From: Plantactinospora endophytica
GTDB taxonomy: Bacteria > Actinomycetota > Actinomycetes > Mycobacteriales > Micromonosporaceae
Direction: 5' to 3'
Assembly (NCBI RefSeq): GCF_016862915.1
Contig: NZ_BONW01000019.1
Location: 248,001-312,000 of the forward strand
DNA: 64,000 nt
Below the pieces are notes generated by a model. The model had not been told where the DNA came from. It worked only from the letters and a program-made list of their open reading frames with translations, and ran no database searches. A program made the translations under genes and the position numbers. This document shows positions 1-64,000 of the stretch, piece by piece; position 1 is the stretch's first letter, and the number at the start of each line of letters is the position of its first letter.

Positions 1-1622
1 CCTCCGTCTTTGTCCGGGTCCTGTCGGAGGAGGTTGAGGAGCGCGTCAGGCAGCAGCGGCCCGGAGGAGCGCTGACGGGGCAGGGATGGCCGGGTGGGTT
101 CGGGCGCGGTTTCCCGGCCGACCTGGGCCAGGATGTCCGCCGCATCGACCGGGGCCGGGAAGCGCACGGCCATGGCCCGGATCTCGTCGTCGGCGATGTA
201 GGAGAACCGGACCCGGGCGGGTTCCGGGCTACCGTCGAGGATGACGTACCCGACGCCCTTGGCCCAGCGCGGCATCTGGTCGGCCAGCGCGCCCCGATTC
301 CGGGCACCGTCACCGAGCACCATGTCGACCTGCGAGGCTTCGGTGAGACCGAGTGCGATGCGGGTGGGGAACAGGTCCCGGAACGGCAGGACTTCCTTGC
401 GCGGATCCTGCAACGCGGCCACCACCAGGACGCCGACGCCGGCACCCTGGGACAGCAGCAGCCCCAACGACGCGGCGATCCGCTTGCGCAGCTCGACGTC
501 CTGGAGGTAGGCGGTAAGCGCGGCCATTTCGTCGATGACGACCACGACCAGGGGGTCGGCGACGGTCGGAGTGTGGACCCGGACCGAGCCGGCAAGCCTG
601 GCCTGCCGTTCCCGCATGACGGTGACCGCCTCGTCCAGGAGGTCGGCCATGGCCTCGAACGACTTGCATGCGAACCGGGCGAACATCGGCCGCCCCATGG
701 CGAACTCCATCCCGCCCTTCGGGTCGATGACCCAGAGCCGGACCAGCCCGGAGGCGACCCCGTTGCCGAGCGCACGCACGAGGGACCACAGCACGGAGCC
801 CTTGCCGCGCCGGGTGGCGCCGCCGACCAGGACGTGAGTCGCCAGCAGATGCAGGCACCAGGTACTCAGGTCATCCCGCCTGGCCAGCGGCAACGCGGCG
901 AAGTCCGGCACCGCCGGGACGTCGAACGGTGGAACGACAGCGCGGAGTGCGTCAGTGCGGACCAGTACCAGGTAGACGACGCTGGGCCGGTCGCGGAACC
1001 GAACGGCATCGACCGCGCGGAGCAGCCACGCCCACCGTCCCGACCGGGTAGGGCGGTCGTCGGGGTACTCGGAGTACACCCGGGCATGCCGACGCCCGAA
1101 CGTGTACGCCAGGTTCGACGTGACTCGCTGGAAGTCCTCCGGCGTCTGACCGCGCACCATCCGGACCGCTAGCACGTCCAACGCCGGATCGGAGCGCACC
1201 GATAGCAGCCGGGGCAGGACCGTCTGATGGTCGTACCGTTCGGCCAGCCCGCACAGGGTCATAGCTTCACGCCACACCCGGCGGTAGACGGTCAACCGGC
1301 GGAACCAGCCGAGCAGCGGACCGGCGAACCAGGTCCACCACGATGCTTCGTGCCGCCACCGCCACACCGCCGACACCCCGCCGACCAGGACCAGCAGGGT
1401 GACGAGACCTTGCCAGCCGTGGTCGAGGTACACGGCGAGGAGGAACGCCGTCGACGCGGTGGTGACCGGGTGGCGTAGGCACCACCACAGCGCGCGCCAG
1501 CCCCAGCGCAGCAGCAGGCCGGGAAGCACCAGCCACAACGGCAGTTTGAGCCGCTTGGGCCGGATCACCATCAGGTCCCCGGCCGAGGCCATCACGACTT
1601 CACCGCGAGGCCGCCCGATCAC
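1..1622 (-). CDS. FtsK/SpoIIIE-type conjugal DNA translocase of an AICE (3' end beyond the window)
   Basis: A hexameric ATPase that pumps double-stranded DNA between mycelial cells is the expected role for this family in actinomycete integrative elements (TraSA/TraB). At least 540 codons are visible and the frame is still open at base 1. Two hydrophobic segments lie near residues 20-45 and 50-70. The Walker A-type loop GGATRRGKGS is near residue 265, a Walker B VVVVIDEMAAL near 355, and the usual FtsK D-P-K-G-G-M-E stretch sits between them. I chose the GTG at 1622 because it overlaps the upstream stop as GTGA; an ATG at 1592 also exists. It follows the zinc-ribbon and pra-like genes on the same strand, the usual AICE order. 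Confidence 0.88.
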   Translation of the reverse strand, partial: MIGRPRGEVVMASAGDLMVIRPKRLKLPLWLVLPGLLLRWGWRALWWCLRHPVTTASTAFLLAVYLDHGWQGLVTLLVLVGGVSAVWRWRHEASWWTWFAGPLLGWFRRLTVYRRVWREAMTLCGLAERYDHQTVLPRLLSVRSDPALDVLAVRMVRGQTPEDFQRVTSNLAYTFGRRHARVYSEYPDDRPTRSGRWAWLLRAVDAVRFRDRPSVVYLVLVRTDALRAVVPPFDVPAVPDFAALPLARRDDLSTWCLHLLATHVLVGGATRRGKGSVLWSLVRALGNGVASGLVRLWVIDPKGGMEFAMGRPMFARFACKSFEAMADLLDEAVTVMRERQARLAGSVRVHTPTVADPLVVVVIDEMAALTAYLQDVELRKRIAASLGLLLSQGAGVGVLVVAALQDPRKEVLPFRDLFPTRIALGLTEASQVDMVLGDGARNRGALADQMPRWAKGVGYVILDGSPEPARVRFSYIADDEIRAMAVRFPAPVDAADILAQVGRETAPEPTRPSLPRQRSSGPLLPDALLNLLRQDPDKDG

Positions 1623-1801
1623 TTGGCCCCCCGCAGGGACACGAACCGGCCCGACGCGTCCCGGACCGCCGGCAGCGGCAGGACGAGCTGATCGGCGCAC
1701 AACGGGCAACAGCCGTCCGCGCTGTCGGTCGGGTCGAACCGGGACTGACACACACCACACCGCGACCGCACCTGGGCCGTACGACGCCTACGCTTGGACA
1801 C
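1619..1801 (-). CDS. small zinc-ribbon protein of the AICE transfer region
   Basis: A 60-residue protein with a basic N-terminus (SKRRRR) and two Cys pairs, CGVC near residue 16 and CPLC near residue 33, the spacing of a zinc ribbon. The function is unknown. The start is the GTG at 1801, preceded by a purine-rich GAGAGAGG about 8 bases upstream; the frame stays open further upstream but without a better ribosome site. Its stop overlaps the start of the FtsK-type gene by 4 bases, so the two are probably translated together. Confidence 0.7.
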   Translation of the reverse strand: MSKRRRRTAQVRSRCGVCQSRFDPTDSADGCCPLCADQLVLPLPAVRDASGRFVSLRGAK

Positions 1802-1898
1802 GTCAAAGACCTCTCTCACCAATGAGCAGGGGGATTTGGCAAAGAGGGGCGGGGCTGCCGTCCGCCAAGACCAGACAGCCCCGCCCACCCAGCAGCGG

Positions 1899-2303
1899 TC
1901 AGGCCGCCGCCAACGACGGGTCACGGGTGACGCCGACCGGGGCGCGCATCCCGGTGGCCCGTAGCGAGTACGCCATCCGGCCGTTGTTCGTCACGTACGG
2001 CGTGACGGTCATGCCGTCGAACTCGACCGCCTCGAACGGCGTACCGGTCGGCGGGACGGGCTGGTAGTCGGCCGAGATCTTGACCGTCGTTTCCCGCGAC
2101 CGCTTGCCCAGCTCCGGGTCGAGGTCCATCACCCGGACCTGCCACACCCGCTGACCCGTCACCTTGTCCTTTGCCGGGGTACGCCGACCCGTCTTCTCGT
2201 CGTAGTCCTCCACCTCACCCAGCGACTCGGGCACCAACGCGCATCCCGCCGGGAACACGTCCTCACACCGGACCGCGAACCGGGTCCCACCACGCAGAGC
2301 CAT
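1899..2303 (-). CDS. Pra-like plasmid replication/integration/excision activator
   Basis: A 134-residue protein resembling the AICE replication and excision activators typified by Pra of pSAM2: N-terminal MALRGGTRFAVRCEDVFP, then VWQVRVMDLDPE, VKISADYQPVPPTGTPF and a C-terminal YSLRATGMRAPVG. This is family recognition from memory. The ATG at 2303 has GGAGG 8 bases upstream, which decides the start over a longer reading frame from 2330. Inverted operator-like repeats lie directly upstream (2321-2386), as expected if it is held off by a KorSA-like repressor. In the pSAM2 model Pra turns on rep, xis and int; those genes would lie left of the window. Confidence 0.75.
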   Translation of the reverse strand: MALRGGTRFAVRCEDVFPAGCALVPESLGEVEDYDEKTGRRTPAKDKVTGQRVWQVRVMDLDPELGKRSRETTVKISADYQPVPPTGTPFEAVEFDGMTVTPYVTNNGRMAYSLRATGMRAPVGVTRDPSLAAA

Positions 2304-2613
2304 CGCACGACCTCCAAGGTTGTCTGCCAAGACTCTTGCTTGGCTGCCAAGTTGTCACACTGACCGTAGCCGCGACTTGGCAGACATGTCAACCAGTGAT
2401 CGCGACGAGCTGTTGGGGAGCACGTCTGCGGCAATAAGTAATGCGCATATATCTACTACGCGAAAATTGCCGGTCTTGGCTGATAGCCCAGAAAGGGGCG
2501 GCATCGCCGATGCTACGGCTTGCTTGGGACTCGATTGGCCGTTGCCCGAGTTGGGGCATCAGAGGAATCGGCGATGCAGCAGGTGACGTTCGCATATCTG
2601 ATGAAACGTTGAC
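2304..2613. promoter_or_regulatory. divergent regulatory region upstream of pra
   Basis: It holds no convincing gene. TGTCTGCCAAG (2321-2331) and CTTGGCAGACA (2376-2386) are exact inverted 11-mers, and a perfect palindrome CTTGGC-T-GCCAAG lies between them (2339-2351). The rest (about 2400-2613) is AT-richer and probably carries the promoter of the rightward gene at 2614. Related half-sites (TGGCTGCCA, TGGCAGACA) occur upstream of the GntR gene at 6806. Confidence 0.6.
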
Positions 2614-3933
2614 ATGGCCGCCGCCGAGCGCTCTACTGACCTGATGATGCTTCGGCCTGGAGTGCATTGGTTGTATGAGTGGATGGACGAATATGGCGTC
2701 GAGAGAAAAAATGTTCCAGATGTATTTAAATCTGCAGCCGCAGTGGCACGCCTTAGTGAGCTTATCTCAACCTACATGGAGCAGCGGACTACAGAACTCG
2801 CTTGCCCTACAGGTGCAGTAGTCGGAGGTCGTACACTTGACCTGGCCAGTTCATATACGTGCGCCGAATTCACGTGCCTAGCGACGCGTGTCGACCGAGC
2901 GTTTCTGAGTATCTGGCACTATTTCGACTCGATCGTTCTAGCTGCGCCATCGTCAGTTGACGTACTCCATGCCCTTCATAATAATCCACGGAAAGAACGC
3001 GAGAAGAGCCTTATCCCCCGGATTGCGGACCAGGTGGAGTTTTTTACATACTTGCGATCCATCGGAGCGGACAAGTACATAATCTTTCAAGATAAAGAAT
3101 ATTCCCTCTGCCGGGACTGCCATCAAAAGCTTTCGGAGAGACTTGGTCTTACGGCTGTAGTTGACCGAGCGGCGAGGCGAGAGATAGTTGCGAGATTAGA
3201 GTTAGAGGCAGAGGTCCGAAACCTGCGTGAAGGAACTGGTAGCTGGGTATGCGAAGTGACCCATGAATTCCTTCCGGAAACCTTAGGAATCTGGGTAAGG
3301 TCCCAAAAAAGGCCCGTTAAATGGCTGGTATTTGAAGAGCTGATAAATCGCGGTTCTAGGGCTTTCCTAGAGGATCTTCACCAGAGCGAACACCTCGGTC
3401 TTCCGCTCCTGCAGGAGGTCCGTACTTCTCTATTCAGAGAAGATCCGCTGAGAGACAAAGCCTCAGTGAATGATGTTGCACTTTCGCTTCGCCTGCCGTT
3501 CCTCGAAGGCCTCAAGGCGGCAGACATCATCCTTCTAATGCAGGACGAGAGGCCGAGTTTCGAGAGATTCCAGGCGTCGGTTCGGAGGGCAATTGCTGAG
3601 AAAGTAGAGAAGGCAGGCGACGTTGATCCAGCGACAATTGGTGAGTCGGTCATGCGTGACCACATCAGGCCGGCATTGGCGGAAATTGAACAGAGTATGA
3701 AATCTGCCAAGAGGGCGTTCGCGAAGAAGGCCTCAGCCGGCATTGGACTCGGCGCAGCACTGGTGACGGCCGGTTTGATTGCGGCCATTCCAGTCATTAT
3801 CGGCGCTGGCGTAGCCGCTGCGGCCACCCCGCTTGTGGACTTGAAAAAGCTATTTGACGACCAGAGTTCCGTAGAGTCGAAAGACATGTACTTTTTATGG
3901 AATCTCGGTCGACAGCATTGGGTGAACCACTAG
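2614..3933 (+). CDS. unknown protein with a C-terminal glycine-rich hydrophobic segment
   Basis: A 439-residue protein I do not recognise. The first 350 residues look soluble and alpha-helical, with a CRDCHQK cysteine pair near residue 168. Residues about 375-410 are a Gly/Ala/Ile-rich hydrophobic stretch (for example GLGAALVTAGLIAAIPVIIG) that could be a membrane hairpin. Base composition is clearly lower in GC than the backbone genes, which points to recent acquisition as cargo. No strong ribosome site precedes the ATG at 2614; ATGs at 2644 and 2647 are alternatives. It converges on the glycosyltransferase gene with a 4-base overlap of the ends. Confidence 0.7.
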   Translation: MAAAERSTDLMMLRPGVHWLYEWMDEYGVERKNVPDVFKSAAAVARLSELISTYMEQRTTELACPTGAVVGGRTLDLASSYTCAEFTCLATRVDRAFLSIWHYFDSIVLAAPSSVDVLHALHNNPRKEREKSLIPRIADQVEFFTYLRSIGADKYIIFQDKEYSLCRDCHQKLSERLGLTAVVDRAARREIVARLELEAEVRNLREGTGSWVCEVTHEFLPETLGIWVRSQKRPVKWLVFEELINRGSRAFLEDLHQSEHLGLPLLQEVRTSLFREDPLRDKASVNDVALSLRLPFLEGLKAADIILLMQDERPSFERFQASVRRAIAEKVEKAGDVDPATIGESVMRDHIRPALAEIEQSMKSAKRAFAKKASAGIGLGAALVTAGLIAAIPVIIGAGVAAAATPLVDLKKLFDDQSSVESKDMYFLWNLGRQHWVNH

Positions 3934-4700
3934 GTCTGATCGTTAGTAGTGAGGTTGAGCATCGACCGCAGCGCGTAAGCGCGTGCCTCAATGATCTGCA
4001 TTCGTGCGGTCTGCTCGGCTGGGTCGCGGTGCGCGGCTTGGCCAGTCATCTGGCCGGGCCACTTGCGGTAATGCAGTCCAGGTTCGGCGATGAAGTAGCC
4101 GTCACTGACGACGTTGGCCGCGATGAGTAGGCCGGTGTCCTCCGAGGCGGGTAGGGCCATCCAGCCGCCGAGGGCCAGGAGGAGATCCCGGCGCATGCAC
4201 AGGGTCGCCGGGTGTACGGGCGCTCGGTAGTCGTTGGCCTTCCAGAAGGCGAGGACCGCACCGCGGCTGATCGGTCCGTCGGGCGGGTCCTTGTCCCATC
4301 CGTGTGTCGACCCGTCGGGGTGCAGGTCCAGGACCCGCGATGTGACCCAGCCGAGGTGTGGGTTGTCGGTGAGCATGGCGATGTCTCGGGCGAGCGCGCC
4401 CGGGGTGAGTTGGTCGTCCGCATCAAGGACCTTGACCAACTCGCCTTCCGCCCGCGCCAGCGCGAGAGTCCGGGCGACGCCTGGGCCGCCGGGCCGGCCG
4501 CTGCCGGCGAGGATTCGGGGATCGTCGGGGAGCTGGTCGAGCAGTAGCCCATCCTGCCCGTCCTCCTGGACGAGCCACTGCCAGTCCCACCCGTCCGGCA
4601 TCTTCTGACCGGCCAACGACCCGTAGGCGTCGGCAAGGTATCCGACGCTGGGCCAGTGAACCGGTGTGACGACCGAGACGAGTCGGCTCAAGCGTTCCAC
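3930..4700 (-). CDS. family 2 glycosyltransferase carried by the AICE
   Basis: A 256-residue GT-A fold protein. The N-terminal strand VSVVTPVH, the donor-site region VKVLDADDQLTPGALARD (D-x-D/DD motif near residue 93) and a later PASEDTGLL acidic motif match family 2 transferases. The acceptor is unknown. It begins with the GTG at 4700, inside the last codons of the GntR gene (13-base overlap), so it is translationally coupled to that gene and ends the leftward operon. It has no signal peptide or membrane segment. Confidence 0.8.
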   Translation of the reverse strand: MERLSRLVSVVTPVHWPSVGYLADAYGSLAGQKMPDGWDWQWLVQEDGQDGLLLDQLPDDPRILAGSGRPGGPGVARTLALARAEGELVKVLDADDQLTPGALARDIAMLTDNPHLGWVTSRVLDLHPDGSTHGWDKDPPDGPISRGAVLAFWKANDYRAPVHPATLCMRRDLLLALGGWMALPASEDTGLLIAANVVSDGYFIAEPGLHYRKWPGQMTGQAAHRDPAEQTARMQIIEARAYALRSMLNLTTNDQT

Positions 4701-5500
4701 CGCTTCAGCTTCGTCGTGAAGCAGAGTTCTGTCCGGTCACCAGGGAAAACAACGTCCGCGATCTCTACCACGCGATCCCGGATGTCGTACGACGTCTTGC
4801 GCACGTCCAGGACGGCAACTCCAGCCTCGATGTCGAGTAGTTCCGCCTCGTCCGGCAGCGGTGGCCGGGCCTGTACAACCTCTTCGATGCGGTCTAGTTC
4901 GATGCCGACGGTGGAAAGCTGGTGTTGGGTGCCGCCTGGCCATGGCTCGTAGTCGGCGGACAGCAGGTGCTTGTTGCCTTTTACCAGGTCGTACGGCAGG
5001 TAGGAGTAGGACGCTGACAGCGGTGCGGTTTCGTGCCGGGAACTGGTCCAGTAGACGCGCCGCAGCAGCGGAGTACCGACCGGCAGCCCGAACGCCGCCG
5101 CCATCTCCTCGTCCGCCTTCACCTCGGAGTACTCGGCGTGGAACTTGAGGTCATCCACCGTCAGCCCGGTGTCATGCTCGGTCCCGCCGGTCCGCCGCCG
5201 TTCGGCCTCGTCGAGCAGTACCCGGTCCTTCTCCCACTGGTACCGCTCGGTGTTGCGCCGGCGGATCCGCTGCCGGGGTGCACGTACGTAGGTGCCCCGG
5301 CCCTGCTCGGCGCGGACCAAGCCCCACTCCCGAAGCTGTCGGATGGCGTTACGCACGCTGGTCCGGGACAGTCCGGACGAGTCGGCCAACTCCGTCTCGC
5401 TCGGCATGGCCGTACCCCGGGCAAGCTCTCCGCTCTCGATCCGGGCGCGCAGCTCCTCGGCGAGCTGGAGGTAGCGCGGGCGCCAGTCACGAGAGTTCAC
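4688..5500 (-). CDS. GntR family transcriptional regulator (HutC/UTRA type)
   Basis: A 270-residue regulator. The N-terminal winged helix (YLQLAEELRARIESGELARG then PSETELADSSGLSRTSVRNA) is classic GntR, followed by a UTRA-like effector domain (LRRVYWTSS, SYSYLPYDLV, VLDVRKTSYD). I used the GTG at 5500 because the domain begins directly after it (NSRDWRPRYLQLAEEL); the frame continues upstream to 5584. The inverted repeat AGACGT-TGAG-ACGTCT (5520-5535) lies just before the start and could be its own operator. It sits between the DUF6907-like genes and the glycosyltransferase on one strand. Confidence 0.85.
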   Translation of the reverse strand: MNSRDWRPRYLQLAEELRARIESGELARGTAMPSETELADSSGLSRTSVRNAIRQLREWGLVRAEQGRGTYVRAPRQRIRRRNTERYQWEKDRVLLDEAERRRTGGTEHDTGLTVDDLKFHAEYSEVKADEEMAAAFGLPVGTPLLRRVYWTSSRHETAPLSASYSYLPYDLVKGNKHLLSADYEPWPGGTQHQLSTVGIELDRIEEVVQARPPLPDEAELLDIEAGVAVLDVRKTSYDIRDRVVEIADVVFPGDRTELCFTTKLKRWNA

Positions 5501-5519
5501 GCCGCTTACGCTACCGCCT

Positions 5520-5535
5520 AGACGTTGAGACGTCT
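5520..5535. promoter_or_regulatory. candidate GntR operator AGACGT-N4-ACGTCT
   Basis: A 6-4-6 inverted repeat lying 20 bases upstream of the chosen start of the GntR gene. A related CTAGACGTC occurs in the promoter region of the same operon near 6752-6760. Binding is inferred only from symmetry and position. Confidence 0.4.
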
Positions 5536-5561
5536 GCCGGGCCGTCGACCTGTCGTGCCGG

Positions 5562-5918
5562 TCAGACACCGCCCTCGTCCCCAAGCAGCGGATCTTTTTG
5601 GAGCTGCCAGGCCCCGACCGGATGCGGAAGGTGCAGGATCTCAGCGATCATCCGACCGGTCTGCGCGAACGTGAGCAGTACCGTTTCGGTAGACCCGTAG
5701 TGCGTGACATCGATCTTCAACAGCGGTGCGTGCGCGGCTCCTCGATCGGCGACGAGCTGAACACTAAGCCAACCACTGCCCTCCCGGCCCACGGTCGCCA
5801 GCCGGCTACGGTGTTTCGGGTCCGTCGGCCGGCAGCCCTGACACCACACGGGACACACATCACGCTGAGAGACCGGGACCCGCCTCACCCCGCCGTCGCC
5901 CTGGTCACGCTCGACCAT
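5562..5918 (-). CDS. DUF6907-like small protein, copy 2
   Basis: A 118-residue protein with a Cys-rich N-terminal motif CPVWCQGC near residues 22-29, followed by a beta-strand-rich body (WLSVQLVADRG, LLKIDVTHYG, VLLTFAQTGRMIAEIL). This resembles the small actinobacterial DUF6907 proteins often found on mobile elements; the function is unknown. The ATG at 5918 has AGGGGGG 5-6 bases upstream. It overlaps the end of copy 1 by 14 bases. The two proteins share the aromatic-Trp-Cys motif and look like tandem paralogs. Confidence 0.7.
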   Translation of the reverse strand: MVERDQGDGGVRRVPVSQRDVCPVWCQGCRPTDPKHRSRLATVGREGSGWLSVQLVADRGAAHAPLLKIDVTHYGSTETVLLTFAQTGRMIAEILHLPHPVGAWQLQKDPLLGDEGGV

Positions 5919-6252
5919 CGTCGCCCCCCTGCTGCGGCGTGAATCCCGCTTGGCGCAGCAACTCGTCCAGGTGCCGAGCGAGCCGCCACGCCTCGGCCAG
6001 CCGGAGCACCGCCCCGCCGGATCCCCGGAACCGACCAGCGGCATGGATCCCGAGAACTGCTGAACCTGCCTGCCCAGCGAACAGGTACACAACGACGGTG
6101 CCGCCGCCGCGCCTGTCGCCGATCGCTCGAACCGACCCCTTGTGGCGACGTAGCGGCCGTTCAACCTCAGCAGGCAGCATGAACTCACATCGCTGCGCTA
6201 CGCACCATGGCGGGTGTACCACGTCAGGCCATCGCGGAGACGTCTCGCTCAC
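5905..6252 (-). CDS. DUF6907-like small protein, copy 1
   Basis: A 115-residue protein with HPPWCVAQRC near residues 15-24, followed by VVVYLFAGQAGSAVLGI and a C-terminal helix with RLAEAWRLARHLDELLRQAG. It is similar in layout to the downstream copy. The GTG at 6252 overlaps the stop of the preceding small gene as GTGA, which supports this start; a GTG at 6261 is an alternative. The role is unknown. The Cys/Trp motif could bind metal, but that is inference. Confidence 0.65.
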   Translation of the reverse strand: MSETSPRWPDVVHPPWCVAQRCEFMLPAEVERPLRRHKGSVRAIGDRRGGGTVVVYLFAGQAGSAVLGIHAAGRFRGSGGAVLRLAEAWRLARHLDELLRQAGFTPQQGGDDGRA

Positions 6253-6482
6253 TGAGGCCACCGCCCGCCATGCCCCCGGAACTCCTGCCCGAGCGTCAAC
6301 AGCGGTGCAGACCTCCAAACGTTGTATTCGTGCGTGCGGGCGATGGCCCACGACGGGGCACCAGGCGGGGGCATCGCGGGAACGAGGCCACGGCGAATAA
6401 CCGGGGCGGGCTCCGGATCACGAGCGCGACGCCGTGATGATTGCCAGATCGCGAGACGGACGAGCAAGCGGGCACCAACCAT
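6249..6482 (-). CDS. small unknown protein of the AICE operon
   Basis: A 77-residue Arg- and Pro-rich protein, not recognised. Support comes from context: a strong ribosome site AAGGAGG lies 5 bases before the ATG at 6482, the upstream stop overlaps it as TGATG, and its own stop overlaps the next start as GTGA. The N-terminal MVGARLLVRLAIWQSS may be a short amphipathic helix. Confidence 0.5.
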   Translation of the reverse strand: MVGARLLVRLAIWQSSRRRARDPEPAPVIRRGLVPAMPPPGAPSWAIARTHEYNVWRSAPLLTLGQEFRGHGGRWPQ

Positions 6483-6718
6483 CACGACCTCCTTGCAGGG
6501 CTAGGAAGGCCGGTGGCCGGCGCCTGGGGGAAGGCAGCCGACCACCAGCCCGACGACGGCACGGCGCACCGCCCGTTGGCGGTCTCGGGTATCGCCATGC
6601 CCAGCTCAGGCACGTACAGGAACGCGATGAACCGCTGCCCAGCGCGTGAGTGCTCTGCGGTTGTGCGACCGGGCCGAAGGCGTGCCAACCCCTTGTCATG
6701 CCTACGTCCCGGCCGCAC
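6482..6718 (-). CDS. small unknown protein at the head of the leftward AICE operon
   Basis: A 78-residue reading frame whose C-terminal two-thirds (RFIAFLYVPELGMAIPETA, then SSGWWSAAFPQAP) looks like a folded protein. The start is uncertain: GTG at 6718 is the longest, without a clear ribosome site. The stop overlaps the next ATG by one base. I do not recognise a family. Confidence 0.45.
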   Translation of the reverse strand: MRPGRRHDKGLARLRPGRTTAEHSRAGQRFIAFLYVPELGMAIPETANGRCAVPSSGWWSAAFPQAPATGLPSPARRS

Positions 6719-6746
6719 ATCTGGAAAGGTACCTACAACTAGGCGA

Positions 6747-6799
6747 CTTGTCTAGACGTCCAAGATGACCATGGATGGCTGCCAGGAACATGGCAGACA
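6747..6799. promoter_or_regulatory. divergent operator region between the AICE operon and the KorSA-like gntR
   Basis: CTTG-TCTAGACGTC-CAAG (6747-6764) contains the palindrome GTCTAGAC and shares CTAGACGT with the region before the first GntR gene. TGGC-T-GCCA (6776-6784) and TGGCAGACA (6791-6799) reproduce the half-sites found upstream of pra at 2340-2386. The region serves two divergent transcripts starting near 6718 (leftward) and 6806 (rightward). Confidence 0.5.
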
Positions 6800-6805
6800 G
6801 GTACG

Positions 6806-7576
6806 GTGAGGCTCGTGCCAACCCCGCACAGGCAACCCCGGTACCGCGCCATCGCCGACGAACTCCGTCGCCGGATTGCGGCAGGAGCCATCCCAGCAGG
6901 GGCTCTTATCCCTTCCGAGGGTGCGCTAACCGCCGAGTTCAGCGTCGCCCGAGGAACCATCCGCGAAGCTATCAACGTTCTCCGCAGTGAGGGCTTGATT
7001 GTTACGGAACACGGCAGGGGGTCCTACGCTCGCCCCAATCTCCCTGTGCGCCGCCTCGGACATGACCGTTACCGCGCCAAGCAATCAGACAGTCCCTTGT
7101 TGAATGAGATGGACGGCCCAGACGGACTTGGTGAGGCTGACCGAACGGAGGTCAGTTGCCGGGAAGTGCCTGCCGGTCCGGAGGTTTCCGCGCTTTTTGG
7201 GGTCGCCCCCGGGACGATGATGCTAGAACGCCGAATGCTCGTAAGCAGGTACGGACTACCCCAACACCTGACGATGTCGTACTACTTGCTTGAAGTAGTC
7301 GCTGGTACGGCGCTCGCTGAGCCGGCTTGGGAGCCATCGCCAAGCGGCTATGTCGCGCAGCTCGAATCGCTTGGAATCACTGTGACCGCGATTCGCGAAG
7401 CCGTACGAGCGCGGATGCCAACCGTTGCAGAAGCCGGATTGCTGCGGATACCGGCCGGTGTCCCACTCCTTGTGGTCACGCGGCAAACACGGTCACACGA
7501 ACGGACGGTAGAAGCCGCATTCAGTACGATCCTTCCGGCCGATCGGTTCGAATTGGAGTATGAGATCAAGATATGA
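6806..7576 (+). CDS. GntR family regulator, probable KorSA-like repressor of the AICE
   Basis: A 256-residue protein with an N-terminal GntR winged helix (YRAIADELRRRIAAGAIPAG, PSEGALTAEFSVARGTIREA, HGRGSYARP) and a UTRA-type domain (APGTMMLERRMLVSRYG, TMSYYLLEVV, TRQTRSHERTVEAAFST). KorSA of pSAM2 is a protein of this type that represses pra and its own gene. Here the same operator-like sequence occurs upstream of both genes. The start is the GTG at 6806 or at 6815; neither has a strong ribosome site. It converges with the 822-residue gene. Confidence 0.8.
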   Translation: MRLVPTPHRQPRYRAIADELRRRIAAGAIPAGALIPSEGALTAEFSVARGTIREAINVLRSEGLIVTEHGRGSYARPNLPVRRLGHDRYRAKQSDSPLLNEMDGPDGLGEADRTEVSCREVPAGPEVSALFGVAPGTMMLERRMLVSRYGLPQHLTMSYYLLEVVAGTALAEPAWEPSPSGYVAQLESLGITVTAIREAVRARMPTVAEAGLLRIPAGVPLLVVTRQTRSHERTVEAAFSTILPADRFELEYEIKI

Positions 7577-7632
7577 GATGGGTGCGGTGGCCGGCTCGCG
7601 TCGGCCCTAGCTAAAGATGCACTCTGATCAGA

Positions 7633-10101
7633 CTACTTGTTTCGTTTACCCTTTCCGTTCCGCCGGTTGGTTCTCCCATTCGCCCGCCACGGTCGTGGGC
7701 GCCCTGTTGGTTGACTCATGCGTTCGGCTGGCACGAGACGCATGTCGGCAACGAGTTTATCCAACTCTTCGTCCGGTTTCCATGGGTCATTCTGATAGTC
7801 CGTCTCGACAATCGATCCACCTACGTCGACTAGTACACCGAGGACGCGGTCGGCCCGAAGTTGATGTTTTTTTGCTTTCATGTATTCGGACAGTCGACGT
7901 TTTGCGTCGGGATAACCCTCTGGCTGTGAGCCCACGAAGAACATTCCCTGGCCCCAAGGTGTCAAGAATCCTTGAGCAAGGGTATGGAAGCCATTATCCT
8001 CTCGCGTGTTGTCGACTACCTTCTGGATGCTGCGGGCCAATCTACGTTGTGCATCTGACGAATAGTTAGCAAGATCAGCCCCGAAGCGGAGCCAACCCGG
8101 CTTCCGATTGGCCTCAAGATACCTTAGGATGCGCTCGATTCCGGGCTCTTCCGAACGGGTTGGGCGGGACGCCTCAATAGCACTGGATCCTTCCGTGAAG
8201 TACATCCAGGCATCGAGGTCATCGGTAAGGGTTCCGACTCGGGTAGGAACTTCCTTCTTGAAGCGTCTGCGCTCGCCGGTCCTCGGGGGGGAAGACTCCG
8301 GGAAGCGCTGGTGTAGTAAATCGGGATCAGCTGTGAAATAAAGCCCGCCCTTGAGGAACCACATCAAGACATCGAGTTCGTCAACTGCAACGAATAAGCG
8401 TGCGGCCTGTGGTTCTGTTCGGCGTCGCAGGTAGAGAAGAAACGACGCGCTGCTGTCGAATAGCTTCGCGGCAACCGCAAGATCGTGTAAGGACACGATC
8501 CAAGGGATCGAGTTTCCGGGAAGTAAATCCGCTCGGACAAGAGCATCGGCCGCGATCGCCAGCGGGCCGAAATCATCAAGGCAAACAGCAATCGAGTGGA
8601 CTTCTCGTACGACAGATAGGTCGATCCACTGTCCGTTCTTACGCCATAGGCCCCCATTCTCAAGAATAAGGGACTCTACTCGTTGTGCCTGCTGTGTGGC
8701 TTCCCCAATTGTTTTCTTGAGATCGTCGGCAAGGCGGAGTGCGTTGCCGCCCCTGGCCTTCTCTCGGATCGAGCCTGCTTTCACCTCTATGCAAATCGCA
8801 ACGTCGTCGACTACAAATAGGCCGTCGGTTTCACCGTCTCCTGCGTAAACTTTTGGGTTCACGGCGGAGCGACTTAAATCGCAATCGGAGCTGCCTCTGG
8901 GCGGCGCCAAGTACTTTAGTCCCTTGTAAGTAGGCGCTGCGACGCCAAGAAGTCCGGCAACTAACTCGCATGCAAACTTTTCGGCGAAACTATCACGCTG
9001 TTCTCCATAGATGTTCCATGCATTGTTGTCAGGCGACGCCTTGATTTGCTTCTCGATAAGCCGTCTTATGTGGTCGATTGGGATGCCATTTTGCAACATC
9101 AAGTAATTGCCGTTGCCGTCGGCAAGTAGGTCGATCCCGGAGAGGATGTTACTTCCGTTCGCGTACGAGGTAATAAGCGCCTCGGCGCCGCCACCACTTA
9201 TCGGGTGGCTGAATGTCTGTAGAACGGCTTCTACCCGTTGTATTTCAACCCCACTACTTGAGGCAATTGTTGCTGCGCTGAAGGCGCTAGGAGCCCCAGG
9301 TGAAATGAAGAAATCGTTGAACGCCTGCCTGGCGAGAGCCTCATCACTAGCGTCTAGTTTTGTGCCGCCAGCATGTAGAGACGCGGCGTGATCAATGGCA
9401 TCAAGTAGGGCCGACTTCTTACTTGTATATTGCTCCCGTATCGTATCTCTTACCGCGCTTATCTCACCATATGTAAAGCCGACGATCCGCTCAAGTGTTT
9501 CCTCGATTTGCGGTATCTCAAGGATACCTCTGTTGAGGATTTCGCCGATCGACTCATAGTGTTTCCCTCGGATCATCAACTCGCTCGATCGTAGCTGGCC
9601 TGCGAGTTCCGCCAAGGGACCTAGGTCTGGATTTGCGCCTAGCGAAAGACCCAGCAGAGTCGTGAGTTTAAGAATCTCTCGCGCATGCGCACAGAGATCC
9701 TCGATTATGGCATTCGGATGCGGCAGGCCTTGTTCCTCGTCGGCATCCAGGCCATCTGCCGGAACTACTCGCGACCCGAGTCCGATAGCCACCAGGGCCA
9801 CAACGTCAATCACCGCAGCCAGCCCGCTATTCTGGCTCTCCTTGTAGCCGGTAAGAAATGGCGGTATCTCATGCTGACGCACTAGTTCAAGCACATCAAA
9901 TACATCCTGGCCGACAAGGAGTTCGGCCATGGCAGCTACGTGAAATTGAATTACGTGAGGGGCTTGGTTGTTGATGTCGTTCCATGAACCAGCGGGGACT
10001 AATCCTTCAGAGAAGCGGTTCATATTTGTTAGGAGGGATGAAATGCCCTCCTGTCCATCGACGATCATCCGGCGGTCGCTTCTAGAGTTCCTGCCGGACA
10101 A
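7633..10101 (-). CDS. large cargo protein with a PD-(D/E)XK nuclease-like core
   Basis: An 822-residue protein, not assigned to a named family. Residues about 425-465 read ETDGLFVVDDVAICIEVKAG, the D-x(n)-E-x-K signature of PD-(D/E)XK nucleases, with a conserved-looking Glu in FAEKFACELVAGLLG upstream and QQAQRVESLI downstream. The N-terminal 300 residues look helical; the C-terminus is Arg/Lys rich (NGRTNRRNGKGKRNK). I chose the TTG at 10101 because AGGAGG lies 5 bases before it; an ATG at 10068 is possible. GC is well below that of its surroundings. It may be a defence or DNA-processing protein, but that is inference. Confidence 0.75.
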   Translation of the reverse strand: MSGRNSRSDRRMIVDGQEGISSLLTNMNRFSEGLVPAGSWNDINNQAPHVIQFHVAAMAELLVGQDVFDVLELVRQHEIPPFLTGYKESQNSGLAAVIDVVALVAIGLGSRVVPADGLDADEEQGLPHPNAIIEDLCAHAREILKLTTLLGLSLGANPDLGPLAELAGQLRSSELMIRGKHYESIGEILNRGILEIPQIEETLERIVGFTYGEISAVRDTIREQYTSKKSALLDAIDHAASLHAGGTKLDASDEALARQAFNDFFISPGAPSAFSAATIASSSGVEIQRVEAVLQTFSHPISGGGAEALITSYANGSNILSGIDLLADGNGNYLMLQNGIPIDHIRRLIEKQIKASPDNNAWNIYGEQRDSFAEKFACELVAGLLGVAAPTYKGLKYLAPPRGSSDCDLSRSAVNPKVYAGDGETDGLFVVDDVAICIEVKAGSIREKARGGNALRLADDLKKTIGEATQQAQRVESLILENGGLWRKNGQWIDLSVVREVHSIAVCLDDFGPLAIAADALVRADLLPGNSIPWIVSLHDLAVAAKLFDSSASFLLYLRRRTEPQAARLFVAVDELDVLMWFLKGGLYFTADPDLLHQRFPESSPPRTGERRRFKKEVPTRVGTLTDDLDAWMYFTEGSSAIEASRPTRSEEPGIERILRYLEANRKPGWLRFGADLANYSSDAQRRLARSIQKVVDNTREDNGFHTLAQGFLTPWGQGMFFVGSQPEGYPDAKRRLSEYMKAKKHQLRADRVLGVLVDVGGSIVETDYQNDPWKPDEELDKLVADMRLVPAERMSQPTGRPRPWRANGRTNRRNGKGKRNK

Positions 10102-10972
10102 GGCCGCCTCCTGTATTGCTCGTGATGGGTGGTGGGCAGGCTACCATCCAGCGGTGCGGTCCGTATGAGTCGTGAGTGCAGACTCTATTCATTCGCATTG
10201 GTGATTTGTTAGACTAAGAGGGCCTTTCCGGCTCGTCTATTTGGCTAGTGGTGCCCAACCCCGGGTACATATGAGCGTTTTATGGGGTCAACTGATCGTG
10301 TGACGTCGCAGGGTGCCAGTCACGCATCCGGATCTTCAATTCTAGATCGGATGTTCCCGACTAAAAGCGCATGCGTCCGCTTAGACCGGATGCCCGTTGC
10401 CGAATAGTCCTCTAGTAGATAGATCAAGCGCTCCGCGCGGCGCGGGCCGGGCGCGGCAACCGGCTCCTGCGGAGCCGCCGCCCCGGCCGCCTCCGGCGCC
10501 GGGGCGGAAAGTCAGCCGGCCCGCAACCCACGCCCACCCCGCGCGTCCACCTAGTCCCAGAAGGAACCACGGGACGAGTCACAGCTTCCCGGACAGGCAG
10601 ACGAGAGCGAACTAGACCCTTCCCCAGAGCGAGCACACGAGCCGCAGCGACCAGACGCCGACACCCGGGCATCTCACGGAACACGAGGCCGGTCGCGGAT
10701 AGGCAGAGGAGGGAAGAGGGAAAGCGAGATGAAGAGGTGGGGTGGCTTAGAGCGTGCCTCCGGCGGGGGCGCTTCGGGCTTCGGGGATGGAGGTGAGCCA
10801 TCCCGACCACCATCGACCCAGGCAAGCCGAGCAGACCGGGGCCAGGGTGCCAAGGTCGTTCGTCCAGTAGGGCGCTCCACCTTGTCACCCTGGCCCCGGC
10901 CCGCTCCACGGTGTGTGGGTCGACGGCGGACGGGATGGCGAGGAGACGAATCATCCAGCAGCGATCGAGTTG
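10102..10972. other. 870-base non-coding stretch with GC-rich inverted repeats
   Basis: No supported gene. At 10430-10515 the sequence is extremely GC-rich and contains stacked hairpins: GGCTCC-TGC-GGAGCC, and CCCCGGC/GCCGGGG arms around CGCCTCCG. At 10836-10899 there is a long inverted repeat described separately as a terminator. The left part (10102-10420) is AT-richer and probably carries the promoter of the leftward 822-residue gene. Open frames on either strand here are Arg/Pro-rich and look spurious. Confidence 0.5.
10836..10899 (-). terminator. long hairpin downstream of the 494-residue nuclease-like gene
   Basis: The arms CCGGGGCCAGGGTG-c-CAAGGT and ACCTTG-t-CACCCTGGCCCCGG pair almost perfectly around a 24-base loop. 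It lies 74 bases past the stop of the gene ending at 10973. There is no T-run, as is common for actinobacterial terminators. Confidence 0.5.
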
Positions 10973-12457
10973 CTAGGCAGCCTTGTCCGACTCGCCGTGC
11001 AGTTCGTCTCGTAGGTCCTGCGGTGGCTTCATCTTCGACGCGGACTGCTTGGGACGGGCGTCGACAACGATTGGACGGATCTCGACGTTGTACCGGTCGG
11101 AGGCGATCCGAGCAGCTTGCCCGATCTTGTTGGTTTGGCTCTCTGTCATCTCGTCGTCGGTGTAGGCAATCGCTACGAAGAACGCGACGTGAACATCTTC
11201 GGACATGGCGTATTGCGGTGTTTGAGCGAGGATGCCGTCCCAGAACTTCGAGTTGGACATCAGCTTCATCTCAACGACCGTCCGGGCGACCCAGCCTGCG
11301 GCGAAGTGGAAGTCGACCGGACCTCGGCCGGCGTTGGCCTCGCCCGTCATGCTGATGTCGTTCGCCTTGCAGTAGTGCTTGGCACAGCTACGGAACAGCG
11401 CCTGGACCTTCTTCTCTGGCAGCGAGACGCCAAGGTGCCAGAGCATCTGCCACTCGTCTTGGTGTTCGATGCCGTGCCGGAAGGACTGAATGACCTCCGC
11501 GACGAACTCCGGGAACTCGGAGTGATCCTTCGGTACGTAGGAGAGAGGCGAGCGCTCCGCGATCTTGCCCCCCATCTCCCACCACCGGGTACGAAGCTTG
11601 GGATCCTTGTCGACCGGGTACGGCTCGTGCTCTGTGTGCTCCAGGTCCTTCAGGTAGGAGGCGACAATTGCCGGGTTCTGTCGTGCCATCTTGGCCTTCT
11701 CCCGGCTGTCCACGTTCCGTGCGATCAAGTAGTTGAAGTTCCCGCGGACTTCTTCGCTGTGGTTGCGCCAGGCGTAGTTCCAGAACCCGTTCGCACTGAC
11801 TACCGGGATGTCCTTGAGGAACCGCTTCGGCACGAGCAAGACGGGGCCGGGCCGGTCGAGGAACGGGTTGGCCGGCAGGTCGACCTCCTGCGTCTGCCAG
11901 GAGGCAAACTCTTCGCTCCACGCGGCGTTGCGCACCCGGAAGCGCTTCATCGGCACGCCGTGCCGGCGGGCGATGTCCTGCGTGTACCTGATGAAGAAGC
12001 TCTTGAGGATGTTGCAGACCGCGTCGCTGATCCGGTCCAGCCCCATGCCACCCTGAAAGAGACCCAGCATCTCCATGTGCGGGACGTTGTCGATCCCGAG
12101 CCCGAGGGCAGTCTTGACTCCGTCGAGCATGCCCTCCTGTAGACCACGGCCCGCTCCGGAGCCGTTCGGCGTCCCGTCGGCCACACCGAGGCAGAACTCC
12201 GCCGGCTCCGGGAACATCAGCAGAGCCTGAGCCTGCTTCCAGGCCAGCGACTTCTCGTTGCCCTTCGACTCCCGCACGAGCCCGAAGACCAGCGCGAAGA
12301 AGTCGAGGGTGTGATCATGCGCCTCGAACCACCGTTCGTCGGTGTCCGGGTAGATGAGGAAGGGATCGACACACAGGTTGGTGTCGGTGGGCAGGTAGGT
12401 GTCAAACCAGTCGTCCTGGTCCGTACGGCGGATGCCGTGCAGCTCGCTCCAGCGCAT
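10973..12457 (-). CDS. cargo protein with a C-terminal PD-(D/E)XK nuclease signature
   Basis: A 494-residue protein of unrecognised family. A nuclease-type motif set is visible near residues 370-430: ISMTGEANAGRGPVDFHFA, then VVEMKLMSN (D-x(n)-E-x-K), then ILAQTPQYAM with the usual Gln. The N-terminal part (RRTDQDDWFDTYLPTDTNL, VDPFLIYPDTDERW) looks conserved and folded. The ATG at 12457 has AGGAGG 6 bases upstream, which decides it over the ATG at 12478. It stands alone between long non-coding stretches, like a defence cargo gene, but the function is unproven. Confidence 0.75.
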   Translation of the reverse strand: MRWSELHGIRRTDQDDWFDTYLPTDTNLCVDPFLIYPDTDERWFEAHDHTLDFFALVFGLVRESKGNEKSLAWKQAQALLMFPEPAEFCLGVADGTPNGSGAGRGLQEGMLDGVKTALGLGIDNVPHMEMLGLFQGGMGLDRISDAVCNILKSFFIRYTQDIARRHGVPMKRFRVRNAAWSEEFASWQTQEVDLPANPFLDRPGPVLLVPKRFLKDIPVVSANGFWNYAWRNHSEEVRGNFNYLIARNVDSREKAKMARQNPAIVASYLKDLEHTEHEPYPVDKDPKLRTRWWEMGGKIAERSPLSYVPKDHSEFPEFVAEVIQSFRHGIEHQDEWQMLWHLGVSLPEKKVQALFRSCAKHYCKANDISMTGEANAGRGPVDFHFAAGWVARTVVEMKLMSNSKFWDGILAQTPQYAMSEDVHVAFFVAIAYTDDEMTESQTNKIGQAARIASDRYNVEIRPIVVDARPKQSASKMKPPQDLRDELHGESDKAA

Positions 12458-12604
12458 AGGGCGCCTCCTCGTGGACATGTCGAGGCGAACCCTTCGCCTC
12501 GACAGCGCACGCTGACGCCGCGCCCAGAGAGAAACGCCACTCCGGTACCCCGGAGCTCAAGATCTCTATTAGAGTTCCCTTGAGACGACCAATCTCCAAG
12601 AGAA

Positions 12605-12652
12605 CCCCGGCTGGACGGGCGTCGACCCCGACGTCCGACCGCCGGGGCTTTC
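12605..12652 (+). terminator. orphan plus-strand hairpin
   Basis: CCCCGGC (12605-12611) pairs with GCCGGGG (12641-12647), with inner arms GGACG/CGTCC, followed by CTTTCT. No plus-strand gene ends here, so it may close a small RNA or be a leftover. Confidence 0.35.
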
Positions 12653-12767
12653 TGCGTGTCCCGACGAGGATAGCAAAGGCCCCGTGACAGTCCGTGTGTC
12701 CGGGTCGGTCAGACACGTGTTTGTGCTTCACGTCACTGACCACAAGATGTAGGTGCGTCTACAGATC

Positions 12768-12794
12768 TTTAGTCAACATGTTGTGTACTAAAGA
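12768..12794. promoter_or_regulatory. nested palindrome, candidate operator
   Basis: Outer arms CTTTAGT and ACTAAAG enclose the perfect palindrome CAACATGTTG plus TGT. It lies in a gene-free, AT-richer stretch inside the element, 311 bases upstream of the nuclease-like gene start at 12457. Confidence 0.35.
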
Positions 12795-13364
12795 CTGTCG
12801 GACCCTCGTGATAGCATCCCGCGCCCAATCGCTCGGTGGTTACGGTATGTAGCAATAGATCGAGGATTTTTAGTGCACGGCTGGCATTTCCATCCATCTG
12901 GCCACGCTCCCTACCATGATTTGCCGCCTCACGGCAACGCTCTGTATCGCATCCGATCGCAGGTTGGCGCTTCCCATCGCTTTTTGTGTCCATTCGCCCG
13001 AAAAGCCCCCCACACCAGACTGTGCTAAGCAGGGTGCTCCTGATGAATCAACGTCAGTTTCGGTACGGGGCTGCCTCGGGCGTCGGTATGCCTAACGAGC
13101 ACGACGCGGACGCGCGTTCGTGTCGCCCGGTTCGGAGCGATATGCGGACCATGCGCGGCTTAGGGGTTTCAGCCCTCCCTGGCACGCCCGGACGCCGCCG
13201 TCGTGGCTGCTGCACGGGGGTCGGAACTCGGGCAGCGACAGTCCGACCTGCACGGGTCGACGTGCCATTAGCGTGCCATTGAGCCAGGACAACCGGGGTC
13301 AACCGAGGCCGCTGGAGACCGCCGCGACTAGGGCGCCGGCTGGTCGGAGCCCAAACCTTCGACA

Positions 13365-13409
13365 CTTCCCAAGCTGACAGTGCGGGTTCGATTCCCGTCA
13401 CCCGCTCCA
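13365..13409 (+). repeat. 3' fragment of tRNA-Gly(CCC): attachment site 1
   Basis: It starts inside the anticodon loop (CTTCCCAAGCTGACAG), continues through the T-arm GGTTCGATTCC and ends with the acceptor CACCCGCTCCA. The 5' half of the tRNA is absent. It is followed by the tRNA's own terminator remnant (GAAGGCCCTGGTCAG near 13414). This is what an attR left by integration into the tRNA 3' end looks like, and it marks the right boundary of the AICE. Confidence 0.8.
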
Positions 13410-13461
13410 AGCCGAAGGCCCTGGTCAGAGGAACTTTCTGAGCTGGGCGTTCGTCCAGCGG

Positions 13462-14493
13462 CTACGCGGTTAGGCCGGGAGGATAGCCGCACCGCTGGGG
13501 GGAGCAGTCTGCCTCGTGGTCCCGGTACCACAGGCCGTTGTCCCGTTCGAGCATTCGGGCGGTCAGTGCGAGTCGACGTTGCCGCATCCGGGGCAGGGTC
13601 GATGGCAGCGCAATAAAGGTTTCCGGAAGCACAGCCACCATGTCCGTAATCTGCTCGCCATCGATCATGCGTAGCAGCACCCGGCATTGCCACCATGGGC
13701 GGTCGTCGTTGGGCCAGTAGTAGACGGCCGGGTCTGGGAAGAGGTAGTGGAGGGAATCGGGGTCCAGATGAGCCCGGAACCGGGGACTGCCGCTACCCAA
13801 CCCGAGCCGTTCGCGGCCCGCCTCCTCGTACAGGGAGCAGATGCCGTCCCGGTCCAGTGACTTGAGCACCCGTGCCGAACGGGGAAGCGGCCGCTGGCCG
13901 GTCGGGGTGCTAACCGGCCAGCCGGACAGCACACGGATCCGTTGCCGGAAGGTCCAGGCGCTGTTGTCCTTGCGCGGTATCGGCAGCGGAGGAGGCGGCG
14001 TCCACCGGTACCCGGCCTTGGCGATGTGGCGCAGCATCCACTTCCGCCCTTGCGTCCCGGTCGTGTTCCAGGTCCAGCTCATCGGTCGATCCCGCATGGC
14101 TTGCTCCCGACGGCTGGGAGGGTCCGTGCGGGTGGGCCGCTGCCTGGTTCGCGGGCTAGGGGCCAAGGGCAGGTTGTGTGCCAGGTCTGCCAGGAACCGG
14201 ATGTGCTCAAGGACTTCGTTGCTGGCAGCTTTCTCCGGGTTCCGTCGTGGCTGCCCGGCTAGGGCACGAATCTCTATCAGCGCGTGATAGGCCAGTAGGC
14301 CGGCTACCGTCCGGTCATCGACCTCTTCGGACCGTGACCAGAATGACTGAGCCCAGCCCCGTGAACGGACCGGATCCTGCTCCCCCACGGAGGCGTTCTC
14401 GTCTGGTGCCACAACGACATCATTGCTGGCCCGGGCGAGCGCCACGGAGGCAGCCCAGTCCTGCGGCTGGTCCCATCCGGTGAGCCTATGCAC
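13462..14493 (-). CDS. unknown protein in the first att-flanked module
   Basis: A 343-residue protein I do not recognise. The N-terminal half contains RTVAGLLAYHALIEIRALAG and LEHIRFLADLAHNLPLAP, helical and conserved-looking; the C-terminal half contains WTWNTTGTQGRKWMLRHIAKAG and a Trp-rich PWWQCRVLLRMIDG. I used the GTG at 14493, preceded by AGGGGG. The open frame continues upstream into the antisense of the next tRNA-Gly fragment, and that extension (ERVTGIEPALSAWE) is a well-known artefact. It is the only gene between attachment fragments 1 and 2. Confidence 0.65.
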   Translation of the reverse strand: MHRLTGWDQPQDWAASVALARASNDVVVAPDENASVGEQDPVRSRGWAQSFWSRSEEVDDRTVAGLLAYHALIEIRALAGQPRRNPEKAASNEVLEHIRFLADLAHNLPLAPSPRTRQRPTRTDPPSRREQAMRDRPMSWTWNTTGTQGRKWMLRHIAKAGYRWTPPPPLPIPRKDNSAWTFRQRIRVLSGWPVSTPTGQRPLPRSARVLKSLDRDGICSLYEEAGRERLGLGSGSPRFRAHLDPDSLHYLFPDPAVYYWPNDDRPWWQCRVLLRMIDGEQITDMVAVLPETFIALPSTLPRMRQRRLALTARMLERDNGLWYRDHEADCSPQRCGYPPGLTA

Positions 14494-14607
14494 GTGCCCC
14501 CTACGTGCCCGTAGCGCCGGGAAGCCACGGGGAACCGTGGTCAACCACGGGCACCGTGACCAGGAGCGCAGCCCGCTGACCTTGGCCAGGACTGGCGCCC
14601 CAGCGAG

Positions 14608-14649
14608 TTCCCAAGCTGACAGTGCGGGTTCGATTCCCGTCACCCGCTC
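14608..14649 (+). repeat. 3' fragment of tRNA-Gly(CCC): attachment site 2
   Basis: GTTCCCAAGCTGACAG, then GGTTCGATTCC and CACCCGCTC, is nearly identical to site 1 over about 40 bases. It is followed by an intact hairpin, GAAGGCCCAGGTCAG pairing with CCTGACGCTGGGCCTTC (14656-14698), the probable tRNA terminator. Direct repeats of ACGTGCCC near 14491-14508 echo those before site 1. Confidence 0.8.
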
Positions 14650-14816
14650 GGACAACGAAGGCCCAGGTCAGAGGACATTTCCTGACGCTGGGCCTTCGGC
14701 GATCTGATCCGGGGCCATGCCCCAGATGTGCCTCCGGCTTCGCGTGCCCTCCGTGCCCCTCCGTGCCCTCCGTCGTCCCGCTGGCCGGGTCGGCGGCGCC
14801 TGGCGGGTGGCGGGCC

Positions 14817-15335
14817 TCAACTCTTGACGGTCTTTGCGATCTGCAGGGCGGCCTGGCCGGGCGTGAGGTGGGTGGTCTCGATGAACTCGGCCTCGTCGCG
14901 TAGCCACGTGCGAGCGGCCTCCGCGTAGGGCTCGAGGTATTTGAGGCGGAACGGGGAGGGGATGGTGTGTTCCCCCGCGATACGCCGGCGGAGGGTGTCT
15001 TGGTCGGCGTGGAGGACGAAGTGCCTTACCGGGATGGCATGGTGGGCGAGGCCGGTGCTGATCTCGCGCCAGTACTGCTCGACCAGGACAGTCATGGGCA
15101 TCACCAGAGTGCCGCCGGTGTAGTCGAGTACGCGGTGGGCGGTCTCGACGACGAGTTGCCGCCACGGTGGCCAGTGCTGGAAGTTGTCCGTCGCAGGTAG
15201 CCCCGGCGTGATGTCCATGAGTGTCTCGCCGACCTTCTCTGCGTCGAACACCCGTGAGTCCGGGATCAGTTGCTGCACGAGTGCACTGGTCGTCGTCTTC
15301 CCTGCGCCGTGGGTGCCGTTGAGCCACACGATCAT
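14817..15335 (-). CDS. TmrB-like P-loop NTP-binding protein
   Basis: A 172-residue protein with Walker A GTHGAGKTTT at residues 7-16, directly after the start strand MIVWLN. The layout resembles TmrB (tunicamycin resistance) and related small kinases: P-loop at the extreme N-terminus, a D-AEKVGETLMD segment, FVLHADQDTLRRRI, and a C-terminal helix. The ATG at 15335 is used because it places the P-loop where the family has it; the frame is open further upstream. It is alone between attachment fragments 2 and 3. A role in antibiotic or nucleotide-sugar tolerance is only suggested by family resemblance. Confidence 0.7.
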   Translation of the reverse strand: MIVWLNGTHGAGKTTTSALVQQLIPDSRVFDAEKVGETLMDITPGLPATDNFQHWPPWRQLVVETAHRVLDYTGGTLVMPMTVLVEQYWREISTGLAHHAIPVRHFVLHADQDTLRRRIAGEHTIPSPFRLKYLEPYAEAARTWLRDEAEFIETTHLTPGQAALQIAKTVKS

Positions 15336-15433
15336 GGGACCGACGCTACATGTGGCACGTCGCCCGGTAGGTCGACGTTCGATCCAATGCCACTCGAAAC
15401 GCCATCCCGAACCGTCTCGGTCCAATTTGGAAC

Positions 15434-15469
15434 CTCACAGTGCGGGTTCGACTCCCGTCAGCCGCTCCA
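15434..15469 (+). repeat. diverged 3' fragment of tRNA-Gly: attachment site 3
   Basis: CTCACAGTGCGGGTTCGACT followed by CCCGTCAGCCGCTCCA differs from sites 1 and 2 at several positions and lacks the anticodon portion. The downstream hairpin (GAAGGCCCTGGTCAGG pairing with CCCAGCCAGGGCCTTC, about 15473-15514) is kept. It looks like the oldest of the three sites and borders the chromosomal backbone. Confidence 0.7.
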
Positions 15470-15572
15470 ACCCGAAGGCCCTGGTCAGGACATCAAGTCC
15501 CAGCCAGGGCCTTCGACGTTCCGACGACCCCGAGCGCCGGGTACGGCGCGGGCCGTACGCCGCCGGTGCGGC

Positions 15573-16130
15573 TCAGCGGGTCCGGTAGCGCGCGTAGATC
15601 AGTCCGCTGTCGAAGGCACGCTGCTCGACCAGATCGAGATCGAGGCGTACGCCGTCGGGGAAGAACCGCTTGCCGCCGCCGACCACGCTCGTGGTGATGA
15701 ACAGGTGGTACTCGTCCACCAGGCCGGCCGCGATCGCCTGGGCCGCGAGGTTGGGGCCGTCGACGGTGAGGTCGTGATCAGCCTCGGCCTTGAGCTTGCG
15801 TACCGCGTCCGGGTCGAAGGTTCGCTCGATCCTGGTTTTGGCGCTGGACACCGACTCCAACGTCGTGGAGTACACGATCTTCTCTGCGGCCTGCCAGTCG
15901 CGGGCGTACTGCAGGATGTGCGGCGGCAGGTCGGGATCGGTGTGCGCGGTCTCCCAGTAGACCATCGTCTCGTACATCCGTCGGCCGTAGAGGTACGTGC
16001 CGACGGGGCGGAAGAGGTCGTTGATGAAGCTGTGCACCTCCTGGTCGTCGGCCCCGGTGCCGAGGCCGCCCTCTGCCGCCTCGGCGTAGCCGTCGAGTGA
16101 GGTGATCATCGAGTAGATGAGCTTTGCCAT
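15573..16130 (-). CDS. dihydrofolate reductase family protein (RibD C-terminal type)
   Basis: A 185-residue NADPH-binding reductase-like protein. MAKLIYSMITSLDGYAEA at the N-terminus, YLYGRRMYETM, and IVYSTTLESV with DLTVDGPNLAAQAI match the RibD/DHFR-like family, and GGGKRFFPDG near the C-terminus is the typical late motif. The ATG at 16130 has GGAGA about 6 bases upstream. The substrate is unknown. It is divergent from the AraC gene. Confidence 0.85.
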   Translation of the reverse strand: MAKLIYSMITSLDGYAEAAEGGLGTGADDQEVHSFINDLFRPVGTYLYGRRMYETMVYWETAHTDPDLPPHILQYARDWQAAEKIVYSTTLESVSSAKTRIERTFDPDAVRKLKAEADHDLTVDGPNLAAQAIAAGLVDEYHLFITTSVVGGGKRFFPDGVRLDLDLVEQRAFDSGLIYARYRTR

Positions 16131-16423
16131 GCGTCTCCTCCGGGTACGACCGCGTCGGTCTGCCAGCGGTCCTGCAGGTTGTGACGTACGCACGATCCGA
16201 AACTCATCGATCGGCAGGCCGCCGGTTTCCGTCAACCGTCAGAGCCCGGACGGACTGCACCTCGGGCTGCCCGTTCAGCTCCACCGACCCGGCCAACGCG
16301 CATCACGCCCGGGTGGGCACCGCCTGTGCGGGGTCGTGCGGGATCGTCCCGTTCCCCGACGAGGGTGTCGAGCAGGGCGACCGTCCTCGTGTTTAGCAGG
16401 GCGGACGACCGTGGTGTGATGGT

Positions 16424-16822
16424 GTGGTGAGCCGTGCCGTGGAGGAGAGCAACCGGCGGATGCTCCGGGCGCGGGATGCGATGGACCGGGCGTACGCGCA
16501 GCCGCTGGACGTACCGGCGCTGGCGCGGATCGCGCACGTGTCGGAGGCGCACTTCACGCGTACCTTCCGGGCCACGTTCGGCGAGACGCCGCACCGCTAC
16601 CTGCAACGGCGTCGGGTCGAGCGGGCGATGTTCCTGCTTCGGGAGACCGATCGCAGTGTGACCGACATCTGCTTCGGTGTCGGCTTCGGCAGCCTGGGAA
16701 CCTTCAGCCGCACCTTCCGCGACATCGTCGGCAGCTCGCCGAGGACGTACCGGAAGGAGGCGGCACCGGCCGCGAACGTGCCGACCTGCTTCACGATGGC
16801 CTGGACCCGGCCGACCGGCTGA
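16424..16822 (+). CDS. AraC family regulator (DNA-binding domain only)
   Basis: A 132-residue protein that is essentially two helix-turn-helix motifs: LDVPALARIAHVSEAHFTR and SVTDICFGVGFGSLGTFSR, then FRDIVGSSPRTYRK. It has no ligand-binding domain. The start is the GTG at 16424 or 16427. It precedes a VOC protein gene in the same direction, a common actinobacterial pairing. Confidence 0.85.
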   Translation: MVSRAVEESNRRMLRARDAMDRAYAQPLDVPALARIAHVSEAHFTRTFRATFGETPHRYLQRRRVERAMFLLRETDRSVTDICFGVGFGSLGTFSRTFRDIVGSSPRTYRKEAAPAANVPTCFTMAWTRPTG

Positions 16823-17022
16823 CCGCCGCCGCGCCACCACCGCCCCCGCCACCCCGAACACGCGCCCAGGGCAGGCACCCACACAAGCCGCCCGAGACAA
16901 GCCGTCCCGCACCTCCGCCACCGACCGCCCCCAGCCGTCGACCGATGACCGCTGACCTGCTGATACAGCCCACCGACTCAGCAGTTTTGGATAAGTTTTC
17001 GGCCGGCTCGGCCCGTAGCGTC

Positions 17023-17439
17023 ATGCACATGTTCAACGCCATCACGCACTCGCAGATTTTCGTCCTCGACCAGGACGAGGCCCTTGACTTCTACGTCGGC
17101 AAGCTCGGCCTGGAGGTCAACACCGACACCGACCTCGGCTTCATGCGCTGGCTGACCATCAATGTCCCCGGCGACCCGAACCGGCAGATCCTGCTGACGA
17201 CGCCGGGGCCGCCGGCCCTGTCCGAGGAGACGGCGCAGCAGGTCCGCGAGCTGGTCACCAAGGGGGCGACCGGCGGCTGGCTGATCTTCAGCACCGACGA
17301 CTGCCGCAAGACGTACGAGACGCTGCTGGGTCGGGGTGTCGAGTTCACCGAGGAGCCGACCGAGCGGCCGTACGGGATCGACTGCGGCCTGCGCGACCCG
17401 TTCGGTAACAGCATCCGCTTCACCCAGCCGAAGGCGTAA
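17023..17439 (+). CDS. VOC family (glyoxalase-like) protein
   Basis: A 138-residue protein with the beta-alpha-beta-beta-beta modules of the vicinal oxygen chelate fold: MFNAITHSQIFVLDQDEALD, FYVGKLGLEV, then ERPYGIDCGLRDPFGNSI. The frame is open from 16945 but homology-like sequence begins at MHMFNAIT, so I used the ATG at 17023 (17029 is equally possible). It is probably controlled by the adjacent AraC regulator. The reaction is unknown. Confidence 0.8.
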   Translation: MHMFNAITHSQIFVLDQDEALDFYVGKLGLEVNTDTDLGFMRWLTINVPGDPNRQILLTTPGPPALSEETAQQVRELVTKGATGGWLIFSTDDCRKTYETLLGRGVEFTEEPTERPYGIDCGLRDPFGNSIRFTQPKA

Positions 17440-17466
17440 CGGCGGCAATCAAACGCACAAACCGAC

Positions 17467-17501
17467 GGACCCCGGTAGGAACGCGAGTTCCACCGGGGTC
17501 C
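17467..17501. terminator. hairpin between the convergent VOC and D,D-carboxypeptidase genes
   Basis: GGACCCCGGT-a-GGAAC pairs with GTTCC-ACCGGGGTCC around a GCGA loop. Its position between two converging stops suggests bidirectional use. Confidence 0.65.
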
Positions 17502-17517
17502 CCGACGATCCATCCGC

Positions 17518-18810
17518 TCAGCGGTGTTGCCGGATTCGCTCCCAGTTGCTCGGCGGCTCCAGCCGTACCCCGGTGCGCAGTGTCCCGGCGACCGGTGCGC
17601 CGTCGCCGGCGACTGCGGTGACCTGGCCGTGTTCGGCTTCCGCCGGCAGCCGTTCCGGCACGGCCGGGATCTCGACGTCCAGTCGTACCCGCATGCCGGG
17701 CCAGCCGACGACGTGCAGGTCCTTGCCGGCGTGGATGGTGGTGCTGGTGTCCAGCGGTCCCTGCACGGTGGCGACCTGGTCACCGGTACGGACGATCGGA
17801 TGTACCCCGATCGCGGCGGCGGCGGTACGGACCAGCGGGCGGGTCGCCTTGAACACGCGGTCCAGTTGTACCGGAGTGTTGGCGCCGGGCTGCCCGAGGA
17901 CGGCGCCCACGATGGTGATCTTCCGGCCGCCTACCTTGACGACGGCGGCGAAGACGAGGCAGCCACCGGCCTCGTCGGTGGACCCGGTCTTGATCCCGAC
18001 GACGCCGTCCCGGCCGACCAGTGAGTTGTAGTTCTTCACCACCCCGGCGACCGGCAGGGTGGCCTTCTTCTGCGCCACGATCTCCGCGAACGCCGGCAGT
18101 TTCATCGCCTCGCGGGCCAGGATCACCTGGTCGACGGCGGTGCTCACCGTGTCCGGGTCGAGTCCGGACGGGTCGGTGTAGTGGGTGTCCTTCATCCCGA
18201 GCTCTTCGGCGGTGGCGTTCATCTTCTCGACGAACGCCTCGACGCTGCCGGCGTCCCAGGCGGCGAGAATCCGGGCCATGTTGTTCGCCGACGGCAGCAG
18301 TACCGCCTGGAGCGCCTGGCGCTCGGTGAAGACCGCGCCCGCGACGACCGGTACCAGCGACTCGCCGCGGGCCTGCTCCGCCGGGTACGCCGCCGCCTGT
18401 GCCGCGCTGACCGTGAGCTTCGGACCCTGCTCACCCCGGTCGAGCGGGTGCTCCTTGAGGATGACGTACGCGGTCATCACCTTGGTCACACTGGCGATCG
18501 GCACCGCCTTGCGACCGCCCGAGGTGCCGAGCGAGCCCACCCCCTCGACCGAGAGCGCGGCCTGTCCGGTCTTCGGCCACGGGACCACCGGGGCCTTGCC
18601 GGGGATGGTCGCCGTGACGGGCAGGGTACGGGTGACGGCCGCCGCGGGCAGCGGATGGCGCAGCGGTTCGACCGCGAACAGTGCCGCGCCGGCCAGCAGC
18701 AGGATCAGCAGCCCGCTGACCAGCAGCCAGCGGGCGCGGCTCCGGGGTCGTTTCGGCGGTGGTGGTGGCGGCACAGGTTCGAGTACCTGGGTCGTCGCAG
18801 AGTCGAGCAT
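17518..18810 (-). CDS. D-alanyl-D-alanine carboxypeptidase (PBP5/S11 family)
   Basis: A 430-residue membrane-anchored peptidase that trims peptidoglycan pentapeptides. The active-site triad of motifs is intact: S107-V-T-K110, S174-A-N176 and K274-T-G276. After a Pro-rich cytoplasmic leader (EPVPPPPPPK), one membrane helix spans about residues 28-48. The C-terminal region past residue 340 is a beta-rich PBP5-type domain. The ATG at 18810 is the first that gives this architecture; the longer frame upstream is low-complexity. The beta-lactamase gene lies upstream on the same strand. Confidence 0.9.
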   Translation of the reverse strand: MLDSATTQVLEPVPPPPPPKRPRSRARWLLVSGLLILLLAGAALFAVEPLRHPLPAAAVTRTLPVTATIPGKAPVVPWPKTGQAALSVEGVGSLGTSGGRKAVPIASVTKVMTAYVILKEHPLDRGEQGPKLTVSAAQAAAYPAEQARGESLVPVVAGAVFTERQALQAVLLPSANNMARILAAWDAGSVEAFVEKMNATAEELGMKDTHYTDPSGLDPDTVSTAVDQVILAREAMKLPAFAEIVAQKKATLPVAGVVKNYNSLVGRDGVVGIKTGSTDEAGGCLVFAAVVKVGGRKITIVGAVLGQPGANTPVQLDRVFKATRPLVRTAAAAIGVHPIVRTGDQVATVQGPLDTSTTIHAGKDLHVVGWPGMRVRLDVEIPAVPERLPAEAEHGQVTAVAGDGAPVAGTLRTGVRLEPPSNWERIRQHR

Positions 18811-19121
18811 CGTTGTCTGTCTCCCCGTGTGGCACGCCGGCCGGCGTTCCGGCGCGACCGGTGCGCTGATGTCGATCCCCGCTGGCGTGGGCGCTTCCGG
18901 CGGGCCGGCACCCGCGCACGCCGCGAAGTAGTGAATTGTCGCATCGCCGGTCAAGGCTCCGGGTGCATCCGCGTCCCCGGCGGCGCTGCCAGGGACACGC
19001 CGGACGGCGCTCCACCCGCGTCCCGGCAGCACCCCCGGGCACGCGGAACGGCAGCCCATCCGGCTCAGGTGAGAGTGGCGACCTCAGGTGAGGGTGGCGA
19101 CCTCAGGTGAGGGTGGCGACC
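18811..19121. other. intergenic region with a promoter and a 19-base tandem array
   Basis: It separates the beta-lactamase and carboxypeptidase genes. The right end is a tandem array (19064-19139) described separately. The remainder is GC-rich and shows no gene I can support. Confidence 0.5.
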
Positions 19122-19139
19122 TCAGGTGAGGGTGGCGAC
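19064..19139. repeat. four tandem copies of a 19-base unit at the beta-lactamase stop codon
   Basis: The unit CTCAGGTGAGGGTGGCGAC occurs four times head to tail (first copy with one change, GAGAGTGG). The copy at 19121-19139 contains the TGA stop and the last codons (V-A-T-L-T) of the beta-lactamase gene on the minus strand, so the array is a repeated duplication of that gene's 3' end. Confidence 0.85.
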
Positions 19140-20084
19140 CACGTACGCGGCGGCCTCGGCGATGAGGGCCTGCTGGTACTCGGCATTCCTGCTGGCCTTG
19201 CTCGACATGATCGCGACGACCAGCGGGGCGGAGTCCGGAGGCCAGACGACGGCTATGTCGTTGATCGTGCCGTAGCTTCCGGTTCCGGTCTTGTCGGCCA
19301 CCCGCCACCCCTTCGGCACGCCGGCCCGGACCCGCTTCGGGGCGACGCTTGTGGCGTTGCGTTCCAGCAGGTCCCGAAGGAAGTCGCGCTTCTCGGGCGG
19401 CAGCGCGTCGCCCAGCACGATCTTCTGGTAGTTGGTACCGAACGCCCGGGGCGAGGTGGTGTCCCGGGGATCTCCCGGCGTCGCCTGCGTGATCGCCGGC
19501 TCGGTCCGGTCCATCCGGGTGACCGTGTCACCCAGGCTGCGGACGTACGCGGTCAGTTCGGCCGGGCCGCCCAGGTCGCGGAGCAGGAGATTTCCGGCCG
19601 TACCGTCGCTGTGCCGGACCGCCGCGTCACAGAGTTGCCGGATCGTCATCCCCTTGCCTACGTTCCGTCGGGCGATGACGGCGTTATCCAGCAGATCGCC
19701 GCTGCCGTACCTGACGACGGTGTCCAGATGGGACAGCGGATTCCGGTCCAGCACCGCCGCTGCCGCCAGTCCCTTGAACGTCGAACAGAACGCGAACCGT
19801 TCGTCCGCCCGGTGGGCGACGACCGCACCGGTGCCGGTGGCCAGGGCGTACACCCCGAGTCGGGCGTCGAACTCGCGTTCCAGCCGGGCCAGGCGATCGT
19901 GACGTCCGCTGACCGTGGCCGTCGGTGCGGCGGTGGTCGGCGGCGGGGTGGTCTGGGCCGTCGCGGTGGTGGGCGAAGGATGCGGAGCGGCGGCTGTGGG
20001 CCCCTTCCCGCAGCCGGCCAACGCGGCGAGCGCGGCAGTTCCGAGCAGGGTCCGGCGAGTGACGACCGGATGCGATGACACCAT
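19122..20084 (-). CDS. class A beta-lactamase, lipoprotein
   Basis: A 320-residue serine beta-lactamase. S101-T-F-K104 is the nucleophile motif, H-S159-D160-G161 the second motif (Gly replaces the usual Asn), R-T-E195-P-A the Glu of the omega loop, and K265-T-G-T-G the third motif. The N-terminus combines TRRTLLG, a twin-arginine-like start, with a lipobox LAAL-A-G-C25, followed by a Thr/Pro linker. The ATG at 20084 has GGGGGAA just upstream; the longer frame is non-homologous. The LytTR two-component genes lie upstream. Confidence 0.9.
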   Translation of the reverse strand: MVSSHPVVTRRTLLGTAALAALAGCGKGPTAAAPHPSPTTATAQTTPPPTTAAPTATVSGRHDRLARLEREFDARLGVYALATGTGAVVAHRADERFAFCSTFKGLAAAAVLDRNPLSHLDTVVRYGSGDLLDNAVIARRNVGKGMTIRQLCDAAVRHSDGTAGNLLLRDLGGPAELTAYVRSLGDTVTRMDRTEPAITQATPGDPRDTTSPRAFGTNYQKIVLGDALPPEKRDFLRDLLERNATSVAPKRVRAGVPKGWRVADKTGTGSYGTINDIAVVWPPDSAPLVVAIMSSKASRNAEYQQALIAEAAAYVVATLT

Positions 20085-20267
20085 TGTTCCCCCGTTGCTG
20101 ACCGTCGGTGATCCGTTGACTTCCGTCGCCGAGAGGCCGGAGAGCGCGGCGCGGGCCGGCCGGCCCCGGACCTGCCCGAGCGCCGCTAGCTCGCCGCCCG
20201 CGCCGCCGACCTCGACGCCCGGCAGCACCCCTGATCGGGGTACGTCGGCAGCCCGCCGGCGCAGCCG

Positions 20268-21023
20268 TCAGCGGTTCCAGTCCTGCTTGGCGGCCCGGAC
20301 GAGCTTGTCCTTCAACTCCCGGGTGTGCCGGCGGCTGACCGGCAGTTCGGTGTCGTCGACCACCACCACGTACCCGGAGTTGGCCAGCCGCAGTTCGGCG
20401 ATGAGCCGGAGTTGCACGAGGTAGGACCGGTGGATCCGAACGAACCCCGCGTCCGCCCAGCGTTCGGCGAGGGTGGCCAGCGGCACCCGGACCAGATGTG
20501 AGCCGTCCGAGGTGTGCAGCCGGGCGTAGTCGCCCTGCGCCTCGACCCAGCGTACGGCGGAGCGGGGCAGCATCCGGGTGGTGCCGGCCAGCTCGACCGG
20601 GATCGTCGGGTCGGGTTCGGCCCGGGCCAGTGCCGCCGGATGGGTGGGTACCACCCGGGAGCCGACCACCCGGCGCAGCGACTCGGCCAGCCGTTCGGCC
20701 CGGACCGGCTTGCGTACGTAGTCGGTGGCGCCGAGGTCGAAGGCGTCGACCGCCCCGTCGTCGTACGCGGTGACGAAGACGATCGCGGGTGGCCGGGCGA
20801 ACCGGCGGAGTACCCGGGCCAGTTCCATCCCGTCGAGCCCCGGCATCCGGATGTCCAGGAAGACCACGTCGACGTCGGCGTCCCGGAGCACCCGCAGCGC
20901 CTCGGTCGCGTCCCCGGCGGTGTGCAGCCGGGACACCCGTGGATCGGCCCGCAGGTGGTACGCCAGCTCGTCGAGCGCCGGTGGCTCGTCGTCGACCGCC
21001 AGGACGCGCAGGAAACCGGTCAC
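20268..21023 (-). CDS. LytTR family response regulator
   Basis: A 251-residue regulator: receiver domain with DDE near residues 11-13, phospho-acceptor VVFLDIRMPG at about D57, and conserved VTAYDDGAVDAF and YVRKP. It is followed by a C-terminal LytTR DNA-binding domain (IVWVEAQGDYARLHT-like region, FVRIHRSYLVQL, LPVSRRHTRELKDKL). The GTG at 21023 lies 10 bases after the sensor kinase stop, so the two form an operon. Confidence 0.9.
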   Translation of the reverse strand: MTGFLRVLAVDDEPPALDELAYHLRADPRVSRLHTAGDATEALRVLRDADVDVVFLDIRMPGLDGMELARVLRRFARPPAIVFVTAYDDGAVDAFDLGATDYVRKPVRAERLAESLRRVVGSRVVPTHPAALARAEPDPTIPVELAGTTRMLPRSAVRWVEAQGDYARLHTSDGSHLVRVPLATLAERWADAGFVRIHRSYLVQLRLIAELRLANSGYVVVVDDTELPVSRRHTRELKDKLVRAAKQDWNR

Positions 21024-21033
21024 GGATCAGCCC

Positions 21034-22254
21034 TCACGCGCTCGCCCGGACATGACGGTGGAACTTCGGTATCCGCATGCTCACCTTCGTACCCGATCCG
21101 AGGCCCGTCTCGACGACCAGGCCGAACTGGTCGCCGAAGACCGACCGGAGTCGTTCGTCCACGTTGGAGAGACCGACGTGCTGGCCGGAGTCGTCCGCCG
21201 GGTCGGCGGCGGCCTCGGCGATGCCGGCGGCCAGCACCGCCGGGTCCATCCCGACCCCGTCGTCCTCGACCGTGATGTGGCACTCGGCCCCGGCGTCCCG
21301 GGCCTCGATGCTGACCATCCCCACCCCGGGCTTGCGGGACAGCCCGTGCCGGACGGCGTTCTCGACCAGCGGTTGCAGGCAGAGGAACGGCAGGCTGACC
21401 GGCAGCACCTCCGGGGCGATCTGCAACTTCACCTGGAGCCGGTCGCCGAACCGGGCCCGCTCGATGGTCAGGTAGCGGTCGATCGAGCGCAGTTCCTCGG
21501 CGAGCGTGGTGAACTCGCCGTGCGCCCGGAAGGAGTACCGGGTGAACTCGGCGAACTCGAGGATCAGTTCCCGGGCCCGTTCCGGGTCGGTCCGGACGAA
21601 CGAGCCGATCGCGGTCAGCGCGTTGTAGATGAAATGCGGGCTGATCTGGGCGCGCAGCGCGCGTACCTCGGCGCGGGCCAGCCGCTCCCGGGACGAGTCG
21701 AGTTCGGCGAGCGCGAGCTGGGCGCCGGCCCAGTGTGCGGTCTCCAGAGCGGCCTGCACCAGGCCGGGCGCGGGCTGGTCGTCGGCGATCGCCACCAGCG
21801 CCACGGTCGCCCGGCCGTCGGGGCTGGTCAGCGGCGCGATCACGGCACCGCGTACCGGGCAGTCGACCCGGTCGCAGCGCAGCTCCGACTCGCCGAGCAC
21901 CGCCGACCGGCGGGTCTTGATGGTGCCGCCGGCGGCGGCGAGGAGCTGCTCGCCGTGGTGACCGCCGCGCCCGTCGAGGGCCAGCAACCGGTCCCGGTCG
22001 GCCAGCGCGAGTCCGGCGGAGCCGACCAGGGTACGCAGATGGCGTACCGCCTTCGCCGCACCGGCCGGGGTCAGGCCGGCGCGCAGTGGCTCGGCGGCCA
22101 GCCCGGCGGTGTGCAGCACGTCGTAGGTGGCCCGTTGGGTGGCGGTGGCGATGCCCTGCCGGGCGCGCAGCCGGACGACGGCGAAGAGGGCAGCACCCAA
22201 CGCACTGATCATCGCCACCACGGCGACCGCCGTGGACAGGTTCGGCCACCCCAC
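21034..22254 (-). CDS. LytS/YehU-type sensor histidine kinase
   Basis: A 406-residue kinase. The N-terminus has one membrane helix (STAVAVVAMISALGAALFAV). The conserved His lies in LRAQISPHFIYNAL, followed by FLCLQPLVENAVRHG (N box) and DDGVGMD with GLSNVDERL (G boxes). A central GAF-like region (DCPVRGAVIAPL) contains Cys residues that could sense redox state or a ligand. It starts with the GTG at 22254. Partner of the LytTR regulator immediately downstream. Confidence 0.88.
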   Translation of the reverse strand: MGWPNLSTAVAVVAMISALGAALFAVVRLRARQGIATATQRATYDVLHTAGLAAEPLRAGLTPAGAAKAVRHLRTLVGSAGLALADRDRLLALDGRGGHHGEQLLAAAGGTIKTRRSAVLGESELRCDRVDCPVRGAVIAPLTSPDGRATVALVAIADDQPAPGLVQAALETAHWAGAQLALAELDSSRERLARAEVRALRAQISPHFIYNALTAIGSFVRTDPERARELILEFAEFTRYSFRAHGEFTTLAEELRSIDRYLTIERARFGDRLQVKLQIAPEVLPVSLPFLCLQPLVENAVRHGLSRKPGVGMVSIEARDAGAECHITVEDDGVGMDPAVLAAGIAEAAADPADDSGQHVGLSNVDERLRSVFGDQFGLVVETGLGSGTKVSMRIPKFHRHVRASA

Positions 22255-22333
22255 GCAGAGATCCTGACGGCTTACCGCTCGTTCGCCAAGCGATCGAACG
22301 GTCCGGGTACGCCCGGCACGCCGCCGACGAGCC

Positions 22334-23626
22334 TCACCACCTGTCCAGGATCTCCCGCTTCTTCGCCTCGTAGTCCTGATCGGTGATCAGCCCCTCGGCG
22401 CGCAGCCGGGCCAACTCCCGGAGCTGGTTCGGCGCGTCGATCCCGGGTGCGGGCGGCCCGACTGGGCCGGCCTGGGCCGGAAGTCCCGGCTGCGGCGGCG
22501 GATAGCCGGCCGGCAGCGGTGGTCCGGCCGGATGCGGTGCTGGATAGCCAGTCGGCAGTGGCGGTCCAGGCGGATGCGGTGCTGGATAGCCGGCCGGCAG
22601 TGGCGGTCCAGGCGGAGGTGTCGGTGCTGGCGGAGGCTGGCGGACCTTGCCCACCGGCTGCCCGGGGGCCGGCACCGGTGCCGGCCATCCCAGCGCCGGC
22701 CAGCCCGCCGGAGCGTTGCCGGGCAGCAACGTCGGATCGACCACCCGGGGCCGGGTGATCCGCGCCGCCACCTGGGTGGCGAGTTCCTCGGCCAGCCCCT
22801 CCTCCTTGCCGGTGACGAACTCGAAGGCGTCGGGGTCGTTCTCCGGCTTCGGCGGCAGGTAGCTGGCCGGCAGCCCGGCCAGGACGAACCGGAGGTACCC
22901 CAGCCGGAGCCCCGGCGGGTTCGGCACGAACTCCACCGCCGCGATCGCGGTGAGCGGGATCCATCTCCGGCTGCCCCGGTGCCGGCCTCGCCTGACCTCC
23001 AGCAGCACACCGTTCTCGTCCAGCGTGGCCGTTGTCGAGGCGGTCACCACCTGGACGAACAACTCACCCGGCGGCGGCGGGGGCAGCCCCGGCACCCGGG
23101 CCTGCGGTGGCAGCAGCCCCGGGTCCGGTGTCCGGGGCTCCGACCTGATCCGCTCGTCGAGCTCGGCCACCAGGGCGTCCAGTTCCGGCTCCTTGAGGTA
23201 CCCGAGCTGGAGCGCGTTCACGTCGAACGCCGGCGGTCGGGGCCGGTAGTCCGCCGCTTCGCCGGCCAGCCGCAGCCGGAGGTACTTCCGGGGTTGGAAC
23301 TCCACGGCGGCGATGGCGGGAAGACCGATCCGGCGCGGGCTGCGTACCCGCTTGATCTGCTGGGTTGTCCACTTCTGCTCGAAGGTGAGTAGGACCGCGT
23401 CCCGGTCCAGCGTCACGCTGCCGTCCGCGCCCGCGAATGTGAGGCGCAGCGGCGCGATGCCGAGGTCCCGTACGACGGCGTCCGCCTCCCCGACCGTGGC
23501 CGCCGCCCAGATTCCGGCGATCCGCTGCTCGAAGCCGGCCAGTTCGAGGCGGTTGGCGCTGAGGAGCTGGTGCAGTGCCTCGGAGTAGTGCTGCCGTTCC
23601 CGCTCCGTCAGTGGCCGGTTCGTCAC
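22334..23626 (-). CDS. DUF1707-like/DUF4429-like protein with a C-terminal SHOCT domain
   Basis: A 430-residue protein. Residues 5-60 (LTERERQHYSEALHQLLSAN, LELAGFEQRI) resemble DUF1707. Two beta-rich repeats follow (about 60-165 and 190-295), each with a WTTQQIKRVRSPRR or SRRWIPLTAIAAVEF-type strand as in DUF4429/PH-like domains. A Pro-rich linker has three copies of a 15-residue GPPLPAGYPAPHP-like repeat, and the end is a SHOCT motif (LRELARLRAEGLITDQDYEA). The GTG at 23626 has GGGGAGG upstream. It may respond to membrane conditions; the function is unproven. Confidence 0.75.
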   Translation of the reverse strand: MTNRPLTERERQHYSEALHQLLSANRLELAGFEQRIAGIWAAATVGEADAVVRDLGIAPLRLTFAGADGSVTLDRDAVLLTFEQKWTTQQIKRVRSPRRIGLPAIAAVEFQPRKYLRLRLAGEAADYRPRPPAFDVNALQLGYLKEPELDALVAELDERIRSEPRTPDPGLLPPQARVPGLPPPPPGELFVQVVTASTTATLDENGVLLEVRRGRHRGSRRWIPLTAIAAVEFVPNPPGLRLGYLRFVLAGLPASYLPPKPENDPDAFEFVTGKEEGLAEELATQVAARITRPRVVDPTLLPGNAPAGWPALGWPAPVPAPGQPVGKVRQPPPAPTPPPGPPLPAGYPAPHPPGPPLPTGYPAPHPAGPPLPAGYPPPQPGLPAQAGPVGPPAPGIDAPNQLRELARLRAEGLITDQDYEAKKREILDRW

Positions 23627-23779
23627 GTAGCCTCCCCGGATCGTCGCCGTGGTGACGCTGCGCGGGAGTGTATCGATCAGATGCTCGGCGCCCGGGTGCC
23701 CGAGCGCCGCCGGGTCGGCCCGGCCGGTGGTGCGTCGGTGGTGGCGGCGGTCGCCGGCCGGAGTGCGCTGGCCGGCGGC

Positions 23780-25420
23780 TCAGTACGCGCCCTTGCGGGC
23801 GAGCACCACCCCGACGGTGCGCCAGAGGATGCTCAGGTCGTACGCCAGCGACCAGTTGTCGACGTAGTAGAGGTCCAGCCGGACCGCCTCGTCCCAGGAA
23901 AGGTCGGAGCGGCCGGAGACCTGCCACAGCCCGGTGATGCCGGGCCGGACCAGCAGCCGGCGTCGTACGTCGCCGAGGAAGTCGCCGTCGTCGGCGGGCA
24001 GCGGGCGGGGTCCGACGAGGGACATCTCGCCCCACAGCACGTTGATCAACTGCGGCAGCTCGTCGAGCGAGCTGGCCCGGAGGAACCGCCCGGCCGCGAA
24101 GACCCGGGGATCCTCCTTGATCTTGAACAGCATGCCGTCGGTCTCGTTCTGGTCGACCAGGCTGGCGAGGCGCTGCTCGGCGTCGACGTACATGGTGCGG
24201 AACTTCCAGACCCGGAAGGTCCGGCCCTCGTGCCCGACCCGGGGCTGCCGGAAGAAGACCGGCCCGGGGTCGGAGATCCGGATCGCGACCGCGATCGCGA
24301 CGAAGAGCGGGACCAGCAGCAGCAGCCCCAGCCCGGCGGCGAACCGGTCGAGCAGGTTCTTGGCCAGCAGCGCCGGGCCGGAGAGCGTCGGCTCCTCGAC
24401 GTGCAGCAGCGGCAGACCCTCGATCGGCCGGATGTGCACCCGGGGGCCGGCGATGTCGGTGAGCTGCGGTGCCACGATCAGGTCGACGCCGGAGCCCTCC
24501 AACTGCCAGGCCAGCCGGCGCAGCTCGCCCGGCTCGGTGCTGGCCGACCCGCAGACCGCGATGGTGTCGCCGCCGACCTCGCGGACCAGCGAGAGGATGT
24601 CCCGGCCGGCGTAGACCGGGATCGGCGTCTCGATGCCCCGGGCCGCCGCGTAACCGTCGGTGAGGTGGATCGCCACCGGGATGAGGCCGGCGGCCGGGCT
24701 GCGGCTGATCGCCGTGTGCACCTCCAGCGCCTCCGGCAGGGTGCCGACCAGCACGATCCGCTGCGCGGCCTGGCCGGACCGCCGACGCACGGTGTGCAGG
24801 ACCAGCCGGGCGGCGGAGCGGGCCAGCAGGACCAGCAGCAGCGTGCCGAGCAGCGCGGTGCCGACGGTCCACCGGGACAGGTCGGTCTTGGTGGCGAAGG
24901 CGAGGAAGGAGACGCTGGCCGCGACCGCGACACCGGCCCGGGTGACCCGCTTGAACTCGTCCGTGCCGAGCCCCAGGTAGCGGCGGTCGTACGCGCCGTT
25001 GGCCCAGAGCACGATCAGCCAGCCGAGCGGCAGCAGCGCATATGACACGGTGTGGAACCAGGTGGGGTCCTTGTCCGCGTCGGTGAAGCCGGCCGCCGCC
25101 TGGTCCCACCACTGGATCGCGATCCAGCTCGCCAGCACCGCCGCCCCGAAGTCGAGCAGCAGCAGGATGGCGATGTACGGCCGGTGCCAGCGGGACATCC
25201 GCCGCCGCGCCCGCGCCCACGCCGAACGGGGTACCCCGTTCGTCTGCGGAGCGGTCGGTGGCTGGATCTCGAAGCTGTCGACGTGACGCAGAGTACTCGG
25301 TCGGCCGCTGCCTACCGGGCGCTGGAGGCTTGTCGTCACCTCACCCACGTCCTCCCGCGTGACACGTGCCGCCCATTTGCCGTAAGGGCTCGGGTCGCCC
25401 ACCGTCTCAGTCTCTCCCAT
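23780..25420 (-). CDS. polyprenyl glycosylphosphotransferase (initiating sugar transferase)
   Basis: A 546-residue membrane enzyme of the WbaP/CpsE type, which transfers a sugar phosphate to undecaprenyl phosphate to start exopolysaccharide synthesis. There are four N-terminal membrane helices between about residues 80 and 215 and a Rossmann-like middle (RIVLVGTLPEALEV). The C-terminal bacterial sugar transferase domain carries GPVFFRQPRVG, FRVWKFRTM, LDELPQLINVLWGEMSLVGP and RPGITGLWQVSGRS. The ATG is at 25420. Nearby glycosyltransferase and CDP-alcohol genes suggest a surface glycan locus. Confidence 0.9.
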   Translation of the reverse strand: MGETETVGDPSPYGKWAARVTREDVGEVTTSLQRPVGSGRPSTLRHVDSFEIQPPTAPQTNGVPRSAWARARRRMSRWHRPYIAILLLLDFGAAVLASWIAIQWWDQAAAGFTDADKDPTWFHTVSYALLPLGWLIVLWANGAYDRRYLGLGTDEFKRVTRAGVAVAASVSFLAFATKTDLSRWTVGTALLGTLLLVLLARSAARLVLHTVRRRSGQAAQRIVLVGTLPEALEVHTAISRSPAAGLIPVAIHLTDGYAAARGIETPIPVYAGRDILSLVREVGGDTIAVCGSASTEPGELRRLAWQLEGSGVDLIVAPQLTDIAGPRVHIRPIEGLPLLHVEEPTLSGPALLAKNLLDRFAAGLGLLLLVPLFVAIAVAIRISDPGPVFFRQPRVGHEGRTFRVWKFRTMYVDAEQRLASLVDQNETDGMLFKIKEDPRVFAAGRFLRASSLDELPQLINVLWGEMSLVGPRPLPADDGDFLGDVRRRLLVRPGITGLWQVSGRSDLSWDEAVRLDLYYVDNWSLAYDLSILWRTVGVVLARKGAY

Positions 25421-25703
25421 GCAGGCCCAACGGGGACGCCGACCCGAGGGACAGTACGCCGCCCGCCCCGCCGGCCACGAGAGCCGGGGCCGCCCACAGC
25501 GGAGTCGCAGACCGGGGTCACTATACCGACGGATCAGGGCGGCGGTAGAGCCCGGCGGTGGCCGGTTTCTTGCCCACTGGGCGTTTTTGACCCGGTGTAC
25601 GAGCCGGGATCACTTAACGTACAAGCAGAATTGCTCAACCTACAAACACGACCACGCAGGAGCGAACCCCGATCACGCAGCGCGCGGGCACGGCGTTGCG
25701 GGG

Positions 25704-26576
25704 TCAGCGGACCAGCCGGGAGAGCCGGCGGTCGGCGAGCGGCTTGCCGCCGGTCTGACATTTCGGACAGTACTGGAGGCTGGAGTCGGCGAAGGACACC
25801 TCACGGATCGTGTCGCCGCAGACCGGACAGGGCAGCGCGGTCCGGGCGTGCACCCGCAACCCGGCCCGTTTCTCCCCCTTCAACTCGGCCGCCCGCTGCC
25901 CCAGCGACCGCGCCACCGCATCGCCGAGCACCTGCCGGGTCGCCTCGTGGAGCGTCGCCATCTGCTCGTCGGTGAGCCGGTTCGTCAGCGCGAACGGCGA
26001 CAGCTTCGCGGTGTGCAGGATCTCGTCCGAGTACGCGTTGCCGACCCCGGCCAGCACCTCCTGGTCGGTCAGCACCCCCTTCACCTGGCCCCGTCGACTC
26101 CGCAGCCGCTCGGCGAAGGTGCTCAGGTCGGCGGCGAGCGCGTCGGGCCCGAGCCGGGACACCCCGGGTACCTGCGCCGGATCGGTCACCAGGTAGACGG
26201 CGAGGCTCTTCTGCGTACCGGCCTCGGTCAGGTCGAAACCGGACCCGTCGTCGAGGCGTACCCGCAGCGCGATCGGGCCCTTGCCCGGTTTCAGCGGCAG
26301 GGTCGAGTTGAACGCCTCCCGGTAGTGCAGCCAGCCGGCCCGGGCCAGGTGCGTCACCAGGTGCAGGTCGGGTACGCCGTCACCGGCCAGCGTCACGTCG
26401 AGGAACTTGCCGTGCCGGCCCGCCGCCACGACCTCCCGCCCGGACGCCGCCGACGGCGCAGGGTCGTACGTCTTCAGGGCGCTGATCGCCGCGACCTCGA
26501 TCCGGTCGACGCGCAGGCCGACCGCCCGCTCGCGCAGGTAGCCGGCGAGGGCCTCCACCTCAGGTAACTCGGGCAC
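25704..26576 (-). CDS. Fpg/Nei family DNA glycosylase
   Basis: A 290-residue base-excision repair enzyme. With the GTG at 26576 the protein begins M-P-E-L-P-E-V-E, giving the catalytic Pro2 and Glu3 of the family; a longer frame starting at 26597 would bury them. AGRHGKFLDV and LTDQEVLAGVGNAYSDEILH (helix-two-turn-helix) follow. A C-terminal zinc finger has Cys pairs CPVC and CPKC. It is divergent from the GT4 gene. Confidence 0.92.
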   Translation of the reverse strand: MPELPEVEALAGYLRERAVGLRVDRIEVAAISALKTYDPAPSAASGREVVAAGRHGKFLDVTLAGDGVPDLHLVTHLARAGWLHYREAFNSTLPLKPGKGPIALRVRLDDGSGFDLTEAGTQKSLAVYLVTDPAQVPGVSRLGPDALAADLSTFAERLRSRRGQVKGVLTDQEVLAGVGNAYSDEILHTAKLSPFALTNRLTDEQMATLHEATRQVLGDAVARSLGQRAAELKGEKRAGLRVHARTALPCPVCGDTIREVSFADSSLQYCPKCQTGGKPLADRRLSRLVR

Positions 26577-26659
26577 GGGATAAACGGTAGCGTTCAATCC
26601 CGGCCACGCGCAGGACGCGCGGACGGGGAGGACGCGATCATGGAGGAGGGACGACCGGC

Positions 26660-27832
26660 GTGCAGGTGATCGTCGCGCACAACCGGTACCGCGAGGCGCA
26701 GCCGTCCGGCGAGAACACCATCGTCGACCAGGAGATCACCCAGCTCCGGGCGGCGGGGGTGACAGTCCATCCCTTCCTGCGCAGTTCCGACGAGATCGCG
26801 GAGTTCTCGCCGACGGCCAAGGCGCTGCTGCCGATCTCGCCGATCTACGCGCCAAAGGCGCAACAGGAGCTGAGCCGACTGATCACCGAACACCGGCCGG
26901 ACGTTCTGCACCTGCACAACCCGTACCCGCTGCTCTCGCCCTGGGTGGTCCGGACCGCGCACAGGCACGGGGTGCCGGTGGTGCAGACGGTGCACAACTA
27001 CCGGCAGGTCTGCTCCTCCGGGCTCTACTTCCGGGACGGCCGGATCTGCCAGGACTGCCGGGGCCGGGCGCTCGGCGTGCCGGCGATCGTGCACCGCTGC
27101 TACCGGGGCTCCCGGGCACAGAGCGCGCTGATGGCGACGACGCTGGCCGTACACCGGCCGACCTGGCGCTCGGTGGACCGCTACATCGCGCTCACCTCCG
27201 GGATCGCCGCGCACCTGCGCGACTACGGCATCCCGGACGAGCGGATCGTGGTCAAGCCGAACGCGATCCCGGACCCGGGCCCGCCGCCACCGCTCGGCGA
27301 CGGCTTCCTGTTCTTCGGCCGGCTCTCCCCGGAGAAGGGGGTCGGGCTGCTGCTCGACGCCTGGCGCCGGCATCCGGTGGGCGCGCTCGGGCCGCTGCGC
27401 ATCGCCGGGGACGGCGAACTGCGCCCGCTGGCCGAGGCGGCTGCCGCCGAACGCGCCGACGTCGAGTTCCTCGGCCCGCTGGACCGGCCCGGGGTGGCCG
27501 CCGCACTCCGGGCCACCGCCGTTGTGCTGGCCGTACCGACCTGGCACGACGTACTGCCGACGGTGGTGATCGAGGCGCTGGCCGCCGGGCGTCCGGTGCT
27601 GGGTACGGCGCTCGGCGGAATTCCGTATCTCGTCGGCGCGGACGACCCGGCCGGGGCGGCGGGCTGGCTCGTCCGGCCGGACGCCGCCGACCTGGCCGCC
27701 GCGCTGCCGGCGGCCCGGAGCGCCGCCGCCGGGGTCGCCCCGCTGGCCCGCGCCCGCTACGAGCGCACCTTCCACCCCGACGTGGTCACCAAGCAACTCC
27801 TGGACGTGTACGCCGGGATGGCCCGGCGCTGA
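26660..27832 (+). CDS. family 4 glycosyltransferase
   Basis: A 390-residue GT-B enzyme. The N-terminal half has VIVAHNRYREAQPSGENTIV and VLHLHNPYPLLSP. The C-terminal half has the donor-binding FFGRLSPEKGVGLLLDAW, followed by PTWHDVLPTVVIEALAAGRP (E-x7-E region). A Cys-rich insert, RICQDCRGR, lies near residue 130, as in some actinobacterial GT4 proteins. The GTG at 26660 has GGAGGGA 8 bases upstream. It probably builds the same surface polymer as the polyprenyl transferase. Confidence 0.88.
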   Translation: MQVIVAHNRYREAQPSGENTIVDQEITQLRAAGVTVHPFLRSSDEIAEFSPTAKALLPISPIYAPKAQQELSRLITEHRPDVLHLHNPYPLLSPWVVRTAHRHGVPVVQTVHNYRQVCSSGLYFRDGRICQDCRGRALGVPAIVHRCYRGSRAQSALMATTLAVHRPTWRSVDRYIALTSGIAAHLRDYGIPDERIVVKPNAIPDPGPPPPLGDGFLFFGRLSPEKGVGLLLDAWRRHPVGALGPLRIAGDGELRPLAEAAAAERADVEFLGPLDRPGVAAALRATAVVLAVPTWHDVLPTVVIEALAAGRPVLGTALGGIPYLVGADDPAGAAGWLVRPDAADLAAALPAARSAAAGVAPLARARYERTFHPDVVTKQLLDVYAGMARR

Positions 27833-27844
27833 CCGGTCCGCCGC

Positions 27845-27874
27845 CACCCCGGCCGACGGATCGCGGCCGGGGTG
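27845..27874. terminator. hairpin after the GT4 gene
   Basis: CACCCCGGCCG and CGGCCGGGGTG form a perfect 11-base stem around an 8-base loop, between the convergent GT4 and CDP-alcohol transferase genes. Confidence 0.65.
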
Positions 27875-27982
27875 CGCGGAGCGGGACGGCGGTCAGCCCC
27901 GTGCACCGGGGTGGCGGTCAGCCTTGCGCGCGCAACGGCGGTCGGGTCTCGCGCGGGATGGCGCGGAGGTGGAGCGGACGGG

Positions 27983-28711
27983 TCAGCGGAGCGAGGCGCG
28001 GGCCGAGAAGGCGATGCTGGCCAGCAGGAAGCCGCCGTTGACGAGGGTGAACGCGGCGATCAGCCAGGTCGTCCACTCCGGCACCAGGGCGAGTACCAGC
28101 CCGGCCAGGAAGATCACCGCGCCGTAGTCCCGGATCAGCTTCACCAGGCGTACCGGCAGCGAAGTCGAGGTGACCATGCTGGCCGCGTTCGGGCCGGCGG
28201 CCATCACCGAGGTCACCAGGTTGACCATCCAGGTACCGGCAAACGCCGCGACCAGCCAGATCGGCGCCGACGGCCGCTGTGCCACCGCCGTCGCCGACAG
28301 CGCGGTGACCAGGGCGATCTGGGCCGCCACGTCACAGAGCACGTCCACCCGGGCACCGGCCGGGCTGCCCTGCCCGGTAACCCGGGCGAGCTGACCGTCC
28401 GCACAGTCGAGGGCGTACGCGACCTGCCAGCCGACCAGCGCGACCAGCCCGACCACCCAGGCCGGTACGTCTCCGGCGGCGACCGGCTCGGCCAGGGTCA
28501 CCACGGTCACCGAGACCGCCAGCCCGAGCACCAGGTTGCCCATGGTCAGCGCCGTGGGCGGCAGCCCCATCCGGTGCGCGGCCAGGGCCAGTGCCGCACC
28601 GATCCGCTGGCTGATCGCCTCGCTGAACAGGCCACCGCCCCGGTTGACCCGGTAGAAGTCTGCGGCGGTGGGCGGGGACACCAGGTCAGCCGAGATGTTC
28701 ACGGAGTGCAT
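27983..28711 (-). CDS. CDP-alcohol phosphatidyltransferase family protein
   Basis: A 242-residue integral membrane enzyme with five to six helices. The family signature is complete: D-C-A-D-G-Q-L-A-R then G-S-P-A-G-A-R-V-D-V-L-C-D near residues 100-125 (D-x2-D-G-x2-A-R-x8-G-x3-D-x3-D). It joins a CDP-activated alcohol to a second alcohol. The ATG at 28711 overlaps the dehydrogenase gene by 26 bases; the GTG at 28702 is an alternative. It is third in a coupled trio with the dehydrogenase and nucleotidyltransferase. Confidence 0.88.
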   Translation of the reverse strand: MHSVNISADLVSPPTAADFYRVNRGGGLFSEAISQRIGAALALAAHRMGLPPTALTMGNLVLGLAVSVTVVTLAEPVAAGDVPAWVVGLVALVGWQVAYALDCADGQLARVTGQGSPAGARVDVLCDVAAQIALVTALSATAVAQRPSAPIWLVAAFAGTWMVNLVTSVMAAGPNAASMVTSTSLPVRLVKLIRDYGAVIFLAGLVLALVPEWTTWLIAAFTLVNGGFLLASIAFSARASLR

Positions 28712-29753
28712 CGATGTAGTTTGCCAGCCGTTCACCGATCTGGGCAGGAGGCAGGTCGAGGTGTTCCAGAACGGTGTACCGGTCCGGCCGGGTGTTCGGT
28801 GCATAGTGGACGGCCGCCACGAACTCCTCGTCGGATATCCCCAGTTCGGCCGGGGTGGTGGGCAGGCCGTGCCGGTGCAGGCAGCTCGCGAGTTGGCCGA
28901 ACCGTTCGAGGTCGCCGCGCAGGAAGGTGCAGAACAGCGCGCCGAGCCCGACCTGCTCGCCGTGCGACCCCGTACCCGGGTTGAGCCGGTCCAGCGCGTG
29001 CGAGATCTCGTGGCAGCCGCCGCTGACCGGCCGGGTCGAGCCGCAGATCGAGGAGGCGATACCGCCCAGGATCAGCGCCTCGGCCAGCGTGGTCAGGAAG
29101 GCGTCGTCAGTGATCTTGCCAGGGTGGTTGAGCAGTGCCTCGGCGCCCGAGCGGGCCAGCGTGACGGCGAGCCCGTCGATCGGCTCCTGGCGTACCCGAT
29201 GGGCCAGTTCCCAGTCCGCGACCGCGCTCAGGTTGCTCAGCGCGTCCCCGATGCCGGCCTGGGTCTGCCGGTCCGGGCCGTTCTCCACGAAATCGAGGTC
29301 GACCACGATGGCGATCGGGATGTGCACCCCGTAGGAGCCCTTGCCGCCGTCGTGGTCCAGCGAGGCGGTCGGCGAGGCGATGCCGTCGTGCGCCAGGCTG
29401 GTCGCCACGGTCACCATCGGAATGCCGTACCGGGACGCGGCCCACTTCGCGGTGTCGATGGTCTTGCCGCCGCCGATCCCGACCACCGCGTCGTAGGAGC
29501 GGCGGTGCAGGTTGTCGCCGAGTTCCTGGGCGGCGTCCAGGGTGCCGCCGGTGACGGTGAAGACGTCGGCGTTGCCGAGACCGGGCCGGCACAACTCGGC
29601 GATCCGCTCGCCCTGCCCGGGGCCGACCACCACCGCCACCTCGCCGCCGGCCGAGATGCGCCGGTCGGCGAGCAGCGCGCCGAGGTCCGCGACCGCGCCG
29701 CGGCGCACGTCGATGACCAGCGGGGTGTTGACGGTACGGGCTAGTAGTGGCAT
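28686..29753 (-). CDS. glycerol-1-phosphate dehydrogenase-like / iron-containing alcohol dehydrogenase
   Basis: A 355-residue protein of the GldA/EgsA superfamily. The nucleotide-binding loop YDAVVGIGGGKTIDTAK lies near residues 90-105, TVATSLAHDGIASP follows, and metal ligands are likely in GIGDALSNL, CHEISHALD and GSHGEQVGLG. EgsA-type enzymes reduce dihydroxyacetone phosphate to sn-glycerol 1-phosphate. The ATG at 29753 overlaps the nucleotidyltransferase stop by 13 bases. The neighbours suggest that the product is activated with CTP or condensed by the CDP-alcohol transferase; this is inference. Confidence 0.82.
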   Translation of the reverse strand: MPLLARTVNTPLVIDVRRGAVADLGALLADRRISAGGEVAVVVGPGQGERIAELCRPGLGNADVFTVTGGTLDAAQELGDNLHRRSYDAVVGIGGGKTIDTAKWAASRYGIPMVTVATSLAHDGIASPTASLDHDGGKGSYGVHIPIAIVVDLDFVENGPDRQTQAGIGDALSNLSAVADWELAHRVRQEPIDGLAVTLARSGAEALLNHPGKITDDAFLTTLAEALILGGIASSICGSTRPVSGGCHEISHALDRLNPGTGSHGEQVGLGALFCTFLRGDLERFGQLASCLHRHGLPTTPAELGISDEEFVAAVHYAPNTRPDRYTVLEHLDLPPAQIGERLANYIDALREHLG

Positions 29754-30472
29754 GCGATCTCCCGGGCTCGGGCCAGGTCCTCGTGGTTGTCGACCTCGAC
29801 CCACGGCAGGTCGCCGATCGGTGCTGCCCGCACCTCCCCGCCGCGCTCCGCGAACTCCTGGTAGCCGTCCTCGTAGTAGAGGTTCGGGTCGCGCCGCCAG
29901 GTCGCTTCGAGGGCGTCGGCCAGTTCATCGGCGACCCGGGACTCGATCAGGGTCGCCCCGATGTACTCCCCGTACGCCTGCGCCGGGTCCATCAGCTTGC
30001 TGATCCGGGTGAGCTGGCCGGAGTCGTCGAAGATCGTCTTCATCTCCTCGTCGGCGAGCTTCTTGACGGTGTCGACCGCGAGCAGGATGCCCGGGCCGCG
30101 CCGCGCGAGCAGGGTCTTCTCCACGTCGACCGGGTGCACGGTGTCGCCGTTGACCAGCAGCGCGCCCTGGGCGAAGTGCTCCCGGGCCAGCCAGAGCGAG
30201 TACGCGTTGTTCCACTCCTCGGCCTTGTCGTTGTGCACCAGGCTGAGCTTCACGCCGTACCGGTCCTGGAGGGCGGACTGCCGGGACTCGACCGCCTCGG
30301 CCGCGTACCCGACCACCACTGTCACGTCGGTGAGCCCGACCTCGGCCAGGTTGCGCAGCGCGATGTCGAGGATCGTCGTCTCGCCGTCGACCGGAATGAG
30401 CGCCTTGGGCAGGGTGTCCGTGTACGGCCGCAGCCGGCGACCCGCCCCCGCGGCCAGTACCACACCGATCAT
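29741..30472 (-). CDS. sugar/choline-phosphate nucleotidyltransferase
   Basis: A 243-residue GT-A-type nucleotidyltransferase like LicC. The N-terminal signature is MIGVVLAAGAGRRLRPYTD with TLPKALIPV; VGYAAEAVE and LLVNGDTVH (metal-binding Asp) follow; the C-terminus has WVEVDNHEDLARAREI. The ATG is at 30472. First gene of the trio with the dehydrogenase and the CDP-alcohol transferase, so a CDP-activated head group is the likely product. The exact substrate cannot be read from the sequence. Confidence 0.85.
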   Translation of the reverse strand: MIGVVLAAGAGRRLRPYTDTLPKALIPVDGETTILDIALRNLAEVGLTDVTVVVGYAAEAVESRQSALQDRYGVKLSLVHNDKAEEWNNAYSLWLAREHFAQGALLVNGDTVHPVDVEKTLLARRGPGILLAVDTVKKLADEEMKTIFDDSGQLTRISKLMDPAQAYGEYIGATLIESRVADELADALEATWRRDPNLYYEDGYQEFAERGGEVRAAPIGDLPWVEVDNHEDLARAREIACHY

Positions 30473-30651
30473 CCCCGGGTCCTTCCTCGCGACACGTCCA
30501 ACGCAGGGAGGATAGCGCTGCGTGTCAGGAGTACGAATTCCCGGCAAACAGCCGGCCAACCCATGTCGATGGAACGCATCGTGAACGGGTGGAAACCGCC
30601 CGTCAGGACAGGGACCGGACCACCGGTGCCGGGGAGGGGACGCCGGCCTGG

Positions 30652-31488
30652 TCAGCCGGGCAGCGCGGCCAGGTCGGCGAGCAGGAGCAGCCGCTCCGGC
30701 GGCTCCAGTACGGCGTACGGCCCGGCGGCCCGGCGGTCCGTCTCCAACTCGATGGCGAGCCGCTCCGGCCCCGCAGCGAGTTCGACGATGCTCCGTGCGG
30801 TGTGCCCGGCGGCCTGCCACGCCGCAGCGTGCGCGTCCGCCCGGTGGTACCGCAGCACGCCGAGCCGGTTGAGCAGCAGTACGCCCGGCGGGGTCCCGTC
30901 CGGCTCGTACGGCGGTGCCATCGCCGCGAACGCCCGGCCGTCGACCGGCCCCTCGACCGGGCCGCCGCAGTCGACCGGTGCCGGCGGCAGGTGACCGTGC
31001 CCGGGTGTCGGTGCCGGGGCGGGACGCAGTTCGTCGAGTGCGGCCGAGAGCAGCCGGCCGAGGGTACCGACGAGCCGGCGTACCCGTTCGGGGTGTGCCG
31101 CCCAGATCTCCCCGGTCACCCCGGCGTGCAGCGTGGCGAGCTCGGCCAGGAAGGCCCGGCCGCGTTCGGTGGCCGAGATCGCGCCGTCCGGCCGCCGGTG
31201 CAGCATGCCGTGCGCGACCTGCTTGTCCAGCACCCGCTGGCACTCGACCGGGTCGCCGTAGCGGAGCAGGGCGGCCAGCCCGGTGTTGTCGACGGTCCCG
31301 CCCGGGGTCGCCAGCCTGGTCCGGAAGTCGACCAGGAAGCCGGTCGCCGCCGGTCCGCCGTAGCTCTGCACCAGTTCGGCGCCGCCCCGCGCGCGGGCGG
31401 TCGCCATCACCGCGCGGAAAACCCGGTCGACGGCCGGCCAGACCAGTGCGGCGGCCTGGTGCGGCGCGAGCGGGACCGGGTCGTTCAC
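30652..31488 (-). CDS. unknown protein with a winged-helix-like segment
   Basis: A 278-residue protein. GLAALLRYGDPVECQRVLDK, GMLHRRPDGAISATERGRAFL near residues 70-115 looks like a winged helix of MarR type, and the C-terminal half (RLGVLRYHRADAHAAAWQAAG, RSIVELAAGPERLAIELETD) may be a second domain. The GTG at 31488 overlaps the Nudix stop as GTGA, so the two are coupled. No named family is recognised. Confidence 0.7.
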   Translation of the reverse strand: MNDPVPLAPHQAAALVWPAVDRVFRAVMATARARGGAELVQSYGGPAATGFLVDFRTRLATPGGTVDNTGLAALLRYGDPVECQRVLDKQVAHGMLHRRPDGAISATERGRAFLAELATLHAGVTGEIWAAHPERVRRLVGTLGRLLSAALDELRPAPAPTPGHGHLPPAPVDCGGPVEGPVDGRAFAAMAPPYEPDGTPPGVLLLNRLGVLRYHRADAHAAAWQAAGHTARSIVELAAGPERLAIELETDRRAAGPYAVLEPPERLLLLADLAALPG

Positions 31489-31934
31489 AGGCCGATCAGA
31501 TGCAGGGCGCGGAAGCCGTCCTCCGCGATCCGCCGGATCAGCCCGTCGTTGACGTCGCGGTGCTCGTCGAGTACCGCGACCTCGTCCTCGCGGAGCCAGC
31601 GGAACTCGGTGTGCTTGCCCGGCTCCAGCCGGGGACGGGCCAGGTCGCCGTCGACCCGGACGAGGAAGTCGGTCTCGATCCGGTCGATGCCGTCGTCGGG
31701 CGTGTAGCGGTATTCGCCGACGGTGCCCAGCACCAGCGAGACGGTCCAGCCGGTCTCCTCGGTGACCTCGCGGAACAGCGCCTCCTCGACCGTCTCGCCC
31801 GGTTCGAGATGACCGCCGACGATGTCCCAGGTGTTGGGAAAGAGCTTCCGGTCGGGGGACCGCCGCTGGAAGAAGATCCGGCCCTCGTCGTCGACGATCA
31901 GGGCTCCGGCGCAGCGTAGGGGCTCTGTGGACAC
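31485..31934 (-). CDS. Nudix hydrolase
   Basis: A 149-residue pyrophosphohydrolase. The Nudix box is complete near residues 40-62: G-G-H-L-E-P-G-E, then REVTEETG (G-x5-E-x7-R-E-U-x-E-E-x-G). RSPDRKLFPNTWDIVGGHLE precedes it. The GTG at 31934 is used. The substrate is unknown. It is coupled to the downstream winged-helix-like gene. Confidence 0.9.
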   Translation of the reverse strand: MSTEPLRCAGALIVDDEGRIFFQRRSPDRKLFPNTWDIVGGHLEPGETVEEALFREVTEETGWTVSLVLGTVGEYRYTPDDGIDRIETDFLVRVDGDLARPRLEPGKHTEFRWLREDEVAVLDEHRDVNDGLIRRIAEDGFRALHLIGL

Positions 31935-32047
31935 GGGTCGAGACTAGCCACCCCGGTCCCGTACCCCACATTGCCGGCTTGTACTTCCCCGGGTGAGCGT
32001 CCAGTCTGTCCGTAACCGGTGTCCCCGTCCCAAGGATGTGATGAGTG

Positions 32048-32440
32048 ATGCGGGTACGTGAAGCGATGTCCGGCAATGTCCTGGTGGTCGGCCCGGAGCA
32101 CACGCTCCGGCAGGCCGCCGGAATGATGGCCGAGCGGGGTGTCGGCTCGGCGGTGGTCATCGACCCCGACTCCGAGGGGGTCGGCATCATGACCGAACGC
32201 GACGTGTTGAAAGCCGTCGGCGCCGGCCTCGACGTCGACGTCGAGCGGACCGCCGCGCACCTGACCTGGGACGTGGTCTACGCCGGGCCGGACTGGAGCG
32301 TGCACGAGGCGGCCGAGGCGATGTCCCGGGGCGGTTTCCGGCACCTGGTGGTGCTCGACGGCAGCGAGGTGGTCGGGATGATCTCGGTCCGGGACATCGT
32401 CCGGGTCTGGGTGGGCGCCCCGGCGGTCGCCTCGATCTGA
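32048..32440 (+). CDS. CBS-domain protein (CBS pair)
   Basis: A 130-residue protein made of two CBS motifs: LRQAAGMMAERGVGSAVVID with GIMTERDVLKAV, then VHEAAEAMSRGGFRHLVVLD with GMISVRDIVRVW. Such stand-alone pairs bind adenine nucleotides and act as energy sensors. A GTG lies one codon upstream at 32045. Confidence 0.88.
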   Translation: MRVREAMSGNVLVVGPEHTLRQAAGMMAERGVGSAVVIDPDSEGVGIMTERDVLKAVGAGLDVDVERTAAHLTWDVVYAGPDWSVHEAAEAMSRGGFRHLVVLDGSEVVGMISVRDIVRVWVGAPAVASI

Positions 32441-32613
32441 TCCACGGTGCCGGGGCCGGTCCGGTGGCCGGCCCCGCCGCCAGCCGGTCAGCCGGGTGCC
32501 GGATCGGTACCGGCCGGGGCGAAACGCCCGGCGGACGGGTATGGCCTGCTCAAGATACGGACATTGTCGTGCCTGCGCCCGGAGTGCTGGCGGCGGCCGT
32601 ACGCTGGGTAGTC

Positions 32614-33708
32614 ATGACTGCCGAGCAGCTGATCTCTTTCGCCCGTGGGGCGCCGTCGCTGGACATCGTCGACATCGAGGGGCTGAAGGCCGCGGCCGGA
32701 CGCGCCTTCGACGCCGACCCGGCCGGCATCACCGGGTACGGGACATCCGTCGGATACCCGCCCCTGCGGAAGTGGATCGCCGAGAAGCACGGCGTCGACG
32801 TCGACCAGGTCCTGGTCACCAACGGCTCCCTCCAGGCCGACGCGTTCCTGTTCCAGCACCTGGTGACCGCCGGTGACGCGGTCGTGGTGGAGCGGCCGAC
32901 CTACGACCGGACCCTGCTCAACCTGCAACGTCAGGGCGCCGAGCTGCACGCGGTGACCATCCAGCCGGACGGGGTCGACACCGACGAGCTGGGCAAGCTG
33001 CTGGAGTCCGGGGTACGCCCCAAGCTGGCGCACATCATCCCCAACTTCCAGAACCCGGCCGGGGTGACCCTGTCGGCGGAGAAGCGGCAGGCCCTGCTCG
33101 ACCTGGCCGACGAGTACGACTTCACGATCTTCGAGGACGACCCGTACGCGGACATCCGGTTCCGGGGCGAGCCGCTGCCCTCGATGCTCTCCCTCGACCA
33201 GCGGGGGCGGGTGGTGCACGCGTCCAGCTTCACCAAGACGGTCTGTCCCGGTGTCCGGGTCGGCTACCTGGTCGGTCCCGCCCCGCTGATCGGCGACATC
33301 GCCCGGGAGGCGACCAACCTCTACATCTCGCCCGGCATGGTGGCCCAGGCGATCGTGCACCAGTTCTGCGTCAGCGGCGACCTGGAGCGGTCGATCCGGA
33401 CCGTCAGCACCGCCCTGGGCGACCGGGCTGCCGCGCTGGCCACGGCGCTGCGTACGCACATCCCGGACGCCCGGTTCACCGAGCCGAACGGCGGCTACTT
33501 CCTCTGGGTCGAGCTGCCGCAGAACGTGCACGTGGACCGGCTCGCACCGGCGGCGGCGGAGCGCGGCGTCACGGTGGTCAAGGGCAGCGACTTCCTGGTC
33601 GAGGGGGGTCAGCACGCGCTGCGGCTGGCGTACTCCGGGGTGACGGTCGACCAGATCGACGAGGGGGTCCGCCGGCTCGCCGACGCGGTACGGGCGGTAC
33701 GCGAGTAA
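32614..33708 (+). CDS. PLP-dependent aminotransferase (fold type I, 2-aminoadipate type)
   Basis: A 364-residue enzyme. ISFARGAPS opens the protein, GYGTSVGYPPLRKWI and VTNGSLQADAFL follow, IIPNFQNPAGVTLS and FEDDPYADIRF bind cofactor, and SSFTKTVCPGVRVGYLVGP contains the Schiff-base Lys near residue 210. The ATG at 32614 is used although the frame is open upstream. It resembles LysN/MocR-type aminotransferases without the regulator domain. Confidence 0.9.
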   Translation: MTAEQLISFARGAPSLDIVDIEGLKAAAGRAFDADPAGITGYGTSVGYPPLRKWIAEKHGVDVDQVLVTNGSLQADAFLFQHLVTAGDAVVVERPTYDRTLLNLQRQGAELHAVTIQPDGVDTDELGKLLESGVRPKLAHIIPNFQNPAGVTLSAEKRQALLDLADEYDFTIFEDDPYADIRFRGEPLPSMLSLDQRGRVVHASSFTKTVCPGVRVGYLVGPAPLIGDIAREATNLYISPGMVAQAIVHQFCVSGDLERSIRTVSTALGDRAAALATALRTHIPDARFTEPNGGYFLWVELPQNVHVDRLAPAAAERGVTVVKGSDFLVEGGQHALRLAYSGVTVDQIDEGVRRLADAVRAVRE

Positions 33709-33739
33709 CTGCTGGGAGCCGGGCGACCACTGACACGGG

Positions 33740-33799
33740 AGCCGGGGTACGGGACGGGGCGGTCGAGGGAGGCCGCCGGGTCGCCGTACCCCGGCTTTT
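33740..33799 (+). terminator. rho-independent terminator after the aminotransferase
   Basis: AGCCGGGGTACGG (33740-33752) pairs perfectly with CCGTACCCCGGCT (33784-33796), followed by TTTT. Confidence 0.75.
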
Positions 33800-33860
33800 G
33801 CCGTTCCGGCCGGGGCGGGCGGCGGTTGCCTAGCCGACCGGCGGTTGCGGCGGGGGCTTG

Positions 33861-33876
33861 TGTCAGATATCTGACA
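33861..33876. promoter_or_regulatory. perfect 16-base palindrome, candidate operator
   Basis: TGTCAGATATCTGACA is fully self-complementary and far more AT-rich than its surroundings. Palindromes of this size bind dimeric regulators such as GntR/FadR proteins. No regulator gene is adjacent, so the protein is unknown. Confidence 0.5.
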
Positions 33877-34250
33877 ATAGTGGCCGAGGGCTGATTCGGG
33901 GCTTCCTACGCGCCGGTAGCCGGCCCACAATGCTGCGAGCGCCACTCGCGTCACGCCCGCCCCTTTGACCGGGACGGCGGGCCGCAGACCGCGGCTGGCG
34001 CGCCCGGAGCAGAACCCCCGCCCCCCACGGTGCCGGGTGGGCCGTCCGCACCTTACCCCCCGACGTGGACGGTCCACCCGGCGCCACTTTTCCGGCCCGC
34101 GTGCTCCGCCGGACAGGCCCGGAACCTGCCGCGCCGGTCCGGCCGCCGGCGCGGCAGGGTGCGGGGTGATCCGTGACATGTCGGGCACCGGGCACCGGCG
34201 GCGTACGCTGCAAGCCGCACCCGAACGGTGGCCGAAGGGGGGCGGTGGCG

Positions 34251-35405
34251 ATGCCGGATCAAGTCGATTCCGATCGGACGGCGGTCAGCGGGAACAGCCG
34301 GCCGAGACCCCGGTCCGCCTGGACGGCCCCGGTGCGGGCGGCGGTGACCCGGATACTGAGCACCGACGTCAACCAGCAGCGGAACCGGGAGGACTCCCGG
34401 CCGGACGGGCAGGGCGTGGTCGACTGCGGGCTCTACGTCGACGGCGTACGGCAGCCGGGGCAGGTGACCTACGCCGACGCGCTGGAGGCGGCACGGGACC
34501 AGCCCGGTGCCTTCGTGTGGCTGGGCGTGCACGAGCCGAGCCAGGCGGAGATGGCCGGCATCGCGGCGGCGTACGGGCTGCACGAGCTGGCCGTCGAGGA
34601 CGCGGTCAAGGCGGAGCAGCGGCCCAAGCTGGAGCGGTTCGGCGAGGTCAGCTTCCTGGTACTGCGTACCGTCCGGTATGTCCGGCACGGCGAGCTGACC
34701 GAGAACTCCGAGGTGATCGAGACCGGCCAGGTGATGCTCTTCATCGGGCCGAACTTCGTGGTCACCGTCCGACACGGCGACGCCTGCCGGCTGGCGCCGG
34801 TCCGTTCCGACCTGGAGGCCCGGCAGGAAATCCTCCGGCAGGGGCCGTGGGCGGTGGCGTACGCGGTGATGGACCGGGTGGTGGACATCTACCTGGAGGT
34901 GACCGACCGGGTCGGCGACGACCTGGACGTGCTGGAGGGCGAGGTCTTCGCCCGGCAGGCGCACGGCCGGATCCAGCGGATCTACCAGATGAAGCGGGAA
35001 CTGGTCGAGTTCAAGCGGGCCGTCGTTCCGCTGCAACGCCCGCTGATGAGCCTGACCGCCCAGGTGAACCGGGAGGTGCCGAAGGAGATCCGGCGGTACT
35101 TCCGAGACGTGCAGGACCACCTGGCCCGTACGGTCGAACAGGTCAACTCCTACGACGACCTGCTCAACTCCATCCTCCAGGCCCGGCTGGCCCAGGTGAC
35201 CGTCGACCAGAACAACGACATGCGCAAGATCGCCGCCTGGGCCGCCATCGCCGCGGTCTGGACCGCGATCGCCGGGATCTACGGGATGAACTTCGACTTC
35301 ATGCCGGAGACCGGCTGGAAGTACGGCTATCCGGTGGTGCTCGCCCTGATGCTGGTGATCTCGCTCGGGCTCTACCGCTGGTTCCGCCGCAACCGCTGGC
35401 TCTGA
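34251..35405 (+). CDS. corA: CorA family magnesium/cobalt transporter
   Basis: A 384-residue channel protein: a long soluble N-terminal domain, the helix RTVEQVNSYDDLLNSILQAR, two C-terminal membrane helices, and the selectivity motif Y-G-M-N followed by FDFMPE near residue 345. The ATG at 34251 follows GGGGGG; a GTG lies at 34245. The N-terminal 40 residues are basic and Ser/Pro-rich, an extension beyond the usual CorA start. Confidence 0.92.
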   Translation: MPDQVDSDRTAVSGNSRPRPRSAWTAPVRAAVTRILSTDVNQQRNREDSRPDGQGVVDCGLYVDGVRQPGQVTYADALEAARDQPGAFVWLGVHEPSQAEMAGIAAAYGLHELAVEDAVKAEQRPKLERFGEVSFLVLRTVRYVRHGELTENSEVIETGQVMLFIGPNFVVTVRHGDACRLAPVRSDLEARQEILRQGPWAVAYAVMDRVVDIYLEVTDRVGDDLDVLEGEVFARQAHGRIQRIYQMKRELVEFKRAVVPLQRPLMSLTAQVNREVPKEIRRYFRDVQDHLARTVEQVNSYDDLLNSILQARLAQVTVDQNNDMRKIAAWAAIAAVWTAIAGIYGMNFDFMPETGWKYGYPVVLALMLVISLGLYRWFRRNRWL

Positions 35406-35510
35406 ACGATTCCGGCGAGCTGCTCGAACCACCAGAGCGACACGGGAACGACCGGTTCCCGGTGGACGACCGGTCGCGGCGTGGGGCCATCCCCGGCCCC
35501 ACGCCGCCGG

Positions 35511-36206
35511 TCAGCTACCGCTGTTGCGGGACGGCGCGGCGGCCGTACCAAGCAGTCCGTCGGACTTGTCGCCGCCCTTGGTCGCGACCTTCTTGGCACC
35601 CTCGGTGATCGGCCCGGTCGAGATCTTCTCCCCGGCGGAGGCCGTACGGTCCTTGCCCTTCTCCGTCGGCGCGGACTTCGGCGCGACGGGCTCGCGCGTC
35701 ATCCCGCCGGCCGAACTGCCCACGATCGTGGCGGCGTCGCCGCGTACGGCGTCCAGCGTGGCCGCCGGGTCGTACTCGTCCCACGGGCGCTGGCCCCGTC
35801 GGCGCATCGCCGCCGCGCCCGCGGCCCCGGCCACCGCCCCGGCGACCAGCAGCCCGGTCAGTACCGGCCAGCGTCGACGCATCATCGAGTTCTTCTTCCG
35901 CATCGCCCTCATCTTCTTCGACCTCGTCTTGCGGGCGACCGAGCCGGCCTGGCGGGCACTGTCCGCGGCGGCCGAGGCCAACGGCGTCAACCTGGTCACC
36001 GCCGAGTCCCAACCGTCCGACGCCGTCGTCCGCAGCCTGGTCGCCGTCGGCGACAGGTAGGCCCGGGCGGCGTACGCCCGAGGTCCCACCGTGGCCCCGA
36101 CCCCGGACGCGGCGTGGGTGGCCGCACGCATCAGGTGATCGAGGCTCTCGCCCAGTTCGGCCTTGACGAGTTTCCTGCGGGATCTGCGCCCCCCGAATCC
36201 GAACAC
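35511..36206 (-). CDS. single-pass membrane protein of unknown function
   Basis: A 231-residue protein that starts MFGFGGRRSRRKLVKAELGE, with one membrane helix near residues 120-140 (WPVLTGLLVAGAVAGAAGAA) flanked by Arg/Lys clusters, then PWDEYDPAATLDAVRGD and a disordered Lys/Ser/Thr tail. The GTG at 36206 has AAGGAGG 9 bases upstream, so I prefer it to the longer frame. Similar proteins appear conserved in Micromonosporaceae; I know no function. Confidence 0.75.
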   Translation of the reverse strand: MFGFGGRRSRRKLVKAELGESLDHLMRAATHAASGVGATVGPRAYAARAYLSPTATRLRTTASDGWDSAVTRLTPLASAAADSARQAGSVARKTRSKKMRAMRKKNSMMRRRWPVLTGLLVAGAVAGAAGAAAMRRRGQRPWDEYDPAATLDAVRGDAATIVGSSAGGMTREPVAPKSAPTEKGKDRTASAGEKISTGPITEGAKKVATKGGDKSDGLLGTAAAPSRNSGS

Positions 36207-36394
36207 CGGTCCCCACCTCCTTGGGTGTTGTTCCCCCGTCATCCTGCACCCTCGGATGCGCCCGCACTGCCAGAACGGGCACATGGGAGGATCCGCTTAG
36301 AAGCACCTACCAGCGCCGGCCTGCGCCTCCTGGCCGGCGGACCGCCCCGCCGGTCGGCACCTCCGGCCGGCGGCATGTCGATCGAGGAGTACTC

Positions 36395-36925
36395 GTGGCC
36401 GAGGCCGCCTACGCAATCCTGCACACCAACGCCGGTCCGATCCGGCTGGAGCTGTTTCCGAACCACGCACCCAAGACCGTGCGGAACTTCGTGGAACTCG
36501 CCGAGGGGACCCGGCAGTACACCGACCCGCGCACCGGCCAGCCGGGCAGCGGGCCGTACTACGACGGCACCATCTCGCACCGGGTGATCAGCGGGTTCAT
36601 GGTCCAGATGGGTGACCCGACCGGTACCGGCCGGGGTGGCCCGGGTTACAACTTCGCCGACGAGTTCCACCCGGACCTGCGGTTCGACCGGCCCTACCTG
36701 CTCGCGATGGCGAACGCCGGGCCGGGCACCAACGGGTCGCAGTTCTTCATCACCGTCGGCCCGACGCCGCACCTGAACAACCGGCACACCATCTTCGGTC
36801 AGGTCGCGGACGAGCAGTCGGCGAAGGTCGTCGATTCGATCGCCAACACTCCGACCGGCGCCCAGGACCGGCCGCTCCAGGATGTGGTCATCGAGCGCGT
36901 CGAGATCGAGCGTAAGGACGGCTGA
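36395..36925 (+). CDS. cyclophilin-type peptidyl-prolyl isomerase
   Basis: A 176-residue cytoplasmic isomerase. ILHTNAGPIRLELFPNHAP, YYDGTISHRVISGFMVQMGD, NAGPGTNGSQFFIT and LNNRHTIFGQV are the conserved cyclophilin blocks, including the catalytic Arg and Phe. The GTG at 36395 has GAGGAG 5 bases upstream. Confidence 0.93.
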   Translation: MAEAAYAILHTNAGPIRLELFPNHAPKTVRNFVELAEGTRQYTDPRTGQPGSGPYYDGTISHRVISGFMVQMGDPTGTGRGGPGYNFADEFHPDLRFDRPYLLAMANAGPGTNGSQFFITVGPTPHLNNRHTIFGQVADEQSAKVVDSIANTPTGAQDRPLQDVVIERVEIERKDG

Positions 36926-37002
36926 CGTCGATCCCGGGTACCTTTGCCTGCATGAGTCGTAGCGGGCGGAGGTCGCGGATGATCGGGCACGGCGGGGTGC
37001 CG

Positions 37003-37080
37003 GCGTGAGCGAGCGTAGCGAGCGAATCGGCAAGCTCAGCGCGGTTGTGCCTCGTGACGGAGCGAAGCGGAGTGCCGGCA
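37003..37080 (+). repeat. GAGCGAGCGTAGCGAGCG-type dispersed repeat
   Basis: GTGAGCGAGCGTAGCGAGCG near 37005-37024, then a second partial motif GACGGAGCGAAGCGGAGTGC (about 37056-37075). This inverted-repeat-rich sequence is familiar as a dispersed intergenic repeat in actinobacteria. It lies just before the rhomboid gene. Confidence 0.55.
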
Positions 37081-37096
37081 TGAGTGGAGGACCGGC

Positions 37097-38008
37097 ATGA
37101 GCGAGTCTCCGCCGACGACACCGGTCTGTTACCGCCATCCGTCCCGGGAGACCTACGTCCGGTGTACGCGGTGCGACCGGCCGATCTGTCCGGACTGCAT
37201 GCGCGAGGCATCGGTCGGGCACCAGTGCCCGGAGTGCGTGGCGGAGGGCCGTCGCGGGCAGCGGCCGGCGCGTACCGTCTTCGGTGGCGGTGCCGCCGGT
37301 CGCCAGGGCTACGTCACGAAGGTGCTCATCGGGATCAACGTCGCGTTGATCCTGCTCTCCATCTACACCGCCCGGGGCGGCGACGCGGTGGCCGGTGCCG
37401 GCTTCGGCGGCCTGCTCGGCGGGGCGACCCCGCTCACCGACTGGGGCGCGGTGCTCGGCCTGGACCGGGTCGGCCCGTTCGGGGTCGAGGAGGGCATCGC
37501 GGCCGGCGAATATTACCGCCTCTTCACCGCGATGTTCCTGCACTACGGGCTGCTGCACCTGCTGATGAACAGTTGGGCGCTCTGGGTGCTGGGCCGGTCC
37601 CTGGAGGCCACCCTCGGGCCACTGCGGTTCCTGGCGCTCTACCTGGTCGCCGGGGTCGGCGGCAACGTCGCGGCGTACCTCTTCAGCGCGCCACAGGCCC
37701 GGACGGTCGGCGCGTCGACCGCGATCTTCGGGCTCTTCGCCGCGCTGTTCGTGATCATGCGGCGGCTGGGCCGGGACACCTCGTCGGTGATCCCGATCCT
37801 GGTGATCAACCTGGTCTTCACCTTCGCCGTCCCCGGCATCTCCATCGCCGGCCACCTCGGCGGGCTGACCGCCGGTGCGGCGATGGCCCTGGTGCTCGCC
37901 TACGCGCCCCGGTCGAGACGCACCCTGTTCCAGGTCGGCGGCGGCGCGGTCATCGGCCTGGTGCTGATCGGGCTGACCCTGATGCAGTCCGCCGCCCTGC
38001 TCGCCTGA
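37097..38008 (+). CDS. rhomboid family intramembrane serine protease with an N-terminal zinc-binding motif
   Basis: A 303-residue protein. The N-terminus carries a B-box-like zinc motif (CYRHPSRETYVRCTRCDRPI, CPDCMREASVGHQCPEC). Six or seven membrane helices follow. FLHYGLLHLLMNSWALWVLG is the HxxxN region, the serine lies in GASTAIFG (Thr replaces the usual Gly after Ser), and the partner His is in AGHLGGL. The ATG is at 37097 after GAGGACCGGC. Confidence 0.9.
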   Translation: MSESPPTTPVCYRHPSRETYVRCTRCDRPICPDCMREASVGHQCPECVAEGRRGQRPARTVFGGGAAGRQGYVTKVLIGINVALILLSIYTARGGDAVAGAGFGGLLGGATPLTDWGAVLGLDRVGPFGVEEGIAAGEYYRLFTAMFLHYGLLHLLMNSWALWVLGRSLEATLGPLRFLALYLVAGVGGNVAAYLFSAPQARTVGASTAIFGLFAALFVIMRRLGRDTSSVIPILVINLVFTFAVPGISIAGHLGGLTAGAAMALVLAYAPRSRRTLFQVGGGAVIGLVLIGLTLMQSAALLA

Positions 38009-38163
38009 ACCTGTCCGCCTGCGGCTCTGTTCGCGTGACCTGCCCGCCTGACATGCTCGCGTGATCTGCTTGCCTGACCTGCTTGCCCGCAGCGAGCCGC
38101 CGGGCCGCCCGAGCAGCTCGGTCGGTCGCCCGTGCCGGGCAAGTCGGCCGGCCGGCGTACGGG

Positions 38164-38631
38164 TCAGTGCGCCGGGCCGGTGCCGGACGGGCCGGACGGC
38201 CGACCCGACCGTACGCCGCGCAGCACCTCGGCGACGTCGCGCGGGGCGGCCCCGAGGTCGTACCGGCTGAACAGGTGCAGGCCGGCGCCCCGGTCGATCT
38301 CCAGCGTCTCGGTGGTCAGCCCGAGCCGGGGCCGGCTGTCCACGCTGATCCGTTCGATCTCCGACCAGGGGATGTGCCGCCGCCCGGCGAAGCCCTGGAT
38401 CACGGTGATCCCGTCGTCGTCGACGGCGAGCCGGACCGGCGCCACCAGGTCCCGTACCGCCCAGCCGGCGAGTACGGCCGCGACGAGCAGGCCGGCGCCG
38501 AGCCGTACCGGGTCGCCGTCGGCGAAGAGTACGCCGAGGGCTACGAAGAGTCCCGCGCCACCGAGCTTGAACACCGGCAGGGTGGTCTCGACGCGCCAGC
38601 GCCGGGGCGGAGTGTCCGGTTCGGAGTGCAC
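38164..38631 (-). CDS. PH-domain-like membrane protein
   Basis: A 155-residue protein with two adjacent hydrophobic helices (VFKLGGAGLFVALGVLFA and RLGAGLLVAAVLAGWAV), then a bacterial PH-like beta domain (VDDDGITVIQGFAGRRHIPW, IERISVDSRPRLGLTTE). I used the GTG at 38631 by similarity to related proteins; a TTG at 38697 is also open. The function is unknown. Confidence 0.7.
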   Translation of the reverse strand: MHSEPDTPPRRWRVETTLPVFKLGGAGLFVALGVLFADGDPVRLGAGLLVAAVLAGWAVRDLVAPVRLAVDDDGITVIQGFAGRRHIPWSEIERISVDSRPRLGLTTETLEIDRGAGLHLFSRYDLGAAPRDVAEVLRGVRSGRPSGPSGTGPAH

Positions 38632-38714
38632 GGGTCCAGGATGCCACCGCCGGAACTCCTTCCCGGCGCCAGGACGACGTAGGATCGGGACAGCCAAGTT
38701 ACTGGGGAGTAGAC

Positions 38715-39914
38715 ATGGCGGACGCGGTCATCGTCGGTGCGGTACGGAGCCCGGTGGGCCGGCGCGGTGGCGCGCTCGCCACCGTGCATCCGGTGGACCT
38801 GTCGGCGCGGGTGCTGACGGCGCTCGCCGAACGCACCGGGCTGGATCCGGCCCAGGTGGACGACGTGATCTGGGGCTGCGTGTCCCAGGTCGGCGAGCAG
38901 GCCTGGAACGTCGGCCGGAACGCCGTACTCGCCGCCGGGTGGCCGGAGTCGGTGCCCGGCACCACGCTCGACCGGCAGTGCGGGTCGAGCCAGCAGGCGC
39001 TGCACTTCGCGGCGGCGGCCGTCGCCTCCGGCCAGGCCGACCTGGTGGTCGCCGGTGGCGTGGAGTCGATGACCCGGGTGCCGATGGGCAGCAGCATCCA
39101 GCCCTCGGCATCCGGCACCTCGCCCGGCACCGGGCTGCCCTACGGCGGCCAGGTGCGGGACCGCTACCGGGGTACGCCGGGCTTCGCCGCCGACGATCCG
39201 GTGCCGTTCAACCAGGGTGTCGGCGCGGAGCTGATCGCCGCACGGTGGGGGCTGACCCGACGGCAACTCGACGAGTACGCGCTGGCCAGCCACGAGAAGG
39301 CCGCCGCCGCACAGGACGCCGGGGCGTTCGAGGCGGAGATCGTTCCGGTGGTACTGCCGGACGGCGCCAAGGTGGTCGCCGACGAGGGAATCCGCCGGGA
39401 CACCAGCCTGGACCGGCTGGCCGGGCTGAAGACCCCGTTCCGGGCCGACGGCGTCGTCACGGCCGGCTCCGCCTCGCAGATCTCCGACGGCGCGGCGGCG
39501 CTCGCCGTGACCACGCCGGAGTGGGCCCGGCGAAACGGGCTGCGCCCGCTGGCCCGGATCCACACCGCCGTGGTCGCCGCCGACGATCCGGTACTGATGC
39601 TCACCGCACCGATCCCGGCCACCGCGAAGGCGCTGCGCAGGGCCGGGCTGGGCATCGAGGAGATCGGGGTGTACGAGGTGAACGAGGCCTTCGCCCCGGT
39701 ACCGCTGGCCTGGCTGGCCGAGACCGAGGCCGATCCGGCCCGGCTCAACCCCCGGGGCGGTGCGATCGCCCTCGGTCATCCGCTGGGCGGATCCGGCGCC
39801 CGGATCATGACCACCATGCTCCAGCAGATGCGCGACTCCGGGGTCCGGTACGGCCTCCAGACGATGTGCGAGGGCGGCGGGATGGCCAACGTGACCATCG
39901 TGGAACTTCTATAA
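38715..39914 (+). CDS. thiolase family protein (acetyl-CoA acyltransferase)
   Basis: A 399-residue thiolase that condenses or cleaves acyl-CoA. The nucleophile is Cys89 in TTLDRQCGSSQQA; GGVESMTRVP, NEAFAPVPLAWL, GGAIALGHPLGGSGARIM (His) and MCEGGGMAN (second Cys) complete the set. The ATG at 38715 has GGGGAG 6 bases upstream. It is the length of degradative thiolases. Confidence 0.93.
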   Translation: MADAVIVGAVRSPVGRRGGALATVHPVDLSARVLTALAERTGLDPAQVDDVIWGCVSQVGEQAWNVGRNAVLAAGWPESVPGTTLDRQCGSSQQALHFAAAAVASGQADLVVAGGVESMTRVPMGSSIQPSASGTSPGTGLPYGGQVRDRYRGTPGFAADDPVPFNQGVGAELIAARWGLTRRQLDEYALASHEKAAAAQDAGAFEAEIVPVVLPDGAKVVADEGIRRDTSLDRLAGLKTPFRADGVVTAGSASQISDGAAALAVTTPEWARRNGLRPLARIHTAVVAADDPVLMLTAPIPATAKALRRAGLGIEEIGVYEVNEAFAPVPLAWLAETEADPARLNPRGGAIALGHPLGGSGARIMTTMLQQMRDSGVRYGLQTMCEGGGMANVTIVELL

Positions 39915-39973
39915 TTTCATTCTCATCCATGCCTCGGCCGCGTCATCCCCGGCAGGATCTCGTTGGAACAGGC

Positions 39974-40555
39974 GTGGATGTGTTCTGTCGAACGTTGCTG
40001 CCGGCCGCCGCGGAGACCGGGGTGGCCAGCCCGACAGTGAGTCGGCACCTGCCGGTCCTGCGCAACTGCGTACAGGCCGGCGACGTCACCGTCCTGGTGA
40101 CCCGGTGCACCCGTCCGGAACAGCCCGCGAACGGCTGCCTGCTCCTGCTCACCACCCGCCGGCTGGTGGTGACCCAGCAGACCCGGTTGCTGCACCGACT
40201 CCGGCTGCATCTCAACACCGAACTGCGACATCTCAACAACGTCGCCTGGAACCCCGACCCCCGGGCCTCGGTGGTCGAACTGGCCGCGACCGCGGTCGAC
40301 GGGGTACGCGAGCGGTTCCTGATCCGGGCCAGCCGGCCCAGTCAGATGTGGCAGCTCGACGCCCTGTTCAGCCAGGTCTTCCGGCCGAGGATGGCGGCCC
40401 GGTCCCGGGTCGCCGCCGCCGCGCCGGTGGACCGTCCGACGGTGCTCGGCACGTCGCACGAGCCCCGCCCGGTACCGGCGCTGGCGGCGACCCCGCCCGC
40501 CCGGCTGACCGCCCCGGCCCGGGTACCCCGGCTCAGTCCGGTCGTCGCGGCCTGA
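39974..40555 (+). CDS. unknown protein with a PH-like core
   Basis: A 193-residue protein. CLLLLTTRRLVVTQQTRLLH, RLHLNTELRHLNNVAWNPDP looks like a compact beta domain similar to bacterial PH/GRAM domains, and FLIRASRPSQMWQLDALFSQ is the closing helix. The tail is Pro/Ala-rich. The GTG at 39974 is preferred; an ATG at 39929 is also in frame. A TATAAT box lies at 39910-39915. The function is unknown. Confidence 0.65.
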   Translation: MDVFCRTLLPAAAETGVASPTVSRHLPVLRNCVQAGDVTVLVTRCTRPEQPANGCLLLLTTRRLVVTQQTRLLHRLRLHLNTELRHLNNVAWNPDPRASVVELAATAVDGVRERFLIRASRPSQMWQLDALFSQVFRPRMAARSRVAAAAPVDRPTVLGTSHEPRPVPALAATPPARLTAPARVPRLSPVVAA

Positions 40556-40663
40556 CCCGGCGAGCCGGCAGCCGGCACATCGCCGTCACCGCTCACCGGA
40601 TCCGTACCTGATCCGAACGTTGCCGTCCGAGTCACCGGGCCGCCGATCGGACATCATTGGCCG

Positions 40664-41377
40664 GTGGCCGTCGACACCGTACAACCGGGCAGCGTCCCGC
40701 ACCGAGGGCTCGTGCTGGTGGTCGAGGACGAGCGGTCCATCGCCGACCTGGTCCGGCTCTACCTGACGCGGGACGGCTACGGGGTGCACGTCGAGCACGA
40801 CGGTACGGCCGGGCTGGCCGCCGCCCAGCGACTGCGCCCGGTCGCCTGCGTACTCGACATCGCGCTGCCCGGCCTCTCCGGCACCGAGGTCTGTCGCCGG
40901 CTGCGCGCGGCGGGCGACTGGACTCCGGTGATCTTCCTGACCGCCCGGGACGACGAGGTGGACCGGGTCGTCGGGCTGGAACTCGGTGCCGACGACTACG
41001 TGACCAAGCCGTTCAGCCCGCGCGAACTGGTGGCCCGGATCAGGGCGGTGCTGCGCCGCACCGGCGGTACCCCGGACGGTGCCGAGCAGCCCCGGGTGGC
41101 CGGCCCGGTCACGCTCGACCCGGTACGCCGGCAGGTCACCGTCGCCGGTGACCCGGTGCAGCTCACCTCCACCGAGTTCGACCTGCTGGCGCACCTGATG
41201 GGCCGGCCGGGCCGGGTCTTCACCAGGGAGGAGTTGCTGGCCAGCGTCTGGGGCTACGCCGCGCACACCGGCACCCGCACCGTCGACGTGCACGTCGCCC
41301 AGGTACGCGGCAAGCTCGGTCCGGCCGCCGACGTGATCCGGACCCACCGCGGCGTCGGGTACGCCTGTGCCGGCTGA
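40664..41377 (+). CDS. OmpR family response regulator
   Basis: A 237-residue two-domain regulator. The receiver carries VVEDERSIAD, phospho-acceptor CVLDIALPG, FLTARDD and YVTKPFSPREL. The C-terminal winged helix carries LTSTEFDLLAHLM, FTREELLASVWGY and TRTVDVHVAQVRGKLG. The GTG at 40664 is used. The kinase gene overlaps its end by 11 bases. Confidence 0.92.
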   Translation: MAVDTVQPGSVPHRGLVLVVEDERSIADLVRLYLTRDGYGVHVEHDGTAGLAAAQRLRPVACVLDIALPGLSGTEVCRRLRAAGDWTPVIFLTARDDEVDRVVGLELGADDYVTKPFSPRELVARIRAVLRRTGGTPDGAEQPRVAGPVTLDPVRRQVTVAGDPVQLTSTEFDLLAHLMGRPGRVFTREELLASVWGYAAHTGTRTVDVHVAQVRGKLGPAADVIRTHRGVGYACAG

Positions 41378-42767
41378 CCCGGGCACATCCGACCCGGGCC
41401 GGCGACGCCGGTTCGGGCGTACCCTGACGGCCCGCGCGGTGGCGGTCAGTTGCGCGGTGGCCCTGGTGTCGGTCGTCGTGACCGCCGTCGTCGCCGTCCC
41501 GCTGGCCGCCCGCTCGGCCGAACGGCAGGCCCGGGACGCGCTGACGGCGCAGGCCCGGCTGGCAGCCGAGGCGCTGCGCAACCGGCTGGACCGGGGCCGG
41601 GCCGCCGACGAGGAACGGATCGTCCGGCAACTGCGCAACCAGGGCATCGACGCGTACCTGATCAGGGCCGGCAGCCCCGACCGGCCCGGCCTGCCCGCCG
41701 AGGTGGTCGACCGGGTCGCGGCCGGCCGGAACTTCTCCGGGCAGCGTCCGGTCGCCGGCCGGCGGTCGATGGTCGAGGGGCGCTGGCTGCCGGGCGGCAA
41801 CGGGATCGTGCTGGCCCGGCCGGCCACCACCGGACTCTGGGGAGACGTCGCCGGGCTGCTCTGGCTGCCGCTGCTCGCCGGGCTGGCCGCCGGGGTGGTG
41901 GCCGGGGCCCTGCTCGCCCGCCGGCTCGCCCGGCCGATCCGGCACGCGGCGACGGCGGCGGCCCGGCTGCGCTCCGGCGACCGGGCGGTACGGATACCGG
42001 TGGAACCGCCGGAGGAGGCCGCCGACCTCGCGCACGCGCTCAACGACCTGGCCGCCGCGCTGGCCCAGAGCGAGGGTCGGCAGCGGGAGTTCCTGCTCTC
42101 CGTCTCGCACGAGCTGCGTACCCCGCTGACCGCGATCCGGGGCTATGCGGAGGCGCTGGCCGACGGGGTGGTCGGCCCGGAGGGTGCCCAGCGGGCCGGG
42201 CAGACGATGCAGACCGAGGCGGAACACCTCGACCGGCTGATCGGCGACCTGCTGTCGCTGGCCCGGCTGGAGGCCGCCGACTTCGCCCTGGAGCCGGTAC
42301 CGGTCGACCTCGACCGGTTGACCGCCGACGCCGCACAGGTCTGGAGCGCCCGCTGTGCCTCGCTCGGCGTCGTACTGCGGGTCGAGGCGCCGGCCGGGCC
42401 GATCTCGGTGCACACCGATCCGGGCCGGATCCGGCAGGTCGTGGACGGGCTGCTGGAAAACGCGCTCCGGGTGGTGCCGCCCGGCGCGGTGATCGTGCTC
42501 GCGGTACGCCCGACCGGACCGGGCGAGCCGCCCGGCGGTGAGCTGGAGGTCCGGGACGGCGGGCCGGGGCTGACCGACGACGACCTCGCCGTCGCCTTCG
42601 AACGCGGCGTACTGCGCCAGCGCTACCAGGGCGTACGCAAGGTGGGCAGCGGACTGGGGCTGGCGCTCGCCGCCGGACTCGTCCGCCGGCTGGGCGGTCG
42701 GATCACGGCCGGACACGCGCCGGAGGGCGGCGCCCGGTTCACCGTCCGGCTACCGGCCGGGAGCTAG
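41367..42767 (+). CDS. sensor histidine kinase partner of the OmpR regulator
   Basis: A 466-residue kinase with two membrane helices (about residues 25-48 and 165-188) enclosing a periplasmic loop, a HAMP domain (RLARPIRHAATAAARL), the phospho-His in LLSVSHELRTPLTAIRGYAE, an N box (VVDGLLENALRVV) and G boxes (VRDGGPGLTDDD, GSGLGLALAAGLV). The overlapping start ensures co-expression with the regulator. The signal is unknown. Confidence 0.92.
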   Translation: MPADPGTSDPGRRRRFGRTLTARAVAVSCAVALVSVVVTAVVAVPLAARSAERQARDALTAQARLAAEALRNRLDRGRAADEERIVRQLRNQGIDAYLIRAGSPDRPGLPAEVVDRVAAGRNFSGQRPVAGRRSMVEGRWLPGGNGIVLARPATTGLWGDVAGLLWLPLLAGLAAGVVAGALLARRLARPIRHAATAAARLRSGDRAVRIPVEPPEEAADLAHALNDLAAALAQSEGRQREFLLSVSHELRTPLTAIRGYAEALADGVVGPEGAQRAGQTMQTEAEHLDRLIGDLLSLARLEAADFALEPVPVDLDRLTADAAQVWSARCASLGVVLRVEAPAGPISVHTDPGRIRQVVDGLLENALRVVPPGAVIVLAVRPTGPGEPPGGELEVRDGGPGLTDDDLAVAFERGVLRQRYQGVRKVGSGLGLALAAGLVRRLGGRITAGHAPEGGARFTVRLPAGS

Positions 42768-42768
42768 G

Positions 42769-42794
42769 ACGTTCACCTCCCGGGAGGTGAACGT
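42769..42794. promoter_or_regulatory. perfect 26-base palindrome downstream of the kinase gene
   Basis: The 13-base arm ACGTTCACCTCCC is followed directly by its exact complement GGGAGGTGAACGT. It could terminate the two-component operon (no T-run), or be an operator for the GT2 gene at 42975. GTTCACC is also the half-site of actinomycete PHO boxes, though those are direct repeats. Confidence 0.5.
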
Positions 42795-42974
42795 ACCGGC
42801 GGCCCTGCACCTCGGTCACCGCACCGGCCGGTCACCTGCCGCAGGGGAGGCCGGCCCTTACCGGTCCCGCCCGCGGAGCCGATCCGGGAGGCCGGACGCG
42901 GATGCCAGGCATGGCGGAGCCCGGTAATCAGGCTAGGCTAGGGCCGATTTGTCGTCGGCACCGTGGAGACTCCC

Positions 42975-43679
42975 GTGAAGCTCTCGATCCTCATGCCGGT
43001 CTACAACGAGGAAGAACGCATCGCGGACGCCCTCAAGCAGGCCCTCGCGGTCGACTATCCGTGCGAGATCGAACTCGTCGTGGTCGATGACGGTAGCCGT
43101 GATGGTACCGGAGAGATCCTCGGCCGGGCCGACGACACCCGGCTCCGGGTCGTCACCCATCCGCGCAACGCCGGCAAGGGCGCGGCGATCCGGACCGCCG
43201 TGGACAGCGCCGAGGGTGAGTACATGGTGATCCTCGACGCCGACCTCGAGTACGACCCGCAGGACATCCCGAAGCTGCTCGCCCCGGTGCTGGACGGCCG
43301 GGCGACGGTGGTCTACGGAAATCGGACGTTCGGCAGCCACAGCGCCTACAGCTTCTGGTACGTGATGGGCAACAAGGCCGTCACCACCGCCGCCAACGTG
43401 CTGTTCAACTCCTACATCGGCGACCTGGAGACCTGCTTCAAGCTGATGCCGGTGGCGCTCTACCGCTCGCTCGACGTCCGGTCCCGGGGCTTCGGGATGG
43501 AGGCGGAGGTGACCGGCAAGCTGCTGCGCCGCCGGATCCGCCCGTACGAGGTGCCGATCAGCTACCGGGCCCGCAACCGGGAAGAGGGCAAGAAGATCAC
43601 CTGGAAGGACGGCGTCGAGGCGCTGCTGATCCTCGGCCGGGAACGCACCCGCCGTCGGGAGACCCCCGGCCGGCGCTGA
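42975..43679 (+). CDS. family 2 glycosyltransferase (dolichol-phosphate mannosyltransferase-like)
   Basis: A 234-residue GT-A enzyme. LSILMPVYNEEERIADALKQ, LVVVDDGSRDGTGEIL, RNAGKGAAIRTAVDSAEGEY, MVILDADLEYDPQDI (D-x-D) and the late GFGMEAEVTGKLLRR are typical. The GTG at 42975 has GGAG 7 bases upstream; a GTG at 42963 is also open. It has no membrane domain, so the donor is likely passed to a separate membrane transferase. Confidence 0.88.
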   Translation: MKLSILMPVYNEEERIADALKQALAVDYPCEIELVVVDDGSRDGTGEILGRADDTRLRVVTHPRNAGKGAAIRTAVDSAEGEYMVILDADLEYDPQDIPKLLAPVLDGRATVVYGNRTFGSHSAYSFWYVMGNKAVTTAANVLFNSYIGDLETCFKLMPVALYRSLDVRSRGFGMEAEVTGKLLRRRIRPYEVPISYRARNREEGKKITWKDGVEALLILGRERTRRRETPGRR

Positions 43680-43742
43680 CCGGACCCGGACGGCCGTCCC
43701 CCGGCCCCGCGCGGGAGCCGGGAGCACGGCCGCGATCGGCGG

Positions 43743-44654
43743 TCAGCCGAGGAATTCGGTGATCGACCGGCGCAGACCCGCCGGATCCAGGCCGTGCCAC
43801 CGGGCGTGGTCGGCCGGTTCGCCGTACCGCCGCAGGTCGGTGCGGCCCACGCCGAGCGCCAGCGACCGGTGCGGTACCCCGCCCAGCGCCGCCCCGAGCA
43901 GCGCGCTGGAGGTACCGGCCAGGTACGGCTCGACCAGCACCACCGCCGGCACGGCACCGGCCGAGGTGGCCGCCCCGACCAGTTCCCGCAGCCCGACGAC
44001 GTCGAACGGGCGCGGCGTGTGGGTGTACGCCACCGTCACGTCCAGTCCGGTTATGGCGTGCAGCACCGGGTGGAGCATCGGCCCGACCGCCACCACCAGC
44101 GGCGCGTCGGCGCCGCCCCGGTGCACCACCGTCAGTTGCCCGGCGGCGGGCCGGGGCAGGTCGTTGACCTGGGTGGAGAGCCGCAGGTAGACCCGCTCGT
44201 CGTGCCGGGCGGCAGCCCGGAGCAGGCCGGGCACCTCGGCCGGATGCCCGGGTACGTGCACGGTCCAGTCGCTGAGCGTGTCCAGCAGGGCCACGTCGCC
44301 CGGGGACATGTGTGTGCGGCCCATGCTCGCCCCGTCGTACGAGGCGCCGACGCTGACCACCACGGCACCCACCCCCTGGTGGTCGAGGTCGAGCTTGAGC
44401 TGCTCGTACGCCCGGTCGACGGCGAACGTGGCGTACGAGTGCACTATCGGGCGCAGTCCGGTCAGGGCGAGCCCGCCGGCCACCCCGACCATGAGCTGTT
44501 CCCGGATGCCGACGTTGAGTACCCGGTCCGGATGCTGCCGGGCGGCGGGCGCGAAGCTCGACGCCGAGATGTCGGCGAGCACGACCGCGGTACGCGGATC
44601 GTCGTCCAGCAGGGCGGTGGCGGTGTCGATGAAGGCGTCCCGCATCTCGGTCAC
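43743..44654 (-). CDS. transketolase, C-terminal subunit
   Basis: A 303-residue pyrimidine-binding half. VVLADISASSFAPAARQHPD, VGIREQLMVGVAGGLALTG (the conserved Glu), THMSPGDVALL and a C-terminal transketolase domain (TVAYTHTPRPFD) fit the family. It overlaps the N-terminal subunit gene as GTGA, so the two halves form a heteromer. Confidence 0.88.
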   Translation of the reverse strand: MTEMRDAFIDTATALLDDDPRTAVVLADISASSFAPAARQHPDRVLNVGIREQLMVGVAGGLALTGLRPIVHSYATFAVDRAYEQLKLDLDHQGVGAVVVSVGASYDGASMGRTHMSPGDVALLDTLSDWTVHVPGHPAEVPGLLRAAARHDERVYLRLSTQVNDLPRPAAGQLTVVHRGGADAPLVVAVGPMLHPVLHAITGLDVTVAYTHTPRPFDVVGLRELVGAATSAGAVPAVVLVEPYLAGTSSALLGAALGGVPHRSLALGVGRTDLRRYGEPADHARWHGLDPAGLRRSITEFLG

Positions 44655-45388
44655 TCCTCGGGGTCGACGACCGCGACGACCACGTGCGGCCGGTCGGGTC
44701 GGTGGCTGGTGAGGGCGGTCTCGATCGCGTCGTGGTCCCGGCCGTCGACGGTGCTGGCGGACCAGCCGTGCACGGTGAACCGGCTGGCGATCCCACCGGG
44801 CCAGCCGTGCGAGGCGGACCGGTTGTCGAGCACGATCGCGGTGATCCTGGCCAGCCCGGTCGCCCCGGCGTACGCGATCGCCTCGTGGTTCGAGCCCTCG
44901 TCGAGTTCGGCGTCGCCGAGCAGGACGTACACCCGGGGCAGGTCCAGGCCCTGGGCGCGCAGCCCGAGGGCGATGCCGACGCCCAGCCCGAGACCGTGGC
45001 CCAGCGAGCCGCTGCCGATCTCGACCCCGGGCACGAGTACCCGGTCGGGATGGTGGCCGAGCCGGCTCTCCGGGCCGGCCAGGTCGTCGAGCCAGTGCTC
45101 GGGGATGAAACCCTTGCTGGCGAGTACGGCGTAGTAGGCGGCCGGCCCGTGGCCCTTGGAGAGCAGGAACCGGTCCCGCTCGGGGTCCTCGGCGGTTTCC
45201 GGGGAGATCCGGAGGACCCGGTCGTAGAGCACCCAGAGCACGTCGAGGGTCGAGTGTGCGCTGGGTGCGTGTTTCTCGTCGCCGGTGAGCCGGCGTAGCA
45301 GCGACCCGAGTTCGGCCGGCAGCCCGGAGTGTGGGGACTGCGCCGAGGTCCGGCGGGTACGACCCGGTGCGGTGGTTGTCGTCGTCAT
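44651..45388 (-). CDS. transketolase, N-terminal (thiamine diphosphate) subunit
   Basis: A 245-residue cofactor-binding half. HSTLDVLWVLYD, RFLLSKGHGPAAYYAVLASK, EIGSGSLGHGLGLGVGIALG and the ThDP/metal motif LLGDAELDEGSNHEAIAYAG lead to IVLDNRSASHG. The ATG at 45388 is used. It transfers two-carbon units together with the downstream subunit. It is divergent from soxR, with a symmetric sequence between them. Confidence 0.9.
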   Translation of the reverse strand: MTTTTTAPGRTRRTSAQSPHSGLPAELGSLLRRLTGDEKHAPSAHSTLDVLWVLYDRVLRISPETAEDPERDRFLLSKGHGPAAYYAVLASKGFIPEHWLDDLAGPESRLGHHPDRVLVPGVEIGSGSLGHGLGLGVGIALGLRAQGLDLPRVYVLLGDAELDEGSNHEAIAYAGATGLARITAIVLDNRSASHGWPGGIASRFTVHGWSASTVDGRDHDAIETALTSHRPDRPHVVVAVVDPEE

Positions 45389-45413
45389 GCCTCTACCCTG
45401 CAAGTTGAAGTGC

Positions 45414-45427
45414 GCTTGAACTCAAGC
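45414..45427. promoter_or_regulatory. candidate SoxR/MerR operator GCTTGA-AC-TCAAGC
   Basis: A 6-2-6 inverted repeat between the divergent transketolase and SoxR genes. SoxR-family operators are short CTTGA/TCAAG-type inverted repeats placed between promoter elements. Regulation of either gene is inferred from position. Confidence 0.5.
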
Positions 45428-45483
45428 CCGCAGGGACGACAGTCGATCCGACGAGTTGGCCGGTCCTGGACAGTGGAGGAGCC

Positions 45484-45951
45484 GTGCGGCAGGAGACCCT
45501 GACCATCGGCGAGCTGGCCGCCCGCTCCGGGGTGGCGACCTCGGCGCTGCGCTACTACGAGCGGCTGGGGCTGATCCGGGCCGGCCGTACCGGCGGGAAC
45601 CAGCGGCGCTTCGAGCGGGCCGAGCTGCGCCGGGTGTCGTTCATCCGGATCTCGCAGCAGCTCGGGGTGTCACTGGAGGACATCCGGGTGGCGCTCGCCG
45701 AGCTGCCGGACGGGCGTACCCCGACCAAGGCCGACTGGGCACGGCTCTCCGCGAGATGGCGACGCCGGCTGGACGAGAAGATCGACCTGATGACCCGGCT
45801 GCGTGACGACCTGACCAACTGCATCGGCTGCGGCTGCCTGTCGCTGCGGAGCTGCAACCTCTACAACCCGGACGACGAACTGGCCACGCAGGGGCCGGGC
45901 CCACGCCGGATGCTGCCCGCCCCGGCCGCCGAGCCGGAACCGGCCGGCTGA
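45484..45951 (+). CDS. soxR: redox-sensitive transcriptional activator SoxR
   Basis: A 155-residue MerR-family protein. The HTH LTIGELAARSGVATSALRYYERLG is followed by a dimerisation helix and the [2Fe-2S] cysteine cluster C-I-G-C-G-C-L-S-L-R-S-C near residues 118-129, diagnostic for SoxR. The GTG at 45484 has GGAGGA upstream. In actinomycetes SoxR responds to redox-active compounds rather than superoxide alone. Confidence 0.93.
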   Translation: MRQETLTIGELAARSGVATSALRYYERLGLIRAGRTGGNQRRFERAELRRVSFIRISQQLGVSLEDIRVALAELPDGRTPTKADWARLSARWRRRLDEKIDLMTRLRDDLTNCIGCGCLSLRSCNLYNPDDELATQGPGPRRMLPAPAAEPEPAG

Positions 45952-46022
45952 CCGCGACCGGCCCGGTGGGCGTGAGCGTGACAGCTGACCGACCGTGATC
46001 GGCTCGCTGATCGGGAGACAGA

Positions 46023-47000
46023 TCAGTCGACGGTGAGCAGCACCTTGCCGAAGTGGTCGCTGGAGTCGACGATCCGGTGCGCCTCCGGCGCCTGAGACAT
46101 CGGCAGCCGGCGGTAGACCACCGGCCGGATCGCGCCCGACTCGATCAGCGGCCAGACCTCCTCGCGTACGCCCCGGACGATCGCGGCCTTCTCGACGGCG
46201 GGCCGGGAGCGCAGCGCGGTCGCGGCCACCGAACCCCGCTTGGCCAGCAGCGCGGCCAGGTCCAGTTCGCCCTTGCGACCACCCTGGAGCCCGATCACCA
46301 CGATCCGGCCGCCGGTGGCCAGCGCCTTGACGTTGCGACCGAGGTACGACGCGCCCATGATGTCCAGGATCACGTCGACGCCCCGACCGTCGGTGAGCCG
46401 CTTGGTCACCTCGACGAAGTCCTCCTGGGCGTAGTCGATCACCCCGGCGGCGCCCAGCTCGCGGAGCCGGTCGTGCTTGTCGGCCCGGGCGGTGGTCAGC
46501 ACGGTGGCGCCGAGCGCGGCGCCGAGCTGAATCGCGAAGGTGCCGATACCGCTGCCACCGCCGTGCACCAGCAGGGTCTCGCCGATGCCCAGCCGGGCCA
46601 ACTGGGCCACGTTGGACCAGACCGTACAGGCGACCTCGGGCAGCGCCGCCGCGTCGACCAGGTCGACGCCCTCCGGCACCGGCAGGAGCTGCCCGGCCGG
46701 CACCGCCACCCGCTCGGCGTAGCCGCCGCCGCTGAGCAGGGCGCAGGCCGGATCGCCGACGCTCCAGCCGGTCACCTCGGCACCGACCGCGCTGACCACA
46801 CCCGCACACTCCAGACCGGGGTACGGCGGCGCGCCCGGTGGGGGCGGGTAGTGCCCCTGGCGTTGCAGCAGATCGGCCCGGTTCACCGCACTCGCCCGGA
46901 TGTCGAGCGTCACCTCGTCCGGCCCGGGGGTCGGCTCGGGGACGTCGGTCCAGACCAACGCGTCGGGTCCACCCGGCTCCGGAATCGTGATCGCCTTCAT
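46023..47000 (-). CDS. NAD(P)H-quinone oxidoreductase (zeta-crystallin type)
   Basis: A 325-residue zinc-independent medium-chain dehydrogenase. MKAITIPEPGGPDALVW, NRADLLQRQGHYPPPPGAPP, YPGLECAGVV and the nucleotide loop LLVHGGGSGIGTFAIQLGAA are characteristic. The ATG at 47000 is the only start that fits the family. Its reactions remove quinones by NADPH, which suits its proximity to soxR, although the genes converge. Confidence 0.9.
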   Translation of the reverse strand: MKAITIPEPGGPDALVWTDVPEPTPGPDEVTLDIRASAVNRADLLQRQGHYPPPPGAPPYPGLECAGVVSAVGAEVTGWSVGDPACALLSGGGYAERVAVPAGQLLPVPEGVDLVDAAALPEVACTVWSNVAQLARLGIGETLLVHGGGSGIGTFAIQLGAALGATVLTTARADKHDRLRELGAAGVIDYAQEDFVEVTKRLTDGRGVDVILDIMGASYLGRNVKALATGGRIVVIGLQGGRKGELDLAALLAKRGSVAATALRSRPAVEKAAIVRGVREEVWPLIESGAIRPVVYRRLPMSQAPEAHRIVDSSDHFGKVLLTVD

Positions 47001-47169
47001 GGGTCCAGTCTTACCCGATCCCGGCTTCGGCCCAAGCGTCGACCCGGCGATGCCCGGGCACGCCCGTCGATCGGAGTCGCGGTCGGGTGCCGGGTACGCC
47101 CGCCCCATCGCCGGTCATGGCACACTAGGCACGGCCGTGGATCGCCGTTCCGTTGACGACCACGGCCGA

Positions 47170-47258
47170 GGAGGGGTCGCCTAGTGGCCGATGGCGCTGG
47201 TCTTGAAAACCGGTAAGGGGAGCGATCCTCTTCGTGGGTTCGAATCCCACCCCCTCCG
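47170..47258 (+). tRNA. tRNA-Ser(TGA)
   Basis: The acceptor stem GGAGGGG pairs with CCCCTCC, the anticodon loop CTTGAAA gives TGA, a long variable arm is present, and the T-arm is GGGTTCGAATCCC. CCA is not encoded. Confidence 0.95.
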
Positions 47259-47371
47259 CCCCCTAAACAGGGAAGATGCCCTCCCTCGACCAGCACAACG
47301 CCGTCGGAGGACCGGCCTGGAGGAGGTCGCCGCCGAGACCTTGTCGCCCCGGCCGCATATTCTGCCGGGCC

Positions 47372-48709
47372 ATGGGACTGTCGGACATCACCCACTCCTC
47401 CGTCCTCGCCGCCGTGGCCGAGTACGACGAAGCCGGCCGCGATGTCTTCCTGACTCGTCACGGGTTTGGCCGGGCAACGGTCTACTTCCTCATCCATGGC
47501 GGTAAGCGGTACGACTCCAAGGCGATCCTGGGTGTGGCGCACCGGTACGCGGTCGGATACCCGCTTCGCTCTGACGATTTCACCGGGGGTGAGCAGGCCG
47601 TTGCGCGACGTCTCCGGCGGCTCGGCTTCAACGTCGAGGGGCGTACCTCGACAGCGCCGCGGCCGAGCAGCCGTCAGACTCTCGTGCTGATCGCGCCGTC
47701 ATACGGCAACCCTGCCTCCCGCGCACGGTTCTCCGACACATTGGCTCAACCCGTGTCGTTTCTGGCCCCGCCCTTGAAGGCAACCCTTCGCGACGAGGAA
47801 CTAGACGCTCTGCTGAAGCTGCACCCCGACGGCAGCGCCCGGTTTTGGGGCGCTTTGGCGCGGCACGACAGCAAGATGGACCGCCTCGCCACCGGTGATC
47901 ACATCCTCTTCACCGGCGACAACCAGGTACAGGCCATCGGCAAGCTCGGCTGCAAGCTACGGAACCAGGCACTGGCCGACCTGCTGTGGCAGCCGGACCC
48001 GAAGACCGGCGGCTGGAGCAATGTCTACAGCGTGGTCGACTTCCGCCTTGTCCACGACCTCGGCTACAGCGAGATCCAGGTACTCGCCGGCTACAAACCG
48101 CGCGACGTCTTCCAGGAGACCCGCGTCCCGTCACCCGAACAAGCTGCCGCCCTCATCGCCGGGCTTGGGCTCGACGGCGCCGACAGTGGGCACGACGATG
48201 AAGACGCGCTCGCCGAAGAGACCCTCGTGGCCGCGTTGAACGACGGATCTGTGATCTTCGACGCGGAGGGCAACCACACCGACACGACCGAGTACGAGCG
48301 AAAGGCAGGCAAGGTGATCCTGAGGCGCGCCGAGGCCCGCCTAGTCGCCCGATACCGCCAGACCCTCCCCGACTCACAGGCCCACCGGCTGAAACTGGAC
48401 GTGGGCTGGTCCGACCTCTACATCATCGAAGACGCCGACCTGATCGAAGCCAAGCGGTCAGCGGCCCACCGCTACGTACGCGACGCCCTTGGACAACTGC
48501 TCGACTACGCCGCCCACGCGAGCCATCCCGTCAACCGGTTGACCGCAATGTTCCCTGAACGGCCCGCAGACCGCGACATCCGCCTCCTTCACATGTACGG
48601 CATCGACTGCTTGCATTGGGCCGGTGGCGACATCTTCCACCGTCTGGAGGCGCCTCAGAGCGCACGGGAGCGCGTCCGGGAAGCATGGTCCGCCCCAGGA
48701 CCGCAGTAG
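47372..48709 (+). CDS. ScoMcrA-like restriction endonuclease candidate with a PD-(D/E)XK domain
   Basis: A 445-residue protein. Residues 3-90 (SDITHSSVLAAVAEYDEAGR, FLTRHGFGRATVYFLIHGGK, YDSKAILGVAHRYA, DDFTGGEQAVARRLRRLGF) match the N-terminal head domain of the Streptomyces McrA-type enzyme, which cuts modified DNA. The middle resembles a modified-base-binding fold (FWGALARHDSKMDRLATGDH). The C-terminus has WSDLYIIEDADLIEAKRSAA, a D-x(n)-E-x-K nuclease motif, and QLLDYA. The ATG at 47372 has no ribosome site; CATATT 11 bases upstream suggests a leaderless mRNA. It sits just after tRNA-Ser, a common insertion point. Confidence 0.78.
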   Translation: MGLSDITHSSVLAAVAEYDEAGRDVFLTRHGFGRATVYFLIHGGKRYDSKAILGVAHRYAVGYPLRSDDFTGGEQAVARRLRRLGFNVEGRTSTAPRPSSRQTLVLIAPSYGNPASRARFSDTLAQPVSFLAPPLKATLRDEELDALLKLHPDGSARFWGALARHDSKMDRLATGDHILFTGDNQVQAIGKLGCKLRNQALADLLWQPDPKTGGWSNVYSVVDFRLVHDLGYSEIQVLAGYKPRDVFQETRVPSPEQAAALIAGLGLDGADSGHDDEDALAEETLVAALNDGSVIFDAEGNHTDTTEYERKAGKVILRRAEARLVARYRQTLPDSQAHRLKLDVGWSDLYIIEDADLIEAKRSAAHRYVRDALGQLLDYAAHASHPVNRLTAMFPERPADRDIRLLHMYGIDCLHWAGGDIFHRLEAPQSARERVREAWSAPGPQ

Positions 48710-48802
48710 GGCGCGGCGGGATTCGGCCCGGCATAGGGGCGGTGGTGGCGATCGGTGATCGGACATCGGCCAGCACCTTGGCAGGCAACCTCCCAGCCAT
48801 CC

Positions 48803-49000
48803 TCAGGATCCGGCTCGGTGCTGCTCCCAGGGGTAGACCATCGCCCGGAGGCGCGCCGCATGATCCTGGTGCCAGCGCTGGTACCACTCGTCGCCGCGAG
48901 CCGCTGCCTCGTCGGCCCAGCGCTGCACTTCGGCGATGCGCTCCTCATGCTCGGCAACCAGCAGGTCACGAAGCGCCTGGATGTGCGGATCGACAGCCAT
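48803..49000 (-). CDS. small helical protein, unknown
   Basis: A 65-residue protein rich in Glu, Ala and Arg (IQALRDLLVAEHEERIAEVQ, ARGDEWYQRWHQDHAARLRA), probably one or two long helices. The ATG at 49000 lies one base after the stop of the preceding small gene. The function is unknown. Confidence 0.55.
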   Translation of the reverse strand: MAVDPHIQALRDLLVAEHEERIAEVQRWADEAAARGDEWYQRWHQDHAARLRAMVYPWEQHRAGS

Positions 49001-49001
49001 C

Positions 49002-49172
49002 TCAATCACCAAGCCGTTCGTCTAGTCTCCCAAGTTCATACCGGTTGTCCTCGACCCTGGCCCGGTAGTGCGCCTGGTGTTCGGCGTACTGCGCGATGAG
49101 CGCGCGGGCCCGCTCGATCTGTTCGACAAGGCGCATCCGTTCGAACTGGTCACGCTCATGTTCCCTGGACAA
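49002..49172 (-). CDS. small coiled-coil protein, unknown
   Basis: A 56-residue protein, LSREHERDQFERMRLVEQIE then RARALIAQYAEHQAHYRARV and a short C-terminus, with heptad spacing of a coiled coil. The TTG at 49172 follows GGAGG by 9 bases. It is probably co-translated with the next small gene, and the pair could form one complex. Confidence 0.5.
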   Translation of the reverse strand: MSREHERDQFERMRLVEQIERARALIAQYAEHQAHYRARVEDNRYELGRLDERLGD

Positions 49173-49519
49173 CCGCCGTCCCCTCCACCCCTGTGTGGCG
49201 ACACGCCTCGACCCCGTCGCCAGTCTCTTCCGAACCCGGCCGACCTCGCCGTAAGCACGAGGACCTCTGTGGATAACCCGCCTGGCTGTGGATAACGCCC
49301 TGGGTGAGGGCGAGTGGTAGGGAGCTGTCCGTACGGCTGTGGTCCGGCACCTGCGAGATGTCCCACACTCGGTTGACGGCTACGCAGGGAGTGTCCCTAC
49401 GCTCTACGCGTAGTAATCGCACGGTGATTCTGTGTGCATAACTTCTGCGGAATCGGCGGGTACGGGGCCGCCTTCCACGGTCACGCCCCGGTGGGCGTAC
49501 GGAGTGAAGCGAGGGCGCC
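49173..49519. other. intergenic region with two consensus DnaA boxes
   Basis: TGTGGATAA, the complement of the consensus TTATCCACA, occurs at 49268-49276 and 49287-49295, 19 bases apart. The palindrome CTACGCGTAG lies near 49405. No gene is supported; promoters for the small leftward pair and the gene at 49520 should be here. Confidence 0.5.
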
Positions 49520-49804
49520 ATGGAGCTGCGGCTCACCCCGGTGCAGGTGCGCAACCGACTGATTCTGGTGGCCCGGCGGATCGTCGCCGACCATCGGCTG
49601 GACGCCGAGGGCATCTGCCGCACCTGTGGGGTCCTGCACTGCGAGGCGCTGGCCGCGGCGCGTGGCTACCTGGCCCGGGTCGAGGAGCCGCGACGCCCGC
49701 TGGTGGTCGAGATCCACCGCCGGGCTGCCGTACCGCCGCCCGGGGTCACCGCCACCGAGTTGCGGATCGCCGCCGCCGCGCTGCCGTCGGACGCCGAGTC
49801 GTAG
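49520..49804 (+). CDS. small unknown protein with three cysteines
   Basis: A 94-residue protein, MELRLTPVQVRNRLILVARR then LDAEGICRTCGVLHCEALAA, with a C-R-T-C-G-V-L-H-C cluster near residues 33-41 that may bind metal. GAGGG lies 5 bases upstream of the ATG. The family is not recognised. Confidence 0.6.
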   Translation: MELRLTPVQVRNRLILVARRIVADHRLDAEGICRTCGVLHCEALAAARGYLARVEEPRRPLVVEIHRRAAVPPPGVTATELRIAAAALPSDAES

Positions 49805-49948
49805 CGGCTTCGAGGTTGGCGCGCTCGGGGAGTTCGGGTACCCGGCGGTGGCGAGGTCCGCGCGGGGTGGTCACCCGTCGAACGGGTAGAAAGGGCACGA
49901 CGCCGGCTTTCCGGCGCGAGCCACCCGCCCTGCCGAAAGGACTTCCCG

Positions 49949-50491
49949 ATGAATCTCGACCGACAGATTCCACCCGACCCGTACGAGGTGCTGCCGCCCG
50001 TCCCGGCCTTCACGCTGACCAGCAACGACGTCCAGAACGGCGAGCCGTTGGCAGCCGAGTTCGCCCATCCGAGCGTCGGCGGTGCCAACATCTCGCCGCA
50101 GCTCGCCTGGACGGGCTTCCCGGCCGAGACGAAGAGCTTCACCGTCACCTGCTACGACCCGGACGCCCCCACCGGCAGCGGGTTCTGGCACTGGGTACTG
50201 GTCAACGTGCCGGCCGAGGTGACCGAGCTGCCGCAGGGAGCCGGGCAGACGCCGTCGGCCGGCGCCTCGGGCGCGTTCAGCGTGCGTAACGACTACGGCG
50301 AGCAGTCGTACGGCGGTGCCGCGCCGCCGGCCGGGGACCACCCGCACCGGTACGTCTTCGCCGTGCACGCCCTCGACGTGGAGAAGCTCGACCTCACCCC
50401 GGAGGCCAGCCCGGCGTACGTCGGGTTCAACCTGACGTTCCACACCCTGGCCCGGGCGGTCATCCGGCCCACGTACCAGGTCAAGGGCTGA
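49949..50491 (+). CDS. YbhB/YbcL family PEBP-like protein
   Basis: A 180-residue protein of the phosphatidylethanolamine-binding/Raf-kinase-inhibitor-like family. FTLTSNDVQNGEPLAAEFAH, the ligand site YDPDAPTGSGFWHWVLVNVP and GDHPHRYVFAVHALD are conserved blocks. The ATG at 49949 has AAAGGA upstream. No signal peptide is present. Confidence 0.92.
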   Translation: MNLDRQIPPDPYEVLPPVPAFTLTSNDVQNGEPLAAEFAHPSVGGANISPQLAWTGFPAETKSFTVTCYDPDAPTGSGFWHWVLVNVPAEVTELPQGAGQTPSAGASGAFSVRNDYGEQSYGGAAPPAGDHPHRYVFAVHALDVEKLDLTPEASPAYVGFNLTFHTLARAVIRPTYQVKG

Positions 50492-50558
50492 GCGGTGGCG
50501 ACGGGGCCGGCATCCGGCGTGGTCTGCCGTCGATGCCGGCCCGTGGCCCGCAGGAGTC

Positions 50559-51269
50559 TCAGGCGGGCACTCGGGCGACCGCGAAGACGGACTGACCGAA
50601 CGGCGGGCGGACCACCCGCTCGGCGGCCTTGGTCACCGGCAGCACGACGGTGTCGTACACCTTGACCATCGGGCCTTCCTTGGGCATCAGCCGGAAGACG
50701 CTGGTCGCCATGTAGTAGCCGATCAGGCCCAGCGCGTTCGCGTAGTGCAGCGTCTCGACCTCCAGGCCGGCCTCTTCGAGCGCGGCCCGCATGGTCTTCT
50801 TGGTGTAGCGCCGGACGTGCCCGGTGGCGATGTCGGCAGGGCTCATCGCGAACTGGAAGGCCGGCACGATCAGTACGATCGCTCCGCCGGGCCGGACCAG
50901 GTCGCGCATGCTGCGCAGCGCTCCGACGTGGTCCTCGATGTGCTCGAGCACGTTGTAGGAGACGGCGGCGCTGTAGTCACCCTGCTCGTTGCTGGGCAGC
51001 AGCATCTGGCGTACCTCGATGCTGGGCTCGCCGGCGAGCCGCTCCTTCAGCGCGACCAGCCGGTCCGGGTCGGCCTCGGTCGCGGTGAAGCGCTCCAGGA
51101 AGGGTGCCCACTCGATGGCGTAGTCGCCCAGGCCGCTGCCGATCTCGATCGGGTTGTTGCCGAGGTACGGCAGGGCCAGCTCGACGAACCAGCGTCGGTG
51201 GTTGACAGCGGTGGCGAGGCCTTCCAGCACCTCTTCCTGAATGCGTTGATCTCCAGTTATTTCTGCCAT
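50559..51269 (-). CDS. class I SAM-dependent methyltransferase
   Basis: A 236-residue enzyme: motif I NNPIEIGSGLGDYAIEWAPF, acidic TATEADPDRLVAL, motif for the methyl donor pocket AAVSYNVLEHIEDHVGALRS, and VRPGGAIVLIVPAF. The ATG at 51269 is used. The C-terminal part (GLIGYYMATSVFRLMPKEG) is typical of methyltransferases tied to lipid or glycan metabolism. The substrate is unknown. Confidence 0.88.
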   Translation of the reverse strand: MAEITGDQRIQEEVLEGLATAVNHRRWFVELALPYLGNNPIEIGSGLGDYAIEWAPFLERFTATEADPDRLVALKERLAGEPSIEVRQMLLPSNEQGDYSAAVSYNVLEHIEDHVGALRSMRDLVRPGGAIVLIVPAFQFAMSPADIATGHVRRYTKKTMRAALEEAGLEVETLHYANALGLIGYYMATSVFRLMPKEGPMVKVYDTVVLPVTKAAERVVRPPFGQSVFAVARVPA

Positions 51270-51668
51270 GCGTAGATCCCTCACGCTCTGACTCGACCTG
51301 CACTGGACCGACAGAGTGAACCATCTACGACGACCGTAGGGAAATTGGGGCACTCGTGCGAGCCGAACTCATGACTTCAGGCATCGGTTGTGACCAGTTC
51401 GGGGGCGTTTCGTTACAAGACCACCCGAACATAGCTCGACCACGTTCGTCCGTCGTGTCCTGGCGATAACGGTCCAGTGTCGATACCTTGCCTGCTTCGC
51501 CCCGGTGCGTGCCCCAGTCGGCAGCCCCGGGAGCATGCGCCGGAGCAGGAGGTGGCGCTCCTCAGGGGAAAGCGGCGCCTTTCAGGACGCGGCGCCTCTC
51601 AGGACGCGGCGCTCGTCAGGAGTCCGCGCTCGTCCGGAGACGAGCGCTCCTCAGGAAGGTGGCGTGCC
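51270..51668. other. intergenic region with a degenerate tandem array
   Basis: It holds the promoter of the leftward methyltransferase (about 51270-51440) and a tandem array at 51553-51678. No gene is supported; open frames over the array are repeat artefacts. Confidence 0.5.
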
Positions 51669-51678
51669 TCAGGCGGTG
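51553..51678. repeat. about seven degenerate copies of a 17-base unit at the ferric-reductase stop codon
   Basis: GCGCCTTTCAGGACGCG, GCGCCTCTCAGGACGCG, GCGCTCGTCAGGAGTCC and related units follow one another with a period near 17. The last copy (GCGTGCCTCAGGCGGTG) includes the TGA stop of the gene ending at 51669. It is not a CRISPR: units abut without spacers. Confidence 0.75.
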
Positions 51679-52457
51679 CGGATGCAGCAGCCGGCGCAGA
51701 CCTTCGGCTGCGGGAGCGTGAAGGCCAGGCAGCAGGTCTTGCGCTGCACGGTCAGTTCACCGGTCGGACCGGGCACCAGGTCGACCAGGTCCGCCACACC
51801 GAGCGTGTCCAGCAGCGTGCCGATCGTCTCGGCGGAGCCGCCGGGCAGCGCGTCGGCGGCCCGCAGCACCCCGTGCGACACGCCGGAGGCCACCGAGCCG
51901 AGCAGCGTACGGGCGCCGACCCGGACCTGCTGCTGTAGCGCGTCGAGCATCGGGGTCAGGTGCGCGTCGAGCAGGGACGCCCGGAGCGCGGCCAGCAACT
52001 CGGCCTCGCCCAGCACCACCCTGACCTCGGGCAGGCCGGAGAGGGCCAGCGGGTCCGAGGGGAGTACGGCGATCTCGGTGGAGCGGCGCATCCCGAGTGT
52101 GAGCAGCGGCCGGTGGTCCTCGAACCGGACCAGTACGTCACTCGGGCGCAGCAGCGGGACCCGACGTGCGGACGCCCAGCCGAGCACCACGGGCAGCAGC
52201 AGCCAGTAGGTGTAGGACTTCCAGGCCAGTGCGGCGGCGGCGTGCGGGGTGGCGCCCCAGCGCTGCCGGGTGACGGCCAGCAGTTCGGGCAGCCGCGTGC
52301 CGTCCACCAGCTCGGTGGCCGGGGTCCAGCCGGTCTCGTCGGTGACCAACAGGCCGGTGGCGAGGCCGGGCAACTCGTCGGTGCCGAAGGCGGCCCGGAG
52401 CGAGGCGGTCACCGGAGCCAGCGGCGCGGCGGCCCGGTCACCGACCAGCACAGTCAC
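51669..52457 (-). CDS. FhuF-like (2Fe-2S) ferric-siderophore reductase
   Basis: A 262-residue protein. The C-terminal cluster C-C-L-A-F, then C-A-G-C-C (CCLAFTLPQPKVCAGCC, near residues 241-257) is the FhuF-type [2Fe-2S] ligand set. The body includes AALAWKSYTYWLLLPVVLGW, conserved in this family. FhuF-like proteins release iron from imported siderophores. I used the GTG at 52457; an ATG at 52583 is in frame. An iron box lies at 52591-52609. Confidence 0.85.
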   Translation of the reverse strand: MTVLVGDRAAAPLAPVTASLRAAFGTDELPGLATGLLVTDETGWTPATELVDGTRLPELLAVTRQRWGATPHAAAALAWKSYTYWLLLPVVLGWASARRVPLLRPSDVLVRFEDHRPLLTLGMRRSTEIAVLPSDPLALSGLPEVRVVLGEAELLAALRASLLDAHLTPMLDALQQQVRVGARTLLGSVASGVSHGVLRAADALPGGSAETIGTLLDTLGVADLVDLVPGPTGELTVQRKTCCLAFTLPQPKVCAGCCIRTA

Positions 52458-52590
52458 GCTCGGTTGCCGTTCTGTGGCGCTCCGGCGGGCGGGCAGGTGC
52501 CCGGCACGCCGGACGCAACCAGCCTGGTCTGCCTCGATGCCACCTGGATCAACCCCCCACGTCTGACGACCGATCGTCACCATAGCCTAC

Positions 52591-52609
52591 TAAGGCAAGG
52601 CTAACCAGA
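52591..52609 (-). promoter_or_regulatory. IdeR/DmdR-type iron box
   Basis: TAAGGCAAGGCTAACCAGA matches 14 of 19 positions of the consensus TTAGGTTAGGCTAACCTAA, with the core GGCTAACC intact. It lies upstream of the FhuF-like gene, where iron-bound IdeR/DmdR would repress it. Confidence 0.65.
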
Positions 52610-52799
52610 GTTGGGGCTTCGCGGGGGAAATCCTGTGATGTTTTAGCTGAGGCGTAAGGGATCTGACTCGGGATGTGGGATCGGGCCGTGGATGATCATC
52701 GATCGAGGCGGCAATGTCAAGCCATTGTCGTTAACGCGCCAGTACTGTCAGACTGGCCGGCTCGGCCGGGAGACTGAGATTCCCGGCCAGAGGAACCTG

Positions 52800-54323
52800 A
52801 TGACCACGCCTATCGAGCGGGCTGCCGACTCGTTCGCGGCCGAGCTTTCCCGCCGGCGGGTCGAGCGGGGCATGACCAAGAAGCAGCTCGCGGCCCGGAT
52901 GGGGTTCGACCCGTCCTACGTCAGCCATGTCGAGGGTCGGCGGCACCGGCCCACCGAGGACTTCGCCCGGCGCGCGGAGGCCGTACTCGGGGCTGCCGGT
53001 GCGATCTGGCAGCGCTTCCAGGAGTACGACGAGCTCCGGCAGGCCCGGTCGAGTGCCGTCGCGCACCGCGACCCGCCCGTACCCGAGCAGTGGATGCCGC
53101 CCGGCACCGGCCTGATCGTGGAGCAGGAGACCGCCACGCTCGCCTACCACGAGGGCGCGTACCGGTGCGTGATCCGGCGGGCGCTCTACAACGCCGGCAC
53201 CGAGCCGGTGACCCGCTACCTGGTCCGGGTGGCCGTGGACCGCTATCCCAACGACCCGGCCCGGTCCAACCGGCACCACCGGGAGAACCCGCTCACCTTC
53301 GCCGAGCTGGACCTCCAGGCGTTCTGCGACGACCAGGGCACCCGCGAGCCGATGGAGTGGCGCAAGAAGCACGACCGGGACGCGTTCAAGGAGATCTGGC
53401 TGCTCTTCGAGAACGCCGACGGCCGGTTTCCGCTCTATCCCGGCGAGCGGGTCACCACCGAATACTCGTACCGGGTCAACCAGGACAAGTGGGGGCAGTG
53501 GTTCCAGCGGGCTGTCCGGCTGCCCACCCGTCGGCTCGCCCTCCGGCTCGACCTGCCGTTCGACCTGGACCCCCAGGTCTGGGGCGTGGAGACGTCGCTG
53601 TCGGCCGAGGAGGGGCCGCTGCGTACGCCACTGGTCCGGCACGACGAGGGCGGCCGGTCGCTGTTCGAGTGGTCGACCGACGACCCGCCGCTGAACGCCC
53701 GGTACCGGCTGGAGTGGCGCTACCGGGCCCAGCCGGCCCAGCCCGCCGCCCCGGCGGCGGAGACCGAGGGGCGGGCCAGCGACCGGATGCGCGCCGCCGG
53801 CATCGTGCAGCTCGGCGCGGACCTGCTCCGCCAGCCGGCCCGGCACTTCGACCTGCCCCGGGACGACGCCAGTGCCCGCGACGTGGTGACCCGGCTCCGG
53901 GCCGCCCTGGAACGCCTCGACGAACTGCACCCGTTCAGCAAGGGCGTCGGGCTCGCCGCGCCCCAGATCGGGCTTCCCTGGGCCGCCGCCGTCGTACGCC
54001 CGCCGGACCGGGACGCCGACCCGGTCGTACTGCTCAACCCCCGGGTGGTCGACGCCGCCCTGGAGACCGACGAGCAGTACGAGGGCTGCCTCTCCCTGTT
54101 CGACCTCCGTGGCCTGGTCGCCCGGCCACTGCGGCTCGACGTCGAGCACGCCCGCTGGGACGGCGGACGCATGATCACCTCGTTCGAACTCGCCATGGCC
54201 CGGCTGGTCGCCCACGAGATCGACCACCTGGAGGGCCGGCTGTACGTCGACCGGATGGACCCGGAGGTCCCGCTGGTGCCGATCGAGGAGTACCGGGACA
54301 CCGGCAACCCCTGGCGCTACTGA
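52800..54323 (+). CDS. XRE helix-turn-helix protein fused to a peptide deformylase domain
   Basis: A 507-residue three-part protein. Residues 10-70 are an XRE-type HTH (RRVERGMTKKQLAARMGFDP, YVSHVEGRRHRPTEDFARRA). A middle beta-rich domain (about 95-300) is not recognised. Residues about 320-500 are a complete peptide deformylase: G-V-G-L-A-A-P-Q-I-G, E-G-C-L-S and V-A-H-E-I-D-H-L-E-G, the three metal and catalytic motifs. The ATG at 52800 has GAGGAA upstream. At about 180 residues, ordinary deformylases are far shorter, so this may couple N-formyl processing to gene control. Confidence 0.85.
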   Translation: MTTPIERAADSFAAELSRRRVERGMTKKQLAARMGFDPSYVSHVEGRRHRPTEDFARRAEAVLGAAGAIWQRFQEYDELRQARSSAVAHRDPPVPEQWMPPGTGLIVEQETATLAYHEGAYRCVIRRALYNAGTEPVTRYLVRVAVDRYPNDPARSNRHHRENPLTFAELDLQAFCDDQGTREPMEWRKKHDRDAFKEIWLLFENADGRFPLYPGERVTTEYSYRVNQDKWGQWFQRAVRLPTRRLALRLDLPFDLDPQVWGVETSLSAEEGPLRTPLVRHDEGGRSLFEWSTDDPPLNARYRLEWRYRAQPAQPAAPAAETEGRASDRMRAAGIVQLGADLLRQPARHFDLPRDDASARDVVTRLRAALERLDELHPFSKGVGLAAPQIGLPWAAAVVRPPDRDADPVVLLNPRVVDAALETDEQYEGCLSLFDLRGLVARPLRLDVEHARWDGGRMITSFELAMARLVAHEIDHLEGRLYVDRMDPEVPLVPIEEYRDTGNPWRY

Positions 54324-54356
54324 CCCGGCCGCCCGCCGTCACCGAGCCCGGAACGG

Positions 54357-54404
54357 GAGCCGGGCCTCCGTGCCCTACCGGTATAGGGCACGGAGACCCG
54401 GCTC
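54357..54404. terminator. strong bidirectional hairpin
   Basis: GAGCCGGG-c-CTCCGTGCCCTA pairs with TAGGGCACGGAG-a-CCCGGCTC around a 6-base loop, between the convergent deformylase-fusion and flavohemoprotein genes. Confidence 0.8.
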
Positions 54405-54422
54405 TGGGGGGAGAGGGAGGGT

Positions 54423-55538
54423 CTAGAGGTCGCCGAAGGCGTCGTACCGGATGTTCTCCGGGGGCACGTCGTCGGCGGCGAGCGTGCGCAGTGCGGACCG
54501 GACCAGCGTGGCCGAGCCGGAGACGTAGCAGTCGTGGGCGGTCCACGGGCCGTACCGGGCGAATACGTCGCAGATCTCGCCCCGTTCACCGGGGAAGCCG
54601 GGGTCGTCGCTGCACGCCGGGATGATCGACAGCCAGGGGTGCTCGGCGGCGAGCCGGCACAGCTCGGTCAGCCCGTACAGGTCGTCCCGGCCGGCCGCGC
54701 CGACGAAGACGTGCACCCACCGGGTGCGGTTGTACCCGGCAAGCTCCTCGGTCAGCGCCTTGATCGGCGCCAGCCCGACACCGCCGGCCACGCAGAGCAC
54801 GTCCCGGGTCGACGAGCGGTCCAACGTCATCGCACCCATCGGGGCGGCCACCCGCAACAGGTCGCCGACCTTGACCCGCCGGACCAGGGCGCTGGAGACC
54901 CAGCCGGCACCGGCCGCCCGGACGTGGAGTTCGAGGGTGCCGTCCTCGCGCGGGGCGTTGGCGATCGAGTACGTCCGCCAGAGGCGCGGCTGGTAGCGCG
55001 GCACCTCCACGCTGACGTACTGGCCGGCCCGGTAGGGCAGATGGTGCTGGAGCGGCCGGCAGGTCAGTACGGCGATGTCGCTGCCCCGGCGCTCGTGGCC
55101 GATCACCTCCGCGTGCCAGAACGGCGGGTTGGTGTCGTCGGCCGCGCCGGCCTGCATCCGCTCGGCAATCACCTGGTACGCGTCCCGCCACGCCTGGTCG
55201 TACTCGACGGTCCACCGCTCGCCGCCGGTCTCCCGCAGCGCGGTCAGCAGCGCGCTGCCCATCGTGTCGTAGTGCGCCGGCTGGACGTGGTACTTCCGGT
55301 GGTCGCGGCCGAGCGAGCGGAGGTAGTCGTCGAGGTTCTCCGGGTCGTCGATGGTGTGCACGGCGGTCACGATCGCCTCCAGCAGGCGGTCCCGCTGGCC
55401 GTCCATCTGCACCGGGAACAGTGTGCGCAGGGCGGGGTCGGACAGGAACATCCGGGCGTAGAAGTATCCCGCGATCCTGTCCCGTCGATCTTCGACGAGG
55501 GTCCAGCTCTCCTTCAACAGCTGCGCGAGGTTGTCCAT
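54423..55538 (-). CDS. flavohemoprotein (globin plus FAD/NAD reductase)
   Basis: A 371-residue protein. The N-terminal globin carries LGRDHRKYHVQPAHYDTMG, with the proximal His, and TLFPVQMDGQRDRL. The reductase part carries R-T-Y-S-I-A-N for FAD and CVAGGVGLAPIKALTEEL plus CYVSGSATLVRSA for NAD. Such proteins oxidise nitric oxide to nitrate. The ATG at 55538 follows GAGAAGG. It is slightly shorter than E. coli Hmp, mostly in linkers. Confidence 0.88.
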   Translation of the reverse strand: MDNLAQLLKESWTLVEDRRDRIAGYFYARMFLSDPALRTLFPVQMDGQRDRLLEAIVTAVHTIDDPENLDDYLRSLGRDHRKYHVQPAHYDTMGSALLTALRETGGERWTVEYDQAWRDAYQVIAERMQAGAADDTNPPFWHAEVIGHERRGSDIAVLTCRPLQHHLPYRAGQYVSVEVPRYQPRLWRTYSIANAPREDGTLELHVRAAGAGWVSSALVRRVKVGDLLRVAAPMGAMTLDRSSTRDVLCVAGGVGLAPIKALTEELAGYNRTRWVHVFVGAAGRDDLYGLTELCRLAAEHPWLSIIPACSDDPGFPGERGEICDVFARYGPWTAHDCYVSGSATLVRSALRTLAADDVPPENIRYDAFGDL

Positions 55539-55788
55539 GCCACCTTCTCGGTCGGGGCCACTGCCCGAATAAGAATGAATACCGTGAGTCAATGTTGGTC
55601 GCACAGAGTGTGCGATCAACGACCGGAGTCCGCTGCCGCTGCCGTGGGCGCCGCTTTCGGTGCGGGTGGCGGCCGGTCTCGCTGCGGCCGACCCTCAAGT
55701 CCGTCAGGCGCCGACTCGGTCCGAGATCGGGTCACGAAGACCGGAGCGGACGGTCCCGGCGGGCAGCCGGATCGGGCACAGTTGTCGG

Positions 55789-56613
55789 GTGACGGTTGAT
55801 CTCGCCCGCCCGCTCTCCCGCCGGGTGCTGGGCACCGAGGTGCTCCTGGTCCTCGGGCTCTCCCTGGGACAGTCCGCGATCTACTCGGCGGTGACGATCA
55901 TCGCCCGGCTCACCGCCGACCGGCCGCTGTCCCAGCAGACCGCCACCCTGAACGCCTCCCAGTCGGCCCGCCCGTGGTTCGACCTCACGTACCAGCTTCT
56001 CGGGATCTTCTTCGCGCTGGTGCCGGTGCTGCTCGCCGTACACCTGTTGAACCGCGACCGGACCCTGGACCGGGACGGGCTGCTCGCCCGGGACGCGCTG
56101 CCCGACCAGGGCCGGGGCGGGGCCCGCGAGGTGCTCGGCCTGGACGGCCGGCGGCCGGGCCGGGACCTGGCCTGGGGTGCGGCGCTCGCCGCCGCGATCG
56201 GACTGCCCGGGCTCGGCCTCTTCTGGGTCGCCGCGCACCTCGGCATCAACGCCACGGTGGTTCCGGCGAGTCTGCCGGACCTGTGGTGGGCGGTACCGGT
56301 GCTCATCCTCTCGGCCGCGCAGAACGCGATCCTCGAAGAGGTCGTCGTGGTCGGCTACCTGATGACCCGGCTACGGGAGATGGGGTGGCGGATCGGTGCG
56401 GTGATCGCCGCCAGCGCCCTGCTGCGCGGCTCGTACCACCTCTACCAGGGCTTCGGCGCGTTCGTCGGCAACGCGGTCATGGGGGTGGTGTTCGCGCTGT
56501 TCTTCCTGCGTACCAGGCGGGTGCTGCCGCTGGTGGTGGCGCACACCCTGCTGGACGTGGTCGCCTTCGTCGGCTACGCGCTGCTGCCCCGCGACTGGTT
56601 CGACTGGCTGTAG
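55789..56613 (+). CDS. CPBP family intramembrane glutamic endopeptidase
   Basis: A 274-residue membrane protein with about seven helices. The Abi/CPBP motifs are present: ILEEVVVVGYLMTRL (paired Glu), SALLRGSYHLYQG (His) and VVAHTLLDVVAFV (His/Asp). The GTG at 55789 is used. It overlaps the end of the convergent 623-residue gene by 40 bases. Confidence 0.87.
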   Translation: MTVDLARPLSRRVLGTEVLLVLGLSLGQSAIYSAVTIIARLTADRPLSQQTATLNASQSARPWFDLTYQLLGIFFALVPVLLAVHLLNRDRTLDRDGLLARDALPDQGRGGAREVLGLDGRRPGRDLAWGAALAAAIGLPGLGLFWVAAHLGINATVVPASLPDLWWAVPVLILSAAQNAILEEVVVVGYLMTRLREMGWRIGAVIAASALLRGSYHLYQGFGAFVGNAVMGVVFALFFLRTRRVLPLVVAHTLLDVVAFVGYALLPRDWFDWL

Positions 56614-58445
56614 ACGACCGACGGGTCGCCGCCACCGGGCAGCACGGAACGGCCGGCCGGATCCGGCGAGGGCGCTCCCGGTCGGTAGTGGGCGACAGCC
56701 CGCGCGGCGAGTCGCTCGGTGGCAGCGGAGTTCAGGCTGGCGGCGGCCAACGTCAACGCCCCGGGCAGCCGGCGTACGGCCAGCCGCAGGGCCAGCCAGT
56801 TGGCGGTCCGGGCGACGATCGGCGCGCCGAGTCGCCAGCCCGCCTCCGCCAACCGGCCCGCCGGCGCGACCTCGTCCGAGTCGTCACGGCCTGAGCTGCC
56901 GTCCTCCGAGTTGTCGCCCTCGCCCTCCCCCTCCCCCTTGCCGTCGCCGTCGCCGCCGTTGCCCTCCGGGCCGAAGGCGTCCGAGCCGGTGTCTTCCGAG
57001 CGGGTGGCGGTCCGGGTGCTTGGGCCGGGCTCGTCCTTCCTGACGGCAACCGCCGCCTCGGCGGCGGCCAACGCGGCGTGGGCACTGTCCGCATCCGGAT
57101 GTACCCGGGTCAGCACCAGCAGGTCGGCGGCCCGGTCCGGCCGGGTCGGGTCGTGGCCGTGCGCGGCTGCCAGGTGCAGCACCAGGCCCGCCTGTGCCCA
57201 GGTGACGGCGGCCAGCTCGGCGAGCGGGGCGAGGATGCCGGTCGCGGTCGACAGGGCCCCACCGGCGGCGGCGAGCCGGACGTACCGCCGGGTGGCCAGT
57301 CGGACCAGCCCGTCAGGGGTGGCACCCGGATAGGCGGCCCGGACCCAGGTCGCCCAGGCGAGGGCCTCCGGGCCGAGCCCGCGTACCGCGGCCAGGGCGA
57401 GGAGTTCGGGGGCGTACCCCGGATGGTCGAGGATCTGCCGGGCCGTGGACGGTTGCGCTCCCTGCCCAGCCGTACGCCCCGAAGCTGCCCGCTCGGCCAC
57501 GCCGCTCCCGGCACGGGTCTCGTCCCGCGTCCCGTCCCGATGCAGCGTTCCGGTGTCGGTGGACGTGCCGATCCGCTCCCGGGCGGTGGTCGGCTCAGGG
57601 GTGGTGGTCGGCTCAGGGGTGGTGGTCGGCGTGGCGGTGTCGGCGGCCGTGTCGACGGGGATCGTGGGCTCGCTCACCGGGGCGTCGGTGTCGACGGCAG
57701 GGTCGACGTCGGTGGTCGGCTCAGTCGACGGTGCTACCAGCGCCGGGGCGGTGTCCGCCGGTACCGCTGGGGTTGTCTCGGCGGGCACCGTCCCGGCTGC
57801 GGGGGTTGCCGTCGCTGGCGTCGCCTTCCTGGTGGCCTTCTTCGCCGGGTTTGCTTTCTTCGCGGCTTTCTTGGCGGCCTTCTTCGCCTGGCCTGCGTTC
57901 TCGGCGCTGGCCTTGCTGGGGGTGGCATTCGTCGCGGCGGTGCTCTGGCCGGCTGCGGTCGCCTTGGCCGTACTCGTGGCCTTCCGGGCGGCGGTCTTCT
58001 TCGCCGGGCCTGCCTTCTTGGCGGTGGCCCTGGTCGCGCCGGTCGTCCGCCTCGTAGTTTCCTGCTCCTCGGTGGTGCCGGCTGTGCCGGGTTCTGTGGT
58101 CGGCTCGACGGGGCCGGCTTCTGCGGCAGTGGTTTCGGCAGTGGCGGGTTCTGCGGCGGCGGCTTGCGCAGTGGCGGACGGCGCCGGGGCCGCGTCGGAC
58201 TCGCCGGGTGCCGTCGGCGTGCGCGCCCCTGCCGCTGGTGCTGCCGCCGGCTCCGCTTCGGCGGGGGGCTGGAAGAGCACGGTCGGCGGTGTCCTGCGGG
58301 GCCGGGGCGCCGGAGGTTGTCCGGCTGTCTCGGTGTCCTCGGGGTCCGGCGGGGAGGTGAAGGCGGCCTTGGCCGGACCTGAACGGCGCGTCGACTTCGG
58401 TTCCGGGCGGCGGCGGGGCGGCTCGGTGGGCGACTGCTCCTCCAT
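56574..58445 (-). CDS. Ala/Lys-rich histone-H1-like protein with an EcsC-like domain
   Basis: A 623-residue protein in blocks. Residues 1-125 are disordered Pro/Arg/Ala. At about 150-240 there are many Lys-Ala repeats (KKAAKKAAKKANPAKKATRK) like bacterial histone-H1-type tails. A Thr/Pro/Asp-rich linker follows, then at about 340-470 a helical EcsC-like domain (ARQILDHPGYAPELLALAAV, EALAWATWVRAAYP, TATGILAPLAELAAVTWAQA), an acidic Gly/Glu stretch (GEGEGEGDNSEDG) and a final helical region. The ATG at 58445 is uncertain. DNA binding by the Lys tail is inference. Confidence 0.7.
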   Translation of the reverse strand: MEEQSPTEPPRRRPEPKSTRRSGPAKAAFTSPPDPEDTETAGQPPAPRPRRTPPTVLFQPPAEAEPAAAPAAGARTPTAPGESDAAPAPSATAQAAAAEPATAETTAAEAGPVEPTTEPGTAGTTEEQETTRRTTGATRATAKKAGPAKKTAARKATSTAKATAAGQSTAATNATPSKASAENAGQAKKAAKKAAKKANPAKKATRKATPATATPAAGTVPAETTPAVPADTAPALVAPSTEPTTDVDPAVDTDAPVSEPTIPVDTAADTATPTTTPEPTTTPEPTTARERIGTSTDTGTLHRDGTRDETRAGSGVAERAASGRTAGQGAQPSTARQILDHPGYAPELLALAAVRGLGPEALAWATWVRAAYPGATPDGLVRLATRRYVRLAAAGGALSTATGILAPLAELAAVTWAQAGLVLHLAAAHGHDPTRPDRAADLLVLTRVHPDADSAHAALAAAEAAVAVRKDEPGPSTRTATRSEDTGSDAFGPEGNGGDGDGKGEGEGEGDNSEDGSSGRDDSDEVAPAGRLAEAGWRLGAPIVARTANWLALRLAVRRLPGALTLAAASLNSAATERLAARAVAHYRPGAPSPDPAGRSVLPGGGDPSVVYSQSNQSRGSSA

Positions 58446-58628
58446 GTCGAGTGAGCCTAGTCTCGGTGGCGGATCGGCACCGAACAGGAATCGGCGGAGG
58501 TCGTGACGTCGGCGGCGGGGAGGCGGCGGGCGGCGGTCCGACGACTCGCGGGCCACCGGGGGTAGCCGTTTTGCCCCGCCGGGTCGCTGCCCTGTATCCT
58601 CGACCGACGTGGTCTGGTGAGACCACGG

Positions 58629-58719
58629 GGAGACTTCGCCTAGTCTGGTCTATGGCGCCGCACTGCTAATGCGGTTGGGGTCTTAAAGCCCCTCCCGGGT
58701 TCGAATCCCGGAGTCTCCG
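58629..58719 (+). tRNA. tRNA-Ser(GCT)
   Basis: The acceptor GGAGACT pairs with AGTCTCC, anticodon loop CTGCTAA gives GCT, with a long variable arm and T-arm GGGTTCGAATCCC. Confidence 0.95.
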
Positions 58720-58753
58720 CGCTGAGGTTGGTGTGTAGACTGGCCCGGCACCT

Positions 58754-58826
58754 GCGCCCGTAGCTCAACGGATAGAGCATCTGACTACGGATCAGAAGGT
58801 TAGGGGTTCGAATCCCTTCGGGCGCG
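58754..58826 (+). tRNA. tRNA-Arg(ACG)
   Basis: The acceptor GCGCCCG pairs with CGGGCGC, anticodon loop CTACGGA gives ACG, T-arm GGGTTCGAATCCC. Confidence 0.95.
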
Positions 58827-58837
58827 CAAGATCATAA

Positions 58838-58874
58838 GGCGTCTGGCCTGCGGAAACGCGGTCAGGCGTTTTTT
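58838..58874 (+). terminator. tRNA-Arg rho-independent terminator
   Basis: GGCGTCTGGCCTGCG and CGCGGTCAGGCG form an imperfect stem around GAAA, followed by six T residues. Confidence 0.7.
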
Positions 58875-59184
58875 CTTGATCATCCGTGTGCGGGACGGAG
58901 AGTCAGAACCCGTCCGGCCCCTCGACGAGCAGCCGGCGCCGGTCTTCGACGCAACGTCAGGAACGCGGCAACATCCGGGACGTACCCGATCCGCGTGGCG
59001 GCGCCGCCGGGGCGCGTACGGTGCGTCGGTCCGGTCAGCGTTCGGTGTCGGGCAGGGGGCCGGTGTGGGTGACCTCGTCGGCGACCAGGTAAAGCTTGCG
59101 GTTGAGGTGCTGACTGGTGGCACGCTGTCCCCGCCCCGCGTCGGACCCGCCGTCTCCACCGCGCATGGTACGCGGCGGTCAGGC
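58875..59184. other. gap with a possible small reading frame
   Basis: A 43-codon minus frame (59035-59166), ending HLNRKLYLVADEVTHTGPLP then DTER, looks more protein-like than its surroundings but has no ribosome site. It may be a remnant. The rest shows nothing I can support. Confidence 0.35.
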
Positions 59185-60348
59185 TTAGAGGCGCTCGCCC
59201 GAGGTGCGGGGCCCCGGAGCTGAACCCACTGCGGGTGCCGGCTCGGTGGGCCGGGGCGTGAAGAAGCGGACGATGTCGTCGGCCGCGCCGGGGGACAGCA
59301 TCATCGCCTGTACCCGTGTGGACATCTCGGCGATCGGGTGGATTCTGCTGAACATCGCCTTCTCGTACGTCCGGATCGCCGAGTCGGGGTCGGCGGGGTT
59401 GCCGACGAGTTCGGCGGCGAGTTCGGCGGCGTCGAGCATGGCTTGGTTGGCGCCCTCGCCGACCGGCGGCATGAGGTGCGCGGCGTCACCGATGAGGGTG
59501 ATGCCCGGCCGGTGGGCCCAGCGGGTATCGCTGGGCATCGCCTCGATCCGGCGTGGGATCGGCGGGCTGTCGGCGCCTTCGATGAGTGCGGTGAGGCTGG
59601 GGTCCCAGCCGTCGAACAGGTCCAGCAGGACGCGCTTGCTGCGGTAGGTGTCCAGGTGGTGATCGTCCGCGCGCAGCGAGATGCCGACTCGGAGGCTGCC
59701 GTCGCCGAGGCGTTGTGCGGCCAGGATCTGGCTCACGCCGATGCACCAGAGGTTTCCGGGGCCGACCAGATCGGCGAGATCCGGGTGGCGCCGGTCGACG
59801 TCGCTGATGGTCAGCTCCACCAGGGTGGCGACGGCGGAGAGTGGCGCGTCGGTCAGCAGCGACCGCACGACCGAGCGGGCACCGTCCGCGCCGACGAGGA
59901 CGTCGCAGTCGGCGCTCTGGCCGCCGTCGAACGTCAGCCCGAAGCCTCCGTCGGGTCGTGGCGTCGCCGTGACGAGCCGGCGCTGCCAGGCCACCGCGTC
60001 GGCGGGGAGCGAATCGAGCAGCAGATCCCGCAGCGCGCTGCGGTCGATCTCGGGGCGTCCGGAGAGCGAGCCGGGTGCTGGCTTGTGGTGCACGAGCGTG
60101 CGTCCGGCCGGGTCGAGGATGCGATGTTCCTCGCCCTCCGGCCGTGCCTCGGACCGGAATCGGCCGGCGAGGCCGGCATCGGCCAGGGCTCGTTGCCCGG
60201 ACTCCGGGTGCAGGTCGAGCGAGCCGCCCTGTGATCGCGCGGATCGGCTTGCCTCGCGTTCGTACACGACCGTGTCGATGCCGTGCAGGTGCAGGATTCG
60301 GGCCAGCGTCAGGCCGCCGAGGCCACCCCCGGCGATCGCGATTCGCAT
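59185..60348 (-). CDS. FAD-dependent monooxygenase (TetX-like)
   Basis: A 387-residue group A flavin monooxygenase. The FAD loop AIAGGGLGGLTLARILHLHG is at the N-terminus, CDVLVGADGARSVVRSLL is the middle motif, and GITLIGDAAHLMPPVGEGAN with DAAELAAEL is the C-terminal FAD site. The ATG at 60348 is the third in an ATGATGATG run and lies 6 bases after GGAG. It is divergent from a TetR gene, as in drug-inactivating oxygenase pairs; the substrate is unknown. Confidence 0.88.
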   Translation of the reverse strand: MRIAIAGGGLGGLTLARILHLHGIDTVVYEREASRSARSQGGSLDLHPESGQRALADAGLAGRFRSEARPEGEEHRILDPAGRTLVHHKPAPGSLSGRPEIDRSALRDLLLDSLPADAVAWQRRLVTATPRPDGGFGLTFDGGQSADCDVLVGADGARSVVRSLLTDAPLSAVATLVELTISDVDRRHPDLADLVGPGNLWCIGVSQILAAQRLGDGSLRVGISLRADDHHLDTYRSKRVLLDLFDGWDPSLTALIEGADSPPIPRRIEAMPSDTRWAHRPGITLIGDAAHLMPPVGEGANQAMLDAAELAAELVGNPADPDSAIRTYEKAMFSRIHPIAEMSTRVQAMMLSPGAADDIVRFFTPRPTEPAPAVGSAPGPRTSGERL

Positions 60349-60360
60349 CATCATCTCCGT

Positions 60361-60397
60361 TACCGTACGCTGTACCTCATGGATACGCCGTACGGTA
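60361..60397. promoter_or_regulatory. candidate TetR operator in the divergent region
   Basis: TACCGTACG (60361-60369) and its complement CGTACGGTA (60389-60397) flank the TetR start; a shorter GTAC-GCT-GTAC lies inside. It is well placed to repress both divergent genes. Confidence 0.5.
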
Positions 60398-61104
60398 GCG
60401 CACCGCTGCCCGTCTGGGAACGGCCCGAGCCCCAGCCTCGGGCGGCGCCGGTGCCGCTGAGCCGCGCGAAGATCGCCGACACGGCTATCCGGATCGCCGA
60501 CGCACACGGCCTCGACGGGCTGTCGGTACGCAAGATCGCCAAAGAGCTCGGTGTCGGTCCGATGCGGCTCTACGACTACGTGACCAACAGATCCGAGCTG
60601 CTCGATCTGATGGTCGACGCGGTGTACGCCCAGATCGCCGAGACCGGCCAGCACTCCGGGTGGCGTGCCATTGTGCTGGCCATCGTGCACCGGACCCGCG
60701 AGGCCGCTCTTGAGCACGAGTGGTTCGCCGACCTGCTCGGCGCCAGGCCACACCTGGGACCGCACGCGCTCGCCGTGGGCGAATCGACCGCGGCGGCGCT
60801 CGGGCAGGCCCCTGGCGTACACGGCATCGACGATCTTCAGCGGGCTTTGGGTGCCCTCAACGCGTTCGTCGTCGGCGCGCTGCGCGGCGAGATCACCGAG
60901 CGGCGTACCGCCCGTTCCACCGGTACCGACGTCGCCGCCTGGCAGGCGGCCCTCGGGCCCTACCTGACGCGCATGCTCGAAACGGGCCGCTACCCCACCG
61001 TCGCCCGACTCGTGATCGACGGCGCCCACCTCGACGCCGAGGAAACCTTCCACCACAACCTGATCACCATCCTGGACGGCATCACCGGCCATCCCCATCC
61101 GTGA
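60379..61104 (+). CDS. TetR family regulator with a TetR-class C-terminal domain
   Basis: A 241-residue repressor. The N-terminal HTH (LSRAKIADTAIRIADAHGLD, LSVRKIAKELGVGPMRLYDY) starts after a 27-residue Pro-rich lead. The C-terminal part (LLDLMVDAVYAQIAETGQHS, W-R-A-I, RTREAALEHEWFADLLGARP) resembles class TetR ligand domains. The start is the ATG at 60379. It probably controls the divergent flavin monooxygenase. Confidence 0.88.
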   Translation: MDTPYGSAPLPVWERPEPQPRAAPVPLSRAKIADTAIRIADAHGLDGLSVRKIAKELGVGPMRLYDYVTNRSELLDLMVDAVYAQIAETGQHSGWRAIVLAIVHRTREAALEHEWFADLLGARPHLGPHALAVGESTAAALGQAPGVHGIDDLQRALGALNAFVVGALRGEITERRTARSTGTDVAAWQAALGPYLTRMLETGRYPTVARLVIDGAHLDAEETFHHNLITILDGITGHPHP

Positions 61105-61343
61105 CCCACAGCTCGCGGGCCAGCACCTCCTGGACACCGGTACACCTCGATCGGGTTCCGCCGTCATTTCAACATGTGCCCATAATGGGGACTTGCGTTA
61201 AGAGTCTGGTGCAGGTGCAGAATTTGTGACCGAGAGCGTAATCAGCTCGCGGTTTACGGAGACGAATTCATGTTCACGATTTTCCAGCCAAGGAAGATGC
61301 GCCAGCCAAAGAACAGGCGATGCTCTGCCGGAAGTGAGTCCTG

Positions 61344-62579
61344 ATGCGCGTGTTGCTGTCGACAATCGGATCGCGGGGCGATGTTCAGCCGCTGGTGGCA
61401 CTGGCTCTACAGTTGCGGGCCGTCGGTCAGGAGGTGCGGCTGTGCGCGCCGCCCGACTTCCAGGACTGGAGCGAGCGCCTCGGCATCCCCATGACGCCCA
61501 TCGGTCACGAGGTGCGCAATGCCGTACCCCTCGGTTCGCCGGGTACGCCGGTCCAACTCTCGCCCGAGCGTCGACGTCAGCTCGCGGAAGCCACGGTCGT
61601 CACACAGTTCGAGACGATCGCGGCGGCGGCCGAGGGCTGCGACGTCATCGTGGCCGCGACCGCCCTACAGATCGCCGCTCGTTCACTGGCAGAGGTTATG
61701 GGAATCCCTTACGTCTTTGTCGCGTACTGCCCGACGGTCCTGCCGTCGCCGTTCCACGCACCACCCATAATGCCGCTACCAGGGGGACAGCCGTTAACGC
61801 CCGCGAACGCCGACAAACGCGAGCTCTGGGCTGCGAACAGACAACGCTTCAACGACGCGTTCGGCGCTGTGCTCAACTCGCACCGGGCATCGTTGGGGCT
61901 GGCCCCCGTCAATGACGTACGCAGCCACATCTTCACCGACCGGCCCTGGCTGGCCGCCGACCCGGTGTTGGCGCCCTGGCCCGATCCCGCAGACCCGGTC
62001 GGATTCCAGACAGGGGCCTGGATGATGGTGGACGAGCGTCCGCTCTCCCCGGAACTGGAGACGTTCCTCGACGGCGGCGAACCACCCGTCTACTTCGGCT
62101 TCGGCAGCATGAGCGCGCCGCAGGACCTCGGTCAGGTGATGGTCCAGGCGGCCCGTGCGCTCGGTCGCCGTGCAATCGTGTCCCGGGGCTGGGCCGAGCT
62201 GTCGACGGTTGACGACGAGCCCGACTGCCTGGTCATCGGCGACGTCGACCATCAGGCGTTGTTCAAACGGGTCGCCGCCGTCGTCCACCACGGCGGCGCG
62301 GGAACCACCACCGCAGCCGCGCGGGCCGGTGCGCCCCAGGTCATCGTTCCCCAGATATACGACCAGCACTACTGGGCAGAACGGATCGACCGCCTCGGTC
62401 TCGGTGCCGCGCACCCGGCCGGCGCACCGACCACCGACTCGTTGACGAGCGCTCTCAAACACACCCTGCAACCCTCCGTCGGTGCCCGTGCCCGGTCCAT
62501 CGCCGCCGGCGTACGCACCGACGGAACAGAGGCGGCCGCCCGGTGCCTGATGACCGTCGGCACGCGGAACCCGTCGTGA
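61344..62579 (+). CDS. GT1 family glycosyltransferase (macrolide/glycolipid type)
   Basis: A 411-residue GT-B enzyme. MRVLLSTIGSRGDVQPLVAL is the N-terminal acceptor-side motif; the C-terminal donor motif is VYFGFGSM, then VAAVVHHGGAGTTTAAARAG and PQIYDQHYWAERIDRLGLG. Relatives glycosylate sterols, macrolides or polyene antibiotics. GGAAGTGAG precedes the ATG. Next to a TetX-like oxygenase, a detoxification role is possible. Confidence 0.9.
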   Translation: MRVLLSTIGSRGDVQPLVALALQLRAVGQEVRLCAPPDFQDWSERLGIPMTPIGHEVRNAVPLGSPGTPVQLSPERRRQLAEATVVTQFETIAAAAEGCDVIVAATALQIAARSLAEVMGIPYVFVAYCPTVLPSPFHAPPIMPLPGGQPLTPANADKRELWAANRQRFNDAFGAVLNSHRASLGLAPVNDVRSHIFTDRPWLAADPVLAPWPDPADPVGFQTGAWMMVDERPLSPELETFLDGGEPPVYFGFGSMSAPQDLGQVMVQAARALGRRAIVSRGWAELSTVDDEPDCLVIGDVDHQALFKRVAAVVHHGGAGTTTAAARAGAPQVIVPQIYDQHYWAERIDRLGLGAAHPAGAPTTDSLTSALKHTLQPSVGARARSIAAGVRTDGTEAAARCLMTVGTRNPS

Positions 62580-62707
62580 ACGGCTTCGGTCCCGGCGGTC
62601 CGGGCCACCGTCGACTACGACCACAGCGGCAACCCGCTGTTCCCGGGCCGACGGCCTCCGGGTGAACTTCCCGGTGCGGAGGCGCCCACCGGTCAGCCGG
62701 GCCGGGA

Positions 62708-63757
62708 TCAGCTCTGTCGCGCGTGGGTGCTGAAGAAGCGCCAGATGGATTCGGTAGCGGCCAGCGCCGTTGCCGGCGGGTCCAGCCCGAGCAGGCGCTC
62801 CGCCGCCGTCTGCGGCGCACCGCCCGGCCATTGGTGTCCGGCGCCGGCGATGGTGATCAGTTCGACGTCGCGCCCGCCCGGACAGCGGGCGGCCGACGTG
62901 CTGACCGGTCCGACGGTACGCACCTTCGGCGCGGCGCACCGGGCGATCTCACGCCACCTGTCGATCTGGTCGGGCACGGGTCCGCCGTCGATCTTGACCG
63001 GCAACGGACCGGTGCCGCCGTTGTCCAACTTCCCCGGCCGACCGTCGTACGGGACCACGTCGTCGGCGGTGCCGTGGACATGGATCACGGAGATCGGCGC
63101 GGGTGACGGGCACTGCCCGAGTAGCGTGCCGGCCACCACCCCGATGGCGGCGAAGACGGTGGTCCTGCAGGCCAACTGATAGGCGAGCATCCCGCCGTTG
63201 GACATCCCGGCGGCGTAGACCCGTGCCGGATCGACCGGCAACGCGGCGGAGATGGCGGCCACCGTGGCGCTGACGAACGCCACGTCGTCGATGCCGTCCC
63301 GGGCGGGCGGTCCGCAGCAGTCGCTGCTCACCGCCCAGGAGCGGCGCAGACCGTCCGGGTACGCGACCAGGAACCCGTACCGGTCCGCCGCGCTGTTCCA
63401 TCCGTACGCCGTCTCCGCCTGGCGGCCGTTGCCGAGGGCGCCGTGCAGCATCACCACCAGCGGTACCGGCGCCGACAGCGACAGCGTGGCCGGCCGGTAC
63501 AGCCGGTAGGTGCGTTCCCTGCCGCCCACGGTGACGCTGCGGGCGGAGGATCCCACGGCGACGGCCGGGATGCCCGGTCCCGGTGTGGGCGCCGCGGTCC
63601 CGGTCGGGGCGGTCCCGGGGGGTGCGGTCGACCCTGCCTGCTCCCGGGCCGGCCGCACCGCGTCGCAGCCGATCAGCACGGCGAGGGCGCTCGTGATCGC
63701 CAGCGCCGCCGACGCGCTGCGCAGCACGGCGGCGGCTCTCCTGACTCGCTGGTCCAT
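62708..63757 (-). CDS. PHB depolymerase-family esterase, lipoprotein (LpqC-like)
   Basis: A 349-residue secreted alpha/beta hydrolase. The N-terminus ends in a lipobox LAVLIGCDA, followed by a Thr/Pro/Gly linker. VVMLHGALGNG is the oxyanion loop, YAAGMSNGGMLAYQ contains the nucleophile Ser (G-M-S-N-G), HVHGTADDVVPYDG the Asp and GAGHQWPGG the His. The Ser-Asp-Cys-Cys motif fits the LpqC family. The ATG at 63757 is the only start before the signal peptide. Confidence 0.88.
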   Translation of the reverse strand: MDQRVRRAAAVLRSASAALAITSALAVLIGCDAVRPAREQAGSTAPPGTAPTGTAAPTPGPGIPAVAVGSSARSVTVGGRERTYRLYRPATLSLSAPVPLVVMLHGALGNGRQAETAYGWNSAADRYGFLVAYPDGLRRSWAVSSDCCGPPARDGIDDVAFVSATVAAISAALPVDPARVYAAGMSNGGMLAYQLACRTTVFAAIGVVAGTLLGQCPSPAPISVIHVHGTADDVVPYDGRPGKLDNGGTGPLPVKIDGGPVPDQIDRWREIARCAAPKVRTVGPVSTSAARCPGGRDVELITIAGAGHQWPGGAPQTAAERLLGLDPPATALAATESIWRFFSTHARQS

Positions 63758-63797
63758 AGCCTCGGCCCCTCGCGATGTCCTGCTACTCGTCACCGAT

Positions 63798-63837
63798 GGT
63801 CGTTGGCCGGTCGGCAACCGCCGACCGGCCAACGACC
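63798..63837 (-). terminator. perfect 18-base-pair hairpin
   Basis: GGTCGTTGGCCGGTCGGC, the loop AACC, and its exact complement form an unbroken stem. It lies after the stop of the partial gene ending at 63911 and before the esterase gene. Confidence 0.7.
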
Positions 63838-63910
63838 GCACGCGATGGTCACTTCCCGGCGGATCGTTGTTGCCTCCGACCGGGACCGGCCATCTCTACC
63901 TGGTTAAGGG

Positions 63911-64000
63911 TCACCGCTTGGTAGCGGGCGACCTGGGGTTGGCCAGGGGCAGCCGGATCAGCTCCCAACCGCCCTCCGGAACATCGTCCTCCCTGTCGGT
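63911..64000 (-). CDS. 3' end of a gene continuing beyond the window
   Basis: Twenty-nine codons are visible, DREDDVPEGGWELIRLPLAN then PRSPATKR and a TGA stop. The frame is open to the right edge. Too little remains to name it. Confidence 0.55.
   Translation of the reverse strand, partial: TDREDDVPEGGWELIRLPLANPRSPATKR

Follow-up and report, generated by a model that had tools for sequence, protein, structure and literature searches.

In Streptomyces, the available portions of one report described a tRNA-Arg at which AICEs of several families, differing in their integrases, had accumulated together with an ancient element trace without traB between direct repeats. At another site there were decayed elements that had truncated integrases along with cargo genes (PMC9513070). 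The accretion of AICEs and their remnants at one tRNA is already published there for Streptomyces. Tandem AICEs (Fean5518/Fean5534 and Fean6303), with three direct repeats of one tRNA end and alternative attL sites, were described in the accessible part of a Frankia study (PMC3218068). The CIMEs and microCIMEs of Streptococcus are integrase-less and att-flanked, the classical ones measuring 1.2-13 kb and carrying cargo, and the most decayed members of CIME arrays lie farthest from the target gene, according to the available part of the source (PMC7563491). For pSAM2 and pACPL, the available text placed int, xis and repSA by the attP in the tRNA end, with 21-nt arm-type repeats flanking the core (PMC3364876).

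The locus analysed here, from Plantactinospora endophytica, is very probably a stratified accretion array at a single-copy tRNA-Gly(CCC), with an AICE innermost, followed by decayed remnants, the second of which holds a kinase gene under selection. The window, i.e. the whole stretch of 64,000 nucleotides that was analysed, corresponds to contig C19:248001-312000.

The tRNA-Gly(CCC) gene and its 3' fragments

A search of the 9.68-Mb genome (90 contigs) showed one sole full-length tRNA-Gly(CCC) match, at C19:243379-243452 (L006:3379-3452), 4.5 kb left of the window. A second glycine tRNA match, on C41, was a TCC gene. An earlier note on this DNA, made from the letters of the window, had named the tRNA and predicted an attL to the left, and both were right, because the sole full-length gene sits there. 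Sequence comparison and BLAST also showed that the three tRNA 3' fragments in the window were real and lay at the positions which that note had given. Sites 1 and 2 were near-identical and site 3 was diverged, as it had described. Site 1 was 97% identical to the intact gene over 64 bp once the terminator was included (BLAST), while in site 3 the tRNA positions 36-74 corresponded to 15431-15469 and the preceding bases were degenerate. The site-1 stretch, searched against the 9.7-Mb genome, matched the intact gene and site 2 with an E value of 9.6e-24 each and site 3 with 1.3e-16, and these values exclude a chance origin of the three matches. In the alignment, attL, site 1 and site 2 had the same core sequence.

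The element ends listed for the relatives carried tandem repeats of several kinds. Five arm words, A to E, were defined from element ends at tRNA-Gly(CCC) in the relatives, that is, from the same loci that were scored. The features of the locus are listed below by window position.

1-13365, no strand: right part of AICE1 (element 1), an element of ~18 kb (C19:243409 to 261365), the rest of which lies left of the window
L006:3525-3545, left of the window: left-hand arm repeats of AICE1, word A, 1 mismatch to the word
13262-13282, plus: arm repeats at the right end of AICE1 (GTGCCATT-type tandem pair), 2 mismatches to word A
13365-13409, plus: site 1, tRNA-Gly(CCC) 3' fragment, attR of AICE1, 45/45 identical to the intact tRNA end
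13413-13453, plus: terminator-like hairpin behind site 1 with a B-type loop, partly mismatched, at the left end of element 2; 58-nt fold -26.4 kcal/mol
13462-14457, minus: cargo gene of element 2 (gene 1), ~320 aa, start probably at ~14443 or further in
14493-14514, plus: arm repeats at the right end of element 2, an exact word B (CGTGCCCCCTACGTGCCCGTAG, 0 mismatches)
14608-14649, plus: site 2, tRNA-Gly(CCC) 3' fragment, attR of element 2, 42/42 identical, tRNA positions 31-72
14656-14698, plus: terminator hairpin of B type following site 2, at the left end of element 3; 58-nt fold -31.6 kcal/mol
14741-14762, plus: damaged left arm that matches word B poorly (4 mismatches)
14817-15335, minus: P-loop kinase of AAA_33 type, 172 aa (PF13671, 1.1e-6), the cargo gene of element 3
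15395-15425, plus: right end of a C-type element, reduced to its final ~30 bp with loss of the arm repeats; aligned to the 33 bp that precede the attR in G003
15426-15469, plus: site 3, degenerate tRNA-Gly(CCC) 3' fragment, ~90% over tRNA positions 36-74
15473-15515, plus: terminator hairpin behind site 3 with an A/C-type loop (inverted repeat I3); 58-nt fold -34.7 kcal/mol

Long minus-strand ORFs at 14655-13462 and 13410-13054 were found to start inside the antisense of a tRNA fragment (peptide ERVTGIEPALSAWE), and gene callers may stretch proteins into the att sites here.

The innermost element

As read from its sequence, element 1 is a complete-looking AICE of 18 kb. The larger AICE that the earlier note had placed beside the small intervals was thereby recognised, with attL in the intact tRNA-Gly(CCC), site 1 as attR, and int, RepSA and FtsK genes; site 1 ends the AICE on its left, and both small intervals lie to its right. 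L006, to the left of the window, contains its attL together with the int, xis-like and repSA genes. The integrase gene is directly behind the intact tRNA (PF00589, 2.1e-17). The replication initiator RepSA matched PF20199 (1.5e-99), with the NCBIfam RepSA equivalog far under its cut-off, and the FtsK_SpoIIIE-type protein matched PF01580 over the cut-off (5.4e-7), with NCBIfam TraB only far under it. Further genes coded for a small HTH_17 protein, a DUF2637 protein and two GntR regulators, along with right-end genes without an assigned role. The two ends share the 45-bp att identity and word A, and their repeats (GTGCCATTggCGTGCCATTAG left, GTGCCATTagCGTGCCATTGA right) are of the same kind. An integrase at a tRNA 3' end, RepSA, an FtsK-type translocase, end repeats and arms were thus all present, as in an AICE.

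Two right-end cargo proteins of AICE1 were noticed in passing. The 501-aa protein (10973-12478, minus) matched the PADLOC candidate defence family PDC-M36A (8.8e-25) and phrog_30194 (9.3e-55), and the 822-aa protein (7633-10101, minus) had zero matches in four libraries.

Terminator hairpins

The hairpin (GAAGGCCC...) that had been noted after every fragment was present at 3/3 sites. The hairpin region of site 2 shared 93% identity with the left ends of B type in G003 and G004. Among the family genomes described below, the 58 nt behind the core folded below the 5th percentile of shuffles for 69/70 intact genes and about 31/42 fragments. In an alignment of 20 sequences, which was not structure-fitted, both-sided changes were seen in 8/12 consensus pairs, with a small covariation term of -0.45 kcal/mol. 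Since the left end of an element becomes the new tRNA downstream, a newcomer would bring a fresh tRNA end as well as a fresh terminator, and terminator resupply would be a function of element left ends. A literature search on terminator restoration returned no paper, which is not proof that the idea is unpublished.

Intervals 2 and 3

Each small interval contained one credible gene and zero integrase homology, in agreement with the single gene and missing integrase noted earlier. In interval 2, the 397-aa ORF that starts inside site 2 probably does not have its true start there: homology to relatives begins at residue 68-114, and at residue 187 in one contig-cut homologue. A true start within the tRNA fragment was set aside as unlikely because homology begins further in. 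Gene 1 matched nothing in Pfam, NCBIfam, PHROG or PADLOC. Among solved structures, two were matched in a profile search, both with high E values (0.15 and 0.86), and the AlphaFold model of its product was poor (mean pLDDT 58.8, pTM 0.46, 8 sequences). Homologues with 48-70% identity were found in nine named actinobacterial genomes, and the gene is also present in Streptomyces plasmids (four records, of which three cover at least 80% of its length). Within the family, which the relatives of gene 1 suggest to be Micromonosporaceae, 11/121 genomes carried it, the own genome included. A role as recombinase partner was considered and dropped, since the resolvase neighbour seen on a Streptomyces plasmid recurs at 1/9 named loci (L080).

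The right arm of element 2 was also found in G004, G002 and G003 C11. No arm word was present in the first 150 bp of interval 2, and when up to 5 mismatches were allowed the B word on the right was the only one in the whole interval. Its end sequences suggest a B-type ancestor, and interval 2 is probably a remnant of such an element with one gene and its left arm lost. Because the cores of sites 1 and 2 are perfect and the right arm is exact, interval 2 may be younger and less dead than proposed here.

In interval 3 a right-hand arm word was not found. The interval looks hybrid, because a damaged B-type left end is combined with ~30 bp of a C-type right end, as if a deletion had extended across the border between two adjacent elements. 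Its kinase showed dN/dS of 0.17-0.24 against four relatives. G003 and G001, two other species of the genus, also have the kinase gene behind the AICE: in G003 the order is fragment, kinase, fragment, and in G001 a fragment is followed by the kinase ~0.85 kb further on. The DNA identity of the window kinase was 95% to G003 (dN/dS 0.19) and 93% to G001 (dN/dS 0.24), a divergence no greater than that of the chromosomal AraC (89%) and VOC (92%) genes past the array in G003. In G005 and G002 the kinase gene lies elsewhere, in neighbourhoods that share only that gene (blastn). The kinase need not have arrived by a mobile element, because these orthologues are at unrelated places. The kinase gene of interval 3 is thus long-lived and maintained, and interval 3 would be as old as this gene.

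Behind site 3 lies a RibD_C-type gene (15573-16235, minus). It was not found by blastn at the other census loci except in G248, as a 66% stretch that is also behind an array. The gene may belong, as cargo, to a fourth remnant that is eroded further than the other two.

Comparison with related genomes

The census covered 70 family genomes, 14 chosen earlier (the own genome and 13 relatives) and 56 with high search scores. The sample is biased, the 13 relatives having been picked mostly for the content of their tRNA-Gly locus and the 56 being on one or few contigs, and most of the 70 were viewed for only ~20 kb behind the tRNA, some for less. A total of 29/70 genomes carried at least one extra tRNA-Gly(CCC) 3' fragment of at least 29 bases behind the intact gene; because mostly ~20 kb was viewed, fragments may have been missed in the 41/70 fragment-less genomes. 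The earlier note had named a three-fragment arrangement fixed and identical in all relatives as an outcome that would refute it; in the family genomes examined the arrangement was variable.

Matches below 29 bases (one each in G252, G103 and G090) and two 25-bp intervals in G210 were left out of the counts, so that 40 intervals of at least 100 bp were counted (42 before the G210 pair was dropped). With trimmed integrase queries, integrase homology reached at least 250 aa in 15 of these, was a fragment in 7 and was absent in 18. Integrase-less arrays are common, since 25/40 intervals had no full-length integrase. Both matching arms were kept in 4/18 intervals without integrase homology and in 6/7 with integrase fragments, so an integrase-less interval is not always dead, and units of this sort could be live satellites. 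The two intervals of the window were not among the units that keep both matching arms.

Boundaries were scored in the first 150 bp with up to 4 mismatches to a word, a level that 16/2100 random 150-mers from the same loci reach for some word; words A and E are close in letters. The same word was found left and right in 21/24 scorable intervals (permutation mean 8.2; 0/10,000 reach 21). The exceptions were G001 (C left, A right), whose integrase frame is full-length, G005 in its second interval (E/A), and G123 (A/E), in which the words involved are close in letters. Integrases formed tight groups for words B (84-91% identity), C (85-95%) and D (65-90%); those of B and D were 44-59% identical to all others, and those of C were 59-79% identical to the A-word ones. 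The link between word and integrase was loose for A and E. The A-word integrases were ~58-83% alike, the first integrase of G196 had word A yet was 87-89% like E-word integrases, and the integrases of G087 and G103 were 99% identical but scored C and A.

Three further loci gave observations of their own. In G210 (L087), ~2.3 kb behind the tRNA, an anticodon-loop and T-arm repeat was present in three copies 25 bp apart, which is a small tandem array of the att core. In L061 (G003 C11:150001-168000), two more tRNA-Gly(CCC) 3' fragments were seen at 11337 and 13152, with C-like and B-like right arms; they were uncounted because the fetched stretch has no intact tRNA. In G004, an extra 1.37 kb present in C7 and C8 relative to C1 was considered as an excisable module and was instead an insertion with a 421-aa DDE transposase (PF01609, PF13808), at L062:12934-14300 on C7 against L057:18466-18475 on C1, with a 10-bp target duplication inside the interval. 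The presence of this locus with and without the insertion in one assembly reflects either a recent insertion or a mixed culture.

Proposed history and alternative explanations

In the accretion reading, elements with different integrases would use one crossover core, from the anticodon loop to the 3' end. Each newcomer would integrate at the tRNA, bring a new 3' end and its own hairpin, and displace earlier elements outward. Deletions would then wear down the outer elements until att fragments, isolated arm repeats and occasionally a useful gene were left. Next to the AICE would be the B-type remnant with one gene, and beyond it would lie the hybrid remnant (B left, C right) with the kinase kept by selection. 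The damage was observed to rise outward: element 1 is complete, element 2 has one arm left, and element 3 is a hybrid with a broken core. Within this reading we infer the order of events, deletion as the cause, and the present immobility of both remnants.

The earlier note had interpreted the small intervals as two CIMEs beside the AICE, and the part of this that was supported is that they are integrase-less, bordered by att cores (intact at sites 1 and 2, degenerate at site 3) and accreted. They contained no Pfam transfer or recombination domains, their ends resemble B- and C-type element ends of relatives, and no ancestral genes are left in them. Mobilisation in trans was the part that was not supported. 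Each interval has no arms on one side, the core at site 3 is damaged, and no B- or C-clade integrase was found in the own genome, where the closest protein was that of AICE1 itself (52% to the B clade, next 34%; 69% to the C clade, next 33%). In the six further genomes of the genus, moreover, matches to gene 1 were confined to its first 65 residues, which are the tRNA and arm stretch. It is quite improbable that the two intervals are CIMEs still excisable by an integrase supplied in trans, even with the perfect cores at sites 1 and 2, the exact B right arm and the integrase-less intervals of relatives that keep both arms counted in its favour. Older remnants appear to fit both intervals better. 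Mobilisation in cis, by which the AICE integrase would recombine attL with site 2 (or 3) and the remnants would leave in a composite circle, is conceivable though doubtful. The core that attL shares unchanged with sites 1 and 2 speaks for it, as do the tandem AICEs of Frankia, which excise both singly and jointly according to the available part of the report (PMC3218068), but the arms at site 2 are of type B, unlike the A arms at both AICE ends, and the core at site 3 is degenerate.

It is extremely unlikely that the small intervals are ordinary chromosomal genes and that the tRNA fragments came from local duplication of the tRNA end. The kinase orthologues at unrelated places in G005 and G002 would suit such an origin, but the fragments of most relatives begin near tRNA position 31, and what flanks them is often an element's arm repeats instead of the sequence upstream of the tRNA; gene 1 has a sporadic distribution and is found on plasmids too, and no relative was seen with these genes at this place but free of fragments. 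A family-wide extension of the accretion reading is put forward as speculative and rather unlikely. Several integrase groups with distinct arm words would share the tRNA-Gly(CCC) core, the small units that keep both matching arms but no full-length integrase (10/40) would be satellites moved by the integrases of co-resident AICEs, and reshuffling across groups would give hybrids such as interval 3 of the window and the interval of G001 with C left and A right.

Comparison with known systems

The general process is already known; the locus is an ordinary example of it with clear details, and the array is unusually easy to read. It suggests that an integrase-less att array can be read like strata, in which core, terminator type and arm word hint at the kind of integrase and at lost boundaries. 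The same features offer a simple sequence check of whether a presumed CIME could still be moved, and the kinase would be a case of cargo kept by selection after its carrier died.

Compared with pSAM2 and pACPL as described in the available text, AICE1 has a like layout and like arm-type sites and differs in its tRNA and arm words (PMC3364876). The array resembles the Streptococcus CIMEs in the absence of integrase, the att-type flanks (one core degenerate here) and the decay increasing outward, whereas those derive from firmicute ICEs and IMEs with att sites kept, in the part of the report available, and here one arm set is missing from each interval (PMC7563491). It shares with the Frankia AICEs the tandem arrangement and three repeats of one tRNA end; theirs excise experimentally, as the accessible part of that study reports, while the two extra intervals here have no integrase (PMC3218068). 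Stacking at one tRNA, element traces and decayed forms with cargo are common to this locus and the AICE/DAICE elements in the available portions of the Streptomyces report, and the present array differs from them in its tRNA-Gly(CCC) target, its other family, its one-gene remnants and the arm words that are read as marks of their origin (PMC9513070).
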